Source of the DNA: Roseateles aquatilis
GTDB lineage: Bacteria; Pseudomonadota; Gammaproteobacteria; Burkholderiales; Burkholderiaceae_C
Assembly: GCF_002205645.1 (NCBI RefSeq)
Contig: NZ_NIOF01000001.1
Coordinates: 248,001-312,000 of the forward strand
DNA: 64,000 bases
Direction: 5' to 3'
Shown here: positions 1 to 64,000 of the stretch, in pieces
Layout: the number at the start of each line of letters is the position of its first letter
Position numbering within the stretch: position 1 is the first letter of the stretch
Notes under the pieces: model-generated
The model's input: only the letters and a program-made list of their open reading frames with translations
Told to the model about the DNA's origin: nothing
Databases searched by the model: none
Translations under genes and position numbers: made by a program

Positions 1-646
1 GGTTGTGGCCCAGGCCGACACGCTGCAGATGCCCGAGGGTGACGCCGATCGCCAGGCCGTTGTAGAGCAGCACGAAGGCGCTGCCCACGCCGGCCAGGAT
101 GCCGGCGCCGAAGCAGCGGAAGCCGATGCCGATGTTGTTGAAGATGTAGAAGCCGAACATCTGCCAGTCGTCGTCGGCCCCGCGCACCCGTCCCAGCGCG
201 TCCTTGCCGTCGGCGTACATGGCCTCGTAGTCACGCAGCTGGCTGGCGTCCAGCAGGCGCAGCGCGAAGTCCGGGCTGTGCAACGTCAACGCGTAGGCCA
301 GCGCCAGCGGCAGCGCGAAGAGCAGCAGCGCCAGCAGCACGAAACGCCCTTGCGCGCGCACCGCGCGGGGCAGGTCCACGCGCAGGAGCCGGGCCAGCGG
401 CCGCAGCCCGTAGTCCTGGCGGCGGTAGATGAGCTGGTGGGCCTCCTGCGTGAGCGCCTCCAGGCGCTCCACCAGATGGATGGGATATGCGCGCGACTGC
501 GCCAGCGCCAGGTGCTCGCACACACGCCGGTAATGCGCGGCCAGCAAGGCGCCGTCCGCCTTCTGGCCCAGCTTGGCCAGCGCCAGCTGCGCGGCGAAGG
601 CGTCCCACACCGGGGCGTACTTCTCCTCGAAGTGCGTCGGGGTCAT
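1..646 (-). CDS. SpoIIM-family (stage II sporulation protein M-like) membrane protein, 3' end cut by window
   Basis: The reading frame opens with ATG at 646 (MTPTHFEEKYAPVW...) and runs off the left edge after about 215 residues. It has a soluble, Arg/Leu-rich N-terminal part (about residues 1-100). A hydrophobic segment follows at the FVLLALLLFALPLALAYAL stretch, then a Gly/Phe-rich membrane region (FYIFNNIGIGFRCFGAGIL) typical of the SpoIIM/DUF95 family. In non-sporulating proteobacteria this family has no defined reaction; it is usually found beside RDD proteins and MoxR-type ATPase operons. The start overlaps the stop of the upstream RDD gene in an ATGA arrangement, so the two are translationally coupled. 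The C-terminus is not visible. Family assignment is from recalled sequence character, not a search. Confidence 0.7.
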   Translation of the reverse strand, partial: MTPTHFEEKYAPVWDAFAAQLALAKLGQKADGALLAAHYRRVCEHLALAQSRAYPIHLVERLEALTQEAHQLIYRRQDYGLRPLARLLRVDLPRAVRAQGRFVLLALLLFALPLALAYALTLHSPDFALRLLDASQLRDYEAMYADGKDALGRVRGADDDWQMFGFYIFNNIGIGFRCFGAGILAGVGSAFVLLYNGLAIGVTLGHLQRVGLGHN

Positions 647-1353
647 GGGCGCGTCCCCATCAGCCAATGCGCGACGCCGAGCAGGCGCTCGGACGTGCCG
701 CGCCTGGGTTCGCCGGGTTGCACCGGCGGCAGCACGGGCGCGGCGAGCGCGGCCAGTTCCTCGAAACGTTCCGGCGTCAGACGCCTGGCGCGGCCGGCCC
801 AGGCGCTGATGGCGGCGCGCTCGCGCTGGTTCAGGGGCCGGGCCGGCGCCAGGCTGGCGGCCGAGGGCGCCGGGTCGTGCAGGATCACCGGCTCGGTGTG
901 GACGACCAGCGTGCCGGCGGCCAAGTCGCCCAGGCGTTTGCAATCCCGGTTCAGCAGCATCGTGACGATGCCGAAGGCATAGGCCAGCGGCAGGAAATCC
1001 GCGACGCGCAGCAGGTTGCGGGTGATGGACGCGGCCGGCGTGACCGGCAGCCCGGTGTCCATCACGACGCGCAGGCCCTGCGCGCGCTTGCCCGGCGTGG
1101 CGCCGCCACGGCCCAGCTCGAACACGATCGGGTACAGCCACTCGACGCAGAAGACGCCGATCATGACCAGCCCGCCGCCGAAGTTGCCCCACGCGCCCAG
1201 GACCATGATCAGCACCAGGTCGATGGCCAGGCGGATCAGCAGGTCGATCAGGAACGCCATCGTCCGCGCGACCAGGCCGGCCGGGCGCAGGGACAGGACG
1301 ATGCCCTCGGGGGTTTCGGCCAGCGCCAGCGTGTCGATGCGCCGCGCCGCCAT
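643..1353 (-). CDS. RDD-family membrane protein
   Basis: A 236-residue protein. The N-terminal half is an RDD domain: a hydrophobic helix with charged residues (RPAGLVARTMAFLIDLLIR), a second helix (LVMIGVFCVEWLYPIVFEL), then the typical GATPGKRAQGLRVV turn and a helix ending in NRDCKRLGDLAAGTLVV. The C-terminal about 75 residues are soluble and Arg/Ala-rich. RDD proteins are small membrane proteins, sometimes implicated in transport; the substrate cannot be read here. The stop codon overlaps the ATG of the SpoIIM-like gene, so they form an operon. It follows an 11-nt gap after a 43-codon mini-gene. Confidence 0.85.
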   Translation of the reverse strand: MAARRIDTLALAETPEGIVLSLRPAGLVARTMAFLIDLLIRLAIDLVLIMVLGAWGNFGGGLVMIGVFCVEWLYPIVFELGRGGATPGKRAQGLRVVMDTGLPVTPAASITRNLLRVADFLPLAYAFGIVTMLLNRDCKRLGDLAAGTLVVHTEPVILHDPAPSAASLAPARPLNQRERAAISAWAGRARRLTPERFEELAALAAPVLPPVQPGEPRRGTSERLLGVAHWLMGTRP

Positions 1354-1364
1354 CCGCGGCGCGT

Positions 1365-1496
1365 TCAGAGCTGGATCACCCGGGTGTCCGCGGTCGCGTC
1401 ACGCAGACACTTGCGCGACCGGACGCGCCCGTCGAGGGCGGCGTCTTCCACAAGCGCCTGGGGCGGCGCGAAGCGTTCGTCCACGTTGACCGACAT
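1365..1496 (-). CDS. 43-residue mini-protein upstream of RDD gene (possible gene remnant)
   Basis: ATG at 1496 is preceded by a strong purine-rich ribosome site (GGAGAGGGAG, about 6 nt upstream), and the frame ends at TGA 1365-1367, 11 nt before the RDD start. The peptide begins MSVNVDERFAPPQALVEDA. A [N/R]-x-[Y/F]-APPQA-x-V-x-D opening is common at the cytoplasmic N-terminus of small multi-pass membrane proteins (RDD, DUF805-like). What follows here is hydrophilic (RVRSRKCLRDATADTRVIQL) with no membrane helix. It may therefore be the stump of a degraded paralogue or a true leader cistron. No function is known. Confidence 0.45.
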   Translation of the reverse strand: MSVNVDERFAPPQALVEDAALDGRVRSRKCLRDATADTRVIQL

Positions 1497-1714
1497 CCCG
1501 AAACTCCCTCTCCTTGTTTGGCGGCGATTGTGTCAGCGCTTCATGACGCGGTCGATCGGTGGCATTCCCGAATGGGCCCCTCCGAAGGGGGAGCCGCCGC
1601 GGCGATGACGCGACATTCGCACGGTCGGCCGCTTGTCCCGCGGGACACCGCCCCCTGCCGCGTCACATCGAACCGATAGCATCGCGGCCTCCTCACCGCT
1701 CGCCACCGCCATCG

Positions 1715-2812
1715 ATGATCCGCCGCCTTCCGCTCCTGCTCGCCGCCCTCCTCCTGGCGACCGGCCTGGTCTCTCCGGCCCGGGCCGACGACTTCCTGCA
1801 TCAGCCGACCAACGTGCGCATCCCCGACACCATCGCGGGCTTCGTGCGGAAGGACATCAAGGATCTGGAGGCGAGCACGCCGGGCCATGGCGTGCAGATC
1901 AACTTCGCCAAGGAAGGCGCCTACACCGCCACGCTCTTCATCTACACCGACGCGCGCATCCGCGCGGCCGCCTCGCTGTCGGACGAGTTCATCGTCCAGG
2001 CGCATCGCTTGAGCGCGGAACAGGTCCTGACCATCGCCAAGCTGCGCGAGCCGACGCAGCGGTCAGCCAATTCGCGTCGGCTGGGCCCCACGGCGATCAC
2101 CCAGGCACGCACCACGCCCGAGCCGACGCCGATGTATTCGGACTTCTACATCGTCTACCTCGGCGGCCGCGCCACGTTCGACAAGATGGACACCTGGCTC
2201 GCCCGCGGGCACCTCTGGAAGCTCCGCCTCACGCGCGTGCCGGGCAGCCTGGACAACGACACCGGCACGGACTTCGTCTTCGGACTCGCCCAGCTGTCCA
2301 TCGACGGCCAGTGCGCCCCCGATTGCGTCGCGAAGCTCAAGCCGAGGGAGGTGCCGGCGGCGTCGGGCCCCGCATCCGCTGCGGCATCCGCCCCTGGGCC
2401 CACGGCCACTTCCGCCCCCGTGTCCGTGCCGACAACGACCGCCGCCGTGCCGTCGACGATGGCGACGCGCGTCGCGGCGGCGGTGGAGCGAATCCTCAAA
2501 GTGCAGCTGGACAGCGGCGAGCCGGCCGCCATCGAGACGATCAAGGCCTGCTACGCCGCGTTGCCCACCGGAGGCATGGCCGAGGAGCTGGAAGGCTGCC
2601 TGGGCCAGGACATCGCCTTCGCGACCGTTTCGAACGGCATGTACCGTCAGGCCCTCAAGGGTCAGACCCAGCCGGAGTACCTCACCATGCCCGTGCTGCG
2701 GGCCCGCGTGATGACGCAGTCGCAGCGCGCCGGCTATTCCGCCGCGGACAGCGATCTCCTGGCCAGGACAGTGGCGAAGTACGCCTTCGAAGCGCTGCTG
2801 AAGCCGCGCTGA
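1715..2812 (+). CDS. Secreted protein of unknown function
   Basis: The chosen start (ATG 1715) opens directly into a signal peptide (MIRRLPLLLAALLLATG...ARA) with likely cleavage before DD, giving a 365-residue precursor. Upstream codons in frame are Arg/Pro-rich and unlike the mature protein. The mature part has a globular N-terminal domain of about 190 residues, an Ala/Pro/Ser/Thr linker (the PAASGPASAAASAPGPTATS region), and a C-terminal helical domain with two Cys (KACYAALP, LEGCLG). No family was recognised. Export to the periplasm or beyond is likely. It stands alone, with no clear operon partner. Confidence 0.7.
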   Translation: MIRRLPLLLAALLLATGLVSPARADDFLHQPTNVRIPDTIAGFVRKDIKDLEASTPGHGVQINFAKEGAYTATLFIYTDARIRAAASLSDEFIVQAHRLSAEQVLTIAKLREPTQRSANSRRLGPTAITQARTTPEPTPMYSDFYIVYLGGRATFDKMDTWLARGHLWKLRLTRVPGSLDNDTGTDFVFGLAQLSIDGQCAPDCVAKLKPREVPAASGPASAAASAPGPTATSAPVSVPTTTAAVPSTMATRVAAAVERILKVQLDSGEPAAIETIKACYAALPTGGMAEELEGCLGQDIAFATVSNGMYRQALKGQTQPEYLTMPVLRARVMTQSQRAGYSAADSDLLARTVAKYAFEALLKPR

Positions 2813-2851
2813 GGGGACGACGGGCGACGGCCTCGGCGCGAGCCGCGGGCG

Positions 2852-3178
2852 TCAGTTCCTGTCCGCGCGGATGGCGGGACCGGCCGACGGCTCGCCCGCC
2901 GGCGTGACGCGCCCGCTGGCCTTCCTGGTGTAGGCCCTGGGCCGCGAGGCCCCGTCGGCATCGGCATCGTCGCCCGACGCCTGGACGGCCGGTGGCGTCG
3001 CGGACGCGGCGTTTGTGTCGCCGGCCTGAGCGGAGGCCGCGTCGATGGGCGGTCCCACGGTGCCGGACTGCTTCCTGCTGGCGCTGGACGTCGGCGGCGG
3101 ATCCTGCGGTTGAGCGACCACCGCGACACCGGCGACCGTCACGGAAAACGCGAGCAACGTGGTACCGAGCTGATTCAT
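2852..3178 (-). CDS. Small secreted low-complexity protein
   Basis: A 108-residue protein starting MNQLGTTLLAFSVTVAGVAVVAQ, a plausible signal peptide, followed by a Pro/Ala/Ser/Asp-rich disordered tail without cysteines or recognisable domains. It is encoded on the minus strand between the secreted unknown (convergent) and the serine hydrolase. Function is unknown. The low complexity means the coding call rests on the signal peptide and the lack of a better frame, so it is moderately uncertain. Confidence 0.5.
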   Translation of the reverse strand: MNQLGTTLLAFSVTVAGVAVVAQPQDPPPTSSASRKQSGTVGPPIDAASAQAGDTNAASATPPAVQASGDDADADGASRPRAYTRKASGRVTPAGEPSAGPAIRADRN

Positions 3179-3247
3179 GGCCTGTCCCCTGCGAATCCCT
3201 CCTGCCGCCCCGTCGGACGGCGCGGATCGGATGGAGACCGGGGCAAT

Positions 3248-3269
3248 CGGCGATCCCGAAGGATCGCCG
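3248..3269 (-). terminator. Stem-loop after the serine hydrolase gene
   Basis: A perfect 9-bp stem (CGGCGATCC / GGATCGCCG) closed by a 4-nt loop that reads TTCG on the minus strand, the stable UUCG tetraloop. It lies about 33 nt beyond the stop of the serine hydrolase gene, so it probably ends that transcript. No U-run follows, which is common in very GC-rich genomes. Confidence 0.55.
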
Positions 3270-3301
3270 CCGGGCCTTCGGCCGGGCTCTCGGTCAGGCC
3301 G

Positions 3302-4501
3302 TCAGTCGCGCATCCACAACGGCGGCCAGCCGTAGGCGCGGGAGACGGCGCGGGAGACCTCGGCCATCATCGGATACCCCGCGTCGGCGTTGGTCATGAT
3401 CACCACCCCGCGACCGCTGCCGGCGAAAGCCACCGCGTAGCACCTGAAGCCGGCGTTGCCGCCGGTGTGGCTGTAGCGGAAGGCCTCGCCCGCGCCGGCC
3501 AGGCCGAACCCCTGCCCGTCGCCGCCGGGCACCGCGGTGAGCATCGTGCGGGCGCTGGCCGGGCTGAGGACGCCGTCGGGCTCGCCCCGATACGAGCGGC
3601 CAACGGACAGCATGAATCGGGCGAGGTCCGACGGCGTGGTCCAGAGCCCGGCCGCGGCCTGCTCCGGATAAACGCGGTGGCGGCCCTTCAACGGCGCGTC
3701 GCCGCGCTCGTGGCCGGACGCGGCCCGGTCGGCCAGCCCGGCCGGCAACGGCTGCGCGAAGGTGCTGTCCGCCATGCCGGCGGGCTTCAGCACCGTGTCC
3801 CGCAGCAGGTCGGCGAAGGGACGTCCCGAGGCCTCCTCCATCAGCATCTGCATCACCACGAAACCGCCACCGGAGTAACGCTCGACCGTGCCGGGGATGG
3901 CGTCCACGCGCACGGGCGGCGTGTTGGCCGGGGGCGCGCCGTCGAGGATCTGCTGGAGCGTCGGCAGGGGCTGGCCCGGCTCGTAGCCACCGAAGCCGTG
4001 GCCGGTGAGGCCGGCCATGTGCGTGATGATGCGGCGCGGGGTGACCTTCTCGACGCGGGTGAAGGCGTTCTCGGGCACCTTCCAGCCGCGGAGCCGGGTG
4101 TTGACGTCCTCGTCGAGCTTCAGCTCGCCGCGCTCCACAAGTCGGAACAGGCCGGCCGAGCTGACGGGTTTGGCGATCGACGCGGCCTGGAACAAGGTCT
4201 CCACGTCGACCGGCACCTTCGTCGTCGCGTCACGGACGCCGTACCCACGCGCCCACAGCAGGCGCCCCTGATCGAAGACGGCGATGCTCAAGCCGGGCAC
4301 GCCCAGTTGCACCATGCGCGCCGACAGCGACCGCGGCGCGCCGCTGTCCTTGCCGGAGGCATCGATGGGCACGATGTTCTGCTCGACCCGCTGGATGCGC
4401 GCGTCCAGGTCGGCCGGTGGCGCGTCCGAGGCGGCATGGCCGGTGGTGAGCAGCAACAGCCCGGCCAGTGGCAGCAGCAGGCCCTTGATCGATTGGTACA
4501 C
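3302..4501 (-). CDS. Serine hydrolase, class C beta-lactamase / penicillin-binding-protein-like family
   Basis: A 399-residue exported enzyme if started at GTG 4501, which gives a clean signal peptide (YQSIKGLLLPLAGLLLLTTGHA). Longer in-frame starts lack signal character. The family triad is present: SxxK as S108-I-A-K111, the YxN-equivalent as Y209-S-G, and the KTG-equivalent as H345-T-G-G. HTGG is typical of beta-lactamase-family esterases and peptidases rather than true AmpC. It is expected to act in the periplasm as an esterase, D-aminopeptidase or transpeptidase-like hydrolase; the substrate cannot be inferred. It is monocistronic, with a UUCG stem-loop just after the stop. Confidence 0.85.
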   Translation of the reverse strand: MYQSIKGLLLPLAGLLLLTTGHAASDAPPADLDARIQRVEQNIVPIDASGKDSGAPRSLSARMVQLGVPGLSIAVFDQGRLLWARGYGVRDATTKVPVDVETLFQAASIAKPVSSAGLFRLVERGELKLDEDVNTRLRGWKVPENAFTRVEKVTPRRIITHMAGLTGHGFGGYEPGQPLPTLQQILDGAPPANTPPVRVDAIPGTVERYSGGGFVVMQMLMEEASGRPFADLLRDTVLKPAGMADSTFAQPLPAGLADRAASGHERGDAPLKGRHRVYPEQAAAGLWTTPSDLARFMLSVGRSYRGEPDGVLSPASARTMLTAVPGGDGQGFGLAGAGEAFRYSHTGGNAGFRCYAVAFAGSGRGVVIMTNADAGYPMMAEVSRAVSRAYGWPPLWMRD

Positions 4502-4798
4502 CTGTTTGAACCTTGTCGTGAGGCCGGGCGGCAGGGCCCGGCATTGAATGGAAGTCGCTCGATGGAACGGTCGGCATCCCGGCGTCGGGGGCGATTCTGT
4601 CCGACGCGCGGGGCTGTCCGGGCGCTCGCCAACCCGGTGTGACTTCCAGCCTCGCGCGCTGCGCGCCTCGCCCCTCGGGTCAACCTCGATTTCGGACCGC
4701 CGCCAATCGCTGAGAATGCCGCCCGAGGTCCGCCAGGCTGGCCGAAGAGCATGGCAGGCGGACGCTCGAACGAGCAACAACGATCCGGGGGAATCACC

Positions 4799-5473
4799 AT
4801 GTCCGATGAAGGCGACTTCGTCATCGTCGCCACGTGCGGCACGCCCACCGAGGCTCACCTGATGGGCGGTGTGCTGGAGGCCGCGGGCCTGTCGCCGCAG
4901 GTCGCCGACGCCAACACCGTTCAGGCCAACATGTTCTGGGGCCAGGCGGTGGGGGTACGTGTCCGGGTGCCGGCGTCCCAGGAGGCGGCGGCCAGGGAGG
5001 CGCTGGCGGCGTACGAGGCCGGCGCCTATCAGCTGCCGTCCGACGGCCCCGCGCCGGCCGCCTTCGCGGAGCTCCCCGCCCCGGTCTTCAGTCCGGATCG
5101 CGCGGTGCTGCTAAGTTTCTTGTTGACGCCGGTCTTCGGCGCCGCGATCCAGATCGCCAACTCGCGCGCGATGGGCACGCGCGATCGGCTGCCGGGTCAA
5201 TGGATCTCGCTCGCGCTGCTGACCGCCGCGAGCGTCTTCGGCATCGTCCTCGTGCACGCGCTCAACCCCGGTCCGTTCATCGTCTTCCGGGCGGCATTGG
5301 GGCTCTCGTTCATCACCGCGCTTTGGTATGTCATCTCCGGCGGGCAGCAAAGCAAGGCGCTGCTGGCGACCTATGGGTCCCGGTACCGCAGGAAGAGCCT
5401 CAAGGTGCCGGCGATCGCGACGGCGGTGATCGCGTTGGCGGCGGGGTGGGGGTTGACGGTGGTGGGCGCATGA
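4799..5473 (+). CDS. DUF2007-domain membrane protein
   Basis: A 224-residue protein; ATG 4799 is preceded by GGGGGAATCACC. The N-terminal 70 residues (VIVATCGTPTEAHLMGGVLEAAG...VRVRVPASQEAAAREAL) resemble the DUF2007 putative signal-transducing domain, an ACT-like small fold. About four hydrophobic helices follow (LLSFLLTPVFGAAIQIA; ISLALLTAASVFGIVLV; FRAALGLSFITALWYVI; and the C-terminal IATAVIALAAGWGLTVV). The likely topology is a cytosolic N-domain anchored to the inner membrane. It has no operon partners; the next gene is convergent. The role is unknown. Confidence 0.75.
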   Translation: MSDEGDFVIVATCGTPTEAHLMGGVLEAAGLSPQVADANTVQANMFWGQAVGVRVRVPASQEAAAREALAAYEAGAYQLPSDGPAPAAFAELPAPVFSPDRAVLLSFLLTPVFGAAIQIANSRAMGTRDRLPGQWISLALLTAASVFGIVLVHALNPGPFIVFRAALGLSFITALWYVISGGQQSKALLATYGSRYRRKSLKVPAIATAVIALAAGWGLTVVGA

Positions 5474-5491
5474 AGGGGACCGCGAGTCGCC

Positions 5492-6685
5492 CTAGGTCGC
5501 GGAAGCCACGACTGGCCGCTCGAACCGCAACCCCATCACCAGCGGCACCGTCACCGCGTAGACGACCACGGGCAACAGCCAGATCGCGCCGGTCCATTGC
5601 TCCCTGACGACGAAGTAGAAGCTGGAGAACGCCAGCGGGCAGACGATCGAGGCCAGGCTCACCGCCGATGTCAGCACGCCCTGGAACTGGCCTTGTTCGT
5701 GCGCATCGACCTGCCGCGTCGCGAGGGCCTGCAGCGTCGGCGCGCCGATACCGCCCAGCGCGATGAGCGGCATGATCGCGAAGATCATCCAGCTCTGCGT
5801 GGCGAAGGCCATCAGCAGCAGCGCCACGCTCGCGCTGGCGATGCCCGTCAGCACGGTCGTGCGCTCGCCCAGCAGCTTCACCGCGGGGCCCGGCAGAAAC
5901 GCCTGGGCCAGCGTCTGGCAAATCCCGAACGCGCCGAGCGACAGGCCGATCCACAGGCCGTTCCATTGGAAGGTGTCGTTGCCCCACAGCGCCCAGCAGG
6001 TGCCGTAGACCTCGCCCGCGGCGCTGAAGGCGAAGAAGATCAGCGTGATGGGCAGCAGGCCCTTCGCCGAAAACACCCAGCGCAGCGGCCGCAACGGATT
6101 CAGCGCCGCCCGATCGATCGGCGCCCGCGTCGGCGTGCGCGACTCCGGCAGCAACACAAACGCCAGCAGCAGATTGCAGGCGTTCAGCACCGCCGCCGCG
6201 ATGAAGGGCAGCCGCAGCCCATGGTCGCCGAGCGCGCCGCCAAGCACCGGGCCGACGATGAAGCCGATGCCGAACATGGCGTTCAAGAGGCCGAAGCGGC
6301 GCGCGCGTTTGTCCTCGGGCGAGATGTCGGTGATGTAGGCCGCCGCCACCGAGGTGTTGGCGCTCGTCAGGCCCGCGATGGCGCGCCCCAGCAGCAACAT
6401 CCAGAGGTTGGACGCGAAGGCCAGGAACAGGTAGTTCACGGCCGCGCCGGCGAGCGAGATCAGCAGCACCGGACGCCGCCCCAGCCGGTCGCTCAGCGCG
6501 CCCAGCACCGGCGCGAAGAGGAACTGCATCGCGGCGTAGAGGGCGATGGTGAGCCCGATGTAGGGCGCCACGTCGTCCACGTGGGTGACGCTGCGCAGCA
6601 GCGACGGCAGGATCGGAAAGATCAGGCCGATGCCGACGGCATCGAGAACGATGGCGGCGAAGATGACGACGAGCGGTCGGTTCAT
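5492..6685 (-). CDS. MFS drug exporter, TetA/TCR-type
   Basis: A 397-residue major facilitator protein. It begins MNRPLVVIFAAIVLDAVGIGLIFPILPSLLR, the opening characteristic of the Tet(A)-type DHA1 antiporters (D15 and G18 in helix 1). MFS motif A is present between helices 2 and 3 (GALSDRLGRRPVLL). The 12-helix length is normal. It is divergently transcribed from a TetR-family gene with two operator palindromes between them, the classic repressor/exporter arrangement. Tetracycline is a possible substrate but is not established: many TetA-like proteins export other compounds. Confidence 0.9.
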   Translation of the reverse strand: MNRPLVVIFAAIVLDAVGIGLIFPILPSLLRSVTHVDDVAPYIGLTIALYAAMQFLFAPVLGALSDRLGRRPVLLISLAGAAVNYLFLAFASNLWMLLLGRAIAGLTSANTSVAAAYITDISPEDKRARRFGLLNAMFGIGFIVGPVLGGALGDHGLRLPFIAAAVLNACNLLLAFVLLPESRTPTRAPIDRAALNPLRPLRWVFSAKGLLPITLIFFAFSAAGEVYGTCWALWGNDTFQWNGLWIGLSLGAFGICQTLAQAFLPGPAVKLLGERTTVLTGIASASVALLLMAFATQSWMIFAIMPLIALGGIGAPTLQALATRQVDAHEQGQFQGVLTSAVSLASIVCPLAFSSFYFVVREQWTGAIWLLPVVVYAVTVPLVMGLRFERPVVASAT

Positions 6686-6748
6686 GGCAGGTCGGCCTGA
6701 ATGCCGTCGGCCTCATCGTCGGACGCGGACACGGCTCAAGCGCAAATA

Positions 6749-6779
6749 TGTACTCAGTACACAAAATGTACTCGGTACA
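6749..6779. promoter_or_regulatory. Tandem TetR operators between exporter and repressor
   Basis: Two 13-bp palindromes, TGTACTCAGTACA (6749-6761) and TGTACTCGGTACA (6767-6779), differ at one central base and start 18 bp apart, i.e. on nearly the same DNA face. Each has perfect TGTAC/GTACA arms. They lie between the divergent exporter start (6685) and the repressor start (6794), so a TetR dimer bound to each could silence both genes. The second site ends 14 bp before the repressor ATG and would also block its own expression. Confidence 0.85.
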
Positions 6780-6793
6780 ATGAAAGGATGTCA

Positions 6794-7429
6794 ATGACCC
6801 CGCCCGATCGCCGCTCCCGCAAGCGCCTGGCCACGCGCCAAGGCATCTCGGATGTCGCCACGCGCCTGTTCTGGGAGCGCGGCTTCGACAAGGTGACCAT
6901 CGACGAGATCGCGGCCGCGGCGGACGTCGGCCGCATGACGGTCTTCAACCACTTCCCGCGCAAGGAGGACCTGTTCTTCGACCGCGAGGACGAAGGCCGC
7001 GAGACCCTGCGCGAAGCGCTGCGGCAGCGCGACCCGGCCATCTCCCCCGTCGAGACGCTGCGGCTGCTCGCGCACCAGTTGGTGGCGCAGCAAAGCCCCT
7101 ATCTCAGCTTCTCGCCGGCGGGCCAGAGCTTCATCGACACCATCATGGGCAGCGAGGCGCTGAAGGCGCGGGCCCGCGCCATCCGCGACGAGCTGGCGCA
7201 GGTGGTCGCCGTGGGGCTGTCCGAATGCGTGGGCCGGGACGCCGGCGACGCCGATGCCCACCTGGCCGCCGACCTGCTGCTGGCGACGTGGACGGTGGCC
7301 TTCATCCAGGCGCACCGCGCCTTCCGGCTGCGCCAGGACGCCAGGAAGGCCAAGGCGACCTTCCTCGCCATCGTGGATCAGGGCCACGTCGGCCTGGAAG
7401 CCGCGATGGCGGGCACGCCCTACGTCTGA
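6794..7429 (+). CDS. TetR-family transcriptional repressor
   Basis: A 211-residue repressor. ATG 6794 is preferred because GAAAGG lies 6 nt upstream; an ATG 6 nt earlier sits directly on that ribosome site. The N-terminal helix-turn-helix is typical (RQGISDVATRLFWERGFDKVTIDEIA...VGRMTVFNHFPRKEDLFF). The C-terminal about 140 residues are an all-helical ligand-binding and dimerisation domain without recognisable signature. It probably binds the two 13-bp palindromes just upstream, controlling itself and the divergent MFS exporter. Confidence 0.93.
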   Translation: MTPPDRRSRKRLATRQGISDVATRLFWERGFDKVTIDEIAAAADVGRMTVFNHFPRKEDLFFDREDEGRETLREALRQRDPAISPVETLRLLAHQLVAQQSPYLSFSPAGQSFIDTIMGSEALKARARAIRDELAQVVAVGLSECVGRDAGDADAHLAADLLLATWTVAFIQAHRAFRLRQDARKAKATFLAIVDQGHVGLEAAMAGTPYV

Positions 7430-7509
7430 GCGACGCGCCGCGTCCGTCGCATGCCGCGGGCGCCGCGCCGCATCACCGGCGTCCGGCCACGACCACCGCC
7501 GCGCCGGCC

Positions 7510-8208
7510 TCAGTCGTCCACCAGCAACCGATACCCGACCCCCGTCTCGGTCAACAGATAACGCGGGCTGGCCGCGTTGACCTCCAGCCGGCGGCGCAAC
7601 TGGTGGACATAGACGCGCAGGTAGTTGGCGTGCTCGTCCTGATGCGGTCCCCACACCTCGCGCAGCAGGTGCCGGGCCGACACCACCCGGTTGGCGTTCT
7701 TCGCCAGGATGGACAACACGCGCCATTGCGTCGCGGTGAGCGGGATGGACTCCGCCCCGCGAAGCACCGTCTGCCGCTCCATGTCGATGGACACGTCGCC
7801 CAGGCGCAGCAGGGTGCGGCCGTCCTGGAAGCTCTGCGCCGCGCGGCGCAGCGCCACCCGCAGCCGCGCGCGCAGCTCGGCCACGCCGAACGGCTTGGTC
7901 AGGTAGTCGTCGGCGCCGCAATCCAGCGCCTCGACCTTGTCCTCCTCCTGGCTGCGCGCCGACAGCACGATGATGGGCCGCTGGGTCCACTGGCGCAGTT
8001 GCCTGATGAAGACAAGGCCGTCGCGATCGGGCAGGCCCAGGTCGACGAGGAACAGGTCGATGCGCCGATTGCCGGCCAGGGTCTCGGCCCGCGCCACCGA
8101 TTCCGCCTCGTGGACCTGATGGCCGTCGGCCTGCAGCGCGGTGACGAGCATCTGCCGGATCGCAGGATCGTCCTCCACCACCAGCGTGTGCACCTGCCTG
8201 GCGCTCAT
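7510..8208 (-). CDS. OmpR/PhoB-type response regulator, KdpE-like
   Basis: A 232-residue regulator. The receiver domain holds the acidic pair (VVEDD), phospho-acceptor D56 (FLVDLGLPD), the conserved Ser/Thr position (VLSARS) and Lys (YLTKPFG). The C-terminal winged helix is complete (LTATQWRVLSILAKNANRVV...HANYLRVYVHQLRRRLE...GVGYRLL). The sequence is closest in feel to KdpE. Its ATG overlaps the kinase stop (ATGA), so the pair is one operon with the kinase first. No kdpFABC genes are in the window, so the target is not known. Confidence 0.88.
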   Translation of the reverse strand: MSARQVHTLVVEDDPAIRQMLVTALQADGHQVHEAESVARAETLAGNRRIDLFLVDLGLPDRDGLVFIRQLRQWTQRPIIVLSARSQEEDKVEALDCGADDYLTKPFGVAELRARLRVALRRAAQSFQDGRTLLRLGDVSIDMERQTVLRGAESIPLTATQWRVLSILAKNANRVVSARHLLREVWGPHQDEHANYLRVYVHQLRRRLEVNAASPRYLLTETGVGYRLLVDD

Positions 8209-9704
8209 TCCAGCGCTTCCATCGCGGAGGCCGACTGCGTCGGTTGCGGAATGGACCACTGCACGCAGGCCCCCTCGCGGTTGCTGACGAGCAGCCGGCC
8301 GCCGTGCAGCTTGGCGATGGCGTCGCAGATGGCCAGTCCCAGCCCGGTGCCCTGCCCCGTCAGGGACGCCCCGCGCGAGAACTTCTTGACCATCTCCTGC
8401 TCCCGCCCGGGCGGGAAACCCGGGCCGTTGTCCCGGATCGTCAGGTGCGCCTCCCCGCTCTCGATGGCGATGGCGACCTCGATCAGCGATCCCTCCGGGG
8501 CGTAACGACAGGCGTTGCCCAGCAGGTTGCCGAAGAGCTGCTCCAGCAGGCGCGGGTCGCACCAGAGCAGGTCGTCGGGGTCGAAGCGCGTGACCACGCG
8601 GAAGGCGTTCAGCTTGGCCTGCAGCGGGCTCAGCACCGCGGACACCAGCTCGTCGACGGGGCACCACTCGAATTTCGGCTGCACGCCGCCGCCCTCGATG
8701 CGCGTCAGGTCCAGCAGGTTGCTCATCAGATGGTGGACGCGGCGGGCCTCGCTCAGCACGCCGCGCAGCAGCGCGCGGTGGCGCTCCTCGGAGATGTCGG
8801 CGCCCTGCTCGAGCAAGGCGCTGACGGATCCGACGATGGCGGTGATCGGGCTGCGGAAGTCGTGCGAGATGGCCGCCAGCAAGGTGCTCCTGAGCCGCTC
8901 GGTCTCGGCCTCGACCTTGGCCTGGGAGTTGATCTGCTCCAGGTGCAGGCGCTCCAGCGCGATGGCGGCCTGATCCGCGAAGGCATGGATCAGCTTCAGG
9001 TCGCCAGCGCGGTGGTTCAGCGACCAGCCGTTCTTCACCACCAGCACGCCGACCTGCGCCGACGCGCCCACCAGCGGGATGCGCAGCTCGTCGACCGATG
9101 CCGGCTCGTCGTCGCGACCGAGGGCCCGCTCCGTGTCGCCGTCGCCCGTGGACAACGGCTTCGCCACCTGCAGCTTGACGCTGAGCAGCATGCTCGAGGC
9201 ATGCCCCATCGCGTTCAGCACCGCATGGCGGATGGACTGCTGCACGTCGCGCGGCGAGGTGGCCTGCGCCAGGTCGGTGGCCAGGGCGTTGCGCGCCTGC
9301 GTGCGGCGGGCCTTGTCCGCGATCTCCAGGGTCTTCTTGCGAAGGCTGGAGGCGAGCGAGCTGATCAGGCACCCCACCGCCAGCATCAGGCCGAAGGTCA
9401 GGTAGTGATGCGCCTCCAGCCTGGAGAAATGCCAGTGGGGCTTCAGGAACAGCAGGTCGTACAGCACGACGCTGAGCACCACGAAGATCACCGCGGCGGT
9501 CAGCCCGCTGCGGATGGCCACGGCGGTCGCGCCCACCAGGTAGACCATCATGAGGCTGCCCGGATCGATGTGCTCGCTCAGGACCTGCGCCACCAGGCTG
9601 CAGACCGCGAGCGCGAGCAGGATGGCGATCTGGGCGCTCAGCCGCGGATGGGCCCGCTCCAAAGCCTTCAGACCCATGGACGTGGCCCGCGCGGACTGGC
9701 CCAT
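8205..9704 (-). CDS. KdpD-like sensor histidine kinase lacking the N-terminal KdpD/Usp domains
   Basis: From ATG 9704 it is 499 residues; the frame stays open to 9845 (TTG), and a TTG near 9752 is another option, so the start is uncertain. Order: about four membrane helices of the DUF4118 type (IAILLALAVCSLVAQVL; LMMVYLVGATAVAI; AVIFVVLSVVLYDLLFL; YLTFGLMLAVGCLISSLAS), a GAF-like region (ARNALATDLAQATSPRDVQQS... to AALALERL-like helix), a HisKA H-box (ISHDFRSP), and the HATPase N, G1 and G2 boxes (NLLGNACRYA, DNGPGFP, GTGLGLAI). Full KdpD is near 900 residues; the first about 390, which hold the KdpD and Usp modules, are absent. It sits upstream of and overlaps its regulator. Confidence 0.85.
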   Translation of the reverse strand: MGQSARATSMGLKALERAHPRLSAQIAILLALAVCSLVAQVLSEHIDPGSLMMVYLVGATAVAIRSGLTAAVIFVVLSVVLYDLLFLKPHWHFSRLEAHHYLTFGLMLAVGCLISSLASSLRKKTLEIADKARRTQARNALATDLAQATSPRDVQQSIRHAVLNAMGHASSMLLSVKLQVAKPLSTGDGDTERALGRDDEPASVDELRIPLVGASAQVGVLVVKNGWSLNHRAGDLKLIHAFADQAAIALERLHLEQINSQAKVEAETERLRSTLLAAISHDFRSPITAIVGSVSALLEQGADISEERHRALLRGVLSEARRVHHLMSNLLDLTRIEGGGVQPKFEWCPVDELVSAVLSPLQAKLNAFRVVTRFDPDDLLWCDPRLLEQLFGNLLGNACRYAPEGSLIEVAIAIESGEAHLTIRDNGPGFPPGREQEMVKKFSRGASLTGQGTGLGLAICDAIAKLHGGRLLVSNREGACVQWSIPQPTQSASAMEALE

Positions 9705-9816
9705 CGGACCGGCGACCAGCTCGCGATACAGAGTTCCCAGATTCTTTTGCAATGGAAAGCCAACCTCGCGTTGTGCCTCCGGTCTCCGGATGATCCTGCC
9801 GCGGGCAGGCGTGGTG

Positions 9817-10551
9817 TTATCGATACCTCTGAAGGATGCGAGCAAGAGTGCCGTCCGCGCGTAGGCTCCGGATCACGTCGTCCAGTTGCCGCGCCGTGAC
9901 CGGGCTGTGCCTGGACACCGCGCAGCGGGTCTCGTAGCCCCCCGTCAGCAGATAGGGATGCAGCGAGAGCCTGGAATGGCCGTGTCGGAGCTGATATTCC
10001 AAGTACTGCTGATTCAGGCTGGCATGCTGCATCCGCCCCAGCTCCAGCATCCGCAACACCGCTTTCGCGCTGTCGGCGTTCTCGCGCACGAAGGACGGTC
10101 CCAGCGCGCGCTCCAGCTCCGGATACGCATAGCCCTTGACGACGCCGATCGGCTGGCCCGCCAGGTCCTCCAGCGTCCGGGGCCGGGGGCTGTCGGTCCG
10201 CGTCACCACGACGCCGGCGTGCGGCAGGAACGGCTGCGTCCACTCCACCGGCTCGTCCAGCCATTCCGGCAGCAGCGCGCAGGACCAGTGGGAGCGGCCC
10301 TCGCGCAGCATCGGGCCGATGCGCTTGCGGGGCACCGCGTGCAGGTGCACGGTCCGGCCCAGGCGGCCCGCGATGGCATGCGCCAGGTCGCGATGGATGC
10401 CGCCGTGCACGTGGTCGCCGACGATGTGCGCAAAGGGCATGTCGGCCGCGCGGTCCACCAGCATCGTCATCGGCGCCAGGTGCGCGTGAGGGTGCGCGGC
10501 CGGCTGCCACCCCAGCAACAGCAGCAGGCAAAGAACGAACGCCCGCGTCAT
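9817..10551 (-). CDS. Periplasmic solute-binding protein, family 3-like
   Basis: A 244-residue protein with signal peptide MTRAFVLCLLLLLGWQPAAHPHA. The mature part looks like an amino-acid-type (SBP_bac_3/PBPb) fold: MTMLVDRA..., GGIHRDLAHAIAGRLGR (lobe 1), and LEDLAGQPIGVVKGYAYPELE (hinge and lobe 2 entry). No ABC permease or ATPase is adjacent, so it may be a sensor-type binding protein rather than a transporter part. It lies just downstream of a chemoreceptor and just upstream of the KdpD-like kinase on the same strand. Its ligand is unknown. Confidence 0.8.
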   Translation of the reverse strand: MTRAFVLCLLLLLGWQPAAHPHAHLAPMTMLVDRAADMPFAHIVGDHVHGGIHRDLAHAIAGRLGRTVHLHAVPRKRIGPMLREGRSHWSCALLPEWLDEPVEWTQPFLPHAGVVVTRTDSPRPRTLEDLAGQPIGVVKGYAYPELERALGPSFVRENADSAKAVLRMLELGRMQHASLNQQYLEYQLRHGHSRLSLHPYLLTGGYETRCAVSRHSPVTARQLDDVIRSLRADGTLARILQRYR

Positions 10552-10573
10552 GACTGCGATGCGGCGATCCGGC

Positions 10574-12151
10574 TCAAGCCGGCGCGCCGTGCAGCGTGAA
10601 CCTGCTGACGACCCGGGCCAGCCCGGCGGCCTGCTGTTCCAGACTGTCGGCCGCGGCCGCGGCCTCCTCGACCAGGGCGGCGTTCTGCTGCGTCACCTGA
10701 TCGAGCTGCGTGATGGCGTCGTTGACCTGGCCGATGCCGGTGCTCTGCTCGTTCGTCGAGTTGTTGATCTCGGAGATGACGGTGGCGACGCTGCGCACCT
10801 GATTCACCAGCTCCTCCATCGTCGCCCCGGCCGCTTCCACCAGCTGGTTGCCGGCGGAGACGCGCTCGACGCTGTCGTCGATCAACTGCTTGATCTCCTT
10901 GGCGGCGGTGGCGCTGCGCTGCGCCAGGCTGCGCACCTCCGAGGCCACCACGGCGAAGCCGCGGCCCTGCTCGCCGGCACGCGCCGCCTCGACGGCCGCG
11001 TTCAGCGCCAGGATGTTGGTCTGGAAGGCGATACCGTCGATGACGCCGATGATCTCGGAGATGCTGCGCGAGGCCACGTTGATGTCGGCCATTGTCTTGA
11101 CCACCTGCGTGACCGCGCCGCCGCCCTTGATGGCGGTCTCGCGCGCGTCGCGGGCCAGGTCGGCGGCCTTGCGGGCGGACTCGGCATTGCTCATCACGGC
11201 GCTGGCCAGTTGCTCCATGGCCGCGGCGGTCTGCTGCAGGTTGCTGGCCTGCTCCTCGGTGCGCTGCGACAGGTCGGCATTGCCGGTGGCGATCTGCGAC
11301 GTGCCGGTGACGATGCTGTCGCTGCCCTCCCGCACGGTGCTGACCACCTGACGCAGGGCCGCCTGCATCTCGCTCATCGCCAGCATCACGCTGCCCGGCC
11401 GGGCTCGGGAGATATCGATCGTTCCCGTCAGATCGCCACCCGCAATCGTTGCCGCGGCCGCGGCGGCGTCACCGGGCTCGCCACCCAGCTGGCGGGACAG
11501 GCCCCGGGTCAGCATGACGCCGACCACCACGCCCACCAGCACGCCGCCCAGCGTCAGCAGCATCAGCGTGATCCGGATCTGGGCGTAGATCCGCTCTGTC
11601 TCGTCGTTGTGATCGGAGGCGTTGGAGTGCTTGATCTCCACCATGCGGGACATCAGCTCGTCAGCCTTCTCGCCCAGCGCGCGCACGTCGGTGGTGAGCT
11701 TGGCGGTGGAGGCACGGGGCGCCGTCAGCTCTTCTGACTTCAGCAGCCGCGCCACTTCCTTGACGCCGTTCTCATAGGCGGTCGCCGCGGCGATGGCGTC
11801 GCGGACCACGCCCTGGCCGGCCACGGTGACGAACTTGTCCTGCGCGCCCTTGAGCTCCTCGTGCATCTGCACGATCAGCGCGTCGACCAGGCTGAGCTGG
11901 CGCGCGCGGTCTTCTTCGGTGGTGGCCACGATGGCGCTGCGAATGCCGCGGCCGATCTCCACCAGCTTGATGTTGGCCGCGGCGGAATGGCGCATGCCGA
12001 TCATCTCGCGCTCATACATGACGGTGGCCATGTCGTTGATCAGGGCGGCCTTGGACATGCCTTGCAGTCCGATCACGCCGCCGATCAACGCGACGAGTAG
12101 AAAGCCGACGATCAGCTTCGTGCCGACCTTGAGGTGTTGGAACCAGATCAT
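10574..12151 (-). CDS. Methyl-accepting chemotaxis protein
   Basis: A 525-residue receptor. A short cytoplasmic start is followed by TM1 ([17 protein letters not shown]). The periplasmic four-helix-bundle (4HB_MCP) domain spans about residues 35-185, TM2 is [19 protein letters not shown], a HAMP region follows, and then the long signalling coiled coil with the invariant hairpin tip ([33 protein letters not shown]). The C-terminus ([10 protein letters not shown]) carries no CheR-tethering pentapeptide. It is the only chemotaxis gene in the window; it presumably signals to a CheA/CheW set elsewhere. The ligand is unknown. It stands alone on the minus strand. Confidence 0.95.
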
Positions 12152-12663
12152 TCAGATGCCTAAATTTGTTGACGTTCAACCACGGGTTTTCACGTGTGGA
12201 CGGAACCTTATCAACCGCAGCATTTATGCAGTGTTAAAAAACGCGACGGGTCCCCTGGAAAGGGCCAGGGGCGTGAAGAGGTGCCAGATGCGTCCCGTGG
12301 GCACGACGAAGGGCGCATTTTTTCCGAAACCGGCCACTCGAAAAGATGGCGAAGCCCCCCTTTAATCGAGGGGTCAGGTATTGCGGGGATGCGGCAGGCG
12401 CGGCGCCGGCAAACGAAAAATGCCGGCCCCGAGCGGGGCCGGCTGTCTGTTTGGAACTCGCCTCGGCGCGCCGTCCGGCGCTCGCCGAGATACCGTTTGA
12501 CGGGACCGAACGGATAACGAATCACGCGGTGCCGGAGAACTCCCATATCAGGGGGAGAAGCCCTCCCGAATCTGTGCCACGATGGGCGCGACCGCATGTC
12601 CAGCGGATATCTGTCCGAGCTTTCCGAGTCCCCCTCGCCGCCAAGAACTCCAAAGGAATCACC
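12152..12663. other. Intergenic region with stem-loops, no gene seen
   Basis: About 510 bp between the chemoreceptor start and a small plus-strand gene. The part nearest the chemoreceptor is AT-richer and presumably holds its promoter. It contains a 7-bp stem with a 6-nt loop at 12252-12271 (CCCCTGG/CCAGGGG) and a strong terminator at 12422-12443. I see no convincing coding frame. Confidence 0.5.
12422..12443 (-). terminator. Rho-independent terminator, minus strand
   Basis: A perfect 9-bp GC stem (GCCGGCCCC / GGGGCCGGC) with a 4-nt loop. On the minus strand it is followed directly by ATTTTTC. This is the best-formed intrinsic terminator near the end of the flagellar flg operon and would stop leftward transcripts that pass the 12895-12923 palindrome. 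Confidence 0.7.
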
Positions 12664-12879
12664 GTGAAAACCATCGACGAGATGCTGAGCCTGGACCTCA
12701 TTACCCACGAACAGCACCGCCAGATCGGCGAATGGATCGCGAGCGCCGATTCGCCCGATGCGATCCTGGCGATGCCCGCGCCGCTGTGGCAGGCGGTGGA
12801 ACGCGCCAGCGAGGTCATGGGCGTGGATGCCGACCTGCTGCGCCCGCCTTCGCTGGATGCAGGCGACTTCGCGGGCTGA
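12664..12879 (+). CDS. Small hypothetical protein, 71 residues
   Basis: GTG at 12664 is preceded by AAAGGAATCACC. The product starts MKTIDEMLSLDLITHEQHRQ and is acidic and helical, with no cysteine, signal peptide or membrane segment. No family was recognised. It is convergent with the flagellar flg operon and separated from it by a perfect palindrome. It may be a small regulatory or adaptor protein, but nothing supports a specific role. Confidence 0.6.
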   Translation: MKTIDEMLSLDLITHEQHRQIGEWIASADSPDAILAMPAPLWQAVERASEVMGVDADLLRPPSLDAGDFAG

Positions 12880-12894
12880 GCCGAAGCAGCCTGT

Positions 12895-12923
12895 CGCGGC
12901 GATGTGACGGTCACATCGCCGCG
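12895..12923. terminator. Bidirectional palindrome between convergent genes
   Basis: A perfect 14-bp inverted repeat (CGCGGCGATGTGAC / GTCACATCGCCGCG) with one base between the arms. It sits exactly between the stop of the 71-residue gene (12879) and the stop of the last flg-operon gene (12929). No T-run occurs on either side. It probably acts as a transcript 3' end in both directions. Confidence 0.6.
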
Positions 12924-12928
12924 GTGGG

Positions 12929-14050
12929 TCAGCCGGCCAGCAGCTGCTGCACGCGGTCCCGGTGCATGCCGCGCAGCGCGGGCAGCAGCGCGCCGACATC
13001 GCTGTACTCCGCCCCCGACAGCGTGCGCGACAGGGTCTCGGCCAGCGCCCCGGCCTGTGCCGGCGCGAGCGCCGGCGCGGCGCGACCGGCCGCGGCATCG
13101 AGCTGCTCGCTCAGGCGCTCCCGCGCCTTCGTCACCTTGGGCTGGGCCTGCAGCAACTGGCCCAGCGCCTGGCGTTGTCCCGCCGCTTCCTTCACGTCCC
13201 AGCGCTGCGGCTGCAGCGCCTCGGGCGCCGGCTCCAGCAACGCACGCACCGGTTGGCCGCTCGGGAACCGCCGGCCCTCGCCGCGCAGCGTCATGCCGTC
13301 GCGCAGCGCCGGCCATTGCGACTCGGCGACGCTGAAGACGATCTCCTGTCCCTGCGCCTGCACCGTCACGCCCGCGGGCGACAGCGCCTTCATCAGCGAC
13401 TGCAACTGCTGCTGCGAGCCCTCCCCGTCCAGCGTGACCGCCACGGCGATCGGCTTGGTCGTGGCGCCGCTCTCCAGCGGCTGACCGGGCAACTGCAGCC
13501 GCAAGGTTTCACGGCCGCCCTGTTGCAGCACCGCCAGGTCCAGCCCGCGCAGCTTGAAGCGCTGCCGCGCGGCGCCGTCCTCGGGCGCGGGCTGCAGGTC
13601 GCCGTCGACCCGGCCGCCGGCATCGCGGCTGCGCTGCGACCACAGGTGACGCAGTTGATCGACCTGGCCGCTCAATGCCGGCGAGGGCGCGGCCTGGCGC
13701 GCCAGGGTGTCGCTCAAGCCGCCCTTGAGGCGCTGCATCGCCGCGGCCAGTCGGTCCAGGTATTCGAGCCCCTGCTGCAGGCGCCCCAGCTGCAACTGCG
13801 CGCCCGGCTCCCGCGCGCCCGAGGAGGTCTCGGCGGCGCGCAGCGGCGCGGCGTCGACGTGCGCGGCAAGCGGCGTCGCGGGTCGGGCGACGGAGACCTC
13901 GGCACGCGGCGCGGCGGCGGTGGGCAGCGCCTCGCCGGCGCTGGCCGACCAGGCGGCGCGCTGCGCGGCGGGCGAGAGCGCGTCGCCGCTGGCGGTCAGC
14001 AGGCCGCGTTGGGGCGCGGCGGTGGTGGAGCCGGAAGTCGCGGGCAGCAT
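12929..14050 (-). CDS. Unassigned protein closing the flagellar flg operon
   Basis: A 373-residue protein that starts 20 nt after the flgL stop, so it belongs to the flgB-L operon. The N-terminal about 120 residues are Ala/Ser/Pro-rich and disordered-looking, followed by a short helical stretch (LQLGRLQQGLEYLDRLAAAMQRLKGGL). The middle is a probable beta-rich domain (FKLRGLDLAVLQQGG...PIAVAVTLDGEG...AQGQEIVFSVAESQWP). The C-terminal part is a helical Gln/Ala/Arg-rich region ending HRDRVQQLLAG. There is no signal peptide. In E. coli Flag-2 an accessory gene called lafW occupies a similar place after lfgL, but I cannot confirm homology. It may be an export substrate, hook-length factor or chaperone. 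Confidence 0.65.
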   Translation of the reverse strand: MLPATSGSTTAAPQRGLLTASGDALSPAAQRAAWSASAGEALPTAAAPRAEVSVARPATPLAAHVDAAPLRAAETSSGAREPGAQLQLGRLQQGLEYLDRLAAAMQRLKGGLSDTLARQAAPSPALSGQVDQLRHLWSQRSRDAGGRVDGDLQPAPEDGAARQRFKLRGLDLAVLQQGGRETLRLQLPGQPLESGATTKPIAVAVTLDGEGSQQQLQSLMKALSPAGVTVQAQGQEIVFSVAESQWPALRDGMTLRGEGRRFPSGQPVRALLEPAPEALQPQRWDVKEAAGQRQALGQLLQAQPKVTKARERLSEQLDAAAGRAAPALAPAQAGALAETLSRTLSGAEYSDVGALLPALRGMHRDRVQQLLAG

Positions 14051-14069
14051 CGGTGGCGGGGTCCCTGGA

Positions 14070-14951
14070 TCAGATCGCGTTGAACAGGCTCAACTGGCTG
14101 ACCTTGGCATACGCCTTCTGCGTCGCCTGCAGCGCCAGCGTGTAGCTGTTGAGGCGCGTGGCCGCCTCGCCGTAGTCGATCTGGCCGATGTCCAGCGCGG
14201 ACTGCTGGTTGGCCAGGCTGACCGAGGCGTGATTGCTGTCCAGCGTCGCCAGGATGTTCTGCCGGCCGCCGAGCTGCCCGATCTTGCCGGACACGCTGCC
14301 CAGCGTCTGATCCAGCGCGACGATCATCGCCTGCACGTCCGAGTGCACGCCCTCCGCCGTCGCGCCCGGCGCGGCCAGTTGGCCGGTCAGCGTATTGAGT
14401 TGGCGCAGGAAGCCTCCCATGTTCTCCAGCGTCACGTTGGCCGGCACGTTCAGGTTGTCCGCCACCGCGACCTGCTGCGTCTGCGTGTTGCCCAGGAAGT
14501 TGTAGGCCGCGTCGACGGCGGGCTGGTCGCTGGCGGTGCCGGAGAACAGGTAGCGCCCTTCCGCGTTCTTGCTGTTGGCCAGGTAGAGCAGGCTGTCGTG
14601 CAAGGTCTTCATCGAGCCCGACATCGCGTTCAGGTCGGGGCCCGTGTTGCCCGCGTCCGCCGCCCAGACCAGCAGGTCGCGCGTCGCCTGCAGGTCTTCC
14701 TTGATGCTGTCCAGCGTGACCTCGCTGGTCCGCAGGCGGGCCTGCAGCGCGCCGATGTTGTCCCGGTACTGCGCGAACGAGGCCTCGTCGCGGGACAGCC
14801 GCGCCAGGCGCAGCGTGGCGATGCTGTCGTCGGACGGCTTGAGCACGCGCTGGCCCGAGGCCATCTGCCGCATGACCTGCGACAGGCCCTCGTTGGCGGC
14901 CTGCAGCGCGCTGTTCATCGTGGCGTGGTACTGGTTGCTGGCGATGCGCAT
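14070..14951 (-). CDS. flgL: Flagellar hook-filament junction protein FlgL
   Basis: A 293-residue protein of the flagellin superfamily. It starts MRIASNQYHATMNSALQ with the conserved N-terminal heptad helix (LSQVMRQMASGQRVLKPSDDS) and ends with the matching C-terminal helix (NSYTLALQATQKAYAKVSQLSLFNAI). FlgL is the second hook-associated protein, joining FlgK to the filament outside the cell. It lies 38 nt after flgK, in the usual K-L order. Confidence 0.95.
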   Translation of the reverse strand: MRIASNQYHATMNSALQAANEGLSQVMRQMASGQRVLKPSDDSIATLRLARLSRDEASFAQYRDNIGALQARLRTSEVTLDSIKEDLQATRDLLVWAADAGNTGPDLNAMSGSMKTLHDSLLYLANSKNAEGRYLFSGTASDQPAVDAAYNFLGNTQTQQVAVADNLNVPANVTLENMGGFLRQLNTLTGQLAAPGATAEGVHSDVQAMIVALDQTLGSVSGKIGQLGGRQNILATLDSNHASVSLANQQSALDIGQIDYGEAATRLNSYTLALQATQKAYAKVSQLSLFNAI

Positions 14952-14989
14952 GGGGGTTCCGATCGGTGTCCGTGTGGGCGGGCAGGCGC

Positions 14990-16357
14990 TCAACCCAGCA
15001 TTTGCAGGGTGCTGTCGAACAGCTGATTGGCGACGGCCACGACCTTCATGTTGGCCTGGTACATCTGCTGGTACTGCAGCAGGTTGATGGCTTCCTCGTC
15101 GCTGTTGACGCCGCTGCTGGACTTCCAGTCCTCCTCGGCCTGGTCGCGCACCGTGATCGCCGTCTTCTGCGCGGACTGGTTCAGCGAGCTGGCCACGCCG
15201 AGCCTGCCCACCAACTGCGTGAAGACGTCGCCCAGCACCACCGGCGCGGAGCCCGCCGCGTTGCCCTGCGCGTCGAAGGTCGTCATCGTCAGCGTCTTGT
15301 TCTTGAGCCCGACCAGTTGCGTCAGGTTGCCGCTGTCGCCGGTGACCGTCGGGCTGCTGGAGAAGGCCAGCTGATCCGCGGTGATGCCGGTCATCTTGAG
15401 GCGGCCGCCGGAGGTGTCGAACAGCGGCGCGCCGGGTCCCGCGGCCGGCGGCGCGTAACCCGCGGCGAGCTGCGTGTTGAATGCGTTGCCCAGGCCCAGC
15501 GCCAGCTCCGAGATCGTCGTGCGCATCGGCCCCAGCACCTGCTGCTGCAGATCGGCCAGGCCGCCGAGCTGTCCGCCCTGCCCGACGTCGGACAGCTTGA
15601 AGGAGGTGCTGGCGAACTGGATCTTCAGCGCGCCGGGGCCGTCGGTGGCCAGCACCGCCGCGTCGGCGCCGACGACCAGCGGCTGGCCGCCGCGCAGCGA
15701 GACGCTCTTGGTACCGTCCGGCGTGTCCACCACCTGCAGACCGACCAGCGAGGACAGCGCCTTGATCTTCTCGTCGCGCGCGTCCTGCAGGCCGGCGTCG
15801 TTGGTGCCGGCGGCGCGGCCGGCGGCGATCTGCTTGTTGAGCAGCGCGATGTCCTGCGTCAGCGCGTTGACCTGGTTGACCACGCCGTCGCGCTGGCTGG
15901 CGATGGCCGTCTGCTGGTTGGCGAAGAGCTGCTGCAGGCTGTCGAAACGCTTGACCAGCCCGTCGGCCGAGGTCAGCACGGCCTCGCGCAGCGGCCCGGA
16001 CTCGGGCTGCACGCTGGCGGCGTTGAGCGCGGCGAAGAACTGGTCGATGCCTTCGTTGATGTTGGCCGTGTCGTCGGACATGACCTGCTCGAGCTGCGTC
16101 AGGTAGTTCTGGCCCGCCTTGTACTGGCCGAGCTGGCTGGTGGCCTGCCAGAGCTGGACGTTCTTGTAGCCGTCGGCGAAGCGCAGCAGCGCCGACACCT
16201 GCACGCCGGCGCCGCCCTTCGTGGTCTGCAGCGAGCCCAGCAGCACGCCCGTACGGGTGTAGCCCGGCGTCATCGCGTTGGCGACGTTCTGGCTGGTGGC
16301 GGTCAGCGCCGCCTGGGCCGCCTGCGCGCCGGACAGGCCGTTCAAGATGATGCTCAT
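14990..16357 (-). CDS. flgK: Flagellar hook-associated protein FlgK (HAP1)
   Basis: A 455-residue protein. The N-terminus has the rod/hook/HAP signature (LSGAQAAQAALTATSQNVANAMTPGYTRTGVLL) and the C-terminus carries the coiled-coil end (EEAINLLQYQQMYQANMKVVAVANQLFDSTLQML). The length is at the short end for the family, as is common in lateral-type systems. It is exported and forms the first junction ring between hook and filament. It is separated from the flgJ gene by about 100 nt that contain a stable stem-loop. Confidence 0.96.
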   Translation of the reverse strand: MSIILNGLSGAQAAQAALTATSQNVANAMTPGYTRTGVLLGSLQTTKGGAGVQVSALLRFADGYKNVQLWQATSQLGQYKAGQNYLTQLEQVMSDDTANINEGIDQFFAALNAASVQPESGPLREAVLTSADGLVKRFDSLQQLFANQQTAIASQRDGVVNQVNALTQDIALLNKQIAAGRAAGTNDAGLQDARDEKIKALSSLVGLQVVDTPDGTKSVSLRGGQPLVVGADAAVLATDGPGALKIQFASTSFKLSDVGQGGQLGGLADLQQQVLGPMRTTISELALGLGNAFNTQLAAGYAPPAAGPGAPLFDTSGGRLKMTGITADQLAFSSSPTVTGDSGNLTQLVGLKNKTLTMTTFDAQGNAAGSAPVVLGDVFTQLVGRLGVASSLNQSAQKTAITVRDQAEEDWKSSSGVNSDEEAINLLQYQQMYQANMKVVAVANQLFDSTLQMLG

Positions 16358-16401
16358 GGGGATGAAGGCTCGTGCAAGGGCAAGGACTGGGAGGCGCGAT
16401 G

Positions 16402-16428
16402 GGGCCTGGCAAGAGGGCCGCCAGGCCC
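16402..16428 (-). terminator. Stem-loop between flgJ and flgK
   Basis: A perfect 9-bp stem (GGGCCTGGC / GCCAGGCCC) with a 9-nt loop in the only sizeable gap of the flgB-L operon. No T-run follows. It could be an mRNA-stabilising or partial-termination element setting the ratio of basal-body to hook-associated protein mRNA; this is inference. Confidence 0.4.
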
Positions 16429-16454
16429 GCGTGGGCTCGCGCGGCGGTGTTGCT

Positions 16455-16910
16455 TCAGGAAGGCGACCCGGACGGCGCGGAACTTAAGCCCGGCGCGGAG
16501 GCCGGCATCGGCGCCCGCGTCGACGCTTCCGTTCGCGCCTCCGTTGGCGCCGGCACCCGCGCCGGCGAGGCCGCCGCGAGCTGCGGCAGCACCTGCTTGA
16601 GCATCAGGTCGGCGATGCCGAAGGCGCGCTGCTGCGCCAGCGCGTCGGCGACGAAGCCGTCGGCCAGGTCCAGCATGTCCTGGTTGACGCGTTTCTTCTC
16701 GGGGCTGTCCTCGTCGGCCAGCGCGCGCGTGCCGGCGCGCATCTGGCTGATCATCTGCTTGATGAAGAAGGCCTCGAACTTGACGGCGGCGCCGGTGGCC
16801 TGCGCCTTGATGCGCGCGTCCGGATCCGGGGCGCCGTCCAGCGGCAGGGGCGCGGGGCCGCGCAGGTCGCCCAGGGGCGCCGTCGCGGGGGTGTTCAGCG
16901 GCATGCTCAT
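16455..16910 (-). CDS. flgJ: FlgJ rod-binding domain protein (without muramidase domain)
   Basis: A 151-residue protein matching only the N-terminal rod-binding half of FlgJ (KFEAFFIKQMISQMRAGTRAL...MLDLADGFVADALAQQRAFGIADLMLKQVLPQL). An Ala/Pro/Ser-rich tail follows, where enterobacterial FlgJ would carry its glucosaminidase domain. It acts as the rod cap during rod assembly in the periplasm. Its ATG overlaps the flgI stop (ATGA). The missing enzyme domain is encoded separately about 7.6 kb away (24085-24846). Confidence 0.93.
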   Translation of the reverse strand: MSMPLNTPATAPLGDLRGPAPLPLDGAPDPDARIKAQATGAAVKFEAFFIKQMISQMRAGTRALADEDSPEKKRVNQDMLDLADGFVADALAQQRAFGIADLMLKQVLPQLAAASPARVPAPTEARTEASTRAPMPASAPGLSSAPSGSPS

Positions 16911-18025
16911 CAGATCACCTGCAATTCGCCTTCGATCGCGCCGGCCTGGTCCAGGGCCTGCAGGATCGCCATCAGGTCGTCCGGATTGGCGCCGATGCTG
17001 TTGACCATGTCGACGATGGCCTGCAGCGAGGTGCCCGCCGGCCAGCGGAACATGCGGCCGTCGCCCTGGTCCACGCGCAGCTGCGATTGCGGCACCGTCT
17101 GCGTGCGGCCCTGGCTGAACGCGCCCGGCTGGCTGACCTGCGGCGTCTCGCTGATCACCACCTTCAGCGAGCCGTGCGACACCGCCGCCGGCCGCACCTT
17201 GACGCCATCGGCGATGACGACGGTGCCGGTGCGGGAATTGAAGATCACGCGCGGCAGCGCCGGCGCGGCCTCGATGGACAGCCCCTCCAGCTGCGCGACG
17301 AAGGCCACGCGCTGCGTCGGCTCGGCCGGCGCGCGCACGGCGACGCTGGTGCCGTCGCGCGTCGACGCGGTGCCGGCGCCGAAGCGGCCGTTGACCGCGT
17401 CCACGATCAGCGTCGCGGTCTGGAAGCCGGGCCGCTTGAGGTTGAGGACGACGTCGGGGCGGGTGTCGAAATCGGTGCCGATCTCGCGCTCGATCGTCGC
17501 GCCGCTCGGCACGCGGCCGGTCGTCGGCGTGTTGACGGTGACGCTGGAGCCGCTCTGCCCCTGCGCGCTCAAGCCCGTCACCACGAGATTGCCCTGCGCC
17601 AGCGCATAGACCTCGCCGTCCACCGCGTGCAGCTCCGTCAGCATCAGCGTGCCGCCGCGCAGGCTCTTCGCGTCGCCCAGCGAGGACACCGTGATGTCGA
17701 TCGCCTGGCCGCGGCGATAACCGGCCGGGAAGGTGGCGCTGACCATCACGGCCGCGGCGTTGCGGGACTTGGCCTCGGTCTTCTCGGGCAGCTTCACGCC
17801 GAATTGCTTGAGCAGGTTGCCCACCGACTGGCCGGCGAATTTCACCTGCGTGCTGTCGCCGCTGCCGTTCAGGCCGACGACCAGGCCGTAGCCCAGCAAC
17901 TGGTTCTCGCGCACGCCCTCCACGTTGACGAGCTGGCGCAGCGTCTGCGCGGCATGCGCCGGCGCGGGGGCCACGAGCGCGAGCGAGGGGGCGACCAGCG
18001 CCAGGGTGAGCAGCAGGTGTTTCAT
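16910..18025 (-). CDS. flgI: Flagellar P-ring protein FlgI
   Basis: A 371-residue protein with signal peptide (MKHLLLTLALVAPSLALVAPAPAHA) followed by the conserved P-ring start (LRQLVNVEGVRENQLLGYGLVVGLNGSGDSTQ). It ends NPDDLMAILQALDQAGAIEGELQVI, as FlgI proteins do. It forms the peptidoglycan-level bushing around the rod. Downstream flgJ overlaps its stop; flgH ends 4 nt upstream of its start. Confidence 0.97.
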   Translation of the reverse strand: MKHLLLTLALVAPSLALVAPAPAHAAQTLRQLVNVEGVRENQLLGYGLVVGLNGSGDSTQVKFAGQSVGNLLKQFGVKLPEKTEAKSRNAAAVMVSATFPAGYRRGQAIDITVSSLGDAKSLRGGTLMLTELHAVDGEVYALAQGNLVVTGLSAQGQSGSSVTVNTPTTGRVPSGATIEREIGTDFDTRPDVVLNLKRPGFQTATLIVDAVNGRFGAGTASTRDGTSVAVRAPAEPTQRVAFVAQLEGLSIEAAPALPRVIFNSRTGTVVIADGVKVRPAAVSHGSLKVVISETPQVSQPGAFSQGRTQTVPQSQLRVDQGDGRMFRWPAGTSLQAIVDMVNSIGANPDDLMAILQALDQAGAIEGELQVI

Positions 18026-18029
18026 GGCG

Positions 18030-18830
18030 TCAGATCGGATTCCAGGGGCTGTTGAACCAGCGGGTGAACCAGCCCGGCGTGTTGGCGTCGGCCAGGTGGC
18101 CGCGCCCGCTGTAGGCGATGCGCGCGTTGGCGATGCGTTGCGAGGAGATGCGGTTCTCGCTGTCCACGTCGGCCGGCCGCACGTAGCCGGCCAGGCGCAC
18201 CAGTTCCTCGCCCTGGTTGAGCGTGAGGCTCTTCTCGCCGGCCACGCGCAGCAGGCCGTTGCTCATGACCTCCTGCACGACGACGGTGATCGCGCCCTGC
18301 AGCGTGTTCTGCTGCGTGCTGCTGCCGCTGCCGCTGAAGTCGCGGTTGCCGCCGATGCCGTACGCGCGCTGCTTGCCGTTGAGGTCGAGGTTCAGGTCGG
18401 CGCCGCTCTTCTTGGCGCTCTGCGTGTCGGCGCTCTTGCTGGCCTGCGTCGCTTCCTGCAGCACGACGGTCAGCACGTCGCCCGCGCGGAAGGCCCGCGT
18501 GTCGGCGACCAGGCTGGCGCTGCGTCCAGCCACGAAGACACCGCCGCCCGACGGCCGCTGCGGCTCCGGCAGAGGCAGCGGCAAGGGCCCCGGATCGGCG
18601 GACGGCAGCGTCGGCGGGGCGATGGCGGCGCAGCCGGCCAGGAAGGCCGCCACGGCGAGCAGGCCCGCGCCGCGCAGGACGCGGCGCGGCGCGCCCGGGC
18701 CGCGCGAAGAGACGCGCCGCGCGGCGGTGCCGCGGACGGCCGCGGCGGTACAGCCGGCGTTGGCCTTGGCGTTGGCGACCTCGACGACGAAGTCGTCGTC
18801 GGCGGCGGTGATGCGGACGGCGCTGCGCAT
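18030..18830 (-). CDS. flgH: Flagellar L-ring lipoprotein FlgH, with long N-terminal extension
   Basis: A 266-residue product from ATG 18830, which has CGGAG just upstream and follows flgG by 11 nt. The lipobox is L64-A-G-C67, so about 50 residues precede the hydrophobic h-region (GLLAVAAFLAG); normal FlgH precursors have about 20. Internal GTG codons (V32, V40, V51) could give a conventional signal peptide. The mature part is typical: GRSASLVADTRAFRAGDVLTVVLQE, EVMSNGLLRVAGEKSLTLNQGEE, ending TRWFNSPWNPI. It forms the outer-membrane L ring. Confidence 0.93.
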   Translation of the reverse strand: MRSAVRITAADDDFVVEVANAKANAGCTAAAVRGTAARRVSSRGPGAPRRVLRGAGLLAVAAFLAGCAAIAPPTLPSADPGPLPLPLPEPQRPSGGGVFVAGRSASLVADTRAFRAGDVLTVVLQEATQASKSADTQSAKKSGADLNLDLNGKQRAYGIGGNRDFSGSGSSTQQNTLQGAITVVVQEVMSNGLLRVAGEKSLTLNQGEELVRLAGYVRPADVDSENRISSQRIANARIAYSGRGHLADANTPGWFTRWFNSPWNPI

Positions 18831-18841
18831 GGTCGCTCCGA

Positions 18842-19630
18842 TCAGCGCGCGGCCTGCGCCAGCGTCTGCAACATGTTGTCGGCGGCGGAGAGCACCTTGG
18901 TGTTCATCTCGTAGGTACGCTGGGCCGCGATCATGTCGACCATCTCCTCGACGACCTGCACGTTCGATCCCTCCAGCGCGCCCTGCTTGAGCTTGCCCAG
19001 GCCGTTCTCGCCGGGCACGCCCTCGGTGGGCGCGCCGCTGGCCGCGGTCTCCTGGAACAGGTTGTCCCCCAGGGCCAGCAGGCCGGCCGGATTGACGAAC
19101 TGGGTCAGGCGCAACTGGCCGATCTCGCTGGGCGCGGCGTTGGCGGCGACCGTCGCGGTGACGACGCCGTTCTCGCCGATCGTGATCGCCGTCGCGTTGG
19201 CCGGCACGGTGATCTCCGGCTGGATGCGCTGGCCCTGCGCGGTGACCAGGCGGCCGTCCGAGTTGATCTGCAACTGGCCGGCGCGCGTGTAGGCCGGGCG
19301 GCTGTTGGGGCCCTCGACCTGCAGGAAGCCGTTGCCCACGATGGCCACGTCCAGGCTCTGACCGGTCGTCTGCAGGTTGCCGTTGGTGAAGACCTTCTGC
19401 GTGCCGACCATGCGCGTGCCGTTGCCCAGCTGCACGCCGGTGGGCGACGCGGTGCCGTCCTCGGCCTGCGCGCCGGGCTGGCGCTCGACCTGGTAGAACA
19501 GGTCCTCGAACATGACGCGGTCGCGCTTGAAGCCGACCGTGTTGACGTTGGCCAGGTTGTTGGCGATGGCCTGCAACTTGGCGTCCTGCGCCTGCACGCC
19601 GGTCTTGCTGATCCACATGGCGGGGTTCAT
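18842..19630 (-). CDS. flgG: Flagellar distal rod protein FlgG
   Basis: A 262-residue protein, the usual FlgG length. It begins with the rod-type signature (ISKTGVQAQDAKLQAIANNLANVNTVGFKRDRVMFEDL) and ends with the rod/hook C-terminal helix (EEMVDMIAAQRTYEMNTKVLSAADNMLQTLAQ). It builds the distal rod that passes the P and L rings. It is in the order flgF-G-H-I expected for the operon. Confidence 0.97.
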   Translation of the reverse strand: MNPAMWISKTGVQAQDAKLQAIANNLANVNTVGFKRDRVMFEDLFYQVERQPGAQAEDGTASPTGVQLGNGTRMVGTQKVFTNGNLQTTGQSLDVAIVGNGFLQVEGPNSRPAYTRAGQLQINSDGRLVTAQGQRIQPEITVPANATAITIGENGVVTATVAANAAPSEIGQLRLTQFVNPAGLLALGDNLFQETAASGAPTEGVPGENGLGKLKQGALEGSNVQVVEEMVDMIAAQRTYEMNTKVLSAADNMLQTLAQAAR

Positions 19631-19691
19631 CGGGGGCTCCTTGGGGAATTCGGTGGAGAGATCGCTGGGGTTGGAAGGTCTGGCCGACGCG

Positions 19692-20426
19692 TTATTCGCG
19701 CACCAGCCGGTTGCCGGTCTCGGCCATGCTGTCGGCGGCCTTGTAGAAACGCATCTGCAGCTCGAAGTCGCGCGCCAGGTTCATGGTCGCGACCATCTCC
19801 TCGACGGCGGAGACATTGCTCGCCTCCAGCTTGCCGGACGCGACCTTGACCGCCGGGTCCGGGGCCGGCGTGCCGCCGTCGCGCGTCACCAGCAGGCCGG
19901 CCTCGTTCTTGGTCAGTTGCGCGAAGTCGGGGCGCACCAGCTTGAGCCGGTCCACCGGCTGCAGCTCGGTCTGTCCGGCGGTCAGGATGGACACGGTGCC
20001 GTCGGCCAGGACTTCCAGCTTGTCGTGCGGCGGCAGGACGATGGGCCCGCCCGCCCCCAGCACCGCATGCCGGCCCAGGCGCAGCTGGCCCTGCGCGTCG
20101 ACGGTGAAGTTGCCGCCGCGGGTGTAGGCCTCGGCGCCGTCCGGTCCGTCCTGCGCGACGGCGAAGAGGCCGTCGCCCTGGATCGCCAGGTCGAGGTCGC
20201 GGCCCGTGTCGCGCTGGCTGCCGGCGCGCGCGCTGATCACGTCGGACCGCGCCTGCGAGAGGTGCCGCGCGTCGTAGCCGAAGCCCTTCACCTGCGCGGC
20301 CGAGGCCTGCTCCAGGTTGGCCCGGAAGCCCGCCGTCTCCAGGTTGGCCAGGTTGTTGGCATGCACGGCCTGCGCGCGCTGGATGCGCTCGGCGCCGCTC
20401 ATGACGGTGTAGATCAGGGCATCCAT
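19692..20426 (-). CDS. flgF: Flagellar proximal rod protein FlgF
   Basis: A 244-residue rod protein: MDALIYTVMSGAERIQRAQAVHANNLANLETAGF at the start and VEEMVATMNLARDFELQMRFYKAADSMAETGNRLV at the end, both standard FlgF signatures. It contributes to the proximal rod. It sits between flgE and flgG on the minus strand. Confidence 0.96.
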   Translation of the reverse strand: MDALIYTVMSGAERIQRAQAVHANNLANLETAGFRANLEQASAAQVKGFGYDARHLSQARSDVISARAGSQRDTGRDLDLAIQGDGLFAVAQDGPDGAEAYTRGGNFTVDAQGQLRLGRHAVLGAGGPIVLPPHDKLEVLADGTVSILTAGQTELQPVDRLKLVRPDFAQLTKNEAGLLVTRDGGTPAPDPAVKVASGKLEASNVSAVEEMVATMNLARDFELQMRFYKAADSMAETGNRLVRE

Positions 20427-20499
20427 GGTCGTGACCCGTTCAGATGGGAGGACGTTTCGGGAAGCGTTTCGGCAGACGTTTCAGGGGCTCGTGCCCGCG

Positions 20500-21708
20500 T
20501 CAGACGGCCTGCATCAGTGCCTGCATCATTTCGTTCTCGGTCGAGATGAGCTTGGTGTTGGCCTGGTAGTTGCGCTGCGCGCTCATGAGGCTGACCAGCT
20601 CGCCGGTGATGTCGACGTTGGACTGCTCCAGCGCGCCGGCGCTCAGCTTGGACGCGGTGCCCGAGCCGGGGCGCGAGTACAGCGCCACGCCGCTGTCGGG
20701 CGTCGCGGACCAGCTGGTGTCGCTGATCGACTTCAGCGCGCCTTCGTTGGCGAAGGTGGCCACGGCCAGCGTGCCGACGGTCTGCTTCTCGCCGTTGCTG
20801 TAGGTCGCGACCAGCGAGCCGTCCTCCGACAGGCTGGTGCCGGTCAGCGTGCCGGCGGCGTAGCCGTTGGACTCGTTGGTGCGGGTGGTCGTGTCGCCGG
20901 CGAATTGCGAGGTGCCGGTGTAGTCGATGCGCATCGCGATCGCCGCGGCGCCGTTGCCGGGCGCGGCATTCAGCGTCACCGCGGGCACGGTCGTGAGCTG
21001 GCCTTGCGCGTCGAAGTTGAGCGTCGCGCCGACGCCGGCCGGTGCCGCGCCGTCGAAGCTGTAGTACGCGTTGACGGCGCCCACGCCGGTCTTGACGAAG
21101 TACTGGGTAACGGTGTGCTTGGTGCCCAGCGAGTCGTAGACCGTCGAGGTCACCGAGCTGTTGTAGCTGCGCGATTCGTTCTTGTCGAAGGGCGTGACGG
21201 CCGGCACGGTCCAGTCGGCGCTGAGGTTGCCGTTGTAGGTCAGCTTGTCGCTGGACTGCGCCGGGATCTGGCCGGTGGTGACGCGCAGGTCGCCGAAGGC
21301 GCCCAGGCCCGCGCCGGGGACCGGGCGGCCGGCGGCGTCCAGCACCGTCGCGTAGCCCTGCGCCTTGCGGCCCGTGCCGTCGACGACGTTGCCGTTCTTG
21401 TCGACGCTGAACAGGCCGACGCGGGTGAAGACGGTCTGGCCGCCGTCGTCGCGCACGGCGAAGAAGCCGCGGCCCTGGATCATCGCGTCCATGCCGCGGC
21501 CGGTGTTGAACAGGCCGCCGCCGGTCTCGATGCTCTGCGAGACGGAGCCGACTTCCACGCCCACCGGGTGGCTGTCCGCGTACATCGACGAGAAGTTGCT
21601 GCGGCTGGACTTGAAGCCGTAGGTGCCGGAGTTGGCGATGTTGTTGCTGATGGTCTCCAGGCTGGCGTTGACCGCGTTGATGCCCGAACGTGCGATTTCG
21701 AAACTCAT
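20500..21708 (-). CDS. flgE: Flagellar hook protein FlgE
   Basis: A 402-residue hook subunit, typical for FlgE. The N-terminal signature (SFEIARSGINAVNASLETISNNIANSGTYGFKSSRS) and C-terminal helix (LEQSNVDITGELVSLMSAQRNYQANTKLISTENEMMQALMQAV) are both intact, with a central hook D1/D2 region rich in Gly, Thr and Ala. It polymerises outside the cell into the universal joint. It follows flgD, its assembly scaffold. Confidence 0.97.
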   Translation of the reverse strand: MSFEIARSGINAVNASLETISNNIANSGTYGFKSSRSNFSSMYADSHPVGVEVGSVSQSIETGGGLFNTGRGMDAMIQGRGFFAVRDDGGQTVFTRVGLFSVDKNGNVVDGTGRKAQGYATVLDAAGRPVPGAGLGAFGDLRVTTGQIPAQSSDKLTYNGNLSADWTVPAVTPFDKNESRSYNSSVTSTVYDSLGTKHTVTQYFVKTGVGAVNAYYSFDGAAPAGVGATLNFDAQGQLTTVPAVTLNAAPGNGAAAIAMRIDYTGTSQFAGDTTTRTNESNGYAAGTLTGTSLSEDGSLVATYSNGEKQTVGTLAVATFANEGALKSISDTSWSATPDSGVALYSRPGSGTASKLSAGALEQSNVDITGELVSLMSAQRNYQANTKLISTENEMMQALMQAV

Positions 21709-21782
21709 GGGGATCTCCGAAGGCTGTGATTCAAGAACTGAAGGGGGCTCGTGCCGAAGGTGCCGATGGGCGGGACGCGTCC

Positions 21783-22436
21783 TCAGGACGCGGCGCGGCC
21801 CTTGAACTGGGTGATGGCCTGGCTGGTGATCTCGCCGACGCCCGCAAGCTGCAACATCACGCCGCCGTCCGCGGCCAGCCGCACGCCGTCCAGGCGGGCG
21901 ACCGTCTCGACATTGACGGCGCGCTTGTCGCCGGCCTCGAGCCTGACGCTGTAGCGGCCGTCGGCCAGGCCCAGCCTGGCCGGGTCCAGCGTGTAGCCCT
22001 GCTCGCCCTTGCCGAGCGCGCCCAGGTCGATGCGCTGCTCGCGGCCGTCGCCGCCGGTCAACACCAGCGTGTTGGCGGGGCTGTTGCTGTCCAGCGAGAA
22101 GCGCAACTGGACCGGGTCGCGGGACAGGTTCAGCGACGACACCGTGGCCTGCAGCGTCGAGCCGACCTGCGCGCCCAGCGTCATCAGCTGCAGGCTGGCC
22201 AGCATGCTGGCGTTGGTCTGGCCCTGCGAGGCGAGCTGCTGCATCGACTCGACCTGGCTGAGCTGCGTCAGCTGGCTGACGAATTGGGACGGGTCCTGCG
22301 GCGAGAGCGGATCCTGGTTCTTGATCTGCGCCACCAGCAGCGTGGTGAACAGCTTGCTCATGCCGCCGTTGGCGGCGATGTTCTCGTTGCCGGCGGCCCC
22401 GTTGGCGGCGGCGTTGTTGTTGACGGACGTGGTCAT
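21783..22436 (-). CDS. flgD: Flagellar hook cap / assembly protein FlgD
   Basis: A 217-residue protein. The N-terminal motif LFTTLLVAQIKNQDPLSPQDPSQFVSQLTQLSQVE is the FlgD hallmark, and the rest is the FlgD Ig-like and tudor-like beta domain (NTLVLTGGDGREQRIDLG). It caps the growing hook. It lies 10 nt after flgC in the operon. Confidence 0.97.
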   Translation of the reverse strand: MTTSVNNNAAANGAAGNENIAANGGMSKLFTTLLVAQIKNQDPLSPQDPSQFVSQLTQLSQVESMQQLASQGQTNASMLASLQLMTLGAQVGSTLQATVSSLNLSRDPVQLRFSLDSNSPANTLVLTGGDGREQRIDLGALGKGEQGYTLDPARLGLADGRYSVRLEAGDKRAVNVETVARLDGVRLAADGGVMLQLAGVGEITSQAITQFKGRAAS

Positions 22437-22446
22437 GGTCGGTTCC

Positions 22447-22872
22447 TCAGTTCTCGCCCAGGCGCAGCAGCGACTGCTGCATGGACTTCACCCGCGACAG
22501 CACCTCGACGTTGGTCTCGAAGGCGCGCGACGCGGACAGCATGTCGGTCATCTCGGCGACCGGGTTGACGTTGGGATAGAAGACCTCGCCGTTCTCGTTG
22601 GCGAGCGGGTTCTCCGGCTCATAGGCCTTGCGCAGCGGCTCCTGGCTCTCGACGACGTCCAGCACCTGCACCCGGGCGCCGGCGAGCTGCTGGTCGCCCA
22701 GGCCCTCGCGCGCCGCCAGCGCGGCGAAGACCGGCTTGCGGGCGTGGTACGTCGCGGCCTCGGTGCCCGATGCCGATTGCGCGTTGGCCAGGTTGCTGGC
22801 GATGGTGTTGAGGCGCACCGTCTGCGCCGACATCGCCGAGCCGGCGATCTGGGTGATCTGCTTGAAGGACAT
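22447..22872 (-). CDS. flgC: Flagellar proximal rod protein FlgC
   Basis: A 141-residue protein with the conserved segments IAGSAMSAQTVRLNTIASNLANAQS near the start and NPVAEMTDMLSASRAFETNVEVLSRVKSMQQSLLRLGEN at the end, as in FlgC. It is part of the proximal rod and lies between flgB and flgD. Confidence 0.97.
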   Translation of the reverse strand: MSFKQITQIAGSAMSAQTVRLNTIASNLANAQSASGTEAATYHARKPVFAALAAREGLGDQQLAGARVQVLDVVESQEPLRKAYEPENPLANENGEVFYPNVNPVAEMTDMLSASRAFETNVEVLSRVKSMQQSLLRLGEN

Positions 22873-22896
22873 CGTGCTTGCTCCGGTCGGGGTCCG

Positions 22897-23277
22897 TTAC
22901 TGGCCGTTGATGGCCTTGGCCAGGCCCTTGAGCTTCATGTTCACGAAGGTCAGGCTGGTCTGGAAGTCGAGCGCGTTCTGCGCGAAGGCGGCCTGCTCCA
23001 CGCCCAGCTCGACGGTGTTGCCGTCCTGCGAGGGGTGATACGGCACGCGGTACCGCAGGTCCTGCGCGCCGGTGTCCAGCGCGAGATCGCCGCCGAAGCC
23101 GTCCCCCGCATCGCCACCGACCGCGGCACGCAGCGACGCGGCAAAATCAATGTCCCGCGCCTGGTATCCCGGCGTGCTGACGTTGGCGACGTTGGAGGCC
23201 AGGACCTTGGTCCGCTCCGCGCGCAGACGCAGCGCGTCGTCATGCACTCCGGCCGCCTTGCTGAAATCGATGCTCAT
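22897..23277 (-). CDS. flgB: Flagellar proximal rod protein FlgB
   Basis: A 126-residue rod protein (ALRLRAERTKVLASNVANVSTPGYQARDIDFAASL; C-terminal NALDFQTSLTFVNMKLKGLAKAINGQ). The ATG at 23277 is fixed by an excellent ribosome site, AAGGAAGGGAG, 4-8 nt upstream. That site lies inside the opposite-strand flgA gene, and the two start codons overlap by two bases. It is the first gene of the leftward flgB-L operon, whose promoter must lie inside flgA. Confidence 0.97.
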   Translation of the reverse strand: MSIDFSKAAGVHDDALRLRAERTKVLASNVANVSTPGYQARDIDFAASLRAAVGGDAGDGFGGDLALDTGAQDLRYRVPYHPSQDGNTVELGVEQAAFAQNALDFQTSLTFVNMKLKGLAKAINGQ

Positions 23278-24049
23278 GCGCGACTCCCTTCCTTGCTTCG
23301 TTTCCGTTGTGCTGACCACCGCCTGCGCGGTCTCAGCGTGTTTCCTGTCCGCGACGGCCTTGGCCGCGGGCGCTGTTCCAGCCGGCGCCGTTGCGGCCGG
23401 CCCGCGTCCCGACGCGACCGCCGCGCTCGACGCGCAGGTGCTGGACACCGCCCGCGCCGCCCTGCTCGACCAGGCGCAGCAGGCCGGCCTGATCGCGCCG
23501 GAGCTGCAGTTGACGCAGCCCGCGCCGCGCGCCCGTCCGGCCTGCCCGGCCGGCTGGGACGTCGCGCTGCTGGACAGCCGCAGCCTGATGCGCCTGCGCC
23601 TGGTGGCGCGTTGCACCGACGACGCCGCCCGCGTGCCGCCGCAGGACTTCCTGCTGCGCGCCACGCTCAGCGCCGAGGTGCTGGTCGTGACGCAGGGCGT
23701 GGCCAGCGGCCAGCCGGTCACCGAGGACCAGTTGCAGCTGCAGCGCCGCGACATCAGCCAAACGCCGGACGCGTTGTCCACGCTGGAGCCCGGCCTGGCC
23801 GCGCGCAGCACGCTGCGTCCCGGGCAGTTGCTCCAGAAACGGCTGCTGGCCGCGGCGATCGTCGTCAAGCGCGGCGACACGGTGCGTATCCAGGCCAGCC
23901 GCGGCGGCGTCAGCGTCGAGGGCGCCGGCGAGGCGCTCGACAGCGGCGCACGCCAGGGCGTGATCCGCGTGCGCAACAACGCCAGCGGCCGTGTCATTCA
24001 GGCCCGCGTGCTCGACAGCGGACTGGTGGAGCCCGCCGAGCTGCGCTGA
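23276..24049 (+). CDS. flgA: Flagellar P-ring assembly chaperone FlgA
   Basis: A 257-residue protein with a signal peptide (MRDSLPCFVSVVLTTACAVSACFLSATALA) and an SAF/FlgA C-terminal domain (VLVVTQGVASGQPVTEDQLQLQRRDIS...LRPGQLLQKRLLAAAIVVKRGDTVRIQA...GVIRVRNNASGRVIQARVLD). It helps FlgI assemble the P ring in the periplasm. ATG 23276 overlaps the flgB start on the other strand; no clear ribosome site is seen for it or for the in-frame ATG at 23270. It is the only flg gene on the plus strand. Confidence 0.93.
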   Translation: MRDSLPCFVSVVLTTACAVSACFLSATALAAGAVPAGAVAAGPRPDATAALDAQVLDTARAALLDQAQQAGLIAPELQLTQPAPRARPACPAGWDVALLDSRSLMRLRLVARCTDDAARVPPQDFLLRATLSAEVLVVTQGVASGQPVTEDQLQLQRRDISQTPDALSTLEPGLAARSTLRPGQLLQKRLLAAAIVVKRGDTVRIQASRGGVSVEGAGEALDSGARQGVIRVRNNASGRVIQARVLDSGLVEPAELR

Positions 24050-24084
24050 GGCCGGGCCGGTCGCGGGGCCCATCGGTTCGATCC

Positions 24085-24846
24085 TCATTTCGCCGCTCCC
24101 TGCACGCGGGCGGCGATGCGCGCCAGCTTGTCCGCGTACGCCGGATCGGTCGCATACCCGCCGCGCTGCAGCGCCTGGCCGTAGGCGCGCGCGTCGGTCC
24201 CGGCGTTGAGCGCGCCCTGGTACCGCGGGTTGCCGCCGACCAGGCGCGCCAGATCGTCGAAGGACTGGGCCGGCGACGCATAGGCGCGGAAGGCCTCGCT
24301 GCGCGCGACCGGCGCGCCGCCCTCGATTTCGGTGGTCATGGCCTGGACGACGCCGCCCTGCCAGGTGCCGGTGGCCTTGATGCCGAAGTAGTTGTGGCTG
24401 CTGGCGCCGTCGGCCGCGCGGAGGGGCGAGCGGCCCCAGCCCGTCTCCAGCGCGGCCTGCGCCGTCAGCACCTCGGGCGCGACGCCCAGCTTCGCGCCGG
24501 CGCCGCGCGCCAGCGGCAGCACCTCGTCGATGAAAGCCTGGCGTTCGGCTTCACCGACGCCGTTCAGGTCCTCCGCACCGGCGATGCCGCCCGCCGTCAG
24601 CGACGACAGCGCCTGCTGGCGGCCCCACGCGCCCTCGGGACTCAGCGCCGCGCCGGTCGAACCCGCGCTGGAGGCGCCTCCCGAGCCGTCGCCCTGCTCG
24701 ATGTAGCGGACGACCTCGCGATTCAATTGCTGGAAGAGCGCATCGAAACGCGGCGCGCCGACCTCGCCCGCTCCGCGCGCCATGCCGCGTTCCGCCGTGC
24801 CGCCCAGCGCCGGGAACTCGCCCGCGCGGAAGTCAGCGTTCAGCAT
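24085..24846 (-). CDS. Flagellum-associated glucosaminidase (FlgJ C-terminal-type muramidase)
   Basis: A 253-residue protein from ATG 24846, chosen because GAGGAG lies 7 nt upstream; an ATG two codons earlier sits against it. The C-terminal two thirds are a glucosaminidase domain (FIDEVLPLARGAGAKLGVAPEVLTAQAALETGWGRSP, catalytic Glu in ALETGWG; NYFGIKA; AYASPAQSFDDLARLVGGNPRYQGALN; GGYATDPAYADKLARIAARV). This corresponds to the second half of enteric FlgJ. There is no obvious signal peptide, so it may travel through the flagellar exporter. It overlaps the end of flgN. It opens a gap in peptidoglycan for the rod. Confidence 0.9.
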   Translation of the reverse strand: MLNADFRAGEFPALGGTAERGMARGAGEVGAPRFDALFQQLNREVVRYIEQGDGSGGASSAGSTGAALSPEGAWGRQQALSSLTAGGIAGAEDLNGVGEAERQAFIDEVLPLARGAGAKLGVAPEVLTAQAALETGWGRSPLRAADGASSHNYFGIKATGTWQGGVVQAMTTEIEGGAPVARSEAFRAYASPAQSFDDLARLVGGNPRYQGALNAGTDARAYGQALQRGGYATDPAYADKLARIAARVQGAAK

Positions 24847-25297
24847 AGACATGCTCCTCGCGGCCGAGCAGTTGTTGCATCAGCATCTGCTGCTCGGTGA
24901 TCAGTTGGGCGTTGCGCAGGTTCAGCGCATGGCACTCGGTCATCGCGCGCTCGAACTCGCGGTGCAGCGCGGCCAGCGGTTCGGCCGTCGCGGTGGGCAG
25001 CCGGGCCACCAGCGCCCGCAGCGTCGGCGCGGTGTTGGGTCCCAGCAGCGCGGCCAGCAGCTCGCGACGAGCCACGTGCTGCGCCTCGATCGCGGTGGCC
25101 TGCGCCAGGATCCGCGCGGACAGGTCGGCGATCGCTTCGGCGTCGTGGTGCAGCGCGGCATGGAACTGGCGCTCCAGCCACTCGCGCAGCGTGCCGTAGT
25201 CGCGCAGGTCACGCGCCAGGCCGTCACGCAGTTGCTGCAGCGCCAGCACCGCGGCGCTATCGCCGCGTCGCCTCGCGTGGCCCGGCATCGCGGTCAC
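24833..25297 (-). CDS. flgN: Flagellar export chaperone FlgN
   Basis: A 154-residue, mostly helical, Leu/Ala-rich protein. Start is GTG 25297, overlapping the flgM stop (GTGA), with ACGGAGG 6 nt upstream. The region HALNLRNAQLITEQQMLMQQLLG resembles the FlgN tail. FlgN escorts FlgK and FlgL to the export gate. Placement directly after flgM is the standard flgM-flgN pair and is the main support, since FlgN sequence is weakly conserved. Confidence 0.85.
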   Translation of the reverse strand: MTAMPGHARRRGDSAAVLALQQLRDGLARDLRDYGTLREWLERQFHAALHHDAEAIADLSARILAQATAIEAQHVARRELLAALLGPNTAPTLRALVARLPTATAEPLAALHREFERAMTECHALNLRNAQLITEQQMLMQQLLGREEHVYAER

Positions 25298-25590
25298 GAC
25301 CGGCCTCCGTGGAAACGCTGGATCAGTTGCGCCAGGCGGTTGGCGTCGAAGCGGATCTCGCCCTTGGCCAGCGCGTCGCGCAGCGCGGCGACCTTGGTCT
25401 GATCGACATCGGGCATGTCGGCCATCGCGGCCTGCGCCGGCTTGAGCACGTCCGACTCCAGCGCGGCCGCCTGCAACGCCGGGCTGGACGCCCTGGCGCC
25501 CGCGGCGCGGTCGGCGGCATCGACCGCCGTCGTCGTGGCGCCAGCGGTGCCGGCGGCGGGATTCAACGGGCCTGTGGACGTGATCTTCAT
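25294..25590 (-). CDS. flgM: Anti-sigma-28 factor FlgM
   Basis: A 98-residue protein: MKITSTGPLNPAAG at the start, a disordered Ala-rich N-half, and the FlgM C-terminal helices (DQTKVAALRDALAKGEIRFDANRLAQLIQRFHG). ATG 25590 has AAGGTG at good spacing. FlgM holds FliA inactive until the hook is complete, then leaves through the export channel. Its presence beside a dedicated fliA (27646-28359) shows the cluster has its own checkpoint. Confidence 0.93.
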   Translation of the reverse strand: MKITSTGPLNPAAGTAGATTTAVDAADRAAGARASSPALQAAALESDVLKPAQAAMADMPDVDQTKVAALRDALAKGEIRFDANRLAQLIQRFHGGRS

Positions 25591-25627
25591 ACGGTCACCT
25601 TTGGATCTGGTTCGCATGGGGCCTCCG

Positions 25628-26710
25628 TCACCGGGAGACCGCCGAGGCGGCGGGACCACCCGCGGCCGGGTTCGCGGCCGAACTCGTGGACGTGAAAGCG
25701 GGCGAGGCGGCGGGCGTGGACTGGGGCGCGGGCGAGGACGCGGCCACCGCCGCCGCGTGCGACGGCAGCGCGGCGCGCAGTTGCGCGGCGGCGTCGGGGG
25801 GGCCGGCGTCGTTCAGCCCGGACGGGCCGTACATGCCGGCGATGGTCCGGGCCTGCGCGCTGGTCAGCAGCATCAGCTCGATGCGGCGGTTGATCGCGGC
25901 GGTCGGGGCGCGCGCATCCAGCGGCGCGGCGTCGGCCATGCCGGAGACCTGCAGCACGCTGGATTCCGGCATGCCGCCCGCCAGCAGCTCATGGCGCGCG
26001 GCCATGGCGCGGTGGCTGGACAGCGCCCAGTTGGTGAAGGCGCCGGGACCGCGGTCCTGGTAGGTCGTGGCATCCGTGTGGCCGACGATCAGCAACTGGT
26101 TGCGGATCTCCGCCAGCAGCGGACCCAGCTTGCGCAGCAGCGCCCGCAAGCGCGGGCTGGGCTGGGCGCTGCCGCGCTCGAACATGCCGCTGGCCTCGGT
26201 GTCGTGCAGTTGCAGGCGCAGGCCCTGCGGCGTGACCGCGCTGCGCAGGTGGCCTTGCAGGCCCTCCTCCGCCGCGAGGCCGGCGATGCGGTGCGCCAGC
26301 GCCTGCAGTTGCTCGGGCGAGTCCAGGCTGGGCCGGCCGATGCGCGCGTCGGCCGCGCCGCCGCGTTGCGGATCGCCGGCGCTGGGGTCCTCGCTGCGGG
26401 CCGGCACCGGATGGCGCTCGATCATGCTGCCGCGCGATCCGGCGGCCAGCGAGTTGGTCAGGCCCTGGCCGTCCTCGATCAGGTTGGCGCCGGCGTTTTG
26501 CAGCACGACCTGCATGCGTTCCGAGTTGCGCGAGGCCAGCAGCCACAGCACCAGGAACAGGCACAGCAGCGCCAGGCAGAAGTCGGCGAACGCGACTTTC
26601 CACGCGCCGCCATGGCCCTCGTCGTCGGCGCGGCGCGAGACGCGCTTCACCACCGTCTGGTGGTGATCGCCGCGCGCGGCGCGTCCGCCGCTCACCAGTT
26701 CAGGCTGCAC
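25628..26710 (-). CDS. motB: Flagellar stator protein MotB (LafU-type)
   Basis: A 360-residue protein. The single membrane helix carries the ion-binding Asp (VAFADFCLALLCLFLVLWLLASRN). The C-terminal half is an OmpA-like peptidoglycan-binding domain (LLIVGHTDATTYQ...ALSSHRAMAARHELLAGGMPESSVLQVSGMADAAPL...NRRIEL), followed by a Pro/Ala/Ser-rich tail. It overlaps motA by 11 nt. Sequence and context match lateral-flagellar LafU, which is proton-driven in Vibrio; coupling ion here is inferred, not shown. Confidence 0.95.
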   Translation of the reverse strand: MQPELVSGGRAARGDHHQTVVKRVSRRADDEGHGGAWKVAFADFCLALLCLFLVLWLLASRNSERMQVVLQNAGANLIEDGQGLTNSLAAGSRGSMIERHPVPARSEDPSAGDPQRGGAADARIGRPSLDSPEQLQALAHRIAGLAAEEGLQGHLRSAVTPQGLRLQLHDTEASGMFERGSAQPSPRLRALLRKLGPLLAEIRNQLLIVGHTDATTYQDRGPGAFTNWALSSHRAMAARHELLAGGMPESSVLQVSGMADAAPLDARAPTAAINRRIELMLLTSAQARTIAGMYGPSGLNDAGPPDAAAQLRAALPSHAAAVAASSPAPQSTPAASPAFTSTSSAANPAAGGPAASAVSR

Positions 26711-27629
26711 GGCGCTCCCCTTCTCCCGGCGCGCGGTCGGTGGCGCGGCGACGCGGCGCGGCCGGCTTCTCGGCGCCGCTCAACGCGTCGATCCACGACT
26801 CCAGCTGCGCGAAGCTGGGCTTGATGTTGAGCTGCACCAGGCGGCGCCCGGCGTCGATCGCCAGCAGCGGCGGCTTGCCCGCCACGTGCGTGACCAGCAC
26901 CACCTTGACGGACTCCAGCGACGCGAGCTCCTCGTGCACCAGCTGCTTCATCATGTTGGACACCGGATCCAGCACGCCGTAGCAGAAGAAGATGCCGATG
27001 AAGGTGCCGACCATCGCCGCCGCCACCATCACCGCGATCTCGCCGCTGCCGGCGCCGTCGGCCACCTGGTTCATCGCCATCACGATGCCCAGCACCGCGG
27101 CCAGGATGCCGAAGCCTGGCATCGCCTCGGCGATCTTGTGCAGCGACTTGGACGGCTGCATCAGCTCGTCGTGGATCGCCTCCAGCTCCTGCTCCAGCAC
27201 GCCCTCCAGCTCGTGCGCGCTGATCTTGCCCATCGCCATCAGGCGGAAGTTGTCCACGATGAAGTGCAGCAGCTTGGGGTTGGCCAGGATCAGCGGATAG
27301 CGCTGGAACAGCACGCTCTGCTGCGGCGCCTCGACGTGCGCGTCCAGCGCCTTGAGCCCGCCGGCCGCCGCCTGCAGCAGCTCGTACATCAGCAGCAGCA
27401 ACTGGCGCTGGAACTCCTGGCCCTGCTTGCGACGGCCCAGCTTGCGCAGTTGCAGCAGCATCTCCGACAGCACGTGGCGCGGGTTGCCCAGCACGATGGC
27501 GCCCAGGCCCGCGCCGACGATGATCAGCAGCTCCACCGGCTGCCAGATCACCTTGAAGCTGCCGCCGTGCAGCATGAAGCCGCCGAAGACGCAGCCCAGG
27601 ACGATCAAAATTCCGACGAGTGCTTGCAT
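26700..27629 (-). CDS. motA: Flagellar stator protein MotA (LafT-type)
   Basis: A 309-residue inner-membrane protein with four helices (ILIVLGCVFGGFML; PVELLIIVGAGLGAIVLG; GFGILAAVLGIVMAMNQV; GTFIGIFFCYGVLDPVSN) and the large cytoplasmic loop between helices 2 and 3. The conserved loop Arg/Glu region (LLLLMYELLQ; ELEGVLEQELEAIHDEL) is present. It forms the ion channel with MotB and pushes on FliG. It lies between fliA and motB, as in lafS-T-U. Confidence 0.96.
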   Translation of the reverse strand: MQALVGILIVLGCVFGGFMLHGGSFKVIWQPVELLIIVGAGLGAIVLGNPRHVLSEMLLQLRKLGRRKQGQEFQRQLLLLMYELLQAAAGGLKALDAHVEAPQQSVLFQRYPLILANPKLLHFIVDNFRLMAMGKISAHELEGVLEQELEAIHDELMQPSKSLHKIAEAMPGFGILAAVLGIVMAMNQVADGAGSGEIAVMVAAAMVGTFIGIFFCYGVLDPVSNMMKQLVHEELASLESVKVVLVTHVAGKPPLLAIDAGRRLVQLNIKPSFAQLESWIDALSGAEKPAAPRRRATDRAPGEGERRAA

Positions 27630-27645
27630 GACATGTCCCGGGCGC

Positions 27646-28359
27646 TCAGGCCTGCTGGAGGAAGGCGCGCATCTTGGCGAGCGCGGCCTTGTTGATCTGG
27701 GAAACGCGCGCCTCGGTGAGATCGAGCACCGCGGCGATCTCCTTGAGGCTGGCGTCGAATTCGTAGTAAAGCTGGATCACCTTCTGCTCGCGCTCGTTGA
27801 GCGCGGTCAGCGCCTGCGCGATCGAGCGCGTCACCATCAGCTGCGCCTCCGGACCGCGACGGTCGCTGGGCAGTTGCGCCAGTTCCTCGACCAGCTCGTC
27901 GAAGCTGGCCAGTTCCTCGGCCACCTCGGCCTGCAGGAAGTCCTGGTAGGCCTTGGGCGTGAGCTTCAGGTGGGCGAGGATCTCGGCCTCCGCCGGCTCG
28001 CGGCCCAGTTGGCGGGTCAGCGCGCGCAGCGCGTCGCGCTGGCGATGGCTGTCCTGCCGCACCGTGCGCGGCCGCCAGTCCTGGCGGCGCAGCTCGTCGA
28101 GGATGGCACCGCGCACGCGCAGCGCGGCGAAGGGGCCGAAGCCGCCGTCGGGCATGCCGTAGCGGCGCAGCGCCTCCAGCAGGCCCATCAGGCCGATCTG
28201 CTCCATGTCCTCGCGGTCCATCACCGCGCTGGCCTGCGCCGAGAGCTGCCGCACCACGCGCTTGACCAGGGGCGCGTACTCGCGCAGCGTGCGCTGCTCG
28301 ATGTCCGCACCCAGGCCCGCGGTGGCGACGGCGCCCCATTCGGCGTAGGCATGCTGCAC
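27646..28359 (-). CDS. fliA: Flagellar sigma factor FliA (sigma-28, LafS-type)
   Basis: A 237-residue sigma factor. GTG 28359 is the best start (AGCGGGGAA upstream, 14 nt after the fliL stop). Region 2: EYAPLVKRVVRQLSA...MEQIGLMGLLEALRRY...FGPFAALRVRGAILDELRRQDWRPR. Region 4: TALNEREQKVIQLYYEFDASLKEIAAVLDLTEARVSQINKAALAKMR. It should direct transcription from the TTTAAG-N14-GGTCG promoters upstream of fliD and flagellin. Its partner FlgM is encoded 2 kb downstream in the same gene string. Confidence 0.96.
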   Translation of the reverse strand: MQHAYAEWGAVATAGLGADIEQRTLREYAPLVKRVVRQLSAQASAVMDREDMEQIGLMGLLEALRRYGMPDGGFGPFAALRVRGAILDELRRQDWRPRTVRQDSHRQRDALRALTRQLGREPAEAEILAHLKLTPKAYQDFLQAEVAEELASFDELVEELAQLPSDRRGPEAQLMVTRSIAQALTALNEREQKVIQLYYEFDASLKEIAAVLDLTEARVSQINKAALAKMRAFLQQA

Positions 28360-28373
28360 GGCGTGTTCCCCGC

Positions 28374-28880
28374 TTACTCGATGATCAGCTTGCCGATCAG
28401 CGCCTCGGCGAACGGCGCCTCGCGCCGGTCCGCCGCATAGCTGTCGACATAAGCCTTGTTGAGCAGGCGCGCGAAGTCCTCGACGCGCATCGCCTGCGCG
28501 CTCTCGACCGTGTACGCGGACAGCGCCTTGACCGCGACGGTGCGCAGCAGCGGCAGGTGCTCCTTGGTGCGGCGCTCCTGGTCGGGCAAGGTCTTGAAGA
28601 CGATGTCCACCGCCATGTAATGCGACACCGCCGAGCCGTTGGGCCCGCGCAGCATCACCAGCACCTTGTCCAGGGTGACGTACTTGTAGTCGGGCGCGGG
28701 TTTGCCGTCGTCCTTGGCCGCCTTGGGGTCCGTCGCCCCCTTTGCGCCGGCCGCGGCGGCGGTCGCGGCGCCGTCCTTGGCGTGCTGCGACTGCAGCCAC
28801 CACACGGCGGCGCCCGCCGCGCCCGCGGCCAGCAGCGCCACCGCGGCGATCAAGCCGATCAGCTTGGCCTTGCTCTTCAT
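28374..28880 (-). CDS. fliL: Flagellar basal body-associated protein FliL (LafF-type)
   Basis: A 168-residue protein with one N-terminal membrane helix (LIGLIAAVALLAAGAAGAAVWWL), an Ala/Lys/Asp linker and a periplasmic stomatin-like FliL domain (YKYVTLDKVLVMLRGPNGSAVSHYMAVDIVFKT...VKALSAYTVESAQAMRVEDFARLLNKAYV). It stabilises the stator complexes around the motor. It overlaps the fliK stop by 4 nt and lies between fliK and fliA, as in lafE-F-S. Confidence 0.93.
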   Translation of the reverse strand: MKSKAKLIGLIAAVALLAAGAAGAAVWWLQSQHAKDGAATAAAAGAKGATDPKAAKDDGKPAPDYKYVTLDKVLVMLRGPNGSAVSHYMAVDIVFKTLPDQERRTKEHLPLLRTVAVKALSAYTVESAQAMRVEDFARLLNKAYVDSYAADRREAPFAEALIGKLIIE

Positions 28881-30277
28881 CGTGAATTCCTCGTGTTGGC
28901 GTCCAGCGCGTCGTCGAACGCGAAGGCCGCGCCGCCGCCCGTGTCGTCATCGCCGAGCGCGCGGCCCGGCTGGCGCTGCCCATCGCGGGCCTGGCCACCC
29001 GAGGCGCCCGCGCCGGATTGGCCGGCGCCGTCACGGCCGCGGCCGTCTCCGGCCGACTGCGCGCCACCGGCGACCTGCACCGACACGTCGCCGCTGTGGC
29101 GCTGCACCAGTTCATGGCGCAGCGGCTCGGCGATCTGGCGCAGTTGCTGGCGGACCTCGTCATGGCTGGCGCTGAGCTGCACCTGCAGCGCGCCGCCTTG
29201 CTGGCGGATGTCGATCTCGATGCGGCCAAGTTCCGGCGGCGACAGGTGCAGCCGCGCGCCCTCGCCGCGCTGCGCGATCTGGAGTTGCAGCCGGTCGCCC
29301 AGGGCCTGCAGCAGCGGCTGCTGCCAGGCCTCGCGCGAGGCGGGGAGCGTCAACGTGCCGCCGGGCGCGACGGACGTCGAGACGTCACCGGCGTCGGTCG
29401 GCGCCACCGCGGTCATCGCGGCCGACAGGTCGGCGTTCCAGCGCTGCAGGTTCTGCCAGGAGGCGGCATCGGCGGGCGACGTCCTGGACGACACCGGCGT
29501 CGCGGAAGCCTCGGCGAACAGGACATCGCCCGCGCCGGGCGGCTGCATGGCCAACAGCCGCGCCGGATCGGCCGCCATCGCGGACGCGGACGAGGCGGAC
29601 GTTCCCGGCGCGGCGCCGGACGGGCTCGAGCCGTCCCGCGTCGACGCGGCCATCGCGCGCGGCATCGCCGCCGGCAATGGCACCAGCGGGAACGTCAGCA
29701 TCGACGTCAGCGGCACGGGGACCGATCCGGCCGGCGATTGATCGGCGTCGGCGGTCGTGTCATCGGTCTTCGAATCACCGTCGCGCGCGGTGACGCTGGC
29801 GATCGCGGCGTCGGCGGGGGGAACGCCGCCGGGTGCGCGACCCAGCAGCTCGTCGAGCGCGCGCATCAGCGCGGCGTCCAGGATGTCGACGCCCTCGCCG
29901 GAGGCCGGAGCGGACGCGGCGGCGCCGGCATCGCGCTCATCGGCCGCCGCCGACATCAACTGGCCGAACGGGCGCGACGCCGTGGCGGGCGCCGTCGCGT
30001 GGACCACCGTCGTGCGGTCGGCGGTCGTGCGGTCGGTGGTCGCGGATTGGGCGGCCCGCTTCGCGTCGACATCGGCGTGAGCGTCGGAAACGGTCGAGCC
30101 GGACGTCGAGTCCGGCGCGATCCCCGACATCGCCTTCGGCTTCGCTGTCGACAGAGTCTTCGCATCGTTGCCTGCCGCCGACCGGGGCGGCGTCCTGTCG
30201 ATGGCGGACACCGCGGCGCGGACCGTGGAAGCGGTCGCGATCGCGGTCGCCGCCGAGGTCGTCGTGGTCATCGTCAT
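28877..30277 (-). CDS. fliK: Flagellar hook-length control protein FliK (LafE-type)
   Basis: A 466-residue protein starting at ATG 30277, which overlaps the fliT stop (ATGA). The N-terminal three quarters are a low-complexity Ala/Ser/Thr/Asp ruler region. The C-terminal substrate-switch domain is typical (QRGEGARLHLSPPELGRIEIDIRQQGGALQVQLSASHDEVRQQLRQIAEPLRHELVQ), followed by a Gly/Gln tail. It measures hook length and switches FlhB specificity. A second FliK-like gene lies at 48368-49321. Confidence 0.92.
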   Translation of the reverse strand: MTMTTTTSAATAIATASTVRAAVSAIDRTPPRSAAGNDAKTLSTAKPKAMSGIAPDSTSGSTVSDAHADVDAKRAAQSATTDRTTADRTTVVHATAPATASRPFGQLMSAAADERDAGAAASAPASGEGVDILDAALMRALDELLGRAPGGVPPADAAIASVTARDGDSKTDDTTADADQSPAGSVPVPLTSMLTFPLVPLPAAMPRAMAASTRDGSSPSGAAPGTSASSASAMAADPARLLAMQPPGAGDVLFAEASATPVSSRTSPADAASWQNLQRWNADLSAAMTAVAPTDAGDVSTSVAPGGTLTLPASREAWQQPLLQALGDRLQLQIAQRGEGARLHLSPPELGRIEIDIRQQGGALQVQLSASHDEVRQQLRQIAEPLRHELVQRHSGDVSVQVAGGAQSAGDGRGRDGAGQSGAGASGGQARDGQRQPGRALGDDDTGGGAAFAFDDALDANTRNSR

Positions 30278-30597
30278 GCTTGCGTCTCCATGCCCCAGTC
30301 GTGGCTCTGCGCGTAGGCGGACCACCCTTGCCGCTGCTGCCGCATCTGCGCCAGCGCCTCGCCGACGCGGTCGAGCTCGCGCTGGCACTCGCCGCGCACC
30401 TGCTCGTGCAGGGCGCGCAGGCGCTGCAGCGCGCCGCGCTCGCCAGGGCTCAGCGCGGCGCCGTCGAGGGCGCCCAGCAGTTGCGCCAGCTCGGCGTCGG
30501 CGCGCGTCAGCGCGGTCCAGTTGCGCGTCGCGCAGGCATCGCGCAGGCGCTCGCCCAGCATCTGCAGGCGGGCGGTCACGGGGGTGGAGCTCAGCAT
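30274..30597 (-). CDS. fliT: Flagellar chaperone FliT-like (LafD-type)
   Basis: A 107-residue helical protein from ATG 30597 (AGGGGGACGCG upstream). An ATG at 30618 inside the end of fliS would add seven residues. The sequence (MLGERLRDACATRNWTALTRADAELAQLLGALD) is helical and Arg/Leu/Gln-rich, as FliT proteins are. Identity rests mainly on position between fliS and fliK, matching lafC-D-E. FliT binds FliD before export. Confidence 0.75.
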   Translation of the reverse strand: MLSSTPVTARLQMLGERLRDACATRNWTALTRADAELAQLLGALDGAALSPGERGALQRLRALHEQVRGECQRELDRVGEALAQMRQQRQGWSAYAQSHDWGMETQA

Positions 30598-30610
30598 CGC
30601 GTCCCCCTGT

Positions 30611-30997
30611 TCATCCATGACGGGCTTGCACGCCCTGCCAGCCGCCGCGGATCTGCGTCAGCAGGCCGCGGACCTCGTCCAGCGGCGCGACGTCCAGCGC
30701 CACGCCCGCCTGGTAGAGCCGATCGGCGCAGTAGTCGTAGAGCCGCGCCAGGTTGGCCACGACCTCGCCGCCGGACTCCAGGTCCAGCGCGCTGGACAAG
30801 CCGTTGATGATCGCGACGCACTTGTCCAGGCTGGCCGCCTTGAGCTCGTAGCGGTTCGCCTCGATGTGGGCGCGGGCGCGGGCCAGCTCGTCGAGCAGGC
30901 CGTCCATCAGCACCAGCACCAGCTGGAGCGGCGACGCCTGCGCGGTCTGCGCATGCAGATGGACGGTCTGGTAGCTCTGGTAGGCGTCGTGGCTCAT
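30611..30997 (-). CDS. fliS: Flagellin export chaperone FliS (LafC-type)
   Basis: A 128-residue protein with the standard FliS pattern: AYQSYQTVHLHAQTAQASPLQLVLVLMDGLLDELARARAHIEA, the YELKAASLDKCVAIINGLSSALDLESGGEVVANLARLYDYCADRL helices. It binds flagellin in the cytoplasm to stop premature assembly. It starts 26 nt after fliD. Confidence 0.95.
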   Translation of the reverse strand: MSHDAYQSYQTVHLHAQTAQASPLQLVLVLMDGLLDELARARAHIEANRYELKAASLDKCVAIINGLSSALDLESGGEVVANLARLYDYCADRLYQAGVALDVAPLDEVRGLLTQIRGGWQGVQARHG

Positions 30998-31023
30998 CGC
31001 TTCTCGGATCGTTGCTCGGCCGG

Positions 31024-32382
31024 TCAGGCCGAGATGGCGTTGAACATGCTGCCGGTGCCGGACAGCTGCGACTGCAGGTTCTGCAGTTGCGTGAACTGCT
31101 GGAGGTAGCGCTGGTACGCCTGCGTGTACTGCGTGTCCAGGCGGGTCTGGCGGGCGCCGATGCTCTTCTGCTGCGCCTGCACCGTGGTCTGGCGCTGCTT
31201 GATCTGGCCGTTGGAGCTGTTGGTCCAGCTGTCGGCCAGCTTGTCCAGCGCGCCCAGCACGCCGCTGCTGCCGGACAGCGCGGTCGTGCCCAGCGCCTTG
31301 TCCAGGGCGTCGGGCGTGGCGGACAGCGCCTTGGTCAGCTTGGCGTTGTCCAGGCTCAGCGCGCCGGTGCGGTCGATGGAGATGCCCAGCGTGCGCAGGT
31401 TGCTGCCGCCGTAGTCGTTGCGCAGCAGGCTGCCGATGCGGTCGCGCAGCGCGCGCACGCCGGCGTCGCTGGCGAAGGCGCCGTTGGCGGCGCCGCTCTT
31501 GCCGACCACCGTCAGGTCGTCGAGCGCCTTCTCCAGCGTGTTGTACGCGTCGACGAAGGACTGCAGCTTGGCGCTGGTGGCGCTGTCGTCACGGGCCACG
31601 GTCAACGTGACCGGTGATTCGCCGACCGCCTGCGCCTTCTTGAGCGTGATGGTCACGCCCTGGATCGCGGTGACGGTGTTGGTGGCCTGCTGCAGCCGCA
31701 CGCCGCTGCCCTGCGCGCCCAGCCAGACAATCGCGTCCTGCGCGGCGACCAGCTCCTTGCGCTTGGCCGGATCCTCCAGCGCGGTCTTCAGGGGGCCGGA
31801 CAGGCCGCTCGTGTCCAGCGTCAGCTTGCCGCCGGCGCCGCTGACGCCGGAGGTCAGCACCAGTTGCGTCGCGCCGCCCACGGTCACCACCATCGCGGTG
31901 GCCTTGCCGCTGGCGGCGGTGTTGATCGCGCGGGCGATCTCGGTCTGCGACAGCGTGCCGTCGCCGTCGGCGTCCGCGCTGGCCAGGTCGACGTTGAAGC
32001 TGCTGCCGTCGTCCAGTTGCACCGACATGCTGCCCGGGCCGGCCGGCACCGCCGGCAGGTCCTGGAAGGCGACCTGGTGGGTCTTGGCCAGTTGCTCGAC
32101 GAACAGCGGCGTGCTGGTCGGCTGCGCGCCGGTGGCCGCCGTCGCGGTCATCACCGCGCTGTCGCTGGGCGTGGCGCCGTACTGCGTGACGCTCTGGCCC
32201 GGCTTGGACGACAGGCCGGCCAGCGCCGTCTTGAACGCGCTCAGCGCGCCCTGCAGCTTGGTCAGCCCGGTCGAGGCCGCGGTCGCGGCCTTGGTCTGCG
32301 CGTCCAGCAGCGCCTGCGTCGGTTGGGTGTAGGCCGTGGCCAGGTTGGTGGCCATCGAGGTGGGATCGAAACTAGTCGCCAT
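31024..32382 (-). CDS. fliD: Flagellar filament cap protein FliD (LafB-type), with an EF-hand loop
   Basis: A 452-residue cap protein. ATG 32382 has GGAGGAG 6 nt upstream. N-terminal helix: ATNLATAYTQPTQALLDAQ; the FliD_N part spans about 20-130 and the FliD_C part covers the rest, ending in a coiled coil (GARQTRLDTQYTQAYQRYLQQFTQLQNLQSQL). Residues 137-148 read DADGDGTLSQTE, an exact 12-residue EF-hand calcium loop, inserted just where FliD normally has its TLxxxRxAIN segment. It is exported and caps the filament. A sigma-28-like promoter lies 46-73 nt upstream of the start, overlapping the fliJ stop. Confidence 0.94.
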   Translation of the reverse strand: MATSFDPTSMATNLATAYTQPTQALLDAQTKAATAASTGLTKLQGALSAFKTALAGLSSKPGQSVTQYGATPSDSAVMTATAATGAQPTSTPLFVEQLAKTHQVAFQDLPAVPAGPGSMSVQLDDGSSFNVDLASADADGDGTLSQTEIARAINTAASGKATAMVVTVGGATQLVLTSGVSGAGGKLTLDTSGLSGPLKTALEDPAKRKELVAAQDAIVWLGAQGSGVRLQQATNTVTAIQGVTITLKKAQAVGESPVTLTVARDDSATSAKLQSFVDAYNTLEKALDDLTVVGKSGAANGAFASDAGVRALRDRIGSLLRNDYGGSNLRTLGISIDRTGALSLDNAKLTKALSATPDALDKALGTTALSGSSGVLGALDKLADSWTNSSNGQIKQRQTTVQAQQKSIGARQTRLDTQYTQAYQRYLQQFTQLQNLQSQLSGTGSMFNAISA

Positions 32383-32427
32383 GGCGGGCTCCTCCGCAGA
32401 ATCCAGGGTTGAGACTTCCCCGGACCA

Positions 32428-32455
32428 AGGCGACCGAAAGTGCATGGGGCTTAAA
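32428..32455 (-). promoter_or_regulatory. Sigma-28-like promoter of fliD
   Basis: On the minus strand TTTAAG (32455-32450), 14 nt, then GGTCGCCT (32435-32428). The spacing equals that of the sigma-28 consensus TAAAG-N14-GCCGATAA. The -35 box overlaps the TAA of fliJ. The same pattern occurs upstream of the flagellin gene. It would make fliD-S-T-K-L-A-motA-motB-flgM-flgN a late transcript. Confidence 0.65.
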
Positions 32456-32966
32456 CATGACGGCCCCACCCGCTCGGACCGAAGGCGGCCGGGCCGCCGA
32501 AACCGGATTCGCCCGGCGCCGCGGCGGCGCGTTGGCCGGTGCATTGGCCGGCAATTTCGTCCTGGCGCTTCTGCTCGCGGCGGGCCTGCTCGGCGCGCGC
32601 CTGCACGTCGGCGCGCTCGACCAGTTGGCGCAGCGACTCCTGCTTGCGGGCGGCGGCCAGCGTCTCGGCGCGCACCTGCACCAGCTCGGCCTCGCGGCGG
32701 ACCAGTTCCTCGCGCTGGCGGTCGGCCCAGCCCAGCATGGCCTGCTTGTAGGCCGCGCTGTTCTGCGCCAGGCCCGGCAGTTGGGCGCCGCTGAGCGTGG
32801 CATGGGCGCCGAGCGCCTCCAGCCGGTCGACGGTGCCCTGCACGCGCTGGCACAGCTGCTGCTGCGCCACCAGCTTCGCCTGGTGCCGGTCCAGCCGCAG
32901 TTGCTGCAGCTCGGCCAGCCGACCCAGGTTGCGGCGCATGGCGTCCCTGGCGTTGGACGCGGTCAT
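32451..32966 (-). CDS. fliJ: Flagellar export protein FliJ
   Basis: A 171-residue, strongly coiled-coil protein (RDAMRRNLGRLAELQQLRLDRHQAKLVAQQQLCQRVQGTVDRLEAL; RQREELVRREAELVQVRAETLAAARKQESLRQLVERADVQARAEQARREQKRQDEIA), as FliJ is. ATG 32966 overlaps the fliI stop (ATGA). It links the FliI ATPase to FlhA in the export apparatus. A Gly/Pro-rich tail of about 35 residues follows the coil. Confidence 0.9.
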   Translation of the reverse strand: MTASNARDAMRRNLGRLAELQQLRLDRHQAKLVAQQQLCQRVQGTVDRLEALGAHATLSGAQLPGLAQNSAAYKQAMLGWADRQREELVRREAELVQVRAETLAAARKQESLRQLVERADVQARAEQARREQKRQDEIAGQCTGQRAAAAPGESGFGGPAAFGPSGWGRHV

Positions 32967-34294
32967 GCCAGCACCTCCTTCAACCGGTCCAGCGTCTGCG
33001 CCAGCGGCGCGGCCTCGTGGGTGCCCTGGTGCAGGAAGTCCTCGATGCGCGGCCACAGCGCGACGGCGCGGTCGGTGGCCGGGTCGGCGCCGGGCACGTA
33101 GGCGCCCAGCGGCATCAGCTCGCGGACCTGCTCGAAGCGCGCCATCAACTGCTTGAGCTCGCGGGCGGCCTGCTGCTGCGGCCGGTCGGTGACCAGCGCC
33201 ATGCAGCGGCTGATGGACTGCGCGATGTCGATGGCGGGATAGTGGCCGCGCTCGGCCAGCGCCCGCGACAGCACGATGTGGCCGTCCAGGATCGCCCGCG
33301 CGGTGTCGACGACCGGGTCCTGCTGGTCGTCACCCTCGGCCAGCACGGTGTAGATGGCGCTCATGGTGCCCTCGCCCTCGCCGTTGCCGGCGCTCTCGAC
33401 CAGCTCCGGCAGCAGGCTGAAGACCGACGGCGGATAACCGCGCGTGGCCGGCGGCTCGCCCAGCGCCAGCGCCACCTCGCGCTTGGCCATCGCGTAACGC
33501 GTCAGCGAGTCCACCAGCAGCAGCACGTGGCGGCCCTGGTCACGGTAATGGGCGGCGATGCCGTGGCACAGCTCGGTGGCGCGCAGCCGCATCAGCGGCG
33601 ACTCGTCCGCCGGCGCCACGACGACGACCGCGCGCGCCAGGCCCTCGGCGCCGAGCGACAGATCGATGAACTCGCGCACCTCGCGGCCGCGCTCGCCGAT
33701 CAGGCCGACGACGACCACGTCCGCCACGGTATTGCGGGTGATCAGGCCCAGCAGCACGCTCTTGCCGACGCCGGAGCCGGCCATCAGCCCGACGCGCTGG
33801 CCGCGGCCCAGCGTCAGCAGGCCGTTGATGGCGCGCACGCCCACGTCCAGCGGCTCGTCCACCGGCTTTTTGCGCAGCGGGTTGACCCGCGGCGGCACCA
33901 TCTGCAGCGGCTGGTCGCCGCCCAGGCGGCCCAGGCCGTCGATCGGCTCGCCCAGCCCGTTGACGATGCGCCCCATCCACTGCGGGCCGATCATCAGCGA
34001 GGCGCGGTCCGGCGCGGGCAGCACGCGGGCACCGGCGGCCAGGCCGTCGGGTTTCTTGAACGGCATCAGGTAGGCGACCTGGTCGCGGAAGCCGACGACC
34101 TGCGCGGCCAGCCAGCCGTCCGCGGCGGTGCCGCCGGCGCCGTCGCCGCGTGTCTCGATCAGGCAGCGCTGACCGGTGCGCAGCGTGCAGCCGGACGCTT
34201 CCAGCAGCAGGCCGGACGCGCCGACCAGGCGGCCGGTGGGCGTGGAGACCGGCACGTCGCCGAGCTCGACGCGGCGCAGCGCGTTGCGGATCAT
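32963..34294 (-). CDS. fliI: Flagellar export ATPase FliI
   Basis: A 443-residue F1-like ATPase. ATG 34294 overlaps the fliH stop. Walker A: LMAGSGVGKSVLLGLI; Walker B: VLLLVDSLTRYAMAKREVALALGEPPATRGYPPSVFSLLPELVESAG, both near-invariant in FliI. It energises unfolding and entry of export substrates at the cytoplasmic face, with FliH and FliJ flanking it in the operon. Confidence 0.97.
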   Translation of the reverse strand: MIRNALRRVELGDVPVSTPTGRLVGASGLLLEASGCTLRTGQRCLIETRGDGAGGTAADGWLAAQVVGFRDQVAYLMPFKKPDGLAAGARVLPAPDRASLMIGPQWMGRIVNGLGEPIDGLGRLGGDQPLQMVPPRVNPLRKKPVDEPLDVGVRAINGLLTLGRGQRVGLMAGSGVGKSVLLGLITRNTVADVVVVGLIGERGREVREFIDLSLGAEGLARAVVVVAPADESPLMRLRATELCHGIAAHYRDQGRHVLLLVDSLTRYAMAKREVALALGEPPATRGYPPSVFSLLPELVESAGNGEGEGTMSAIYTVLAEGDDQQDPVVDTARAILDGHIVLSRALAERGHYPAIDIAQSISRCMALVTDRPQQQAARELKQLMARFEQVRELMPLGAYVPGADPATDRAVALWPRIEDFLHQGTHEAAPLAQTLDRLKEVLA

Positions 34295-35058
34295 GCGCGG
34301 TGCTCCGGCAGATCGGCGGGCTGCGTGGACGGCGCCGCGCCGTCGGCCGAGGCGGCCTCGTGCGCGCCGTCGGCGCCATCGCCCGCGCTTTCGGGAATCA
34401 ACTGGCCGCGGACCTGCGCCATGCAGGCGGTGAGCCGTTGCCGGCAACCGGCGTCGGCCTCGCGACCACCCGCCAGGACGCGGCACTCGCCCGGCTCCAG
34501 CGCGGCATCGGCGCGCAGCGTCCAGTCCTTGATCCGCTCCGGCCCCAGTTCCAGCAGGCGCTGGCGATCCTCGGGATTGAGGAACACCTCGACGCCGTCG
34601 CGCGCCAGCGGCATCGAGGACAGCGTCTCGTCGACCAGCGCCAGCAGTTGCGCCGGGCGCAACGTCAGCTCGGCGCGGATGACCTGCCGCGCGACGCGCT
34701 CGACCAGCTCCACGACCTCGTGGCGGGTGGCGTTCTGGTAGTCCTGCTGCAGCTGGCACAGGTGCGTCAGCAGCGTCTCGACCGCCGCGACCGGGCTGAC
34801 CAGCAGCGCCTTGGCGTCGTCGCGGCCGGCGGCCAGTCCTTGCGCATGGCCAGCGGCCTCGGCGGCGACGCGGGCGTCGGCCTGGCCGGACTGCAGTCCG
34901 CTCGCGTAACCTTCCTCGTAGCCCTTGGCCAGGCCTTCCTGGAAGCCCTGCGCCAGGCTGGCCTGCAGCTGCGCGCCGGTCTGCCCCGCGAGGGACGCGG
35001 CCGGGCCGGCGCTGAAATGCGCCAGTGGCGGGAAGCGATGCGGACGCAGCGTCTTCAT
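34291..35058 (-). CDS. fliH: Flagellar export regulator FliH
   Basis: A 255-residue protein from ATG 35058, which overlaps the fliG stop (ATGA). It contains the FliH helix with GxxxG-like repeats (QASLAQGFQEGLAKGYEEGYASGLQSGQADARVAAEAAGHAQGLAAG) and the C-terminal FliI-binding domain (VVELVERVARQVIRAELTLRPAQLLALVDETLSSMPL...VEVFLNPEDRQRLLEL). It binds FliI and anchors it to the C ring. Confidence 0.93.
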   Translation of the reverse strand: MKTLRPHRFPPLAHFSAGPAASLAGQTGAQLQASLAQGFQEGLAKGYEEGYASGLQSGQADARVAAEAAGHAQGLAAGRDDAKALLVSPVAAVETLLTHLCQLQQDYQNATRHEVVELVERVARQVIRAELTLRPAQLLALVDETLSSMPLARDGVEVFLNPEDRQRLLELGPERIKDWTLRADAALEPGECRVLAGGREADAGCRQRLTACMAQVRGQLIPESAGDGADGAHEAASADGAAPSTQPADLPEHRA

Positions 35059-36092
35059 TCGACGACGTCCTCGGCGAACAGCTGCACCTGGATCTCGCCC
35101 GCGTCCACCAGCGCCTTCACCTGCGCCATGATCTCGGCGCGCGCCTGCTCGACGCGGCTCATCGGCATCGGGCCGCCGCGGCGGATCAGGTCCTCGAAGC
35201 TCTGCGCCTGGCGGCGCGGCATCGCGGCCAGCACGGCGTCGCGCACCGGCGGCTCGGCGCCCTTGAGCGCGACCGCCCACAGCTCCATCGGCACTTCCTC
35301 GATGAGGCGCGTGAGCGAGGCTTCGCTCTGGCGCGACAGCATGAAGAACTCGTACATCGAGGTCTCGATCTCGCTGACGACCTCGGGGTCGTGCGCGCGC
35401 AGCAGTTCCACCATCTGCTGGCGCTGGCCGGGCAGGCGGTTGAGGATCTCGGCGACCTGCTTCACGCCCTCGACGGCGGCGCCCTGCTGGCCCAGGCCGG
35501 CCAGGCAGCGCTCGACCAGGTCCTCCAGCTCCGACAGCAGCTCGGCGTCGACCTCGGACAGGCGCGCCATCTGCAGCAGCACGCGGTCGCGTCCGCCCGC
35601 CGGCCCCTCGGGCAGCGCGGCGACGACCTCGCTGGCCAGCGCGCTCGGCAGGAAGGCCAGGAAGACCGCCTGCATGCGCTGGTGTTCATGGCTGATCTGC
35701 TCGGCCAGCCACTTCGGCGAGGCCCATTGCAGGCGCTGCATCTTGGGACGGATGGCGTCGCCGTAAATGCTGTTGAGCACGCTGGAGGCGATCTGCCCGC
35801 CCAGCGCCAGGTCCAGCGAGCGCTTCAGGTAGCTGCGCGACGCGCCGTGCACGCCGCTTTGCTCGCGGTAATCGTCGAAGAAGGTCTGCAGCGCGGTCTT
35901 GACCCAATCGACCTTGATGCCGGACAGGCGCGACATCACCTGCGTGACGTCCAGCAGTTCCTCGCGCGACAGGCAGCGCAGGACCGCCGCGGCGGGCTCC
36001 TCGCCCATGCTCAGCAGCACGATGGCGGCACGTTCGACCGGGCTCAGCGACGCGGCGCTGCCGGGCGGAATGAAATCACTCGCTTCGGCCAT
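35055..36092 (-). CDS. fliG: Flagellar rotor switch protein FliG
   Basis: A 345-residue protein, the normal FliG length. Three domains are visible: N-terminal (SPVERAAIVLLSMGEEPAAAVLRCLSREELLDVTQVMSRL), middle (KWLAEQISHEHQRMQAVFLAFLPSALASEVVAALPEG, in place of the EHPQ motif) and C-terminal (FMLSRQSEASLTRLIEEVPMELWAVALKGAEPPVRDAVLAAMPRRQAQSFEDLI...VEQARAEIMAQVKALVDAGEIQV), which meets the MotA loop. It overlaps fliF by 17 nt. Confidence 0.96.
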   Translation of the reverse strand: MAEASDFIPPGSAASLSPVERAAIVLLSMGEEPAAAVLRCLSREELLDVTQVMSRLSGIKVDWVKTALQTFFDDYREQSGVHGASRSYLKRSLDLALGGQIASSVLNSIYGDAIRPKMQRLQWASPKWLAEQISHEHQRMQAVFLAFLPSALASEVVAALPEGPAGGRDRVLLQMARLSEVDAELLSELEDLVERCLAGLGQQGAAVEGVKQVAEILNRLPGQRQQMVELLRAHDPEVVSEIETSMYEFFMLSRQSEASLTRLIEEVPMELWAVALKGAEPPVRDAVLAAMPRRQAQSFEDLIRRGGPMPMSRVEQARAEIMAQVKALVDAGEIQVQLFAEDVVE

Positions 36093-37914
36093 TTTTCTTC
36101 TGCACCCATTGCTTGACGACTTCCGCCACCCGCTCCGGCTCCTTGGCCGCGAGCACCTTCAGGTGGTCCACCAGCACGTCGACCGGGGATCCCGGCGGCG
36201 GCAGTTCGTAGTTCTCCAGCAGCGGCGTCACGGCCGAGCCGCCGGATGCCGCATGGCCCGCCAGCGCGCCGTGCGCCGGCTGACCCGGCGCGGGCAGGCC
36301 GTCGACGGCCGGCGACATGCCCGGTGTCTGGCCCTGGGCGCCGACCAGCGGCTCCAGCGGCGTCAGATCGGGGCCCGCGGGGCCCGCGCGGCGATCAACG
36401 CGGCGATCGGCGGCATCGCCCGGCTTGCGGCCCCCCATGCCCAGCGCGTGCTGGCCCATGCGCAGCAGGGGCCGCGCCAGCAGCAGGTATCCGAGCAACG
36501 CGGCCACCGCGTAGGCGCCCCAGCCGCCGAACTCGACGAGCGTGTCGCGCTGCTGGTACCAGGGCTCGGCGACGGGCGCCGTCGGGAACGCGAGCGACGA
36601 CACGCTGAGCTTGTCGCCGCGCGTGGTGTCCATGCCTAGGCCGCCACCGAGCAGGCGCTCGATCTTGGTCAGGTCCGCGGGCGTCCATTCCTTGGCGCCG
36701 CCCGGCGCCGCGGCGGTGTTGAGCAGCACCGCCACGCTCAGGCGCTCCAGGCGGCCACGGCTCTTCTTCACCTGCGTGATGCTGCGGTCGTAGGCGTACT
36801 GGCGCGTCGCGGCGTTCTTGCGCGCGGTGCTGTTGTTGCCGCCGGCCGGATCCTCGCCGCGCGCGGCGGAGGCAGCGGCCGCGGCCAGCGCCGCCGGCGG
36901 CCGGTTGCTCAGCGAGCCCGGCACGCCCAGCGCGATGCGCTCGCGGTCCTGCTCCTCGCGCATCGCCTCGTTGGTCAGCTTGGGCGCGTCGCCGTACTGC
37001 TCGCGCGTTTCCTGCACGCGGTCGTTGTTGACCTCGGCGGTGACGCTGAGCCGGTAGTTCTGCTCGCCCAGCACGGGCGCCAGCAGCTCGTGCACGTTGC
37101 GACGCACCTCGTCCTGGATGCGGCGCTGGGCTTCGTTGCCCTGCGCGCCGCCGTCGAAGCCTTCGCTCATGTCGACGCGCGCCGACAGCAGGTTGCCTTG
37201 CTGGTCCACCAGGCTGACGCGCGACGGGTCCAGGCTGGCCACCGATCCGGCCACCAGGTTGATCGCGGCGGCGATCTGCTCGTGGTTGAGCGAGCGCCCC
37301 GGCTTGAGCGCCAGCACGACCGACGCGGAGCTCTTCTGCCCGTCGTTCAGCACGAAGGAACTGCTCTTGGCGATGGACAGGTGCACGCGCGCCGACTCGA
37401 CCGCGTCCAGCGTCATCATGCTCTGCGCCAGCTCACCCTCCAGGCCGCGACGGAAGCGGATGTCCTGCACGAACTGGCTCACGCCCAGCGGATCGTTCCG
37501 GTCCATCAGCTCCAGGCCGGCCGGCAGCTTGGCGACGACGCCCTTGGCCGCCAGCAGCATGCGGGCGCGGCCCAGGTCGGACTCGGGCACCAGCACCTGG
37601 CCGCTCTCGGGATGCAGGCGGTAGGCGATGCGTTCCGCGTCCAGCACCGACAGCACGTCGGCGGTGGGCACATGCTCGCGCTGACCGAAGACGGGCTTGT
37701 AGCCGGCCTGGTCGCGCCACAGCAACATCAGCACCAGCGCCGTCACCACGGCGGCCAGCACCAGCAGCGGCGCCGCGCCGCGCAGGCCGGCACCCGCCGC
37801 CGGCGCGGCCTTGCCCAGGCCGCTCCATGCGTCGCCCAGGCGCTGGCGCCAACCGGCGGCGCCGGTGGGCGCGCCGTCGGGCCGCGTGGCCGAGAGAGTC
37901 TGCAAGTCGTTCAT
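36076..37914 (-). CDS. fliF: Flagellar MS-ring protein FliF
   Basis: A 612-residue protein with two membrane helices (LLVLAAVVTALVLMLLW near 50 and WGAYAVAALLGYLLLARPLL near 470), the periplasmic YscJ/FliF domain between them (YRLHPESGQVLVPESDLGRARMLLAAKGV; ELMDRNDPLGVSQFVQDIRFRRGLEGELAQSMMTLDAVESARVHLSI), and a C-terminal FliG-binding helix (VDHLKVLAAKEPERVAEVVKQWVQKK). It forms the inner-membrane base of the motor. Confidence 0.97.
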   Translation of the reverse strand: MNDLQTLSATRPDGAPTGAAGWRQRLGDAWSGLGKAAPAAGAGLRGAAPLLVLAAVVTALVLMLLWRDQAGYKPVFGQREHVPTADVLSVLDAERIAYRLHPESGQVLVPESDLGRARMLLAAKGVVAKLPAGLELMDRNDPLGVSQFVQDIRFRRGLEGELAQSMMTLDAVESARVHLSIAKSSSFVLNDGQKSSASVVLALKPGRSLNHEQIAAAINLVAGSVASLDPSRVSLVDQQGNLLSARVDMSEGFDGGAQGNEAQRRIQDEVRRNVHELLAPVLGEQNYRLSVTAEVNNDRVQETREQYGDAPKLTNEAMREEQDRERIALGVPGSLSNRPPAALAAAAASAARGEDPAGGNNSTARKNAATRQYAYDRSITQVKKSRGRLERLSVAVLLNTAAAPGGAKEWTPADLTKIERLLGGGLGMDTTRGDKLSVSSLAFPTAPVAEPWYQQRDTLVEFGGWGAYAVAALLGYLLLARPLLRMGQHALGMGGRKPGDAADRRVDRRAGPAGPDLTPLEPLVGAQGQTPGMSPAVDGLPAPGQPAHGALAGHAASGGSAVTPLLENYELPPPGSPVDVLVDHLKVLAAKEPERVAEVVKQWVQKKNGRSE

Positions 37915-37933
37915 CGCGTGCGTCCCGGCGGCC

Positions 37934-38269
37934 TCACAGCTGCAGCTTGATCAGCTCGTCCACGGCGCCGGCCACCTTGTTCCTGACCTGCATCAGCATC
38001 GAGAACGACAGGCTGGCTTCCTGGCTGGCGAGCATCGCGCCGACGAGGTCGTCGCTCTCCCCGCGCTCGACCGCCTCCATGCGGGCGGCGGCGGCCTGAT
38101 CGCGGTCGTCCACGCGTCGCAGCATCTGCTCGAAACCCGGCATGGCTGGGTTATCGCCCAGGCCCACTTGCATGGACTGCGCGTCACGCTGCAAGCGCAC
38201 GGCATCCTGCTTCAACAGCGATTCCATCGCCGACTGGCCGACGGCGGCATTCAGGGTCGTGATCGACAT
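37934..38269 (-). CDS. fliE: Flagellar hook-basal body protein FliE
   Basis: A 111-residue protein from ATG 38269 (AGAGGT upstream). The C-terminal segment LVGAMLASQEASLSFSMLMQVRNKVAGAVDELIKLQL is diagnostic of FliE. It joins the MS ring to the rod. It is the first gene of the long minus-strand operon. A c-di-GMP-I riboswitch aptamer lies on the same strand about 560 nt upstream. Confidence 0.95.
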   Translation of the reverse strand: MSITTLNAAVGQSAMESLLKQDAVRLQRDAQSMQVGLGDNPAMPGFEQMLRRVDDRDQAAAARMEAVERGESDDLVGAMLASQEASLSFSMLMQVRNKVAGAVDELIKLQL

Positions 38270-38272
38270 ACC

Positions 38273-38830
38273 TCTGTTCCCTCCAATATCAGGCCCGGCC
38301 ACGCATGCTCGCGCCGCCGTCCCCGGGACTATTCGTTCACCTTATCCGTCCATCACCCGCGGTGATCGGATCGGCTTCGCTCTTGATTTCCTCCGCCACC
38401 CCCGGGGATTCCCCTTGGGACAAATGTCGGAGTTGAGTCAAATCCTCGTCGGGTCGTCTATTCAATTAACGCACTGCGCCGCCGATTTATCACCCGACAG
38501 ATGTCCTATTGTTTACAGATCGTTTCATTTCGACAATTCAGGACAAGGCAATCCCTCGCACCCGTGCGGCGGCGATATATTTGAATGCGAATGTCGGAAA
38601 CCCTGGCCAATACCCACGGCTGCGCAGCCGCGCGGATATCCGCTGGCGCCGTCGGAACCACGGCGGCGCCGGCCTGGATCGGGTCAGGGAATGAAAAGCT
38701 GTGCGTGAATGACCATGTCCGTCCTCTCTCTGACGGGCACCCCTCGGCGGGAATCGTGCAGGGTCACAACAGGCCCGGATGAGGCCTGGCAGGCGAGCGC
38801 CTTTAAACCACGCGTCACGTGGCTCGCAGA
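38273..38830. other. Long spacer between fliE and the riboswitch
   Basis: About 560 bp with visibly lower GC than the surrounding genes and no credible long gene on either strand. On the minus strand a 10-codon frame (38716-38684, MVIHAQLFIP) has a strong purine-rich ribosome site (GAGAGAGGACGGAC), so it could be a leader peptide. Minus-strand stem-loops just after the aptamer include CAGAC-CUGA-GUCUG and CCACG/CGUGG followed by UUUAAA, the probable expression platform. The rest may be a long 5' leader of fliE or hold a second promoter. Confidence 0.5.
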
Positions 38831-38942
38831 CTCAGGTCTGGCAACCCCGCTATCTTGATCCGCGCCCTGTATGACGAGCGCCGGACGGTAGACCGGAGGC
38901 TTTGCGACCCCGGCTTTCGCTCGGGTGTGCCCTGATGTGTCG
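38831..38942 (-). promoter_or_regulatory. Cyclic-di-GMP-I (GEMM-I) riboswitch aptamer
   Basis: Read on the minus strand, the conserved parts occur in order: CAGGGCACACC, a stem with a GAAA tetraloop (CCCGAGC-GAAA-GCCGGG with one bulge), the near-invariant GTCGCAAAGCCTCCGGTCTA block, a second stem (TCCG-G-CGCTC pairing with GGGCGCGGA), and the closing AAGATAGCGGGGTTGCC. These match the class I aptamer of Vibrio (CAGGGCAAACC, CGAAAG, ACGCAAAGCCTCCGG, GGTAGCGGGGTTACC). It is oriented toward fliE. c-di-GMP binding would change downstream RNA folding and so expression of the fliE-F-G-H-I-J operon; on or off direction is not known. Confidence 0.9.
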
Positions 38943-39009
38943 GACTGTAGTCGGTGTGTTCGTCCGCAACAAGAACCGTTTGTGCACTGCGTCAAACGAG
39001 GTTTGGCGA

Positions 39010-39027
39010 CCGTGAAGTAGTTCACGG
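39010..39027. repeat. Hairpin upstream of the riboswitch
   Basis: A perfect 7-bp inverted repeat (CCGTGAA-GTAG-TTCACGG) between the proposed promoter and the aptamer. It may be a regulator-binding site or a small RNA hairpin in the leader; nothing decides between these. Confidence 0.4.
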
Positions 39028-39128
39028 CCGACATCGCAAACCCTGATGGTTTATGACAGTCAAAAGTCGGCTTTGTATCGAGACTGATAAATCTGAAAAT
39101 CAGGATGGCCGTACTTTCCAGCCAGATA

Positions 39129-39156
39129 TGACGACACCTTCGAAGCCGACCTTAAA
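39129..39156 (-). promoter_or_regulatory. Sigma-28-like promoter reading toward riboswitch and fliE
   Basis: On the minus strand TTTAAG (39156-39151), 14 nt, then TGTCGTCA (39136-39129). The flagellin promoter has TTTAAG-N14-GGTCGTCC, so six of eight -10 bases and the whole -35 agree. A transcript starting near 39122 would run about 180 nt to the aptamer and about 850 nt to fliE. Confidence 0.5.
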
Positions 39157-39229
39157 CAGTTGGCGTTCGGCTCGTGCGATTCGCGGTTGTCGGTTTGTGA
39201 TTTATTCCCTGACCGTGCGATTGAGCCGG

Positions 39230-39257
39230 TTCAAATGCTGGCTTAAACCGCCGTCGA
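39230..39257 (+). promoter_or_regulatory. Sigma-28-like promoter of the fliM-flhA operon
   Basis: TTCAAA (39230-39235), 14 nt, then GCCGTCGA (39250-39257), which keeps the GCCG core and spacing of the sigma-28 consensus TAAAG-N14-GCCGATAA. It overlaps the left arm of an inverted repeat (AACCGCCG at 39246-39253 with CGGCGGTT at 39269-39276), which could be an operator. A transcript from about 39264 would have a leader of about 110 nt to the fliM ATG. Confidence 0.5.
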
Positions 39258-39320
39258 TTCCTAGAATTCGGCGGTTATGGCATGACCATTCATGACAATT
39301 GGATTAAATCCGGTCGTCAT

Positions 39321-39339
39321 CCAGGAGAGCCTCTCCTGG
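39321..39339. repeat. Stem-loop in the fliM leader
   Basis: A perfect 8-bp stem (CCAGGAGA / TCTCCTGG) with a 3-nt loop, 36 nt before the fliM ATG. It could influence translation of fliM, whose own ribosome site is weak, or be part of a terminator-like attenuator. Confidence 0.4.
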
Positions 39340-39374
39340 GGAATGCCACCCGCCCATTCTTCCTGGATCCACGG

Positions 39375-40322
39375 ATGACCTCCCAGCCCAGTCCCGCCAC
39401 CGCCCTGGAGCCCCGGCCCGTCGCGCTCGACCCGCGCAGCCTCGGCCGTCCGGTCCACCTGTTGCCGCTGGTGGCGCAGCGCCTGCGCGAGGCGCTACAG
39501 CGCACGCTGGTGCAGCCCTGGAACCGCCGCTACCGCAGCCGCTATGAACTGCAGGTGCTGAGCTTGCAGCCGCTCGGCGTCACGGCCATGTCGGCCCGGG
39601 TGGACGGCGACGGCGCCGCGGCCGGATGGCTGCGCGCGCAGGGGCCCGCCGGTCCGCTGGCCTGCCGCATCGATCGCGCACTGGTGCTGACGCTGATGGC
39701 GCGGCGGCTCGGGCTGGGCGCCGACCCCGTCGACGATGACCACGCCGCGCCGCCGACGGCGACGGAGGAGCGGCTGCGCCATCTGCTCGCCGGCCAGTTC
39801 GCCGGCCTGTGCCTGCAATGGCTGGCGCAGCGCGCGGGCCAGGATGACGAGTCCGGGCAAGACCTGGCCCCGCCGGAGGATGTGCCGTCGCTGCGGGCCG
39901 GCGCCCTGCCCGCCTTCGGCCCGGATGCGTGGGTGCTGAGCGTGTCCATGCGCGACGTGGCCGGTGGTGGCGCGGAGTCCTCGGACGATGCCGGCACCGC
40001 GCCGGACATGACGCTGCGCCTGGCGCTGGACGGCGCCTACCTGCAACCGCTGCTGCGGCGGCTGTCCGGGCAGCACCGGCCGGCGCGCCCCGCCGCGGCG
40101 CAGACCCAGCCGCTGGCGCGGCGCCTGACGCTGACGCTGCAGGCCCGGCTGCTGGAGCGCGAGCTGGACCTGGGCACCGTGCTGGACCTGCGGCCCGGCG
40201 CGCTGATCCCGATCCGGATGGCCGACGCGACGGTGCTGGTGGATGGCTCGGCGCTGATGAGCGCGGCCGTCGCCGAACACCAGGGCAAGTTGTGCCTGAC
40301 CTCTTTCCAAGACCTGGAGTGA
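39375..40322 (+). CDS. fliM: Flagellar motor switch protein FliM, divergent
   Basis: A 315-residue protein from ATG 39375. The middle domain is divergent (LACRIDRALVLTLMARRLGLGAD in place of the usual RRFxFxxVDxxFGG). The C-terminal surface-presentation (SPOA) domain is clear (LTLTLQARLLERELDLGTVLDLRPGALIPI...VLVDGSALMSAAVAEHQGKLCLTSF). The N-terminus (MTSQPSPATALEPRPVALD) lacks the LSQxEIDALL peptide that binds CheY-P, and a 31-residue extension from an upstream ATG does not supply it. It belongs to the C ring. It is first in the plus-strand operon fliM-N-P-Q-R-flhB-flhA. Confidence 0.85.
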   Translation: MTSQPSPATALEPRPVALDPRSLGRPVHLLPLVAQRLREALQRTLVQPWNRRYRSRYELQVLSLQPLGVTAMSARVDGDGAAAGWLRAQGPAGPLACRIDRALVLTLMARRLGLGADPVDDDHAAPPTATEERLRHLLAGQFAGLCLQWLAQRAGQDDESGQDLAPPEDVPSLRAGALPAFGPDAWVLSVSMRDVAGGGAESSDDAGTAPDMTLRLALDGAYLQPLLRRLSGQHRPARPAAAQTQPLARRLTLTLQARLLERELDLGTVLDLRPGALIPIRMADATVLVDGSALMSAAVAEHQGKLCLTSFQDLE

Positions 40323-40325
40323 TTG

Positions 40326-40673
40326 ATGATGAGCGATACCGACCTGATCGCGGGCCTGCTGGACGACCACGCGCTGACGCAGGACCTGCCCGTGGCGGAC
40401 GCCCGGCCCGCCGGCCGCGACCTGCCCGCGCTGATGCGCAAGATCCCCGTGACGCTGACGCTGGAAGTCGGCGAGGCACGCCTGTCGCTGCATGACCTGG
40501 CGCAGTTGCAGGCGGACAGCGTCGTCGAGCTCGACACGCTGGCCGGCGCGCCGCTGGTGATCAAGGTCAACGGCACGCCGATCGGCCATGCCGAGGTCGT
40601 CGTCAGCGGCGACAGCCACGCGCTGCGCGTGCTGGACCTGGACGGCCTGGACCTGGACCGGCTCGGCTCATGA
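40326..40673 (+). CDS. fliN: Flagellar motor switch protein FliN
   Basis: A 115-residue protein; ATG 40326 or the next ATG (40329) follows GGAG in the end of fliM. The SPOA domain fills the C-terminal half (LMRKIPVTLTLEVGEARLSLHDLAQLQADSVVELDTLAGAPLVIKVNGTPIGHAEVVVSGDSHALRV). It forms the lower C ring with FliM. Its stop overlaps the fliP start (ATGA), leaving no room for fliO. Confidence 0.94.
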   Translation: MMSDTDLIAGLLDDHALTQDLPVADARPAGRDLPALMRKIPVTLTLEVGEARLSLHDLAQLQADSVVELDTLAGAPLVIKVNGTPIGHAEVVVSGDSHALRVLDLDGLDLDRLGS

Positions 40674-41473
40674 GCACGCCGGGCATCCTCGATCGCGTCG
40701 GCGCCGTCCCGCGGCACCGGGGCGCGAGGATCGCGGCGCTGGCCGGCCTGGCGGCCGTGGGCGTCGCCGCCGTCGTCGCGTCGCCGCCCGCGATGGCGGC
40801 GATCCGCATCGCCGGAGCCGGCGCGGGGGGCGGCGACTTCACCTTGAAGACGCAGGTGCTGGTCATCATGACCCTGCTCGGGCTGTTGCCCGTGCTGGTG
40901 CTGATGATGACGTGCTTCACGCGCTTCGTGATCGTGCTGTCGCTGCTGCGCCAGGCGCTCGGCCTGCAGCAGGGCCTGCCCAACCGGCTGGTCACCGGCG
41001 TGGCGCTGATCCTGACCATCCTCGTGATGCGCCCCATCGGACAGCAGGTCTACGAGCAGGCGCTGCAGCCCTACGACGACGACAAGATCACGCTGGTGCA
41101 GGCGCTCAGGATCGCGGAGAAACCGATCTCGCGCTTCATGCTCGCGCAGACCGGCAAGAGCGCGCTGGCGCAGATCGCGCAGCTCGCGGGCGAGACCGAC
41201 GTCGTCAAGCCCGAGGACCACAGCTTCCCCGTCAAGCTGGCCGCGTTCACGCTGTCGGAACTCAAGACCGCGTTCCAGATCGGCTGCATGCTGTTCATCC
41301 CCTTCCTGGTGATCGACCTGGTGGTGTCGTCGGTGCTGATGGCGATGGGCATGATGATGCTGTCGCCACTGGTGATCTCGCTGCCGCTGAAGCTGCTGCT
41401 GTTCGTGCTGGTCGACGGCTGGACGCTCACGGTCAACACGCTGGTGTCCAGCGTGCGCGGGGTGGCCGGATGA
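40670..41473 (+). CDS. fliP: Flagellar export gate protein FliP
   Basis: A 267-residue protein with a cleavable signal sequence (ARIAALAGLAAVGVAAVVASPPAMA) and the FliP core (TQVLVIMTLLGLLPVLVLMMTCFTRFVIVLSLLRQALGLQQGLPNRLVTGVALILT; C-terminal SELKTAFQIGCMLFIPFLVIDLVVSSVLMAMGMMMLSPLVISLPLKLLLFVLVDGW). It forms the export pore with FliQ and FliR. FliO, which assists FliP assembly in many bacteria, is not encoded in this operon. Confidence 0.97.
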   Translation: MSTPGILDRVGAVPRHRGARIAALAGLAAVGVAAVVASPPAMAAIRIAGAGAGGGDFTLKTQVLVIMTLLGLLPVLVLMMTCFTRFVIVLSLLRQALGLQQGLPNRLVTGVALILTILVMRPIGQQVYEQALQPYDDDKITLVQALRIAEKPISRFMLAQTGKSALAQIAQLAGETDVVKPEDHSFPVKLAAFTLSELKTAFQIGCMLFIPFLVIDLVVSSVLMAMGMMMLSPLVISLPLKLLLFVLVDGWTLTVNTLVSSVRGVAG

Positions 41474-41739
41474 GCCCCGAGATCGCGACCGACCTGATCG
41501 GCGAGAGCCTGCAGCTGACCATGCTGCTGGTGCTGGTGCTGATCCTGCCGGGGCTGATCGTGGGCCTGATGGTGGCGCTGTTCCAGGCCGCCACGCAGAT
41601 CAACGAGCAGACGCTGGCCTTCCTGCCGCGTCTGCTGGTCACGCTGCTGGTGCTGGGCGTGGCGGGCCGCTGGATGGTGGGCCTGCTGATGGACTTCTGC
41701 GTGTCGATCTTCGAGCGCGCCGCCGCCCTCGTCACCTGA
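41470..41739 (+). CDS. fliQ: Flagellar export gate protein FliQ
   Basis: An 89-residue two-helix membrane protein (LQLTMLLVLVLILPGLIVGLMVALFQAATQINEQTLAFLPRLLVTLLVLGVAGRWM), the standard FliQ size and pattern. Its ATG overlaps the fliP stop. It is part of the FliPQR export gate. Confidence 0.97.
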   Translation: MSPEIATDLIGESLQLTMLLVLVLILPGLIVGLMVALFQAATQINEQTLAFLPRLLVTLLVLGVAGRWMVGLLMDFCVSIFERAAALVT

Positions 41740-41764
41740 GCCGCGGACAGGAAAGCGCGCCGCC

Positions 41765-42562
41765 GTGGAGCTCGAATTCAGCCAGTTGACCGCCTGGCTC
41801 ACCGCGTTGTGGTGGCCGTTCTGCCGCGTCATCGCGATGCTGGCGGCGGCCCCGACGATCGGCGACGCGGGCATGCCGGTGTCCGCGCGCGTGCTGCTGT
41901 CGCTGGTGCTGGCGGTGGTGCTGATGCCGGTGTCGCAGGCGACGGCCGCACCCATCCCGGTGTTCTCGATGCACGGCCTGCTGGCCGCCGCCGAGCAGGC
42001 AGTGCTGGGCCTGGCGATGGGGCTGACCTTTCATCTGGCGATGGCCGTCATCGGCGTGCTGGGCTTCCTGCTGTCGTCGCAGCTGGGCCTGGCGATGGCG
42101 GTGCTGAACGACCCGATCAACGGCAGTTCGTCGGACGTCGTGGGCGCGCTGCTGAACGTGCTGTGCGTGCTGGCCTTCTTCGGCATGGACGGCCACCTGC
42201 TCTTCACCGCGGTGATCGGCGAGAGCTTCCGCGCCTGGCCGATCGGCGCCGGGCTGTCGCTGCTGACGCTGCAGAACCTGGCCTATAACCTGGCCTGGGT
42301 GTTTTCGGCCGCGCTGCTGCTGGCGCTGCCGGTGGTGGCCGCGACGCTGGTGGTGCAGCTGGGCATGGGCTTCCTCAACCGCGTGGCGCCGGCGCTCAAC
42401 CTGTTCTCGCTGGGCTATTCGCTGGTGACGCTGTTCGGCCTGTTCATGCTGACGCAGGTGCTGGCGCATGTGCCGGCGCACTACCTGCGCATGACGCAGC
42501 AGCTGCTGCGATCGCTGGAGCAGGCGATGCGCGCCACCGGCGACGGAGGCCCGAATGGCTGA
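41765..42562 (+). CDS. fliR: Flagellar export gate protein FliR
   Basis: A 265-residue membrane protein starting at GTG 41765 (AGGAAA upstream). It has about six helices, including WPFCRVIAMLAAAPTIGDAGMPVSARVLLSLVLAVVLMP, AVIGVLGFLLSSQLGLAMAVLNDP and LPVVAATLVVQLGMGFLNRVAPALNLFSLGYSLVTLFGLFML, all typical of FliR. It completes the export gate; it overlaps flhB by 8 nt. Confidence 0.96.
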   Translation: MELEFSQLTAWLTALWWPFCRVIAMLAAAPTIGDAGMPVSARVLLSLVLAVVLMPVSQATAAPIPVFSMHGLLAAAEQAVLGLAMGLTFHLAMAVIGVLGFLLSSQLGLAMAVLNDPINGSSSDVVGALLNVLCVLAFFGMDGHLLFTAVIGESFRAWPIGAGLSLLTLQNLAYNLAWVFSAALLLALPVVAATLVVQLGMGFLNRVAPALNLFSLGYSLVTLFGLFMLTQVLAHVPAHYLRMTQQLLRSLEQAMRATGDGGPNG

Positions 42563-43703
42563 GTCCGGCACCGGCGACAAGACCGAGAAACCGTCGGAGC
42601 AAAAACTCCGCAAGGCGCGCGAGCAGGGCCAGGTCGCGCGCAGCAAGGACATCGGCGCGGCGATCGGCCTGCTGGTCGGGCTGAAGCTGCTGGTGTGGAT
42701 CGCGCCGGCCTACCTCGAGGATTTCGGCCGCCTGTTCCGGCTCGCGCTCGCGCCGCTGGACGGGCAGGACGCGTTGGCGGGACTCGACGCCCTGTGGGGC
42801 GAGGCGGCGCACGAGTCGCTGTGGCTGCTGGCGAAGATGCTGCTGCCGCTGCTGGCCCTGCCGGCGGCGGTGATCGTGTCGGCGCAGTTGAGCGGCGGCC
42901 TGGTTTTCGCCACCGACCTGTGGATGCCGCGTTTCTCGCGGCTCAGCCCGCTGTCCAACCTGTCGCGCCTGTTCACCGCCAAGCATTACAGCGAGCTGGC
43001 CGCGACGCTGCTCAAGACCTGCGGCGTGCTGGGCGTGCTGTACTGGGTCACGACGAGCTTCGCCACCGAGTACGTCCAGCTCCAGGCCCTGAGCCTGCCC
43101 GACGCGCTGGCGCGCGCCGCGGCGCTGGTGATGGACGCGCTGCTGACGCTGGCGGCGGTGCTGATGCTCTACGCGCTGGTGGACGTGCCGCTGCAGCGCC
43201 TGCTGTTCCTGCGCGGCCAGCGCATGAGCAAGCAGGAGGTCAAGGACGAGTACAAGCAGAACGAGGGCCGACCCGAGGTCCGGCAGCGCATCCGCCAGTT
43301 GCAGCAGCAGCTGGCGCGGCGCAGCGTCCGCAAGGCCGTGCCGGAGGCCGACGTCGTCATCGTCAATCCGGAGCACTACGCCGTCGCGCTGCGCTATGAC
43401 AGCGCCAAGGCCGAGGCGCCCTACGTCGTGGCCAAGGGCGTGGACGAGATGGCGCTCTACATCCGCTCGCTCGCGCGCGAGCACCAGGTGCAGCTGCTGG
43501 AGCTGCCGCCGCTGGCGCGCGCGCTCTACAACACGTCGCAGGTGCAGCAGCAGATCCCGGCCTCGCTGTACCAGGCGGTCGCGCAGGTGCTGAGCTACGT
43601 CATGCAGCTCAAGGCCTTCGCCGCCGGCCGCCGCGCCACCGAACCGCGCCTGGCGCCCGACCTGTCGGTGCCACGCCATCTCTCCGACCCGGAATCCCCA
43701 TGA
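42555..43703 (+). CDS. flhB: Flagellar export switch protein FlhB, with NPEH motif
   Basis: A 382-residue protein. It begins in the family style (DKTEKPSEQKLRKAREQGQVARSKDIG), has four membrane helices, then a cytoplasmic domain (MSKQEVKDEYKQNEGRPEVRQRIRQLQQQLARRSVRKAVPEADVVIVNPEHYAVALRYD). The self-cleavage motif is NPEH rather than the usual NPTH; Asn and Pro, the scissile pair, are kept. It switches export from hook to filament substrates in response to FliK. Confidence 0.95.
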   Translation: MAESGTGDKTEKPSEQKLRKAREQGQVARSKDIGAAIGLLVGLKLLVWIAPAYLEDFGRLFRLALAPLDGQDALAGLDALWGEAAHESLWLLAKMLLPLLALPAAVIVSAQLSGGLVFATDLWMPRFSRLSPLSNLSRLFTAKHYSELAATLLKTCGVLGVLYWVTTSFATEYVQLQALSLPDALARAAALVMDALLTLAAVLMLYALVDVPLQRLLFLRGQRMSKQEVKDEYKQNEGRPEVRQRIRQLQQQLARRSVRKAVPEADVVIVNPEHYAVALRYDSAKAEAPYVVAKGVDEMALYIRSLAREHQVQLLELPPLARALYNTSQVQQQIPASLYQAVAQVLSYVMQLKAFAAGRRATEPRLAPDLSVPRHLSDPESP

Positions 43704-45829
43704 AGCCGACCCTGCCCCCCTCCTCCACGCCGGATTCCGGCCTGCAGCGCTTCACGCGGCAGATCCGCGACCTGCGCGTGGCGGCGCCGCTGTTCCTGCT
43801 GGCGATCCTGGCGATGGTGATCCTGCCGATGCCGCCGGTGCTGCTGGACGTGCTGTTCACGTTCAACATCGTGCTGTCGCTGGTGGTGATCCTGGTCAGC
43901 GTCAACAGCCGGCGGCCGCTGGACTTCTCCATCTTCCCCAGCGTGATCCTGGCGACGACGCTGATGCGGCTGTCGCTCAACGTCGCGTCCACGCGCGTGG
44001 TGCTGCTGCACGGCCACGAGGGCACGCACGCGGCCGGCAAGGTCATCGAGTCCTTCGGCAACGTCGTCATCGGCGGCAACTTCATCGTCGGGCTGGTGGT
44101 CTTCGTGATCCTGATGGTGGTGAACTTCATCGTCGTCACCAAGGGCGCGGAGCGGATCTCGGAGGTCTCGGCGCGCTTCACGCTGGACGCGCTGCCCGGC
44201 AAGCAGATGGCGATCGACGCCGACCTCAACGCCGGCCTGATCAACCAGGAGCAGGCGCAGAAGCGGCGCCAGGAGGTCGGCACCGAGGCCGACTTCTACG
44301 GCGCCATGGACGGCGCCAGCAAGTTCGTGCGCGGCGACGCGATCGCGTCCATCCTGATCCTGCTGATCAACCTGATCGGCGGCGTCGCGATCGGCGCGTT
44401 CATGCACGGCCTGAGCCTGGGCGAGGCGATCCGCCAGTACGGCCTGCTGACCATCGGCGACGGCCTGGTCGCACAGATCCCGGCGCTGCTGCTGTCGGCG
44501 GCCGCGGCGATCATCGTCACGCGGGTCAGCGACTCGGGCGAATTCGAGCAGCAGATCAGCGAGCAGATGCTCGCCTCGCCGCAGGTGCTGTACAGCGCGG
44601 CGGGCGTGATGGGCGTGCTGGCGGTGATCCCGGGCATGCCGTGGATGGCATTCAGCGCCTTCGCGCTGGCGCTGGCGTATTCGGCATGGCGCATGGGCAA
44701 CCGCGCGAGCGGCCGCATCCAGCCGGCCGCGCCCATCGAGAGCGCGCTGGTGGCCGGCGCGCCGCCGGAGATCGACTGGCGCGCGCTGCCCGTCGTGGAG
44801 CCGGTGTCGGTGAGCCTGGGCTACAAGCTGGTCGGCCTGATCGATCCGGCGCTGGGCGCACCGTTGCAGGCGCGGGTGCGGGGCATGCGGCAATCGATGA
44901 GCGAGTCGCTGGGCGTGCTGCTGCCGACGCTCGCGGTGCGGGACGACCTGTCGCTCAAGCCGAGCCAGTACGCGATCTCGCTCAGCGGCGCGGTGGTGGC
45001 GCAGGCGGACATCTATCCGGACCGGCTGATGGCCATCGCCTCCGGCCAGGTCTGGGGCGACCTGGACGGCGTGCCGGGTTTCGATCCCGCCTACGCGATG
45101 CCGGTGACCTGGATCGCGCCGGAGGACAAGGCGCACGCGCTGGGCCTGGGCTACCAGGTCGTCGACGTGGCCAGCGTCGTGGCGACGCACGTATCCAAGG
45201 TACTGCGCGAGCAGTTGCCGGAGCTGCTGAAGTTCGACGACATCGCGGCGCTGCTGGAGCGCCTCAACGCCATCGCGCCCAAGCTCGGCGCGGCGCTGGA
45301 CAAGTCCTTCGGGCACGCGCAGTTGCTGAAGGTGATGCGGCTGCTGCTGGCCGAGGGCGTCGCGGTGAAGGACATCCAGACCATCGCCTCGACGCTGGTC
45401 GAGAACGCGGAGGCGACGAAGGACCCGGTGCTGCTCGCCGCCGAGGTCCGCTGCGCGCTCAAGCGCCAGATCGTGGCGCAGTTGCAGGGGCCGCAAGGCG
45501 CGCTCGGCGCGTTGCGGGTCTTCAACCTCGGCAGCGAGCTGGAGAACCATCTGCTCAACGCGCTCAATCAGGCGCGGGCCGGCGGCGCGAAGGTGCAGCT
45601 GGACAGCTATCCGGTGGACCCGCAGTTGCTCTCCCAACTGCAGCAGCACATGCCCGGCGCGCGGGACCAGATGAAGCAGCTGGGCACGGCGCCGGCGCTG
45701 CTCGTCATGCCGCAGGTGCGGCCGTTGCTGGCCCGGTATGCGCGCCTCTTCGCGCCGGGGCTGGCGGTGCTCTCGTACAACGAGGTGCCGGATCAGAAGG
45801 AAATCGCGGTGGTGGGGACGTTGGGGTGA
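43700..45829 (+). CDS. flhA: Flagellar export gate protein FlhA
   Basis: A 709-residue protein. The N-terminal half is a seven- to eight-helix membrane domain with the FHIPEP-type loop (SVNSRRPLDFSIFPSVILATTLMRLSLNVASTRVVL; LDALPGKQMAIDADLNAGLINQEQAQKRRQEVGTEADFYGAMDGASKFVRGDAIASI). The C-terminal half is the cytoplasmic export-platform ring (IYPDRLMAIASGQVWGDLDGVPGFDPAYAMPVTWI). It overlaps flhB by 4 nt and ends the operon. Confidence 0.97.
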   Translation: MKPTLPPSSTPDSGLQRFTRQIRDLRVAAPLFLLAILAMVILPMPPVLLDVLFTFNIVLSLVVILVSVNSRRPLDFSIFPSVILATTLMRLSLNVASTRVVLLHGHEGTHAAGKVIESFGNVVIGGNFIVGLVVFVILMVVNFIVVTKGAERISEVSARFTLDALPGKQMAIDADLNAGLINQEQAQKRRQEVGTEADFYGAMDGASKFVRGDAIASILILLINLIGGVAIGAFMHGLSLGEAIRQYGLLTIGDGLVAQIPALLLSAAAAIIVTRVSDSGEFEQQISEQMLASPQVLYSAAGVMGVLAVIPGMPWMAFSAFALALAYSAWRMGNRASGRIQPAAPIESALVAGAPPEIDWRALPVVEPVSVSLGYKLVGLIDPALGAPLQARVRGMRQSMSESLGVLLPTLAVRDDLSLKPSQYAISLSGAVVAQADIYPDRLMAIASGQVWGDLDGVPGFDPAYAMPVTWIAPEDKAHALGLGYQVVDVASVVATHVSKVLREQLPELLKFDDIAALLERLNAIAPKLGAALDKSFGHAQLLKVMRLLLAEGVAVKDIQTIASTLVENAEATKDPVLLAAEVRCALKRQIVAQLQGPQGALGALRVFNLGSELENHLLNALNQARAGGAKVQLDSYPVDPQLLSQLQQHMPGARDQMKQLGTAPALLVMPQVRPLLARYARLFAPGLAVLSYNEVPDQKEIAVVGTLG

Positions 45830-45870
45830 CTTGAACCCCGCCGCGCTCCCCGCTACCATCCACGCTGACT

Positions 45871-45884
45871 TGGTAGCGGTACCA
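45871..45884. promoter_or_regulatory. LacI-family-type operator upstream of garD
   Basis: TGGTAGCGGTACCA: an even palindrome with TGGTA/TACCA arms and a CG step near the centre, the typical form of LacI/GalR-family operators. It is 100 bp before garD. A further half-like GCTACCA lies at about 45852. No LacI-type gene is in the window, so the regulator is elsewhere. Confidence 0.55.
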
Positions 45885-45895
45885 TGATGTTCACG

Positions 45896-45914
45896 CCGCC
45901 AGGTTCCCTGGCGG
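45896..45914 (+). terminator. Terminator after flhA / hairpin in the garD leader
   Basis: An 8-bp GC-rich stem (CCGCCAGG / CCTGGCGG) with loop TTC, followed on the plus strand by TTTCC. It is about 67 nt past the flhA stop and 70 nt before the garD ATG, downstream of the putative operator. It probably ends the fliM-flhA transcript; if garD starts transcription at the operator it would also lie in the garD leader. Confidence 0.55.
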
Positions 45915-45983
45915 TTTCCGCGTTCCACGACGCGCGGATCACGCCCACCGCTTCCCTTCCCCTCCCCGCATCCAGGCCCTGCC

Positions 45984-47573
45984 ATGACCGCCCCCAAGAC
46001 CCCGCTGACCATCCAGATGCACGAGGCGGACAACGTCGCCATCGTCGTCAACGAGGGCGGACTGCCCGAGGGCACGGTGCTCGCCTCGGGCGTGGTGCTG
46101 AAGGACCTTGTGCCGCAGGGCCACAAGGTGGCGCTGGTCGACCTGCCCGCGAACGCGACGGTGCTGCGCTACAACGTGCCGATCGGCTACGCGGCACAGG
46201 ACATCGCGGCCGGCAGCTGGGTCCATGAACGCCTGCTGCGCATGCCGCCGGCCCGCGCGCTGGAAGGCCTGCCCATCGCCACCGTCAAGGCCGCGCCGCT
46301 GCCGCCGCTGGAGGGCCACACCTTCCAGGGCTACCGCAACGCCGACGGCTCGGTCGGCACGCGCAACATCCTGGCGATCACACAGACGGTGCAATGCGTC
46401 GCCGGGGTGGTGGACTTCGCCGTCGAGCGCATCAAGGCGGAGCTGCTGCCGAAGTACCCCAACGTCGACGACGTCGTCGCGCTGTCCCACACCTACGGCT
46501 GCGGCGTCGCGATCGACGCGCCCGACGCGGTGATCCCGATCCGCACGGTGCGCAACATCAGCCTCAATCCGAATTTCGGCGGCGAGGTGATGGTCGTGAG
46601 CCTGGGCTGCGAGAAGCTGCAGCCCGAGCGGCTGATGCCCCCCGGCGCCATCCCGATCGCGGACCGGCGCGGCGAGCCGACGGTCGGCGACGCCGCCGCG
46701 GACAGCGGCCTGGACGTCGTCTGCCTGCAGGACGTCCAGCACGTCGGTTTCATGTCGATGATCGACTCGGTCATGAGGCAGGCCCAGGCCCACCTGGAGC
46801 GCCTGAACGCGCGGCGCCGCGAGACGGTGCCGGCGTCGGAGCTGGTGGTGGGCGTGCAGTGCGGCGGCAGCGACGCGTTCTCCGGCGTGACCGCGAATCC
46901 GGCGGTGGGTTTTTGCGCCGACCTGCTGGTGCGCGCGGGCGCGACGGTGATGTTCAGCGAGAACACCGAGGTGCGGGACGGCATCGCGCAACTGACCGCC
47001 CGCGCCGGCACGCCGGAGGTGGCCGAGGCGATGATCCGCGAGATGGCGTGGTACGACGCCTACCTGCGGCGCGGCAGCGTCGACCGCAGCGCCAACACCA
47101 CGCCGGGCAACAAGAAGGGCGGCTTGTCCAACATCGTCGAGAAGGCGATGGGCTCGATCGTCAAGAGCGGCAGCGCGGCGATCTCGGGCGTGCTCTCGCC
47201 GGGTGAGAAGCTGGCTCGGGACCAGCGCGGCCTGATCTACGCCGCCACGCCGGCCAGCGACTTCATCTGCGGCACCTTGCAGTTGGCGGCGGGCATGAAC
47301 CTGCATGTCTTCACGACCGGCCGCGGCACGCCCTACGGTCTGGCGGAATGCCCGGTGATCAAGGTCGCGACGCGCAGCGACCTGGCGCGCCGCTGGCACG
47401 ACCTGATGGACATCAACGCCGGTCAGATCGCCGACGGCGAGAAGTCGATCGCGGAGACGGGATGGGAGATGTTCCGGCTGATGCTCGACGTCGCTTCGGG
47501 CCGCAAGACCTGGGCGGAGCAGCACGGGCTGCACAACGCGCTGGTGCTGTTCAATCCGGCGCCGGTGACTTGA
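45984..47573 (+). CDS. garD: D-galactarate dehydratase GarD
   Basis: A 529-residue UxaA/GarD-family enzyme, near the 523 residues of E. coli GarD. It has an N-terminal SAF domain ([18 protein letters not shown]...[15 protein letters not shown]) and the large catalytic part with hallmark segments [76 protein letters not shown] and [11 protein letters not shown]. It dehydrates galactarate to 5-keto-4-deoxy-glucarate in sugar-acid breakdown, using a divalent metal. Altronate dehydratase is the alternative, but the sequence follows GarD closely. It stands alone here. Confidence 0.93.
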
Positions 47574-47636
47574 GGGCCGGACGCGAAGAGACGGGCGCGC
47601 CTCGGCCGCGCATGCCCCGATCGCGCGCCATGCCCT

Positions 47637-48248
47637 TCAGGCCGTGCTCATCACCTGCTCCAACGACCGCGCCATGATCTCCGCCACCTGATCCAGCAGC
47701 TCGGCGGTGTCGTCGTCGGGGATCAGGTCCTGCGCCGGCACGAGCGCGCCGGTCAGGCTCAGCAAGGTGTGGAACGGCGTGCGCCCCCCGGAGCCCAGCG
47801 GCGCAACATCGCCCATGAAGCGGTCGTCGAAGGGCGTCACCGGGCGCGCGGTCAGGTCGACCATCGTGCCCAGCATCCGCAGCACGTCGCCGCGATGGTC
47901 GCGCTGCACCACGCGGCCGCGCGACAGCACGGTGCGGTAGCCCGAGCCGTTGCTGCGCAGGCGGAAGCGCTGCTCATACCCGTCGGTGAAGCCGTCGAAG
48001 TGCGCGCGCAGCGACAGCATCATCGGCTCCAGGTCCTCGGGATGCACCCGGCAGCGCCAGAAGGCGGTGCTGTCCGGCTGATCCGGATGAGGAAAACCGA
48101 GGTGCTCCTTCCAGCGCGGCGAGTAGTGCACCACCTCCAGCTGCGGGCTCAGATCCCACACGCCGAAGGCACCGCTCTCGACGGCGCTCCGCCAATTCCT
48201 GACTTCATGATGACGGATACCCATGGCGATGCATCTTGCGCGCCGCAT
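47637..48248 (-). CDS. PAS-domain protein without an output domain
   Basis: A 203-residue protein. ATG 48248 is used; ATG 48224 (MGIRHHEVRNW) is equally plausible and neither has a clear ribosome site. A PAS fold with PAC tail is visible (WRSAVESGAFGVWDLSPQLEVVHYSPRWKEHLGFP...VHPEDLEPMMLSLRAHFDGFTDGYEQRFRLRSNGSGYRTVLSRGRVVQRDHRGDVLRMLGTMVDLT). About 60 residues follow, ending in an acidic helix. No kinase, GGDEF, EAL or HTH domain follows. It lies between garD (convergent) and the FliK-like gene. Confidence 0.75.
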   Translation of the reverse strand: MRRARCIAMGIRHHEVRNWRSAVESGAFGVWDLSPQLEVVHYSPRWKEHLGFPHPDQPDSTAFWRCRVHPEDLEPMMLSLRAHFDGFTDGYEQRFRLRSNGSGYRTVLSRGRVVQRDHRGDVLRMLGTMVDLTARPVTPFDDRFMGDVAPLGSGGRTPFHTLLSLTGALVPAQDLIPDDDTAELLDQVAEIMARSLEQVMSTA

Positions 48249-48367
48249 CCCGGCCGGTCAACGCCGCCAGCCGCCTTCCGTGCGCGCTTTGCCGCCACAC
48301 CACACATCGTTCACGAATCATTCATCCGCAAGTCGACCCGGCCCCGCTCGGCGCGGCGCTGCGCGGC

Positions 48368-49321
48368 TCAGCTCAGCGCCGCAACCAGCTCCGCGGCGGC
48401 CGTCAACAGCGCGGGCTCCGACCGCATCGCGGGGAACGGGTCCACCGGCACCCACAGCGGCTGCCGGCGCCACCCCAGGCGCTGCAGCCGGAAGCCCACC
48501 CGCACCAGCGCCGCGACCAGCCGCGGCAACTCCGCGCGCAGCGCCGTCAGGATCTGGTCGTTTTCCGCCAGCAGCGTGATCGACAGCGCAGTCCGCGTGC
48601 CCTGAAGCTGCACGCCGATCGCCTCGCCGCGCCAGCGCAGCAGCAGGCTCAGCGCGGCGTCCTCGGACACGGCCGCGGGCGCGGGGGCACCCGACCCGGA
48701 GGACGCCTCGTCGTCCGGCGCGCCACCGCGCCGGTCCGCGCGAACCCAGTACGGCAGCGGCAACAGCCACAGCGGCTCGCCGCCCGGCCCGACCGGCACC
48801 TGCCCATGCGCCAGCGCCAGGGTCCAGGCGGACACCAGCGCCGCCGGGGTCCGCATCGCCGGCTCTGGCACCAGCGTGGTCAGCAGTTGACGGCGCCATT
48901 GCGCCAGATCGACCCGCAGCGCGGCAAGCTGCCCCCAGCCGCTGTTGCCGCCGGCGCCCATGTCGGCGCGGCCCGAGCCCGGCCGATCCCATGCGCCGGC
49001 TGGCCCGTCGCGGCCGCCGCCGGCGCGCCGCTCGATCACTTCGAGTTCCACGCGCGGCGCCACCGCCCGCACGCGCAGCAGCACCTCGTCGCCCGGCAGC
49101 AGGTCGTCCAGCGGCGGCTCGATCAGCGTCATCACCCGGCCGCTGTCCAGCGATTCCAGGCGCCAGCCGGCGCCGGGCCGGTCCGCGCCCGCCAGGCGCA
49201 GCACCGCGCCGGGTGCCAGGCCCGGCAAGCCCCCCAGGTCCCGCAGCAGCGGCTGCAGGCGCGACGACGCGGTCACGGCGCCGACCGCGCCGACGTTGCC
49301 ATTCGATGTCGATCCCGCCAT
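48368..49321 (-). CDS. FliK-like protein near the flagellin gene
   Basis: A 317-residue protein. The N-terminal part (LAPGAVLRLAGAD...LLPGDEVLLRVRAVAPRVELEVIE) looks beta-rich. The C-terminal part (LSLLLRWRGEAIGVQLQGTRTALSITLLAENDQILTALRAELPRLVAALVRVGFRLQRLGW) resembles the substrate-switch domain of FliK-like proteins. The middle is Gly/Ala/Asp-rich. It follows the flagellin gene on the same strand after a terminator-like hairpin. It may be a second hook-length or export-switch factor; family assignment is tentative. Confidence 0.55.
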   Translation of the reverse strand: MAGSTSNGNVGAVGAVTASSRLQPLLRDLGGLPGLAPGAVLRLAGADRPGAGWRLESLDSGRVMTLIEPPLDDLLPGDEVLLRVRAVAPRVELEVIERRAGGGRDGPAGAWDRPGSGRADMGAGGNSGWGQLAALRVDLAQWRRQLLTTLVPEPAMRTPAALVSAWTLALAHGQVPVGPGGEPLWLLPLPYWVRADRRGGAPDDEASSGSGAPAPAAVSEDAALSLLLRWRGEAIGVQLQGTRTALSITLLAENDQILTALRAELPRLVAALVRVGFRLQRLGWRRQPLWVPVDPFPAMRSEPALLTAAAELVAALS

Positions 49322-49355
49322 GTCTGCGCCCGATCCTTCGCGGTCCTGAAAGCGA

Positions 49356-49385
49356 CAAGGGCCGGACGTCGCCGCCCGGCCCTTG
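49356..49385 (-). terminator. Terminator of the flagellin gene
   Basis: A perfect 10-bp stem (CAAGGGCCGG / CCGGCCCTTG) with a 10-nt loop, about 66 nt past the flagellin stop on the minus strand, followed there by TCGCTTTC. It separates flagellin from the FliK-like gene. Confidence 0.65.
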
Positions 49386-49450
49386 CCTGTCGCGTGTCGA
49401 TGCCCCGGGGCGCGCCGCGAAGCGCGCCCCGCGTCATCGACGCGGCGTCA

Positions 49451-50329
49451 TCAGCCCAGCAGGGACATGACCAGGCCGGACATGCTGTTGCTTTGCTTGA
49501 GCATGGCGGTGCCCGACTGCATCAGCATCTGCTTCGTGGTCATCGTGGACGACTCGGCGGCGAAGTCCGTGTCCATGATGCGGCCCTTGGCGGCCGACGT
49601 GTTGGTGCTCATGTTCTGCAGGTTGTTGTAGACATGGTCCAGGCGGTTGGCCGCGGCGCCGAAGGAAGCGCGCAGTTCGCCGACCTTGTCGATCGCGCCG
49701 CCGATGGTCGTCAGCATCGTGTTGGCCGTGGCGGACAGTTCCGCGCCGGCGGCCGGCGTGGCGTTGTACTGCTTGGAGACATTGCCCAGCGCCGTCGCCA
49801 GCGCGGTCAGCTGGCCGCTGACGTCCACGCTCATCGATTCACCGGCCGACGCGCCGATCTGGAAACTCATCGCGGTGGACATCTTGCCGCCGGCGCCGGT
49901 GATGAGGGCGCCGTCCGAGAACAGCTGCGTGCCGCCGAAGGACGTGTTCTTGATGATGTTGGTCAGCTCGGTGCCCAGCGCGTCGTACTCGCCTTGCATG
50001 GCGGTCTTGTCGGTCGCGGTCGACGAGGCCGAGAAGGCTTCCGTGGCCAGGTCCTTCATGCGCAGCAGGATGTTGCTGACTTCGTTCAGCGCGCCTTCCC
50101 CGGTCTGCAGCATCGAGATGCCGTTCTGCGTGTTGCGCTGGGCGACGGCCATGCCGCGGGTCTGGGCGTCCAGGCGGGTGGCGATCTGCAGGCCGGCGGC
50201 GTCGTCCATCGCGGAATTGACGCGATAGCCGGTACCCAGGCGGGTCATCGAGGTGGCCAGGCTCTTCTGCGACGAGCTCAGCGAGTTCTGGGTCGACAGG
50301 GCCGCGGCATTGGTGTGCAGGCTCAACAT
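49451..50329 (-). CDS. Flagellin (LafA-type)
   Basis: A 292-residue filament protein. ATG 50329 is preceded by AGGAG at 8-nt spacing and gives the standard start MLSLHTNAAALSTQNSL; an upstream in-frame start adds 16 unrelated residues. N-terminal D0/D1 (STQNSLSSSQKSLATSMTRLGTGYRVNSAMDDAAGLQIATRLDAQTRGM) and C-terminal D1/D0 (AANRLDHVYNNLQNMSTNTSAAKGRIMDTDFAAESSTMTTKQMLMQSGTAMLKQSNSM) are intact; the central variable region is minimal, as in lateral flagellins. It is about 3.6 kb from the rest of the cluster. A sigma-28-like promoter lies 70-97 nt upstream. Confidence 0.97.
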   Translation of the reverse strand: MLSLHTNAAALSTQNSLSSSQKSLATSMTRLGTGYRVNSAMDDAAGLQIATRLDAQTRGMAVAQRNTQNGISMLQTGEGALNEVSNILLRMKDLATEAFSASSTATDKTAMQGEYDALGTELTNIIKNTSFGGTQLFSDGALITGAGGKMSTAMSFQIGASAGESMSVDVSGQLTALATALGNVSKQYNATPAAGAELSATANTMLTTIGGAIDKVGELRASFGAAANRLDHVYNNLQNMSTNTSAAKGRIMDTDFAAESSTMTTKQMLMQSGTAMLKQSNSMSGLVMSLLG

Positions 50330-50398
50330 TTGATTCGCTCCTAGAGAGTGGTCTTGCGCTTGTTGGGTGAGGAGCAATCAACTGCCCTCCCCACCACA

Positions 50399-50426
50399 GG
50401 ACGACCCCGCGACGGAACGACTTAAA
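50399..50426 (-). promoter_or_regulatory. Sigma-28-like promoter of flagellin
   Basis: On the minus strand TTTAAG (50426-50421), 14 nt, GGTCGTCC (50406-50399), with a predicted start near 50392 and a 63-nt leader. It shares its -35 sequence, exact spacing and GGTCG core with the fliD promoter. The core departs from the enteric GCCGATAA, suggesting a cognate variant for the FliA encoded in this cluster. Confidence 0.7.
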
Positions 50427-50504
50427 TCCCGCGAGAAAGATTTATTCGCCCCCCCACCACCCCCACGTCAACCACCACGCATCGGCGGCGCGCTGTCACG
50501 ACGA

Positions 50505-50608
50505 GCACGCCGAGCCGGGGCCCTTTTCCGGAAGTAGAGAAGGGAATTCGCCACCCGGGAGGGTGGCGAAGGAATGACATGGAGGAAAAGGGCCCCGGCT
50601 CGGCGTGC
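50505..50608. repeat. Nested perfect inverted repeat downstream of cfa
   Basis: Outer arms of 25 bp (50505-50529 and 50584-50608) are perfect reverse complements, built around GGGGCCC and AAAAGGG tracts. Between them is a second hairpin with a 10-bp perfect stem (TTCGCCACCC / GGGTGGCGAA, 50547-50570) and loop GGGA. The 104-bp unit can fold as a stalk with an inner arm on either strand. It lies between the flagellin promoter region and the cfa stop (50657). It may terminate cfa, but is far larger than the other terminators here, and may be a mobile palindromic element. Confidence 0.85.
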
Positions 50609-50656
50609 GCGCGCTCGGTCACCGCAGGAATGGAAGAGGACAGCGAGAACGAGCCC

Positions 50657-51997
50657 TCAGCGCTTCTCGTACATATAGCGCCGGGTCAACGGCACAGGTG
50701 CCGGTCCATGATCGCGCTTGCTGGCCAGGATCTGATAGAGCCCGAGCTCTCCGGTCTCGAACTCCAGCGCCGAAGCCGCCATGTACAGACGCCAGATCCG
50801 GTAGTGGGCCTCGTCGACGAATGCCAGCGCCTGTTCATGCGCCGCTTCCAGCCGCGCGACCCAGGCCCGCAGCGTGCGGGCGTAATGCATCCGCAGGCCT
50901 TCCACGTCGTGCAGTTCGAACTGCTGCTGCTCCATCACCCGCATCACGTTGCTGGCCCGATCGAGCTCCCCATCGGGGAACACGTAGCGGTTGATGAAGC
51001 GGGACGACAGCGCCTGCCCCCACCCCTCCTCCTCATGGGTGATGCCGTGGTTCAGGAACAGCCCGCCCGGCTTGAGCAGCCGGTTCACCGCGCCGAAGTA
51101 GGTGGGCAGGTTCTTGAGCCCGACGTGCTCGAACATGCCGACGCTGGAGACCTTGTCGAACTGGCCGGTCATGTCGCGGTAGTCGCACAGGCGGACCTCC
51201 ACCTGGCCCTGCAGTCCGGCGGCGGCGTTGCGTTCCTTCGCCAGTGCGAGCTGTCGCTCCGACAGCGTGATGCCCACCGCCTTCACGCCGTAGTGGCGCG
51301 CCGCGTGCATCACCAGCGCGCCCCAGCCGCAGCCGATGTCGAGCAGCTCCTCGCCCGGTTGCAGGTGCAGCTTGCGGCAGATGTGGTCCAGCTTGGACCA
51401 TTGGGCCTGCGCCAGCGAGGTGTCCTCGGTCTCGTAATAGGCGCAGGAGTAGACCATCGCCGGGTCCAGCCAGAGCGCGTAGAAGTCGTTGGACAGGTCG
51501 TAATGGAAAGCGATCGCGGCCTTGTTCTCGGCCCGTGTGTGCTGGCGGACGCCGGCCGAGCGCAACTCTGCGTCGGCGGCGCCCGGCGGGGGCGCGAGCA
51601 GCCGCACCGCCAGGCGCAGGCGGTCGCTCCAGGACAGCGTCAGGTCCGGCAAGTGGTCCTTGAGCTGGAGGGCGGCGAAGAAGTCACCCTCGACATCGAT
51701 CTGCTGGGTGAAATAGGCCTCGGCGAAACGCAGCGGGTCGCGCCCGAGCAGCAGGCGGCGCAGCGCGGTGGGCTCGTTGAGCACCAGCGTGAAGTCCGGC
51801 GGCAACTGGCTCTGCTGGCCGAGCCGGGTCGACCAGTTGCCCAGCCGCAGGCCCATGCTGCCCGGGTAGGCCGAGAACAGCCGCTGCAGCAGCGTCAACC
51901 CCGCCGGCGGCAGCGGCGGCGTACCCGCCGTGCCGGCGACGACCTGCGCCGCGCGGGCGGCAGCGGGCGACGTGGGGGACAAGAGTTCCTGATCCAT
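50657..51997 (-). CDS. cfa: Cyclopropane-fatty-acyl-phospholipid synthase
   Basis: A 446-residue SAM-dependent enzyme. ATG 51997 has CGAGGAAT upstream; a GTG eight codons earlier is possible. The SAM site is plain (ELLDIGCGWGALVMHAARHYGVKAVGITLSERQ), as are the CFA-family segments YDLSNDFYALWLDPAMVYSCAYYE, VSSVGMFEHVG and FINRYVFPDGELDRASNVMRVMEQ. It methylenates unsaturated acyl chains in membrane lipids, usually in stationary phase or under stress. It carries about 65 residues more than the 382-residue E. coli enzyme. Confidence 0.95.
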   Translation of the reverse strand: MDQELLSPTSPAAARAAQVVAGTAGTPPLPPAGLTLLQRLFSAYPGSMGLRLGNWSTRLGQQSQLPPDFTLVLNEPTALRRLLLGRDPLRFAEAYFTQQIDVEGDFFAALQLKDHLPDLTLSWSDRLRLAVRLLAPPPGAADAELRSAGVRQHTRAENKAAIAFHYDLSNDFYALWLDPAMVYSCAYYETEDTSLAQAQWSKLDHICRKLHLQPGEELLDIGCGWGALVMHAARHYGVKAVGITLSERQLALAKERNAAAGLQGQVEVRLCDYRDMTGQFDKVSSVGMFEHVGLKNLPTYFGAVNRLLKPGGLFLNHGITHEEEGWGQALSSRFINRYVFPDGELDRASNVMRVMEQQQFELHDVEGLRMHYARTLRAWVARLEAAHEQALAFVDEAHYRIWRLYMAASALEFETGELGLYQILASKRDHGPAPVPLTRRYMYEKR

Positions 51998-52310
51998 GCG
52001 ATTCCTCGCCCATACAGCCACGAAAGCATGTGGGTCGGCAGCGTCCGAGGGTCAGTTCTTGCCCGACCTGACGCTGACGGCCCATGGTCTTCGGTCGATA
52101 TTAGCGAATGCCCCACCCCCTTGGGGCCCCCCTGCCCGAGCCACCCCCGCCCGGATTGGGGACATTGGGCGCCTGTCGCCAAAAGCGTCCGTTGCGCCCC
52201 CGCACCGGCCGCGCCGGCCTTCGCCCAAAGGAGTCATCACAGCACGGCCCCATCGCGCCACAATCGTCCCCCAACGATCAGCCCGCAAGCAAAAAGCCAA
52301 GGAGTGAGCC

Positions 52311-55034
<2,724 letters not shown>

Positions 55035-55054
55035 CGGCCGTCGTCTTGTCGCGG

Positions 55055-55080
55055 GCCTGGCGCGGGCCCGCGCCAGGCCA
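55055..55080. terminator. Perfect 26-bp palindrome after acnA
   Basis: A 13+13 bp perfect palindrome (GGCCTGGCGCGGG and its reverse complement), 21 nt past the acnA stop. It lacks a T-run. Together with the next hairpin (55100-55134) it separates acnA from the convergent lipoprotein gene. Confidence 0.55.
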
Positions 55081-55099
55081 AACAGCCACGGAAAACGCA

Positions 55100-55134
55100 G
55101 AAGGGGCCGACAGTCGCCTGTCGAGCCCCTTCTT
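55100..55134. terminator. Bidirectional terminator between acnA and the CsgG-like gene
   Basis: Outer stem AGAAGGGGC / GCCCCTTCT with an inner CGACAG/CTGTCG extension and a 4-nt loop. On the minus strand the stem is followed by GCGTTTTCC, so it should end the lipoprotein transcript about 80 nt past its stop; on the plus strand TTCTTCAC follows. Confidence 0.65.
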
Positions 55135-55212
55135 CACGTCCAGCGATCGTCGCCGTCCTCCTGGAAAGGTCCATGGACCTTCCCTTGGGGACGCGCGGGA
55201 GCCGCTGGCGTT

Positions 55213-56196
55213 TTACTTCGAGGTGCCGGTCCCGGTGGCCGGGGGCGTGGTCGAGGTGGTGGTCGCCTTCTTGGGTGCCGGCTTGGCAGCGGGCTTGGCG
55301 GCCGGCTTCGGCGCGGCGGTGGTCGCGGCGGCGCCGTCGACGTCCTTGGACGCGGCGGTGGAGCCGCCCTGCACGCCCAGTCGGCCGCCGGTGCCCAGAC
55401 CACCCTTGACGGTTTGCGCCTTGTAGTTGCGCAGCGCCTTGACCATCTGGTTGTACGAGTCCGCGAACGCGGCCGTGATCACCTTGCCGGCCGGCGTCTT
55501 GGCATACGCGCCACCGGCGACGGCGCCACCGCCGAAGAAGCTGGCGGCGCCGAAGCCGAAGTCGAAGTTCTTGGCCGTGCCTTCGGCCGCCGAGATCTGC
55601 ACGCCCGAGCGGTTGTCCACCAGCAGCAGCGTCGTGGACGCTTCGTTCTGGTTGATGTTGGCCGCCACCGCGGTCAGCAGGCCGATGGCGCCGGTCCCGA
55701 TGCCGCCGCCACCGCCGCCGGTCTTGCCGGAGAACTGGATCTCGGGGCTCATCGTGTAGTCGGCGGCGACCATCTGGCCCTGGCCGAAGTTGCTGCCCGA
55801 GCGCACTTCACCGGACTGCATCAGCGCGCGCTCGCGCTCCATGTTGGCGAAGGCCTTGCCGCGCTCGACGATCACGAAGCAGTTGCTCTGCTGCACCATC
55901 AGGCGCAGCACCGGCAGGGTCGAGCCGAGCTGGCGGTCGCGCAGTTGCGACCACCACGGGGCGTTGGTGTCCTCGAAGATCGCCAGCGTGCCCAGCGTCT
56001 CGTCGCAATGCTCCAGCTTGCTGTTCTGGTTCTCGGCCGTCGCGCCGCCGGCGGCGCCGGAGACGGTGCCCTTGTTCTCGCCCATCGTCGGCGCGGTGGC
56101 CAGGCAGCCGGCCAGCAGCAGCGGCGACAGCAGCAAGGTGGACTTCAGGACGGCGCCAACGAGACGACCGGGAGCGAGGGTGGGAGAGGCAAGCAT
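55213..56196 (-). CDS. CsgG-family outer-membrane lipoprotein
   Basis: A 327-residue protein from ATG 56196 (TGGAGGATT upstream). Signal peptide II: KSTLLLSPLLLAGC. The CsgG/HfaB-like domain follows (LGTLAIFED...LPVLRLMVQQSNCFVIVERGKAFANMERERALMQSGEVRSGSNFGQGQMVAADYTMSPEIQFSGKT...TTLLLVDNRSGVQISAAEGTAKNFDFG), then a Lys/Pro/Ala-rich tail. CsgG forms the curli export channel, but many CsgG-like lipoproteins occur without curli genes, as here. Its partner could be the small secreted protein encoded just upstream on the same strand. Confidence 0.85.
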   Translation of the reverse strand: MLASPTLAPGRLVGAVLKSTLLLSPLLLAGCLATAPTMGENKGTVSGAAGGATAENQNSKLEHCDETLGTLAIFEDTNAPWWSQLRDRQLGSTLPVLRLMVQQSNCFVIVERGKAFANMERERALMQSGEVRSGSNFGQGQMVAADYTMSPEIQFSGKTGGGGGGIGTGAIGLLTAVAANINQNEASTTLLLVDNRSGVQISAAEGTAKNFDFGFGAASFFGGGAVAGGAYAKTPAGKVITAAFADSYNQMVKALRNYKAQTVKGGLGTGGRLGVQGGSTAASKDVDGAAATTAAPKPAAKPAAKPAPKKATTTSTTPPATGTGTSK

Positions 56197-56275
56197 GGAA
56201 TCCTCCAGTTTTTCTAGGAACGGGCGAGAACAGCCAGGCCGGAGGGATCCGGCACGGTCAGCGGGAAAAGTCGAA

Positions 56276-56662
56276 TCAATCGGCCGGGGTGGCGGGCGCG
56301 ACGCCGTAATAACCGCCGACCACCTGGCCATGCGGGTTGCCGATCCAGATGCTGGTGCCGAAGACGTCGGTGCAGCCGCCCCAGGCGACCTCGAGCGCGC
56401 GGGGCTCCTCGTTGCGGGTTTGCGCGTAGACGGACACGGTGCTGTCGGACGGGCCGATGGTGTAGCAGAGCCGCACCCAGGCCGGGCGGGGGGCGGAGGT
56501 CAGCACGGACGCGGCGCCTTCGGTGTTGCCGTCGGAGGCCTTGGCCATCCACTTGGTGCCGCGGGTCGGGCCCGGGTTGTAGGTGAACACGTAAGGCACC
56601 TGCGCCAGCGTCGCGATCGACGCAGCCAGCAATCCCGCCGCCATCAGGCCTTTGGCCACCAT
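56276..56662 (-). CDS. Small secreted protein upstream of the CsgG-like gene
   Basis: A 128-residue protein from ATG 56662 (GGGAG 7 nt upstream), with a signal peptide (MVAKGLMAAGLLAASIATLAQ). The mature part is compact and rich in aromatic and small residues, with two Cys (VRLCYTIG, WGGCTDVFG) that may pair. No family was recognised. It is 80 nt upstream of the CsgG-like lipoprotein start on the same strand, so co-expression and a joint envelope role are plausible but unproven. Confidence 0.65.
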   Translation of the reverse strand: MVAKGLMAAGLLAASIATLAQVPYVFTYNPGPTRGTKWMAKASDGNTEGAASVLTSAPRPAWVRLCYTIGPSDSTVSVYAQTRNEEPRALEVAWGGCTDVFGTSIWIGNPHGQVVGGYYGVAPATPAD

Positions 56663-57107
56663 GTCTTCACTCCCGCTCAAATGTTCTGATCAGATGAATG
56701 CGGCGGATTGTTAAGGCTTGGCGTCGAAAAGGCGAGGCCCCCATCGTGGTGGATTCCACGGAACCCCAGTCGTGGGGATGGCGCATCGGGTTGTCCCGGA
56801 GCGGTATCGAGCGATGGCCGCACACGTGGTCGTGAGAAACGGTGTACGACACGACCTGACCCCGCGATCGCGCGCATCGGCGCGGGTTGGCCGGCAGCGG
56901 CACCGACGGCCGCGAACATCGATGACCAGGGCCTTCGACATCGCTGAGCGGCGCGCGGCGCGGGACTGGCGACCGCTCCCGCGGTCCGGCCGGTGTCTCG
57001 CGTCCCCTGCTCCGGCTTCATCCGCCGCGGCGTGCGCTGCACGGATTGACTTTGGTCATGCGGTGTTGCGGCGATGCTGAAGCCATCAGGCCCACATCAC
57101 AGCCGGC
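56663..57107. other. Intergenic region, no gene seen
   Basis: About 445 bp between the small secreted protein start and the ribE stop. Short overlapping frames exist on both strands, but none has a ribosome site with a credible protein. I see no tRNA-like fold, riboswitch or repeat. Confidence 0.4.
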
Positions 57108-57797
57108 TCACTCGATCCCCAACTCCAACCCCCGCTCCTTCGCGAACATTTTCAACGCCGGCATCAGCGCCCCAATCTTCTCGGCGACCGCGTCGCGGAT
57201 GGTGTCGACCATCACCTGCGTCTGGCGCTCGATCTCGATGTGCAGCGCAGCGTCGACGCCCTTGTCACCGAAGGTGGTCATGCGCAGCGTCTCCGGGATC
57301 AGCCAGACCTCGAACCAGCCGGATCCGTCGGCCTCGCGGCCGGCCTCGGCGACCGTCAGGCTGGCGCCGTTCACCGCGATGTAGCCCTTGGCGAAGATGT
57401 AGCGCATCCACGGCGCCGGCACGGCGATGCGGATCACGTGGTTGTTGGCCGGCTGGCGGATCGCGGCCACCGTCGCCATGAAGTCGACGTGGCCCGAGAG
57501 CGGATGCCCGCCGATCTCCGCGCCGTCGCGCGCGGCGCGCTCGACGTTGATGCGGCTGCCCGTCCGCAGCTGGCCCAGCGTGGTCAGGTTCAGGCTCTGC
57601 AGCATCACGTCGAAGTCGGCCTGCGTGTCGCCCTTGAGCGCGGTGACGGTGAGGCAGACGCCGTCGCAGGCGACACTGGCGCCGATCTCCAGGTCCTTGC
57701 AGAACCCGGGCGGGAAGTCGAGGGTGAAGCTGCGCAGGCCTTCCTTGTCGGTGATCTGCGCGACCTGGGCGATGCCTTGCACGATGCCGGTGAACAT
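57108..57797 (-). CDS. ribE: Riboflavin synthase alpha subunit
   Basis: A 229-residue enzyme starting with the invariant MFTGIVQGIAQV. It holds two lumazine-binding repeats: the first with GASVACDGVCLTVTAL and the second with HPLSGHVDFMATVAAIR and AVNGASLTVAEAG. It dismutates two 6,7-dimethyl-8-ribityllumazine molecules to riboflavin. It is not next to other rib genes here, and no FMN riboswitch is seen upstream. Confidence 0.96.
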   Translation of the reverse strand: MFTGIVQGIAQVAQITDKEGLRSFTLDFPPGFCKDLEIGASVACDGVCLTVTALKGDTQADFDVMLQSLNLTTLGQLRTGSRINVERAARDGAEIGGHPLSGHVDFMATVAAIRQPANNHVIRIAVPAPWMRYIFAKGYIAVNGASLTVAEAGREADGSGWFEVWLIPETLRMTTFGDKGVDAALHIEIERQTQVMVDTIRDAVAEKIGALMPALKMFAKERGLELGIE

Positions 57798-57834
57798 GTC
57801 CGAATCTCCTGTGATCTGTGGGCCGGCCCGCGCG

Positions 57835-58182
57835 TCAGCGGTGCGACTCGAACAGCTCGGGCGAGAAGCCCAGGCTCAGCCGCCCGTCCGCCCACTCGAC
57901 GATCGGGCGCTTGATCACGCTGGGCTGCGCCACCATCAGCGCGGCGGCGCTGGCGGCGTCGATCACCGCGGCCTTGGTCGCGTCGTCCAGCTTGCGCCAG
58001 GTGGTGCCGGCGCGGTTCAGCACCTTGTCCCATCCCAGCGCGCTCATCCAGCCCGGCAGCTTGCCGGCGGGCACGCCCTGTTTCTTGTAGTCGTGGAACT
58101 GGTAAGCCAGGCCGTGTTCGTCGAGCCACGCGCGGGCGCGTTTCACGGTGTCGCAGTTGGGGATGCCGTAGAGGGTGATCAT
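57835..58182 (-). CDS. ArsC/Spx-family protein (YffB-like)
   Basis: A 115-residue thioredoxin-fold protein: [40 protein letters not shown] at the start and [22 protein letters not shown] near the end. The single Cys in NCDT matches the YffB/ArsC-like family, whose arsenate reductase activity is generally unproven. It lies 37 nt upstream of ribE on the same strand and is divergent from aat with only 14 nt between the two starts. Confidence 0.9.
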
Positions 58183-58196
58183 CCCGTCACGCTACC

Positions 58197-59042
58197 ATGA
58201 AGCGGATGATCCCCTGGCTAGACGACGACTCCCTGGACTTCCCGCCGACGCAGCGCGCGCTGGGCCCGCGCAGCGACGCGCCGGGACTGCTCGCGGCCGG
58301 CGGCGACCTGCGGCCCGCGCGCCTGCGCGCCGCCTACGCGCGAGGGATCTTCCCGTGGTACGGCGAGGGCCAGCCCATCCTCTGGTGGACGACCGACCCG
58401 CGCATGGTGCTACGCACCGAGGACTTCAAGGTGTCCCGTTCGCTGCGCAAGACGCTCGCGAAGTTCCGCCGCACGCCCGGCTGCGAGATCCGCGTCGACG
58501 CCGCCACCGAGACCGTCCTGAAAGCCTGCGCCAGCACCTCGCGCGACGGCCAGGACGGCACCTGGATCGTCCCCGAGATGCAGCAGGCCTATCTGCAGCT
58601 CGCCCGGGAAGGCACCGTCCACAGCGTCGAGACCTGGATCGACGGCGAGCTCGCCGGCGGGCTCTACGGCATCAACCTCGGACGTATGTTCTTCGGCGAA
58701 TCGATGTTCATGCGCAGGACCGATGCGTCCAAGATCGCCCTCGCCGCGCTGGTGTGCCTGTGCCGCGAGTTCGGCATCCCCTGGATCGACTGCCAGCAGC
58801 AGACCGGTCACCTCGCGTCGCTGGGCGCGGCACCGGTCACGCGCGGCGCGTTCGAGGCGCATCTGGCGGCCCATGTCGGCCTGCAAGCCCCCGGGGATTG
58901 GACCTATCATCCGCGGCTGTGGGCCCGGCTGGACCCGCATGACAACGCGGACGGCGCCGATGGCGCCGAGAAGGCCGACCCGTCCGCCGCCACCGACGCT
59001 CCCGACCCGAACGCACCGCTCGCAACGTCCGACAGGCCCTGA
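58197..59042 (+). CDS. aat: Leucyl/phenylalanyl-tRNA-protein transferase
   Basis: A 281-residue enzyme with the diagnostic segments [66 protein letters not shown] and [16 protein letters not shown]. It adds Leu or Phe from tRNA to proteins with N-terminal Arg or Lys, marking them for ClpAP. The last about 35 residues are an Asp/Ala/Pro-rich extension. It is followed after 2 nt by bpt, the other bacterial N-degron transferase. Confidence 0.96.
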
Positions 59043-59044
59043 CC

Positions 59045-59770
59045 GTGACGCACCCCAAGGAACTCCCGCTGGCCGAGCTGCAGTTCTACGCGACCGCGCC
59101 GTATCCCTGCAGCTATCTCTCGGACCGCCAGGCGCGCTCGCAGGTCGCCACGCCCAGCCACCTGATCCACGCCGACGCCTATTCCAGCCTGGTCGCCGCC
59201 GGCTTCCGGCGCAGCGGCATGTTCACTTACCGCCCCTACTGCGACGGCTGCAGGGCCTGCGTGCCGATGCGCATCCCGGCGGCGGAGTTCCGCGCCAACC
59301 GCAGCCAGCGCCGCGCCTGGGCGCAGCACGCGGACCTGCAGGCGCGCGTCATGCGGCTGGGCTACAGCGACGAGCATTACCAGCTCTACCTGCGCTACCA
59401 GGCCGGCCGGCACAGCGGCGGGGGCATGGACCACGACAGCGTCGACCAGTACACGCAGTTCCTGCTGCAGAGCCGCGTCAACTCGCGGCTGGTGGAGTTC
59501 CGCGATGCCGGCGGCGCGCTGAAGATGGTGTCCATCCTGGACATCCTCAGCGACGGCCTGTCCGCCGTGTACACCTTCTACGAGCCCGAGGCCGGCGCCA
59601 GCTACGGCACCTACAACGTGTTGTGGCAACTGCGCCAGACCACCGAACTCGGGCTGCCCCACCTGTACCTCGGCTACTGGATCGCCGAGAGCGACAAGAT
59701 GGCCTACAAGGCCCGCTTCCTGCCGCATGAGCTGCTCCGGGAGGGGCAGTGGTCGCGCGTCGCGCGCTGA
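59045..59770 (+). CDS. bpt: Aspartate/glutamate leucyltransferase
   Basis: A 241-residue enzyme starting at GTG 59045, 2 nt after aat. Signatures: [15 protein letters not shown] near the N-terminus, the Cys-rich [15 protein letters not shown], and the C-terminal [37 protein letters not shown], typical of Bpt (Ate-like). It leucylates proteins with N-terminal Asp or Glu for ClpAP/ClpS degradation. Cotranscription with aat couples both branches of the pathway. Confidence 0.95.
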
Positions 59771-60064
59771 GCGCCGGCCGTCGATAAGCAAGCGTCCGCG
59801 CGACCGGACGTCCACCCGTGTCTTCGCGGCCCCGCCGCCGGGCCTCGCCACGCCGCGACACAGGAGCGGCATCCCCAGGTCGCCCACTGTCGCGACGCCG
59901 CCACCGGCAAAAATTGGTCCCACACTGGTTCTTCCTGCATTGCTGCCATCAGCGGACAGGGAAAGTCTTCAATTCGCCTCAACTGACGCCGGATCACGGT
60001 TACAGCGACATCATTACGTCACGTTACTGGATGCCCGAGGGTTAACCTGAGTGATACAGATTCG

Positions 60065-60089
60065 AGTGGTATCTACATTGCATACCACT
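60065..60089. promoter_or_regulatory. Operator-like inverted repeat upstream of the chitinase pair
   Basis: AGTGGTAT and its exact complement ATACCACT are separated by 9 bp. The TGGTAT/ATACCA half-sites resemble those of GntR-type amino-sugar regulators (DasR/NagQ-like), which would fit control by N-acetylglucosamine. No regulator gene is in the window. Confidence 0.45.
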
Positions 60090-60205
60090 ATGAGATCACC
60101 AGCGGTACCGATCTCCTAGCCGCAGCGGGCGGCGCCCACCAGCGATTGCAGACCAGCGATCGACAGGGACGACACAGCCCGCGGACAGCACGTCGATCGC
60201 GAGGA

Positions 60206-60350
60206 ATGACTTCCATGCCTGCACGCGCCCTTCCCCGGACCGCCCTCACCGCGGCGTACCGCGCCCCGCCCCGCTCAGCACCCGAATGGCCGGCGTGACG
60301 CTCGCGCGTCCGGCCCCCTTCGCCGGCTGACACCTCCGGCGCCTTTTCTT
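60206..60350 (+). promoter_or_regulatory. Leader mini-ORF and attenuator-like terminator before the chitinase
   Basis: A 30-codon frame (ATG 60206, preceded by GCGAGGA; ends TGA 60298; begins MTSMPARALPRTALTAAYRA) is followed after 22 nt by a hairpin CGCCGG-loop of 9-CCGGCG (60321-60341), then CC and TTTTCTT (60344-60350). This is a normal-looking intrinsic terminator 138 nt before the chitinase ATG. Whether the peptide is made, or the terminator regulates the chitinase, is unknown. Confidence 0.4.
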
Positions 60351-60488
60351 CCCGAGACCGACTGTTTCCGCCGCGCTGCTCCGGCAGACGCGCGGCGCGG
60401 CCGTGCTCATCCCCGCGAACCGCCGTCCCGGTGTCCGCCGCGGCGCTCGCCCCCTCACGAAGTACGACAACAACTCAAGGAGACATTC

Positions 60489-63098
60489 ATGAGACTTCGA
60501 CCCTGCGCGCACCCCGCCTGGCCCCTGATGCTGCCGTTCGCGCTCGCCGTGTTCGGCGGCGGCGCCTCGGCCTACGACTGCACCGGCGTGGCCGAATGGA
60601 CCGCGACCGCGGCCTACGGCGGCAACGCGATCGTCAAGCAGACCAACACCGCCTACCAGGCCAAGTGGTGGACCCAGAACAACTCGCCCGCGACCAACTC
60701 CGGGCAGTGGGACGTGTGGAAGGTGCTGGGCGCCTGCGACACGGGTGGCGGTGGCACGAACAAGCCGCCCACGGTGTCCCTGAGCTCGCCGGCCCCCGGC
60801 GCGAGCCCCACGGCGGGTGACGTGGTCACCCTGTCGGCCAACGCCGCCGACAGCGACGGCAGCGTCGCGAAGGTCGGTTTCTACGTCAACGGCGCGCTGG
60901 TCGCCGAGGACACCACCGCGCCCTTCTCCATCAGCTGGACGGCGCGCGCCGGCGTCGCCGACATCGTCGCCCGCGCCACCGACGACAAGGGCGCCACCAC
61001 CGACAGCGCCGCGGTGCGCATCACCGTGCAGGGCCAGGTCACCGGCGACGAGCGCTGCCGGCCCGAGGGCCTGACCACCAGCGCCGGCACCGCGCCCGCC
61101 TACTGCAAGGTCTACGACGACCAGGGCCGCGAAAAGATGGGCGCCGACAAGCCGCGCCGCATCATCGGCTACTTCACCAGCTGGCGCACCGGCAAGACCG
61201 GCCAGCCGGCCTACCTCGCGCACCAGATCCCCTGGACGCAGGTGACGCACATCAACTACGCGTTCGCGCACGTCGACAGCGCCAACAAGCTGTCCGTGGG
61301 CAACACCGCCGACGCGGCCAATCCCGCCACCGGCCTGACCTGGCCCGGCGTCGCGGGCGCCGAGATGGACCCCGCGTATCCGTACAAGGGCCACTTCAAC
61401 CTGCTGAACAAGTTCAAGAAGCAGTACCCCAACGTCAAGACGCTGATCTCGGTCGGCGGCTGGGCGGAAACGGGCGGCTTCTACACGATGACCACCAACG
61501 CGGACGGGTCGGCCAACACCGCCGGCATCAACGCGTTCGCGGATTCGTCGGTGGCCTTCCTGCGCCAGTACGGCTTCGACGGCGTCGACATCGACTACGA
61601 GTACCCCACCAGCATGAAGGACGCCGGCAACCCGGTCGACTTCACGATCTCCAACGCGCGCCGCGCGTCGCTGATGAAGAACTACGTCGTGCTGATGCGC
61701 ACGCTGCGCGCCAAGCTCGACGCCGCCAGCCAGGCCGACCAGCGCCATTACCTGCTCACGATCGCGGCGCCCTCCTCGGGCTATCTGCTGCGCGGGATGG
61801 AAGCGTTCCAGGTCACCCAGTACCTGGATTACGTGAACATCATGAGCTACGACCTGCACGGCGCCTGGAACCAGTTCGTCGGGCCCAACGCCGCGCTCTA
61901 CGACGATGGCAAGGACGCCGAGCTGACGGCCTGGAACTACTACTCCAGCGCCCAGTACGCCCGCATCGGCTACCTCAACACCGATTGGGCCTACCACTAC
62001 TTCCGCGGCGCGATGCCGGCCGGCCGCATCAACATCGGCGTGCCGTACTACACCCGCGGCTGGAAGGATGTCGTCGGCGGCACGAACGGGCTGTGGGGCC
62101 AGGCACCGCAGGCCGACCAGAGCAAGTGCCCCGCCGGCACCGGCGGCGGCACGGTGCAGAAGTGCGGCGCCGGCGCGGTCGGCATCGACAACCTCTGGCA
62201 TGACCTCGACGTGTCGGACAAGGAAGTGCCCGCCGGCTCCAACCCGCTGTGGCACACGATGAACCTGGCCTCGGGCCGCCCCGGCAGCTACCTCGCCGCC
62301 TACGGCCTGAACCCGGCGACGAACCCGGCCGATCAGCTGGTGGGCAGCTACGTCCGCAACTACGACGCGACGCTGGTGGCGCCGTGGCTGTGGAACGCGC
62401 AGAAGAAGGTGTTCCTGAGCATCGAGGACGAGCAGTCCCTGGGCGTGAAGGCGCAGTACGTGGCCGATCGCGGCATCGGCGGCGTGATGTTCTGGGAGCT
62501 CGCCGGCGACTACGCCTTCGACACCGCCCGCAACGAGTACTTCATCGGCAACACGCTGACGAACCTGCTCTACACCAAGCTGAAGACGGCGGCGCCCTAC
62601 GGCAACCGGCTGACGTCGGCGAGCCTGCCGGCGGAGACGCTGGCGATCTCGTACGCGCTGGACGGCTTCGCGCTGGGCGACAGCAACTACCCGATCACGC
62701 CCAAGCTCACGCTGACCAACAACAGCACGATCACGCTGCCCGGCGGCACGGAGTTCCAGTTCGACGTGCCCACCGCGATCCCGTCGACGGTGAGCGACCA
62801 GAGCGGCTTCGGGCTGACGGTGATCGGCAACGGCTCCAACCCGGCCGGCAACAACGTCGGCGGCCTGCGCAACGACTTCCACCGCGCCAGCTTCAAGCTG
62901 CCCGCCTGGCAAAGCCTGGCCCCCGGCGCCAGCGTGACCGTCACCATCAACTACTACCTGCCGATGCCCATGCCCAGCAACTGGACCGTCACCGTGAACG
63001 GTCGCAGCTATGCGCTGGCGCAGGAGGCGCGCCGCGGCGCGGTGCCCGCCGCCGCTTCGGCCAGGGCGACCCCGGCCGCCACGGCCGCGCGCAAGTGA
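60489..63098 (+). CDS. Secreted multidomain GH18 chitinase
   Basis: An 869-residue exported enzyme; AAGGAG is 8 nt before ATG 60489. Domains: signal peptide (about 1-28, ending ASA), a CBM5/12 chitin-binding module (about 29-84: YDCTGVAEWTA...AKWWTQNNSP...WKVLGACD), an Ig-like/PKD domain (about 92-182), the GH18 barrel (about 224-695) with SVGGW at 321-325 and the catalytic FDGVDIDYE at 363-371 (general acid E371), and a C-terminal beta domain (about 700-840), possibly a cellulose/chitin-binding type, with an Ala/Thr-rich tail. It cuts beta-1,4 links in chitin outside the cell. A second chitinase with the same module begins 48 nt downstream. Confidence 0.96.
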   Translation: MRLRPCAHPAWPLMLPFALAVFGGGASAYDCTGVAEWTATAAYGGNAIVKQTNTAYQAKWWTQNNSPATNSGQWDVWKVLGACDTGGGGTNKPPTVSLSSPAPGASPTAGDVVTLSANAADSDGSVAKVGFYVNGALVAEDTTAPFSISWTARAGVADIVARATDDKGATTDSAAVRITVQGQVTGDERCRPEGLTTSAGTAPAYCKVYDDQGREKMGADKPRRIIGYFTSWRTGKTGQPAYLAHQIPWTQVTHINYAFAHVDSANKLSVGNTADAANPATGLTWPGVAGAEMDPAYPYKGHFNLLNKFKKQYPNVKTLISVGGWAETGGFYTMTTNADGSANTAGINAFADSSVAFLRQYGFDGVDIDYEYPTSMKDAGNPVDFTISNARRASLMKNYVVLMRTLRAKLDAASQADQRHYLLTIAAPSSGYLLRGMEAFQVTQYLDYVNIMSYDLHGAWNQFVGPNAALYDDGKDAELTAWNYYSSAQYARIGYLNTDWAYHYFRGAMPAGRINIGVPYYTRGWKDVVGGTNGLWGQAPQADQSKCPAGTGGGTVQKCGAGAVGIDNLWHDLDVSDKEVPAGSNPLWHTMNLASGRPGSYLAAYGLNPATNPADQLVGSYVRNYDATLVAPWLWNAQKKVFLSIEDEQSLGVKAQYVADRGIGGVMFWELAGDYAFDTARNEYFIGNTLTNLLYTKLKTAAPYGNRLTSASLPAETLAISYALDGFALGDSNYPITPKLTLTNNSTITLPGGTEFQFDVPTAIPSTVSDQSGFGLTVIGNGSNPAGNNVGGLRNDFHRASFKLPAWQSLAPGASVTVTINYYLPMPMPSNWTVTVNGRSYALAQEARRGAVPAAASARATPAATAARK

Positions 63099-63145
63099 TG
63101 ACCCGGACCTCCCGCCCCCACCAACCCCGAACCAAGGAACTCGAC

Positions 63146-64000
63146 ATGACGAACCGATTGGCCCGACTGCGCTGGACCGCCCTCGCCGCCGCGATGGCGG
63201 CGGGCAGCGCCCACGCCTACGACTGCAGCAACGTGCCCGAGTGGAGCGCCTCGGCGGTCTACACCGCCAACGCGCTGGCGAAGCAGAACAACACGGCCTT
63301 CCAGGCCAAGTGGTGGACGCAGAACAACTCGCCGGCCACGAACTCCGGCCAGTGGGACGTGTGGAAGTCCCTGGGCGCGTGCGACGGCGGCGGCACCGAC
63401 GTCACGCCGCCCAGCGTGCCGTCCGGCCTGAGCTCCAGCAACATCACCACCAGCAGCATCACGGTGAGCTGGTCCGCGTCGACCGACACCGGCAGCGGCG
63501 TCAACAACTACGAGGTGCTGCGCGGCGGATCGCTGATCGCGTCGCCGACGGCCACGACCTACACCGACACCGGCCTGACCGCCGCCACGTCGTACAGCTA
63601 CCAGGTGCGCGCGAAGGACAAGGCCGGCAACGTCTCGGCGCTCAGCGCCGCGCTGCTGACCAGCACCGCCAGCGGCGCCTGCGCCGCGGCGCCCGCGACG
63701 CCGGGCGGCCTGACCTCCCCGTCCAAGACCGCCACCAGCATCAACCTGGCCTGGAACGCGGTCGCGGCCGGTCCGAACTGCACCGTGCAATACCGCGTCA
63801 ACCAGGGCACGGCCCAGGTCGCGCAAGGCCCGGCGACGAACGCCAGCGTGGCCAACCTGTCGGCCGACACGAACTACACCTTCACCGTCTCCGCCTTCAA
63901 CCAGGCCGGCAGCTCGCAGCCGTCCGCGCCCATCACCGTGCGCACCAACACGCAGACCGGCGGCAGCAAGATGCTGCTGGGCTATTTCGCGCAGTGGGGC
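63146..64000 (+). CDS. Second secreted GH18-type chitinase, 3' end cut by window
   Basis: ATG 63146 follows AAGGAA. 285 residues are visible: signal peptide (TALAAAMAAGSAHA, about 1-24), a CBM5/12 module (about 25-83) nearly identical to that of the upstream chitinase, and two fibronectin type III repeats (about 90-172: VTPPSVPSGLSSSNITTSSITVSW...; about 176-265: TPGGLTSPSKTATSINLAW...). At the window edge KMLLGYFAQWG is the usual first strand of a GH18 barrel, so a chitinase is very likely. Intact cotranscription with the first chitinase is suggested by the 47-nt gap. Confidence 0.9.
   Translation, partial: MTNRLARLRWTALAAAMAAGSAHAYDCSNVPEWSASAVYTANALAKQNNTAFQAKWWTQNNSPATNSGQWDVWKSLGACDGGGTDVTPPSVPSGLSSSNITTSSITVSWSASTDTGSGVNNYEVLRGGSLIASPTATTYTDTGLTAATSYSYQVRAKDKAGNVSALSAALLTSTASGACAAAPATPGGLTSPSKTATSINLAWNAVAAGPNCTVQYRVNQGTAQVAQGPATNASVANLSADTNYTFTVSAFNQAGSSQPSAPITVRTNTQTGGSKMLLGYFAQWG

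Follow-up and report, generated by a model that had tools for sequence, protein, structure and literature searches.

A predicted class I cyclic-di-GMP riboswitch conserved beside lateral-type flagellar genes of Roseateles aquatilis and other betaproteobacteria

Cyclic-di-GMP (c-di-GMP) governs swimming versus settling, and in proteobacteria it does so mostly via protein effectors. A stretch of 64,000 nucleotides from the betaproteobacterium Roseateles aquatilis (contig NZ_NIOF01000001.1, positions 248,001 to 312,000; hereafter the window) raises the question of whether an RNA might take such a part at a set of flagellar genes, as it carries what resembles a class I c-di-GMP aptamer ahead of a lateral-type basal-body operon. 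A conserved RNA switch on such an operon would link the messenger to the building of flagella by a simple route, in a genome that has 62 matches to the GGDEF domain, and the reason for which a riboswitch would target a leader open reading frame (ORF) could be studied in this system. None of the GGDEF matches lies in the window (C12:248001-312000); the statement of an initial annotation that the window lacks GGDEF, EAL and PilZ genes therefore holds by family search for the first of these, and for EAL and PilZ it extends to the scanned portion of the window proteins, among which no such domain was found.

Against all 4227 Rfam families, searched with cmscan, the window gave a single match above the gathering score, to the c-di-GMP-I family (RF01051). 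The match occupies window positions 38941-38837 on the minus strand and spans the whole model (1-87 of 87); it scores 59.1 bits, the gathering score being 35, and has an E-value of 5.1e-9 (4e-10 on 5 kb). This Infernal search bears out the class I aptamer that the initial annotation had proposed for this strand, and its coordinates, 38831-38942, were correct to within 6 nt. Across the 6.39-Mb genome (48 contigs; 150 of 210 first-look candidates scored) the window aptamer is the one c-di-GMP-I match, and 14 control genomes searched likewise for c-di-GMP-I returned none. The first hairpin is predicted to be capped by a GAAA loop, a GNRA tetraloop. That the element is a decayed, functionless relic or a chance match is exceedingly improbable, and we reject it: the match is full length and 24 bits above the cutoff, and it is kept in several families together with a promoter-like site and a platform. 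Judged by its sequence, the element is a true c-di-GMP-I riboswitch; its setting is new and conserved, and its predicted platform is unlike the known flagellar precedent.

The predicted ligand can be read from an aptamer model built from 35 aptamers, namely that of the window, 18 from among 78 related loci, and 16 others. Columns G11, A39 and C101 are invariant in all 35 aligned sequences, and we take them to correspond to G20, A47 and C92 of the Vibrio cholerae Vc2 riboswitch (tfoY), presumed ligand contacts. A cGAMP-type variant (GEMM-Ib), which we assume to be marked by A replacing G20 (G20A), was rejected, as G stands at that column in 35 of 35. Like Vc2, this is a class I aptamer in a proteobacterium; it differs from Vc2 in the gene that it accompanies and in its core, which reads GCACACC/GGGUCGC (subvariant GCACACC / GGGGUCGCAAAG in the aptamer alignment; minus strand, 38837..38941) where Vc2 presumably has the canonical GCAAACC/GGGACGC. 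The flagellar aptamers of the 35-sequence alignment have GCACACC...GGGGUCGC in common and most others have GCAAA...GACGC, the two changes occurring together. The GCACACC/GGUCGC core is also found in some aptamers elsewhere, including those at L164, L166 and L167, where none of seven window fli proteins was matched, so that the core variant alone is no marker of flagellar loci. Counted as an exact pattern, which misses variants, and in genomes taken regardless of lateral loci, it is present in 3 genomes out of 399 for the order and 2 out of 369 for the class, both counts including R. aquatilis.

The aptamer sits between fliM and fliE, divergent genes that belong to a second flagellar system. 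The first large gene downstream of it, on the same minus strand, is a lateral-type fliE (37934..38269), followed by fliF (36076..37914), fliG (35055..36092), fliH (listed as 34291..35280, with an overlap into fliG and a true start that may be further in), the ATPase gene fliI (32963..34759 as listed, the true start probably being further in) and fliJ (32451..33056 as listed). Pfam confirms this fliE-F-G-H-I-J order, which had been read from the sequence at the outset, with FliJ just above the cutoff (PF02050, E 4.8e-7), and the distance to the fliE start at 38269, put at about 560 nt, measures 568 nt. On the plus strand, fliM (39375..40322, by Pfam) is the first gene of a divergent fliM-N-P...R-flhB-A operon comprising fliM, fliN, fliP, an FliR-family export gene, flhB and flhA. 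Beyond fliJ, the minus strand encodes FliD, FliS, a sub-cutoff FliT, FliK, a sub-cutoff FliL, a sigma factor, MotA and MotB; the system thereby has its own motor genes and a sigma28-like factor, with MotA, MotB and the sigma70-family factor in ORFs at 25628-29229. Further minus-strand genes are those for FlgN, a glucosaminidase (FlgJ-like), and the flg rod, hook and ring genes. A second FliK-like match, sub-cutoff (E 1e-4), at 48368-49321 on the minus strand adjoins a flagellin at 49451-50377, and a small PAS-domain protein is encoded near the flagellar cluster at 47637-48248 (minus strand).

Comparison of FliG proteins marks this flagellar system as secondary, since the other FliG of the genome, on contig C34, is only 29% identical to that of the window, which shares 49-52% identity with enteric and Pseudomonas FliG. 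These values uphold the earlier description of a lateral-type secondary flagellar operon in a betaproteobacterium. Flagellin matches lie both on C34 and in the window. The genome has three FHIPEP genes, the third of which (G000:C12:854832-856766, outside the window) scores far lower than the others, which makes a role in type III secretion export probable. By name, the nearest related loci are those of Roseateles, Mitsuaria and Pelomonas.

The riboswitch is common to many betaproteobacterial lateral-type flagellar loci and is not one strain's peculiarity. Within the genus, RF01051 matches occur in 14 of 16 genomes, 32 in total with that of R. aquatilis; eight of the 31 other aptamers lie between fliM and fliE, which brings the genomes with this arrangement to nine, our own included. 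The slot is uninformative in three genomes, one (G011) in which the contig ends within fliM and two (G005 and G012) without window-fli matches beside their FlhA. Among 78 named loci with a FliG relative, 25 carry the aptamer (18 that were used in the model and 7 that were not), and in all 25 it lies in the fliM-fliE interval in the orientation of fliE. The remaining 53 gave no match to our own model, nor weaker ones up to E 1. Rfam, given 22 of the 25 aptamer loci and 11 of the 53 others, confirmed all 22 and matched none of the 11. A FliG tree was built from 62 of the 79 rows, the 17 removed being near copies or cut and all without aptamer; the trait needs 4 changes on it versus 20.1 with shuffled labels, and none of 500 shuffles was as low. 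Carriers include Sphaerotilaceae, Comamonadaceae, Zoogloeaceae and Rhodocyclaceae, and a clade of 19 Oxalobacteraceae rows has no aptamer.

The same interval is recognizable in gammaproteobacterial lateral loci, for which we assume the names Flag-2, laf and, for the activator, LafK. There too the fliM and fliE gene groups flank one interval, and the enterobacterial FliG proteins are 49-51% identical to that of the window. In the sole enterobacterial locus scanned, that of an Enterobacter (L150), the interval contains a sigma-54 activator, unlike that of R. aquatilis, which holds the riboswitch; the fliM-fliE interval is of similar size in other enterobacterial loci. A LafK-type activator is absent from the window, as none of 11 genome matches to the L150 activator falls there. 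Some Oxalobacteraceae loci, for example L112, keep divergent fliM and fliE with no aptamer by the model (Rfam was applied to L112, L103 and L130 only), and the L112 interval has no ORF of the size and strand of LafK.

Lateral flagella have been described in Burkholderia dolosa, with LafA homologues in species including Roseateles depolymerans (PMC5773237); the word riboswitch is absent from the main text of that paper, occurs only in the reference list of PMC7998248, and is absent from PMC10037100. Among the matches listed in the open-access literature (titles and abstract openings, subscription journals being largely missing), no c-di-GMP riboswitch was found on lateral flagellar genes or at a betaproteobacterial flagellar locus, which is not proof of its being unpublished.

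Upstream of the aptamer, a candidate start of its transcript can be discerned. A sigma70-like promoter, TTGTTG-17-TACAGT (38944..38972, minus strand; shuffle p 0.06), has its -10 element ending 2 nt before the start of the aptamer model. When sigma70-like pairs were sought in the 75 nt upstream of each aptamer, the best -10 ended 2-6 nt short of the model start in 19 of the 26 loci, 30-32 nt short of it in four (the Zoogloea group), and 12, 25 and 40 nt short of it in L134, L091 and L088. The single-locus shuffle p was at most 0.02 in 10 of the 26, by a criterion chosen after seeing the alignments that makes the test partly post hoc, and a stricter 9-of-12 consensus scan of 38200-39400 returned no promoters. 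The promoter-like site would put the aptamer at the 5' end of the transcript. Farther out, centred 77 nt upstream of the aptamer, lies a palindrome CGTGA-N6-TCACG (39011..39026, minus strand; own site 8/10, shuffle p 0.09) similar to what we take to be the CRP-family consensus. In 13 of the 14 loci of a group termed type A the best site of this kind lies at -76 to -78, with shuffle p at most 0.05 in 8 of the 13, and in none of 12 other loci does it lie there; the fourteenth type-A locus, L092, has a like palindrome at -78 that is not its best site.

Between aptamer and fliE, a predicted structured domain directly follows the aptamer. The consensus fold of the type-A sequences (n=16) comprises three stem-loops inside a helix that competes with the aptamer and is formed by the GGGUUGC of the aptamer and a downstream GUGACCU. 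On the minus strand of the window, the 5' strand of this competing helix, GGGUUGC (38841..38847), is inside the 3' part of the aptamer; stem-loop 1, CAGAC-CTGA-GTCTG (38827..38840), is directly 3' of the aptamer core; a covarying stem-loop 2 region, GAGCCACG-TGA-CGCGTGGTTT (38805..38825), and a covarying stem-loop 3, CAGGCCT-CATCC-GGGCCTG (38770..38788), come next; and the 3' strand, GUGACCC (38761..38767), completes the helix. In the type-A platform 96.9% of cells are paired, versus 30.1-43.8% in slid controls (n=16), 27 cells are changed on both sides versus 9.8 in shuffles, and the covariation score is 0.263 versus 0.163. The competing helix is paired in 16 of 16 type-A sequences with variation on its 3' side only, without compensatory change, and so is supported by retention rather than by double changes. 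A separate consensus fold of nine Zoogloea/Azoarcus-group sequences differs and is weak, with little covariation, and was not used.

Conservation of the leader extends as far as a short ORF about 120-180 nt beyond the aptamer. In the window the leader alignments and scan place this ORF, of 10 codons (MVIHAQLFIP*), at 38684..38716 on the minus strand, with a Shine-Dalgarno GAGG at 38723..38726. In 20 of 26 loci the interval 115-170 nt after the aptamer contains an ATG with a Shine-Dalgarno 4-mer, as compared with a mean of 1.93 and a maximum of 5 in 500 sets of shuffled leaders, the criterion having been chosen after seeing the alignments and the test being partly post hoc. Looser rules, applied by eye, add four loci (L085, L088 with GTG, L131 and L156), and L100 and L134 have no leader start at the conserved place. 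The peptides of relatives, MVIHRHLFIP, MVIRRQLFTP, MNCHILV and MKPPGYT among others, are alike within clades and unlike between them, which suggests that the act of translation rather than the peptide sequence matters. In much of the Roseateles clade the strand at 38761..38767 is also complementary to the leader-ORF start region; this pairing of GUGACC is conspicuous (z below -1) in 8 of the 16 sequences, most of which belong to that clade, and in the sister clade it is weak in 4 of the 5 sequences. Reading ON or OFF from the predicted accessibility of the leader-ORF start was rejected: between aptamer free and aptamer folded, the mean for the Shine-Dalgarno went from 0.39 to 0.33 over 24 loci, in a direction inconsistent between them.

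The aptamer-to-fliE distance ranges from 308 to 638 nt among loci, and the final 300-400 nt before fliE (38270..38683 on the minus strand of the window, by alignments and by promoter and terminator scans) are unconserved. The leader could act by ordinary premature transcription termination before fliE, as in Clostridioides difficile flgB, with the leader ORF incidental, and there are features that suit this: a GC-rich stem-loop 3 soon after the aptamer, a T-run about 11 nt behind it in 3 of 10 aligned Roseateles-clade loci (of five in L031, and of four in L035 and L038), and terminator-like sites in 9 of 26 leaders. The leader of R. aquatilis, however, has no terminator-like site at all, its stem-loop 3 has no T-run (U-tract) behind it, the sites in the nine leaders are scattered with no common position, and the leader-ORF start recurs far above chance. 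An intrinsic terminator is thus not favoured, and we regard termination of this kind as distinctly unlikely. Of the initial proposal that stem-loops between aptamer and fliE are suited to an expression platform, the covarying domain after the aptamer remains, and a terminator-like structure before fliE does not. C is not raised over G in the distal leader of R. aquatilis, so that a rut site is not evident. By eye, a strong GC-rich inverted repeat without a U-tract is present soon after the leader-ORF stop (38645-38670, minus strand), and it is not evident in aligned relatives.

The reading that we favour, and consider moderately probable, is that the class I c-di-GMP riboswitch heads the fliEFGHIJ leader as an OFF switch working through translation of the leader ORF. 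The riboswitch would form the 5' end of the leader of this lateral-type operon. At low c-di-GMP the competing helix would form and the leader ORF would be translated; at high c-di-GMP the aptamer would retain its 3' strand, and the freed GUGACC, together with the platform, would mask the leader-ORF start. Translation would then stop, and the long untranslated RNA before fliE would be lost through Rho-dependent termination or decay, the net effect being that less lateral flagellum is assembled, by way of an early basal-body operon. The route probably runs through leader-ORF translation, and the riboswitch would then tie swarming-type flagella directly to c-di-GMP, as the initial annotation had suggested. 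A comparable leader is that of Mycobacterium tuberculosis ppe2, in which, according to PMC11260477, loss of the start or Shine-Dalgarno of an upstream ORF behind a B12 riboswitch cut expression of the main gene. Both are riboswitch leaders with a short ORF before the main gene, its translation being predicted here; they differ in ligand, aptamer and phylum, and the ppe2 upstream ORF overlaps the ppe2 start, whereas the leader ORF here ends about 400 nt before fliE.

The end of conservation just after the leader-ORF start, with 300-400 nt of unconserved sequence before fliE, would also suit a separate small unit, in which the aptamer transcript serves the leader ORF or a small RNA, fliE has its own promoter, and riboswitch control is absent or acts only in trans. 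No conserved promoter-like or terminator-like element was found between leader ORF and fliE, however: sigma54- and sigma28-like sites nearer fliE showed no excess over 40 shuffles in 25 of 26 loci including our own, the exception being L100, with a sigma28-like site of 10 versus a shuffle maximum of 9. Since the aptamer also faces fliE in every carrier and tracks the locus, we hold a separate unit to be rather unlikely. More tentatively than the OFF switch itself, and with the balance still against it, one may picture the fliM-fliE slot as a control position, occupied by a LafK-type activator in the enterobacterial locus examined and by a c-di-GMP riboswitch in many betaproteobacteria. The immediate target would be the conserved leader ORF, its translation would be the entry checkpoint for the lateral flagellum, and the ligand-controlled exchange of GUGACC between aptamer and leader-ORF start would be the switching step.

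The direction of the switch is probably OFF at high c-di-GMP, by analogy with general c-di-GMP biology and with C. difficile, in which, according to PMC11477304, the presence of a class I riboswitch upstream of the flgB operon is associated with c-di-GMP inhibiting motility. The two systems share an aptamer class heading an early flagellar operon; that of C. difficile belongs to another phylum and uses transcription termination, unlike the present leader, which has no terminator-like site, combines a structured platform with a leader ORF, and serves a secondary lateral-type system. The opposite sign, with c-di-GMP raising expression of the lateral flagellum, would be in line with the behaviour anticipated for adhesin-secretion genes that adjoin other aptamers of the genus, and no computation fixes the sign. 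Three such aptamers (L037, L046 and L036) are 43-85 nt upstream of ORFs that encode ShlB/FhaC-type two-partner secretion transporters, for which induction by c-di-GMP would be expected. High c-di-GMP, however, generally represses flagella, and this, with the C. difficile precedent, leaves an ON switch fairly improbable. A second aptamer of the ShlB/FhaC-associated kind was not found in the R. aquatilis genome. Two further aptamers of the genus (L021 and L024) are located 9-60 nt upstream of ORFs encoding large proteins that, by eye, have lipoprotein-like starts, one without a Pfam match and the other with an Ig-like domain.
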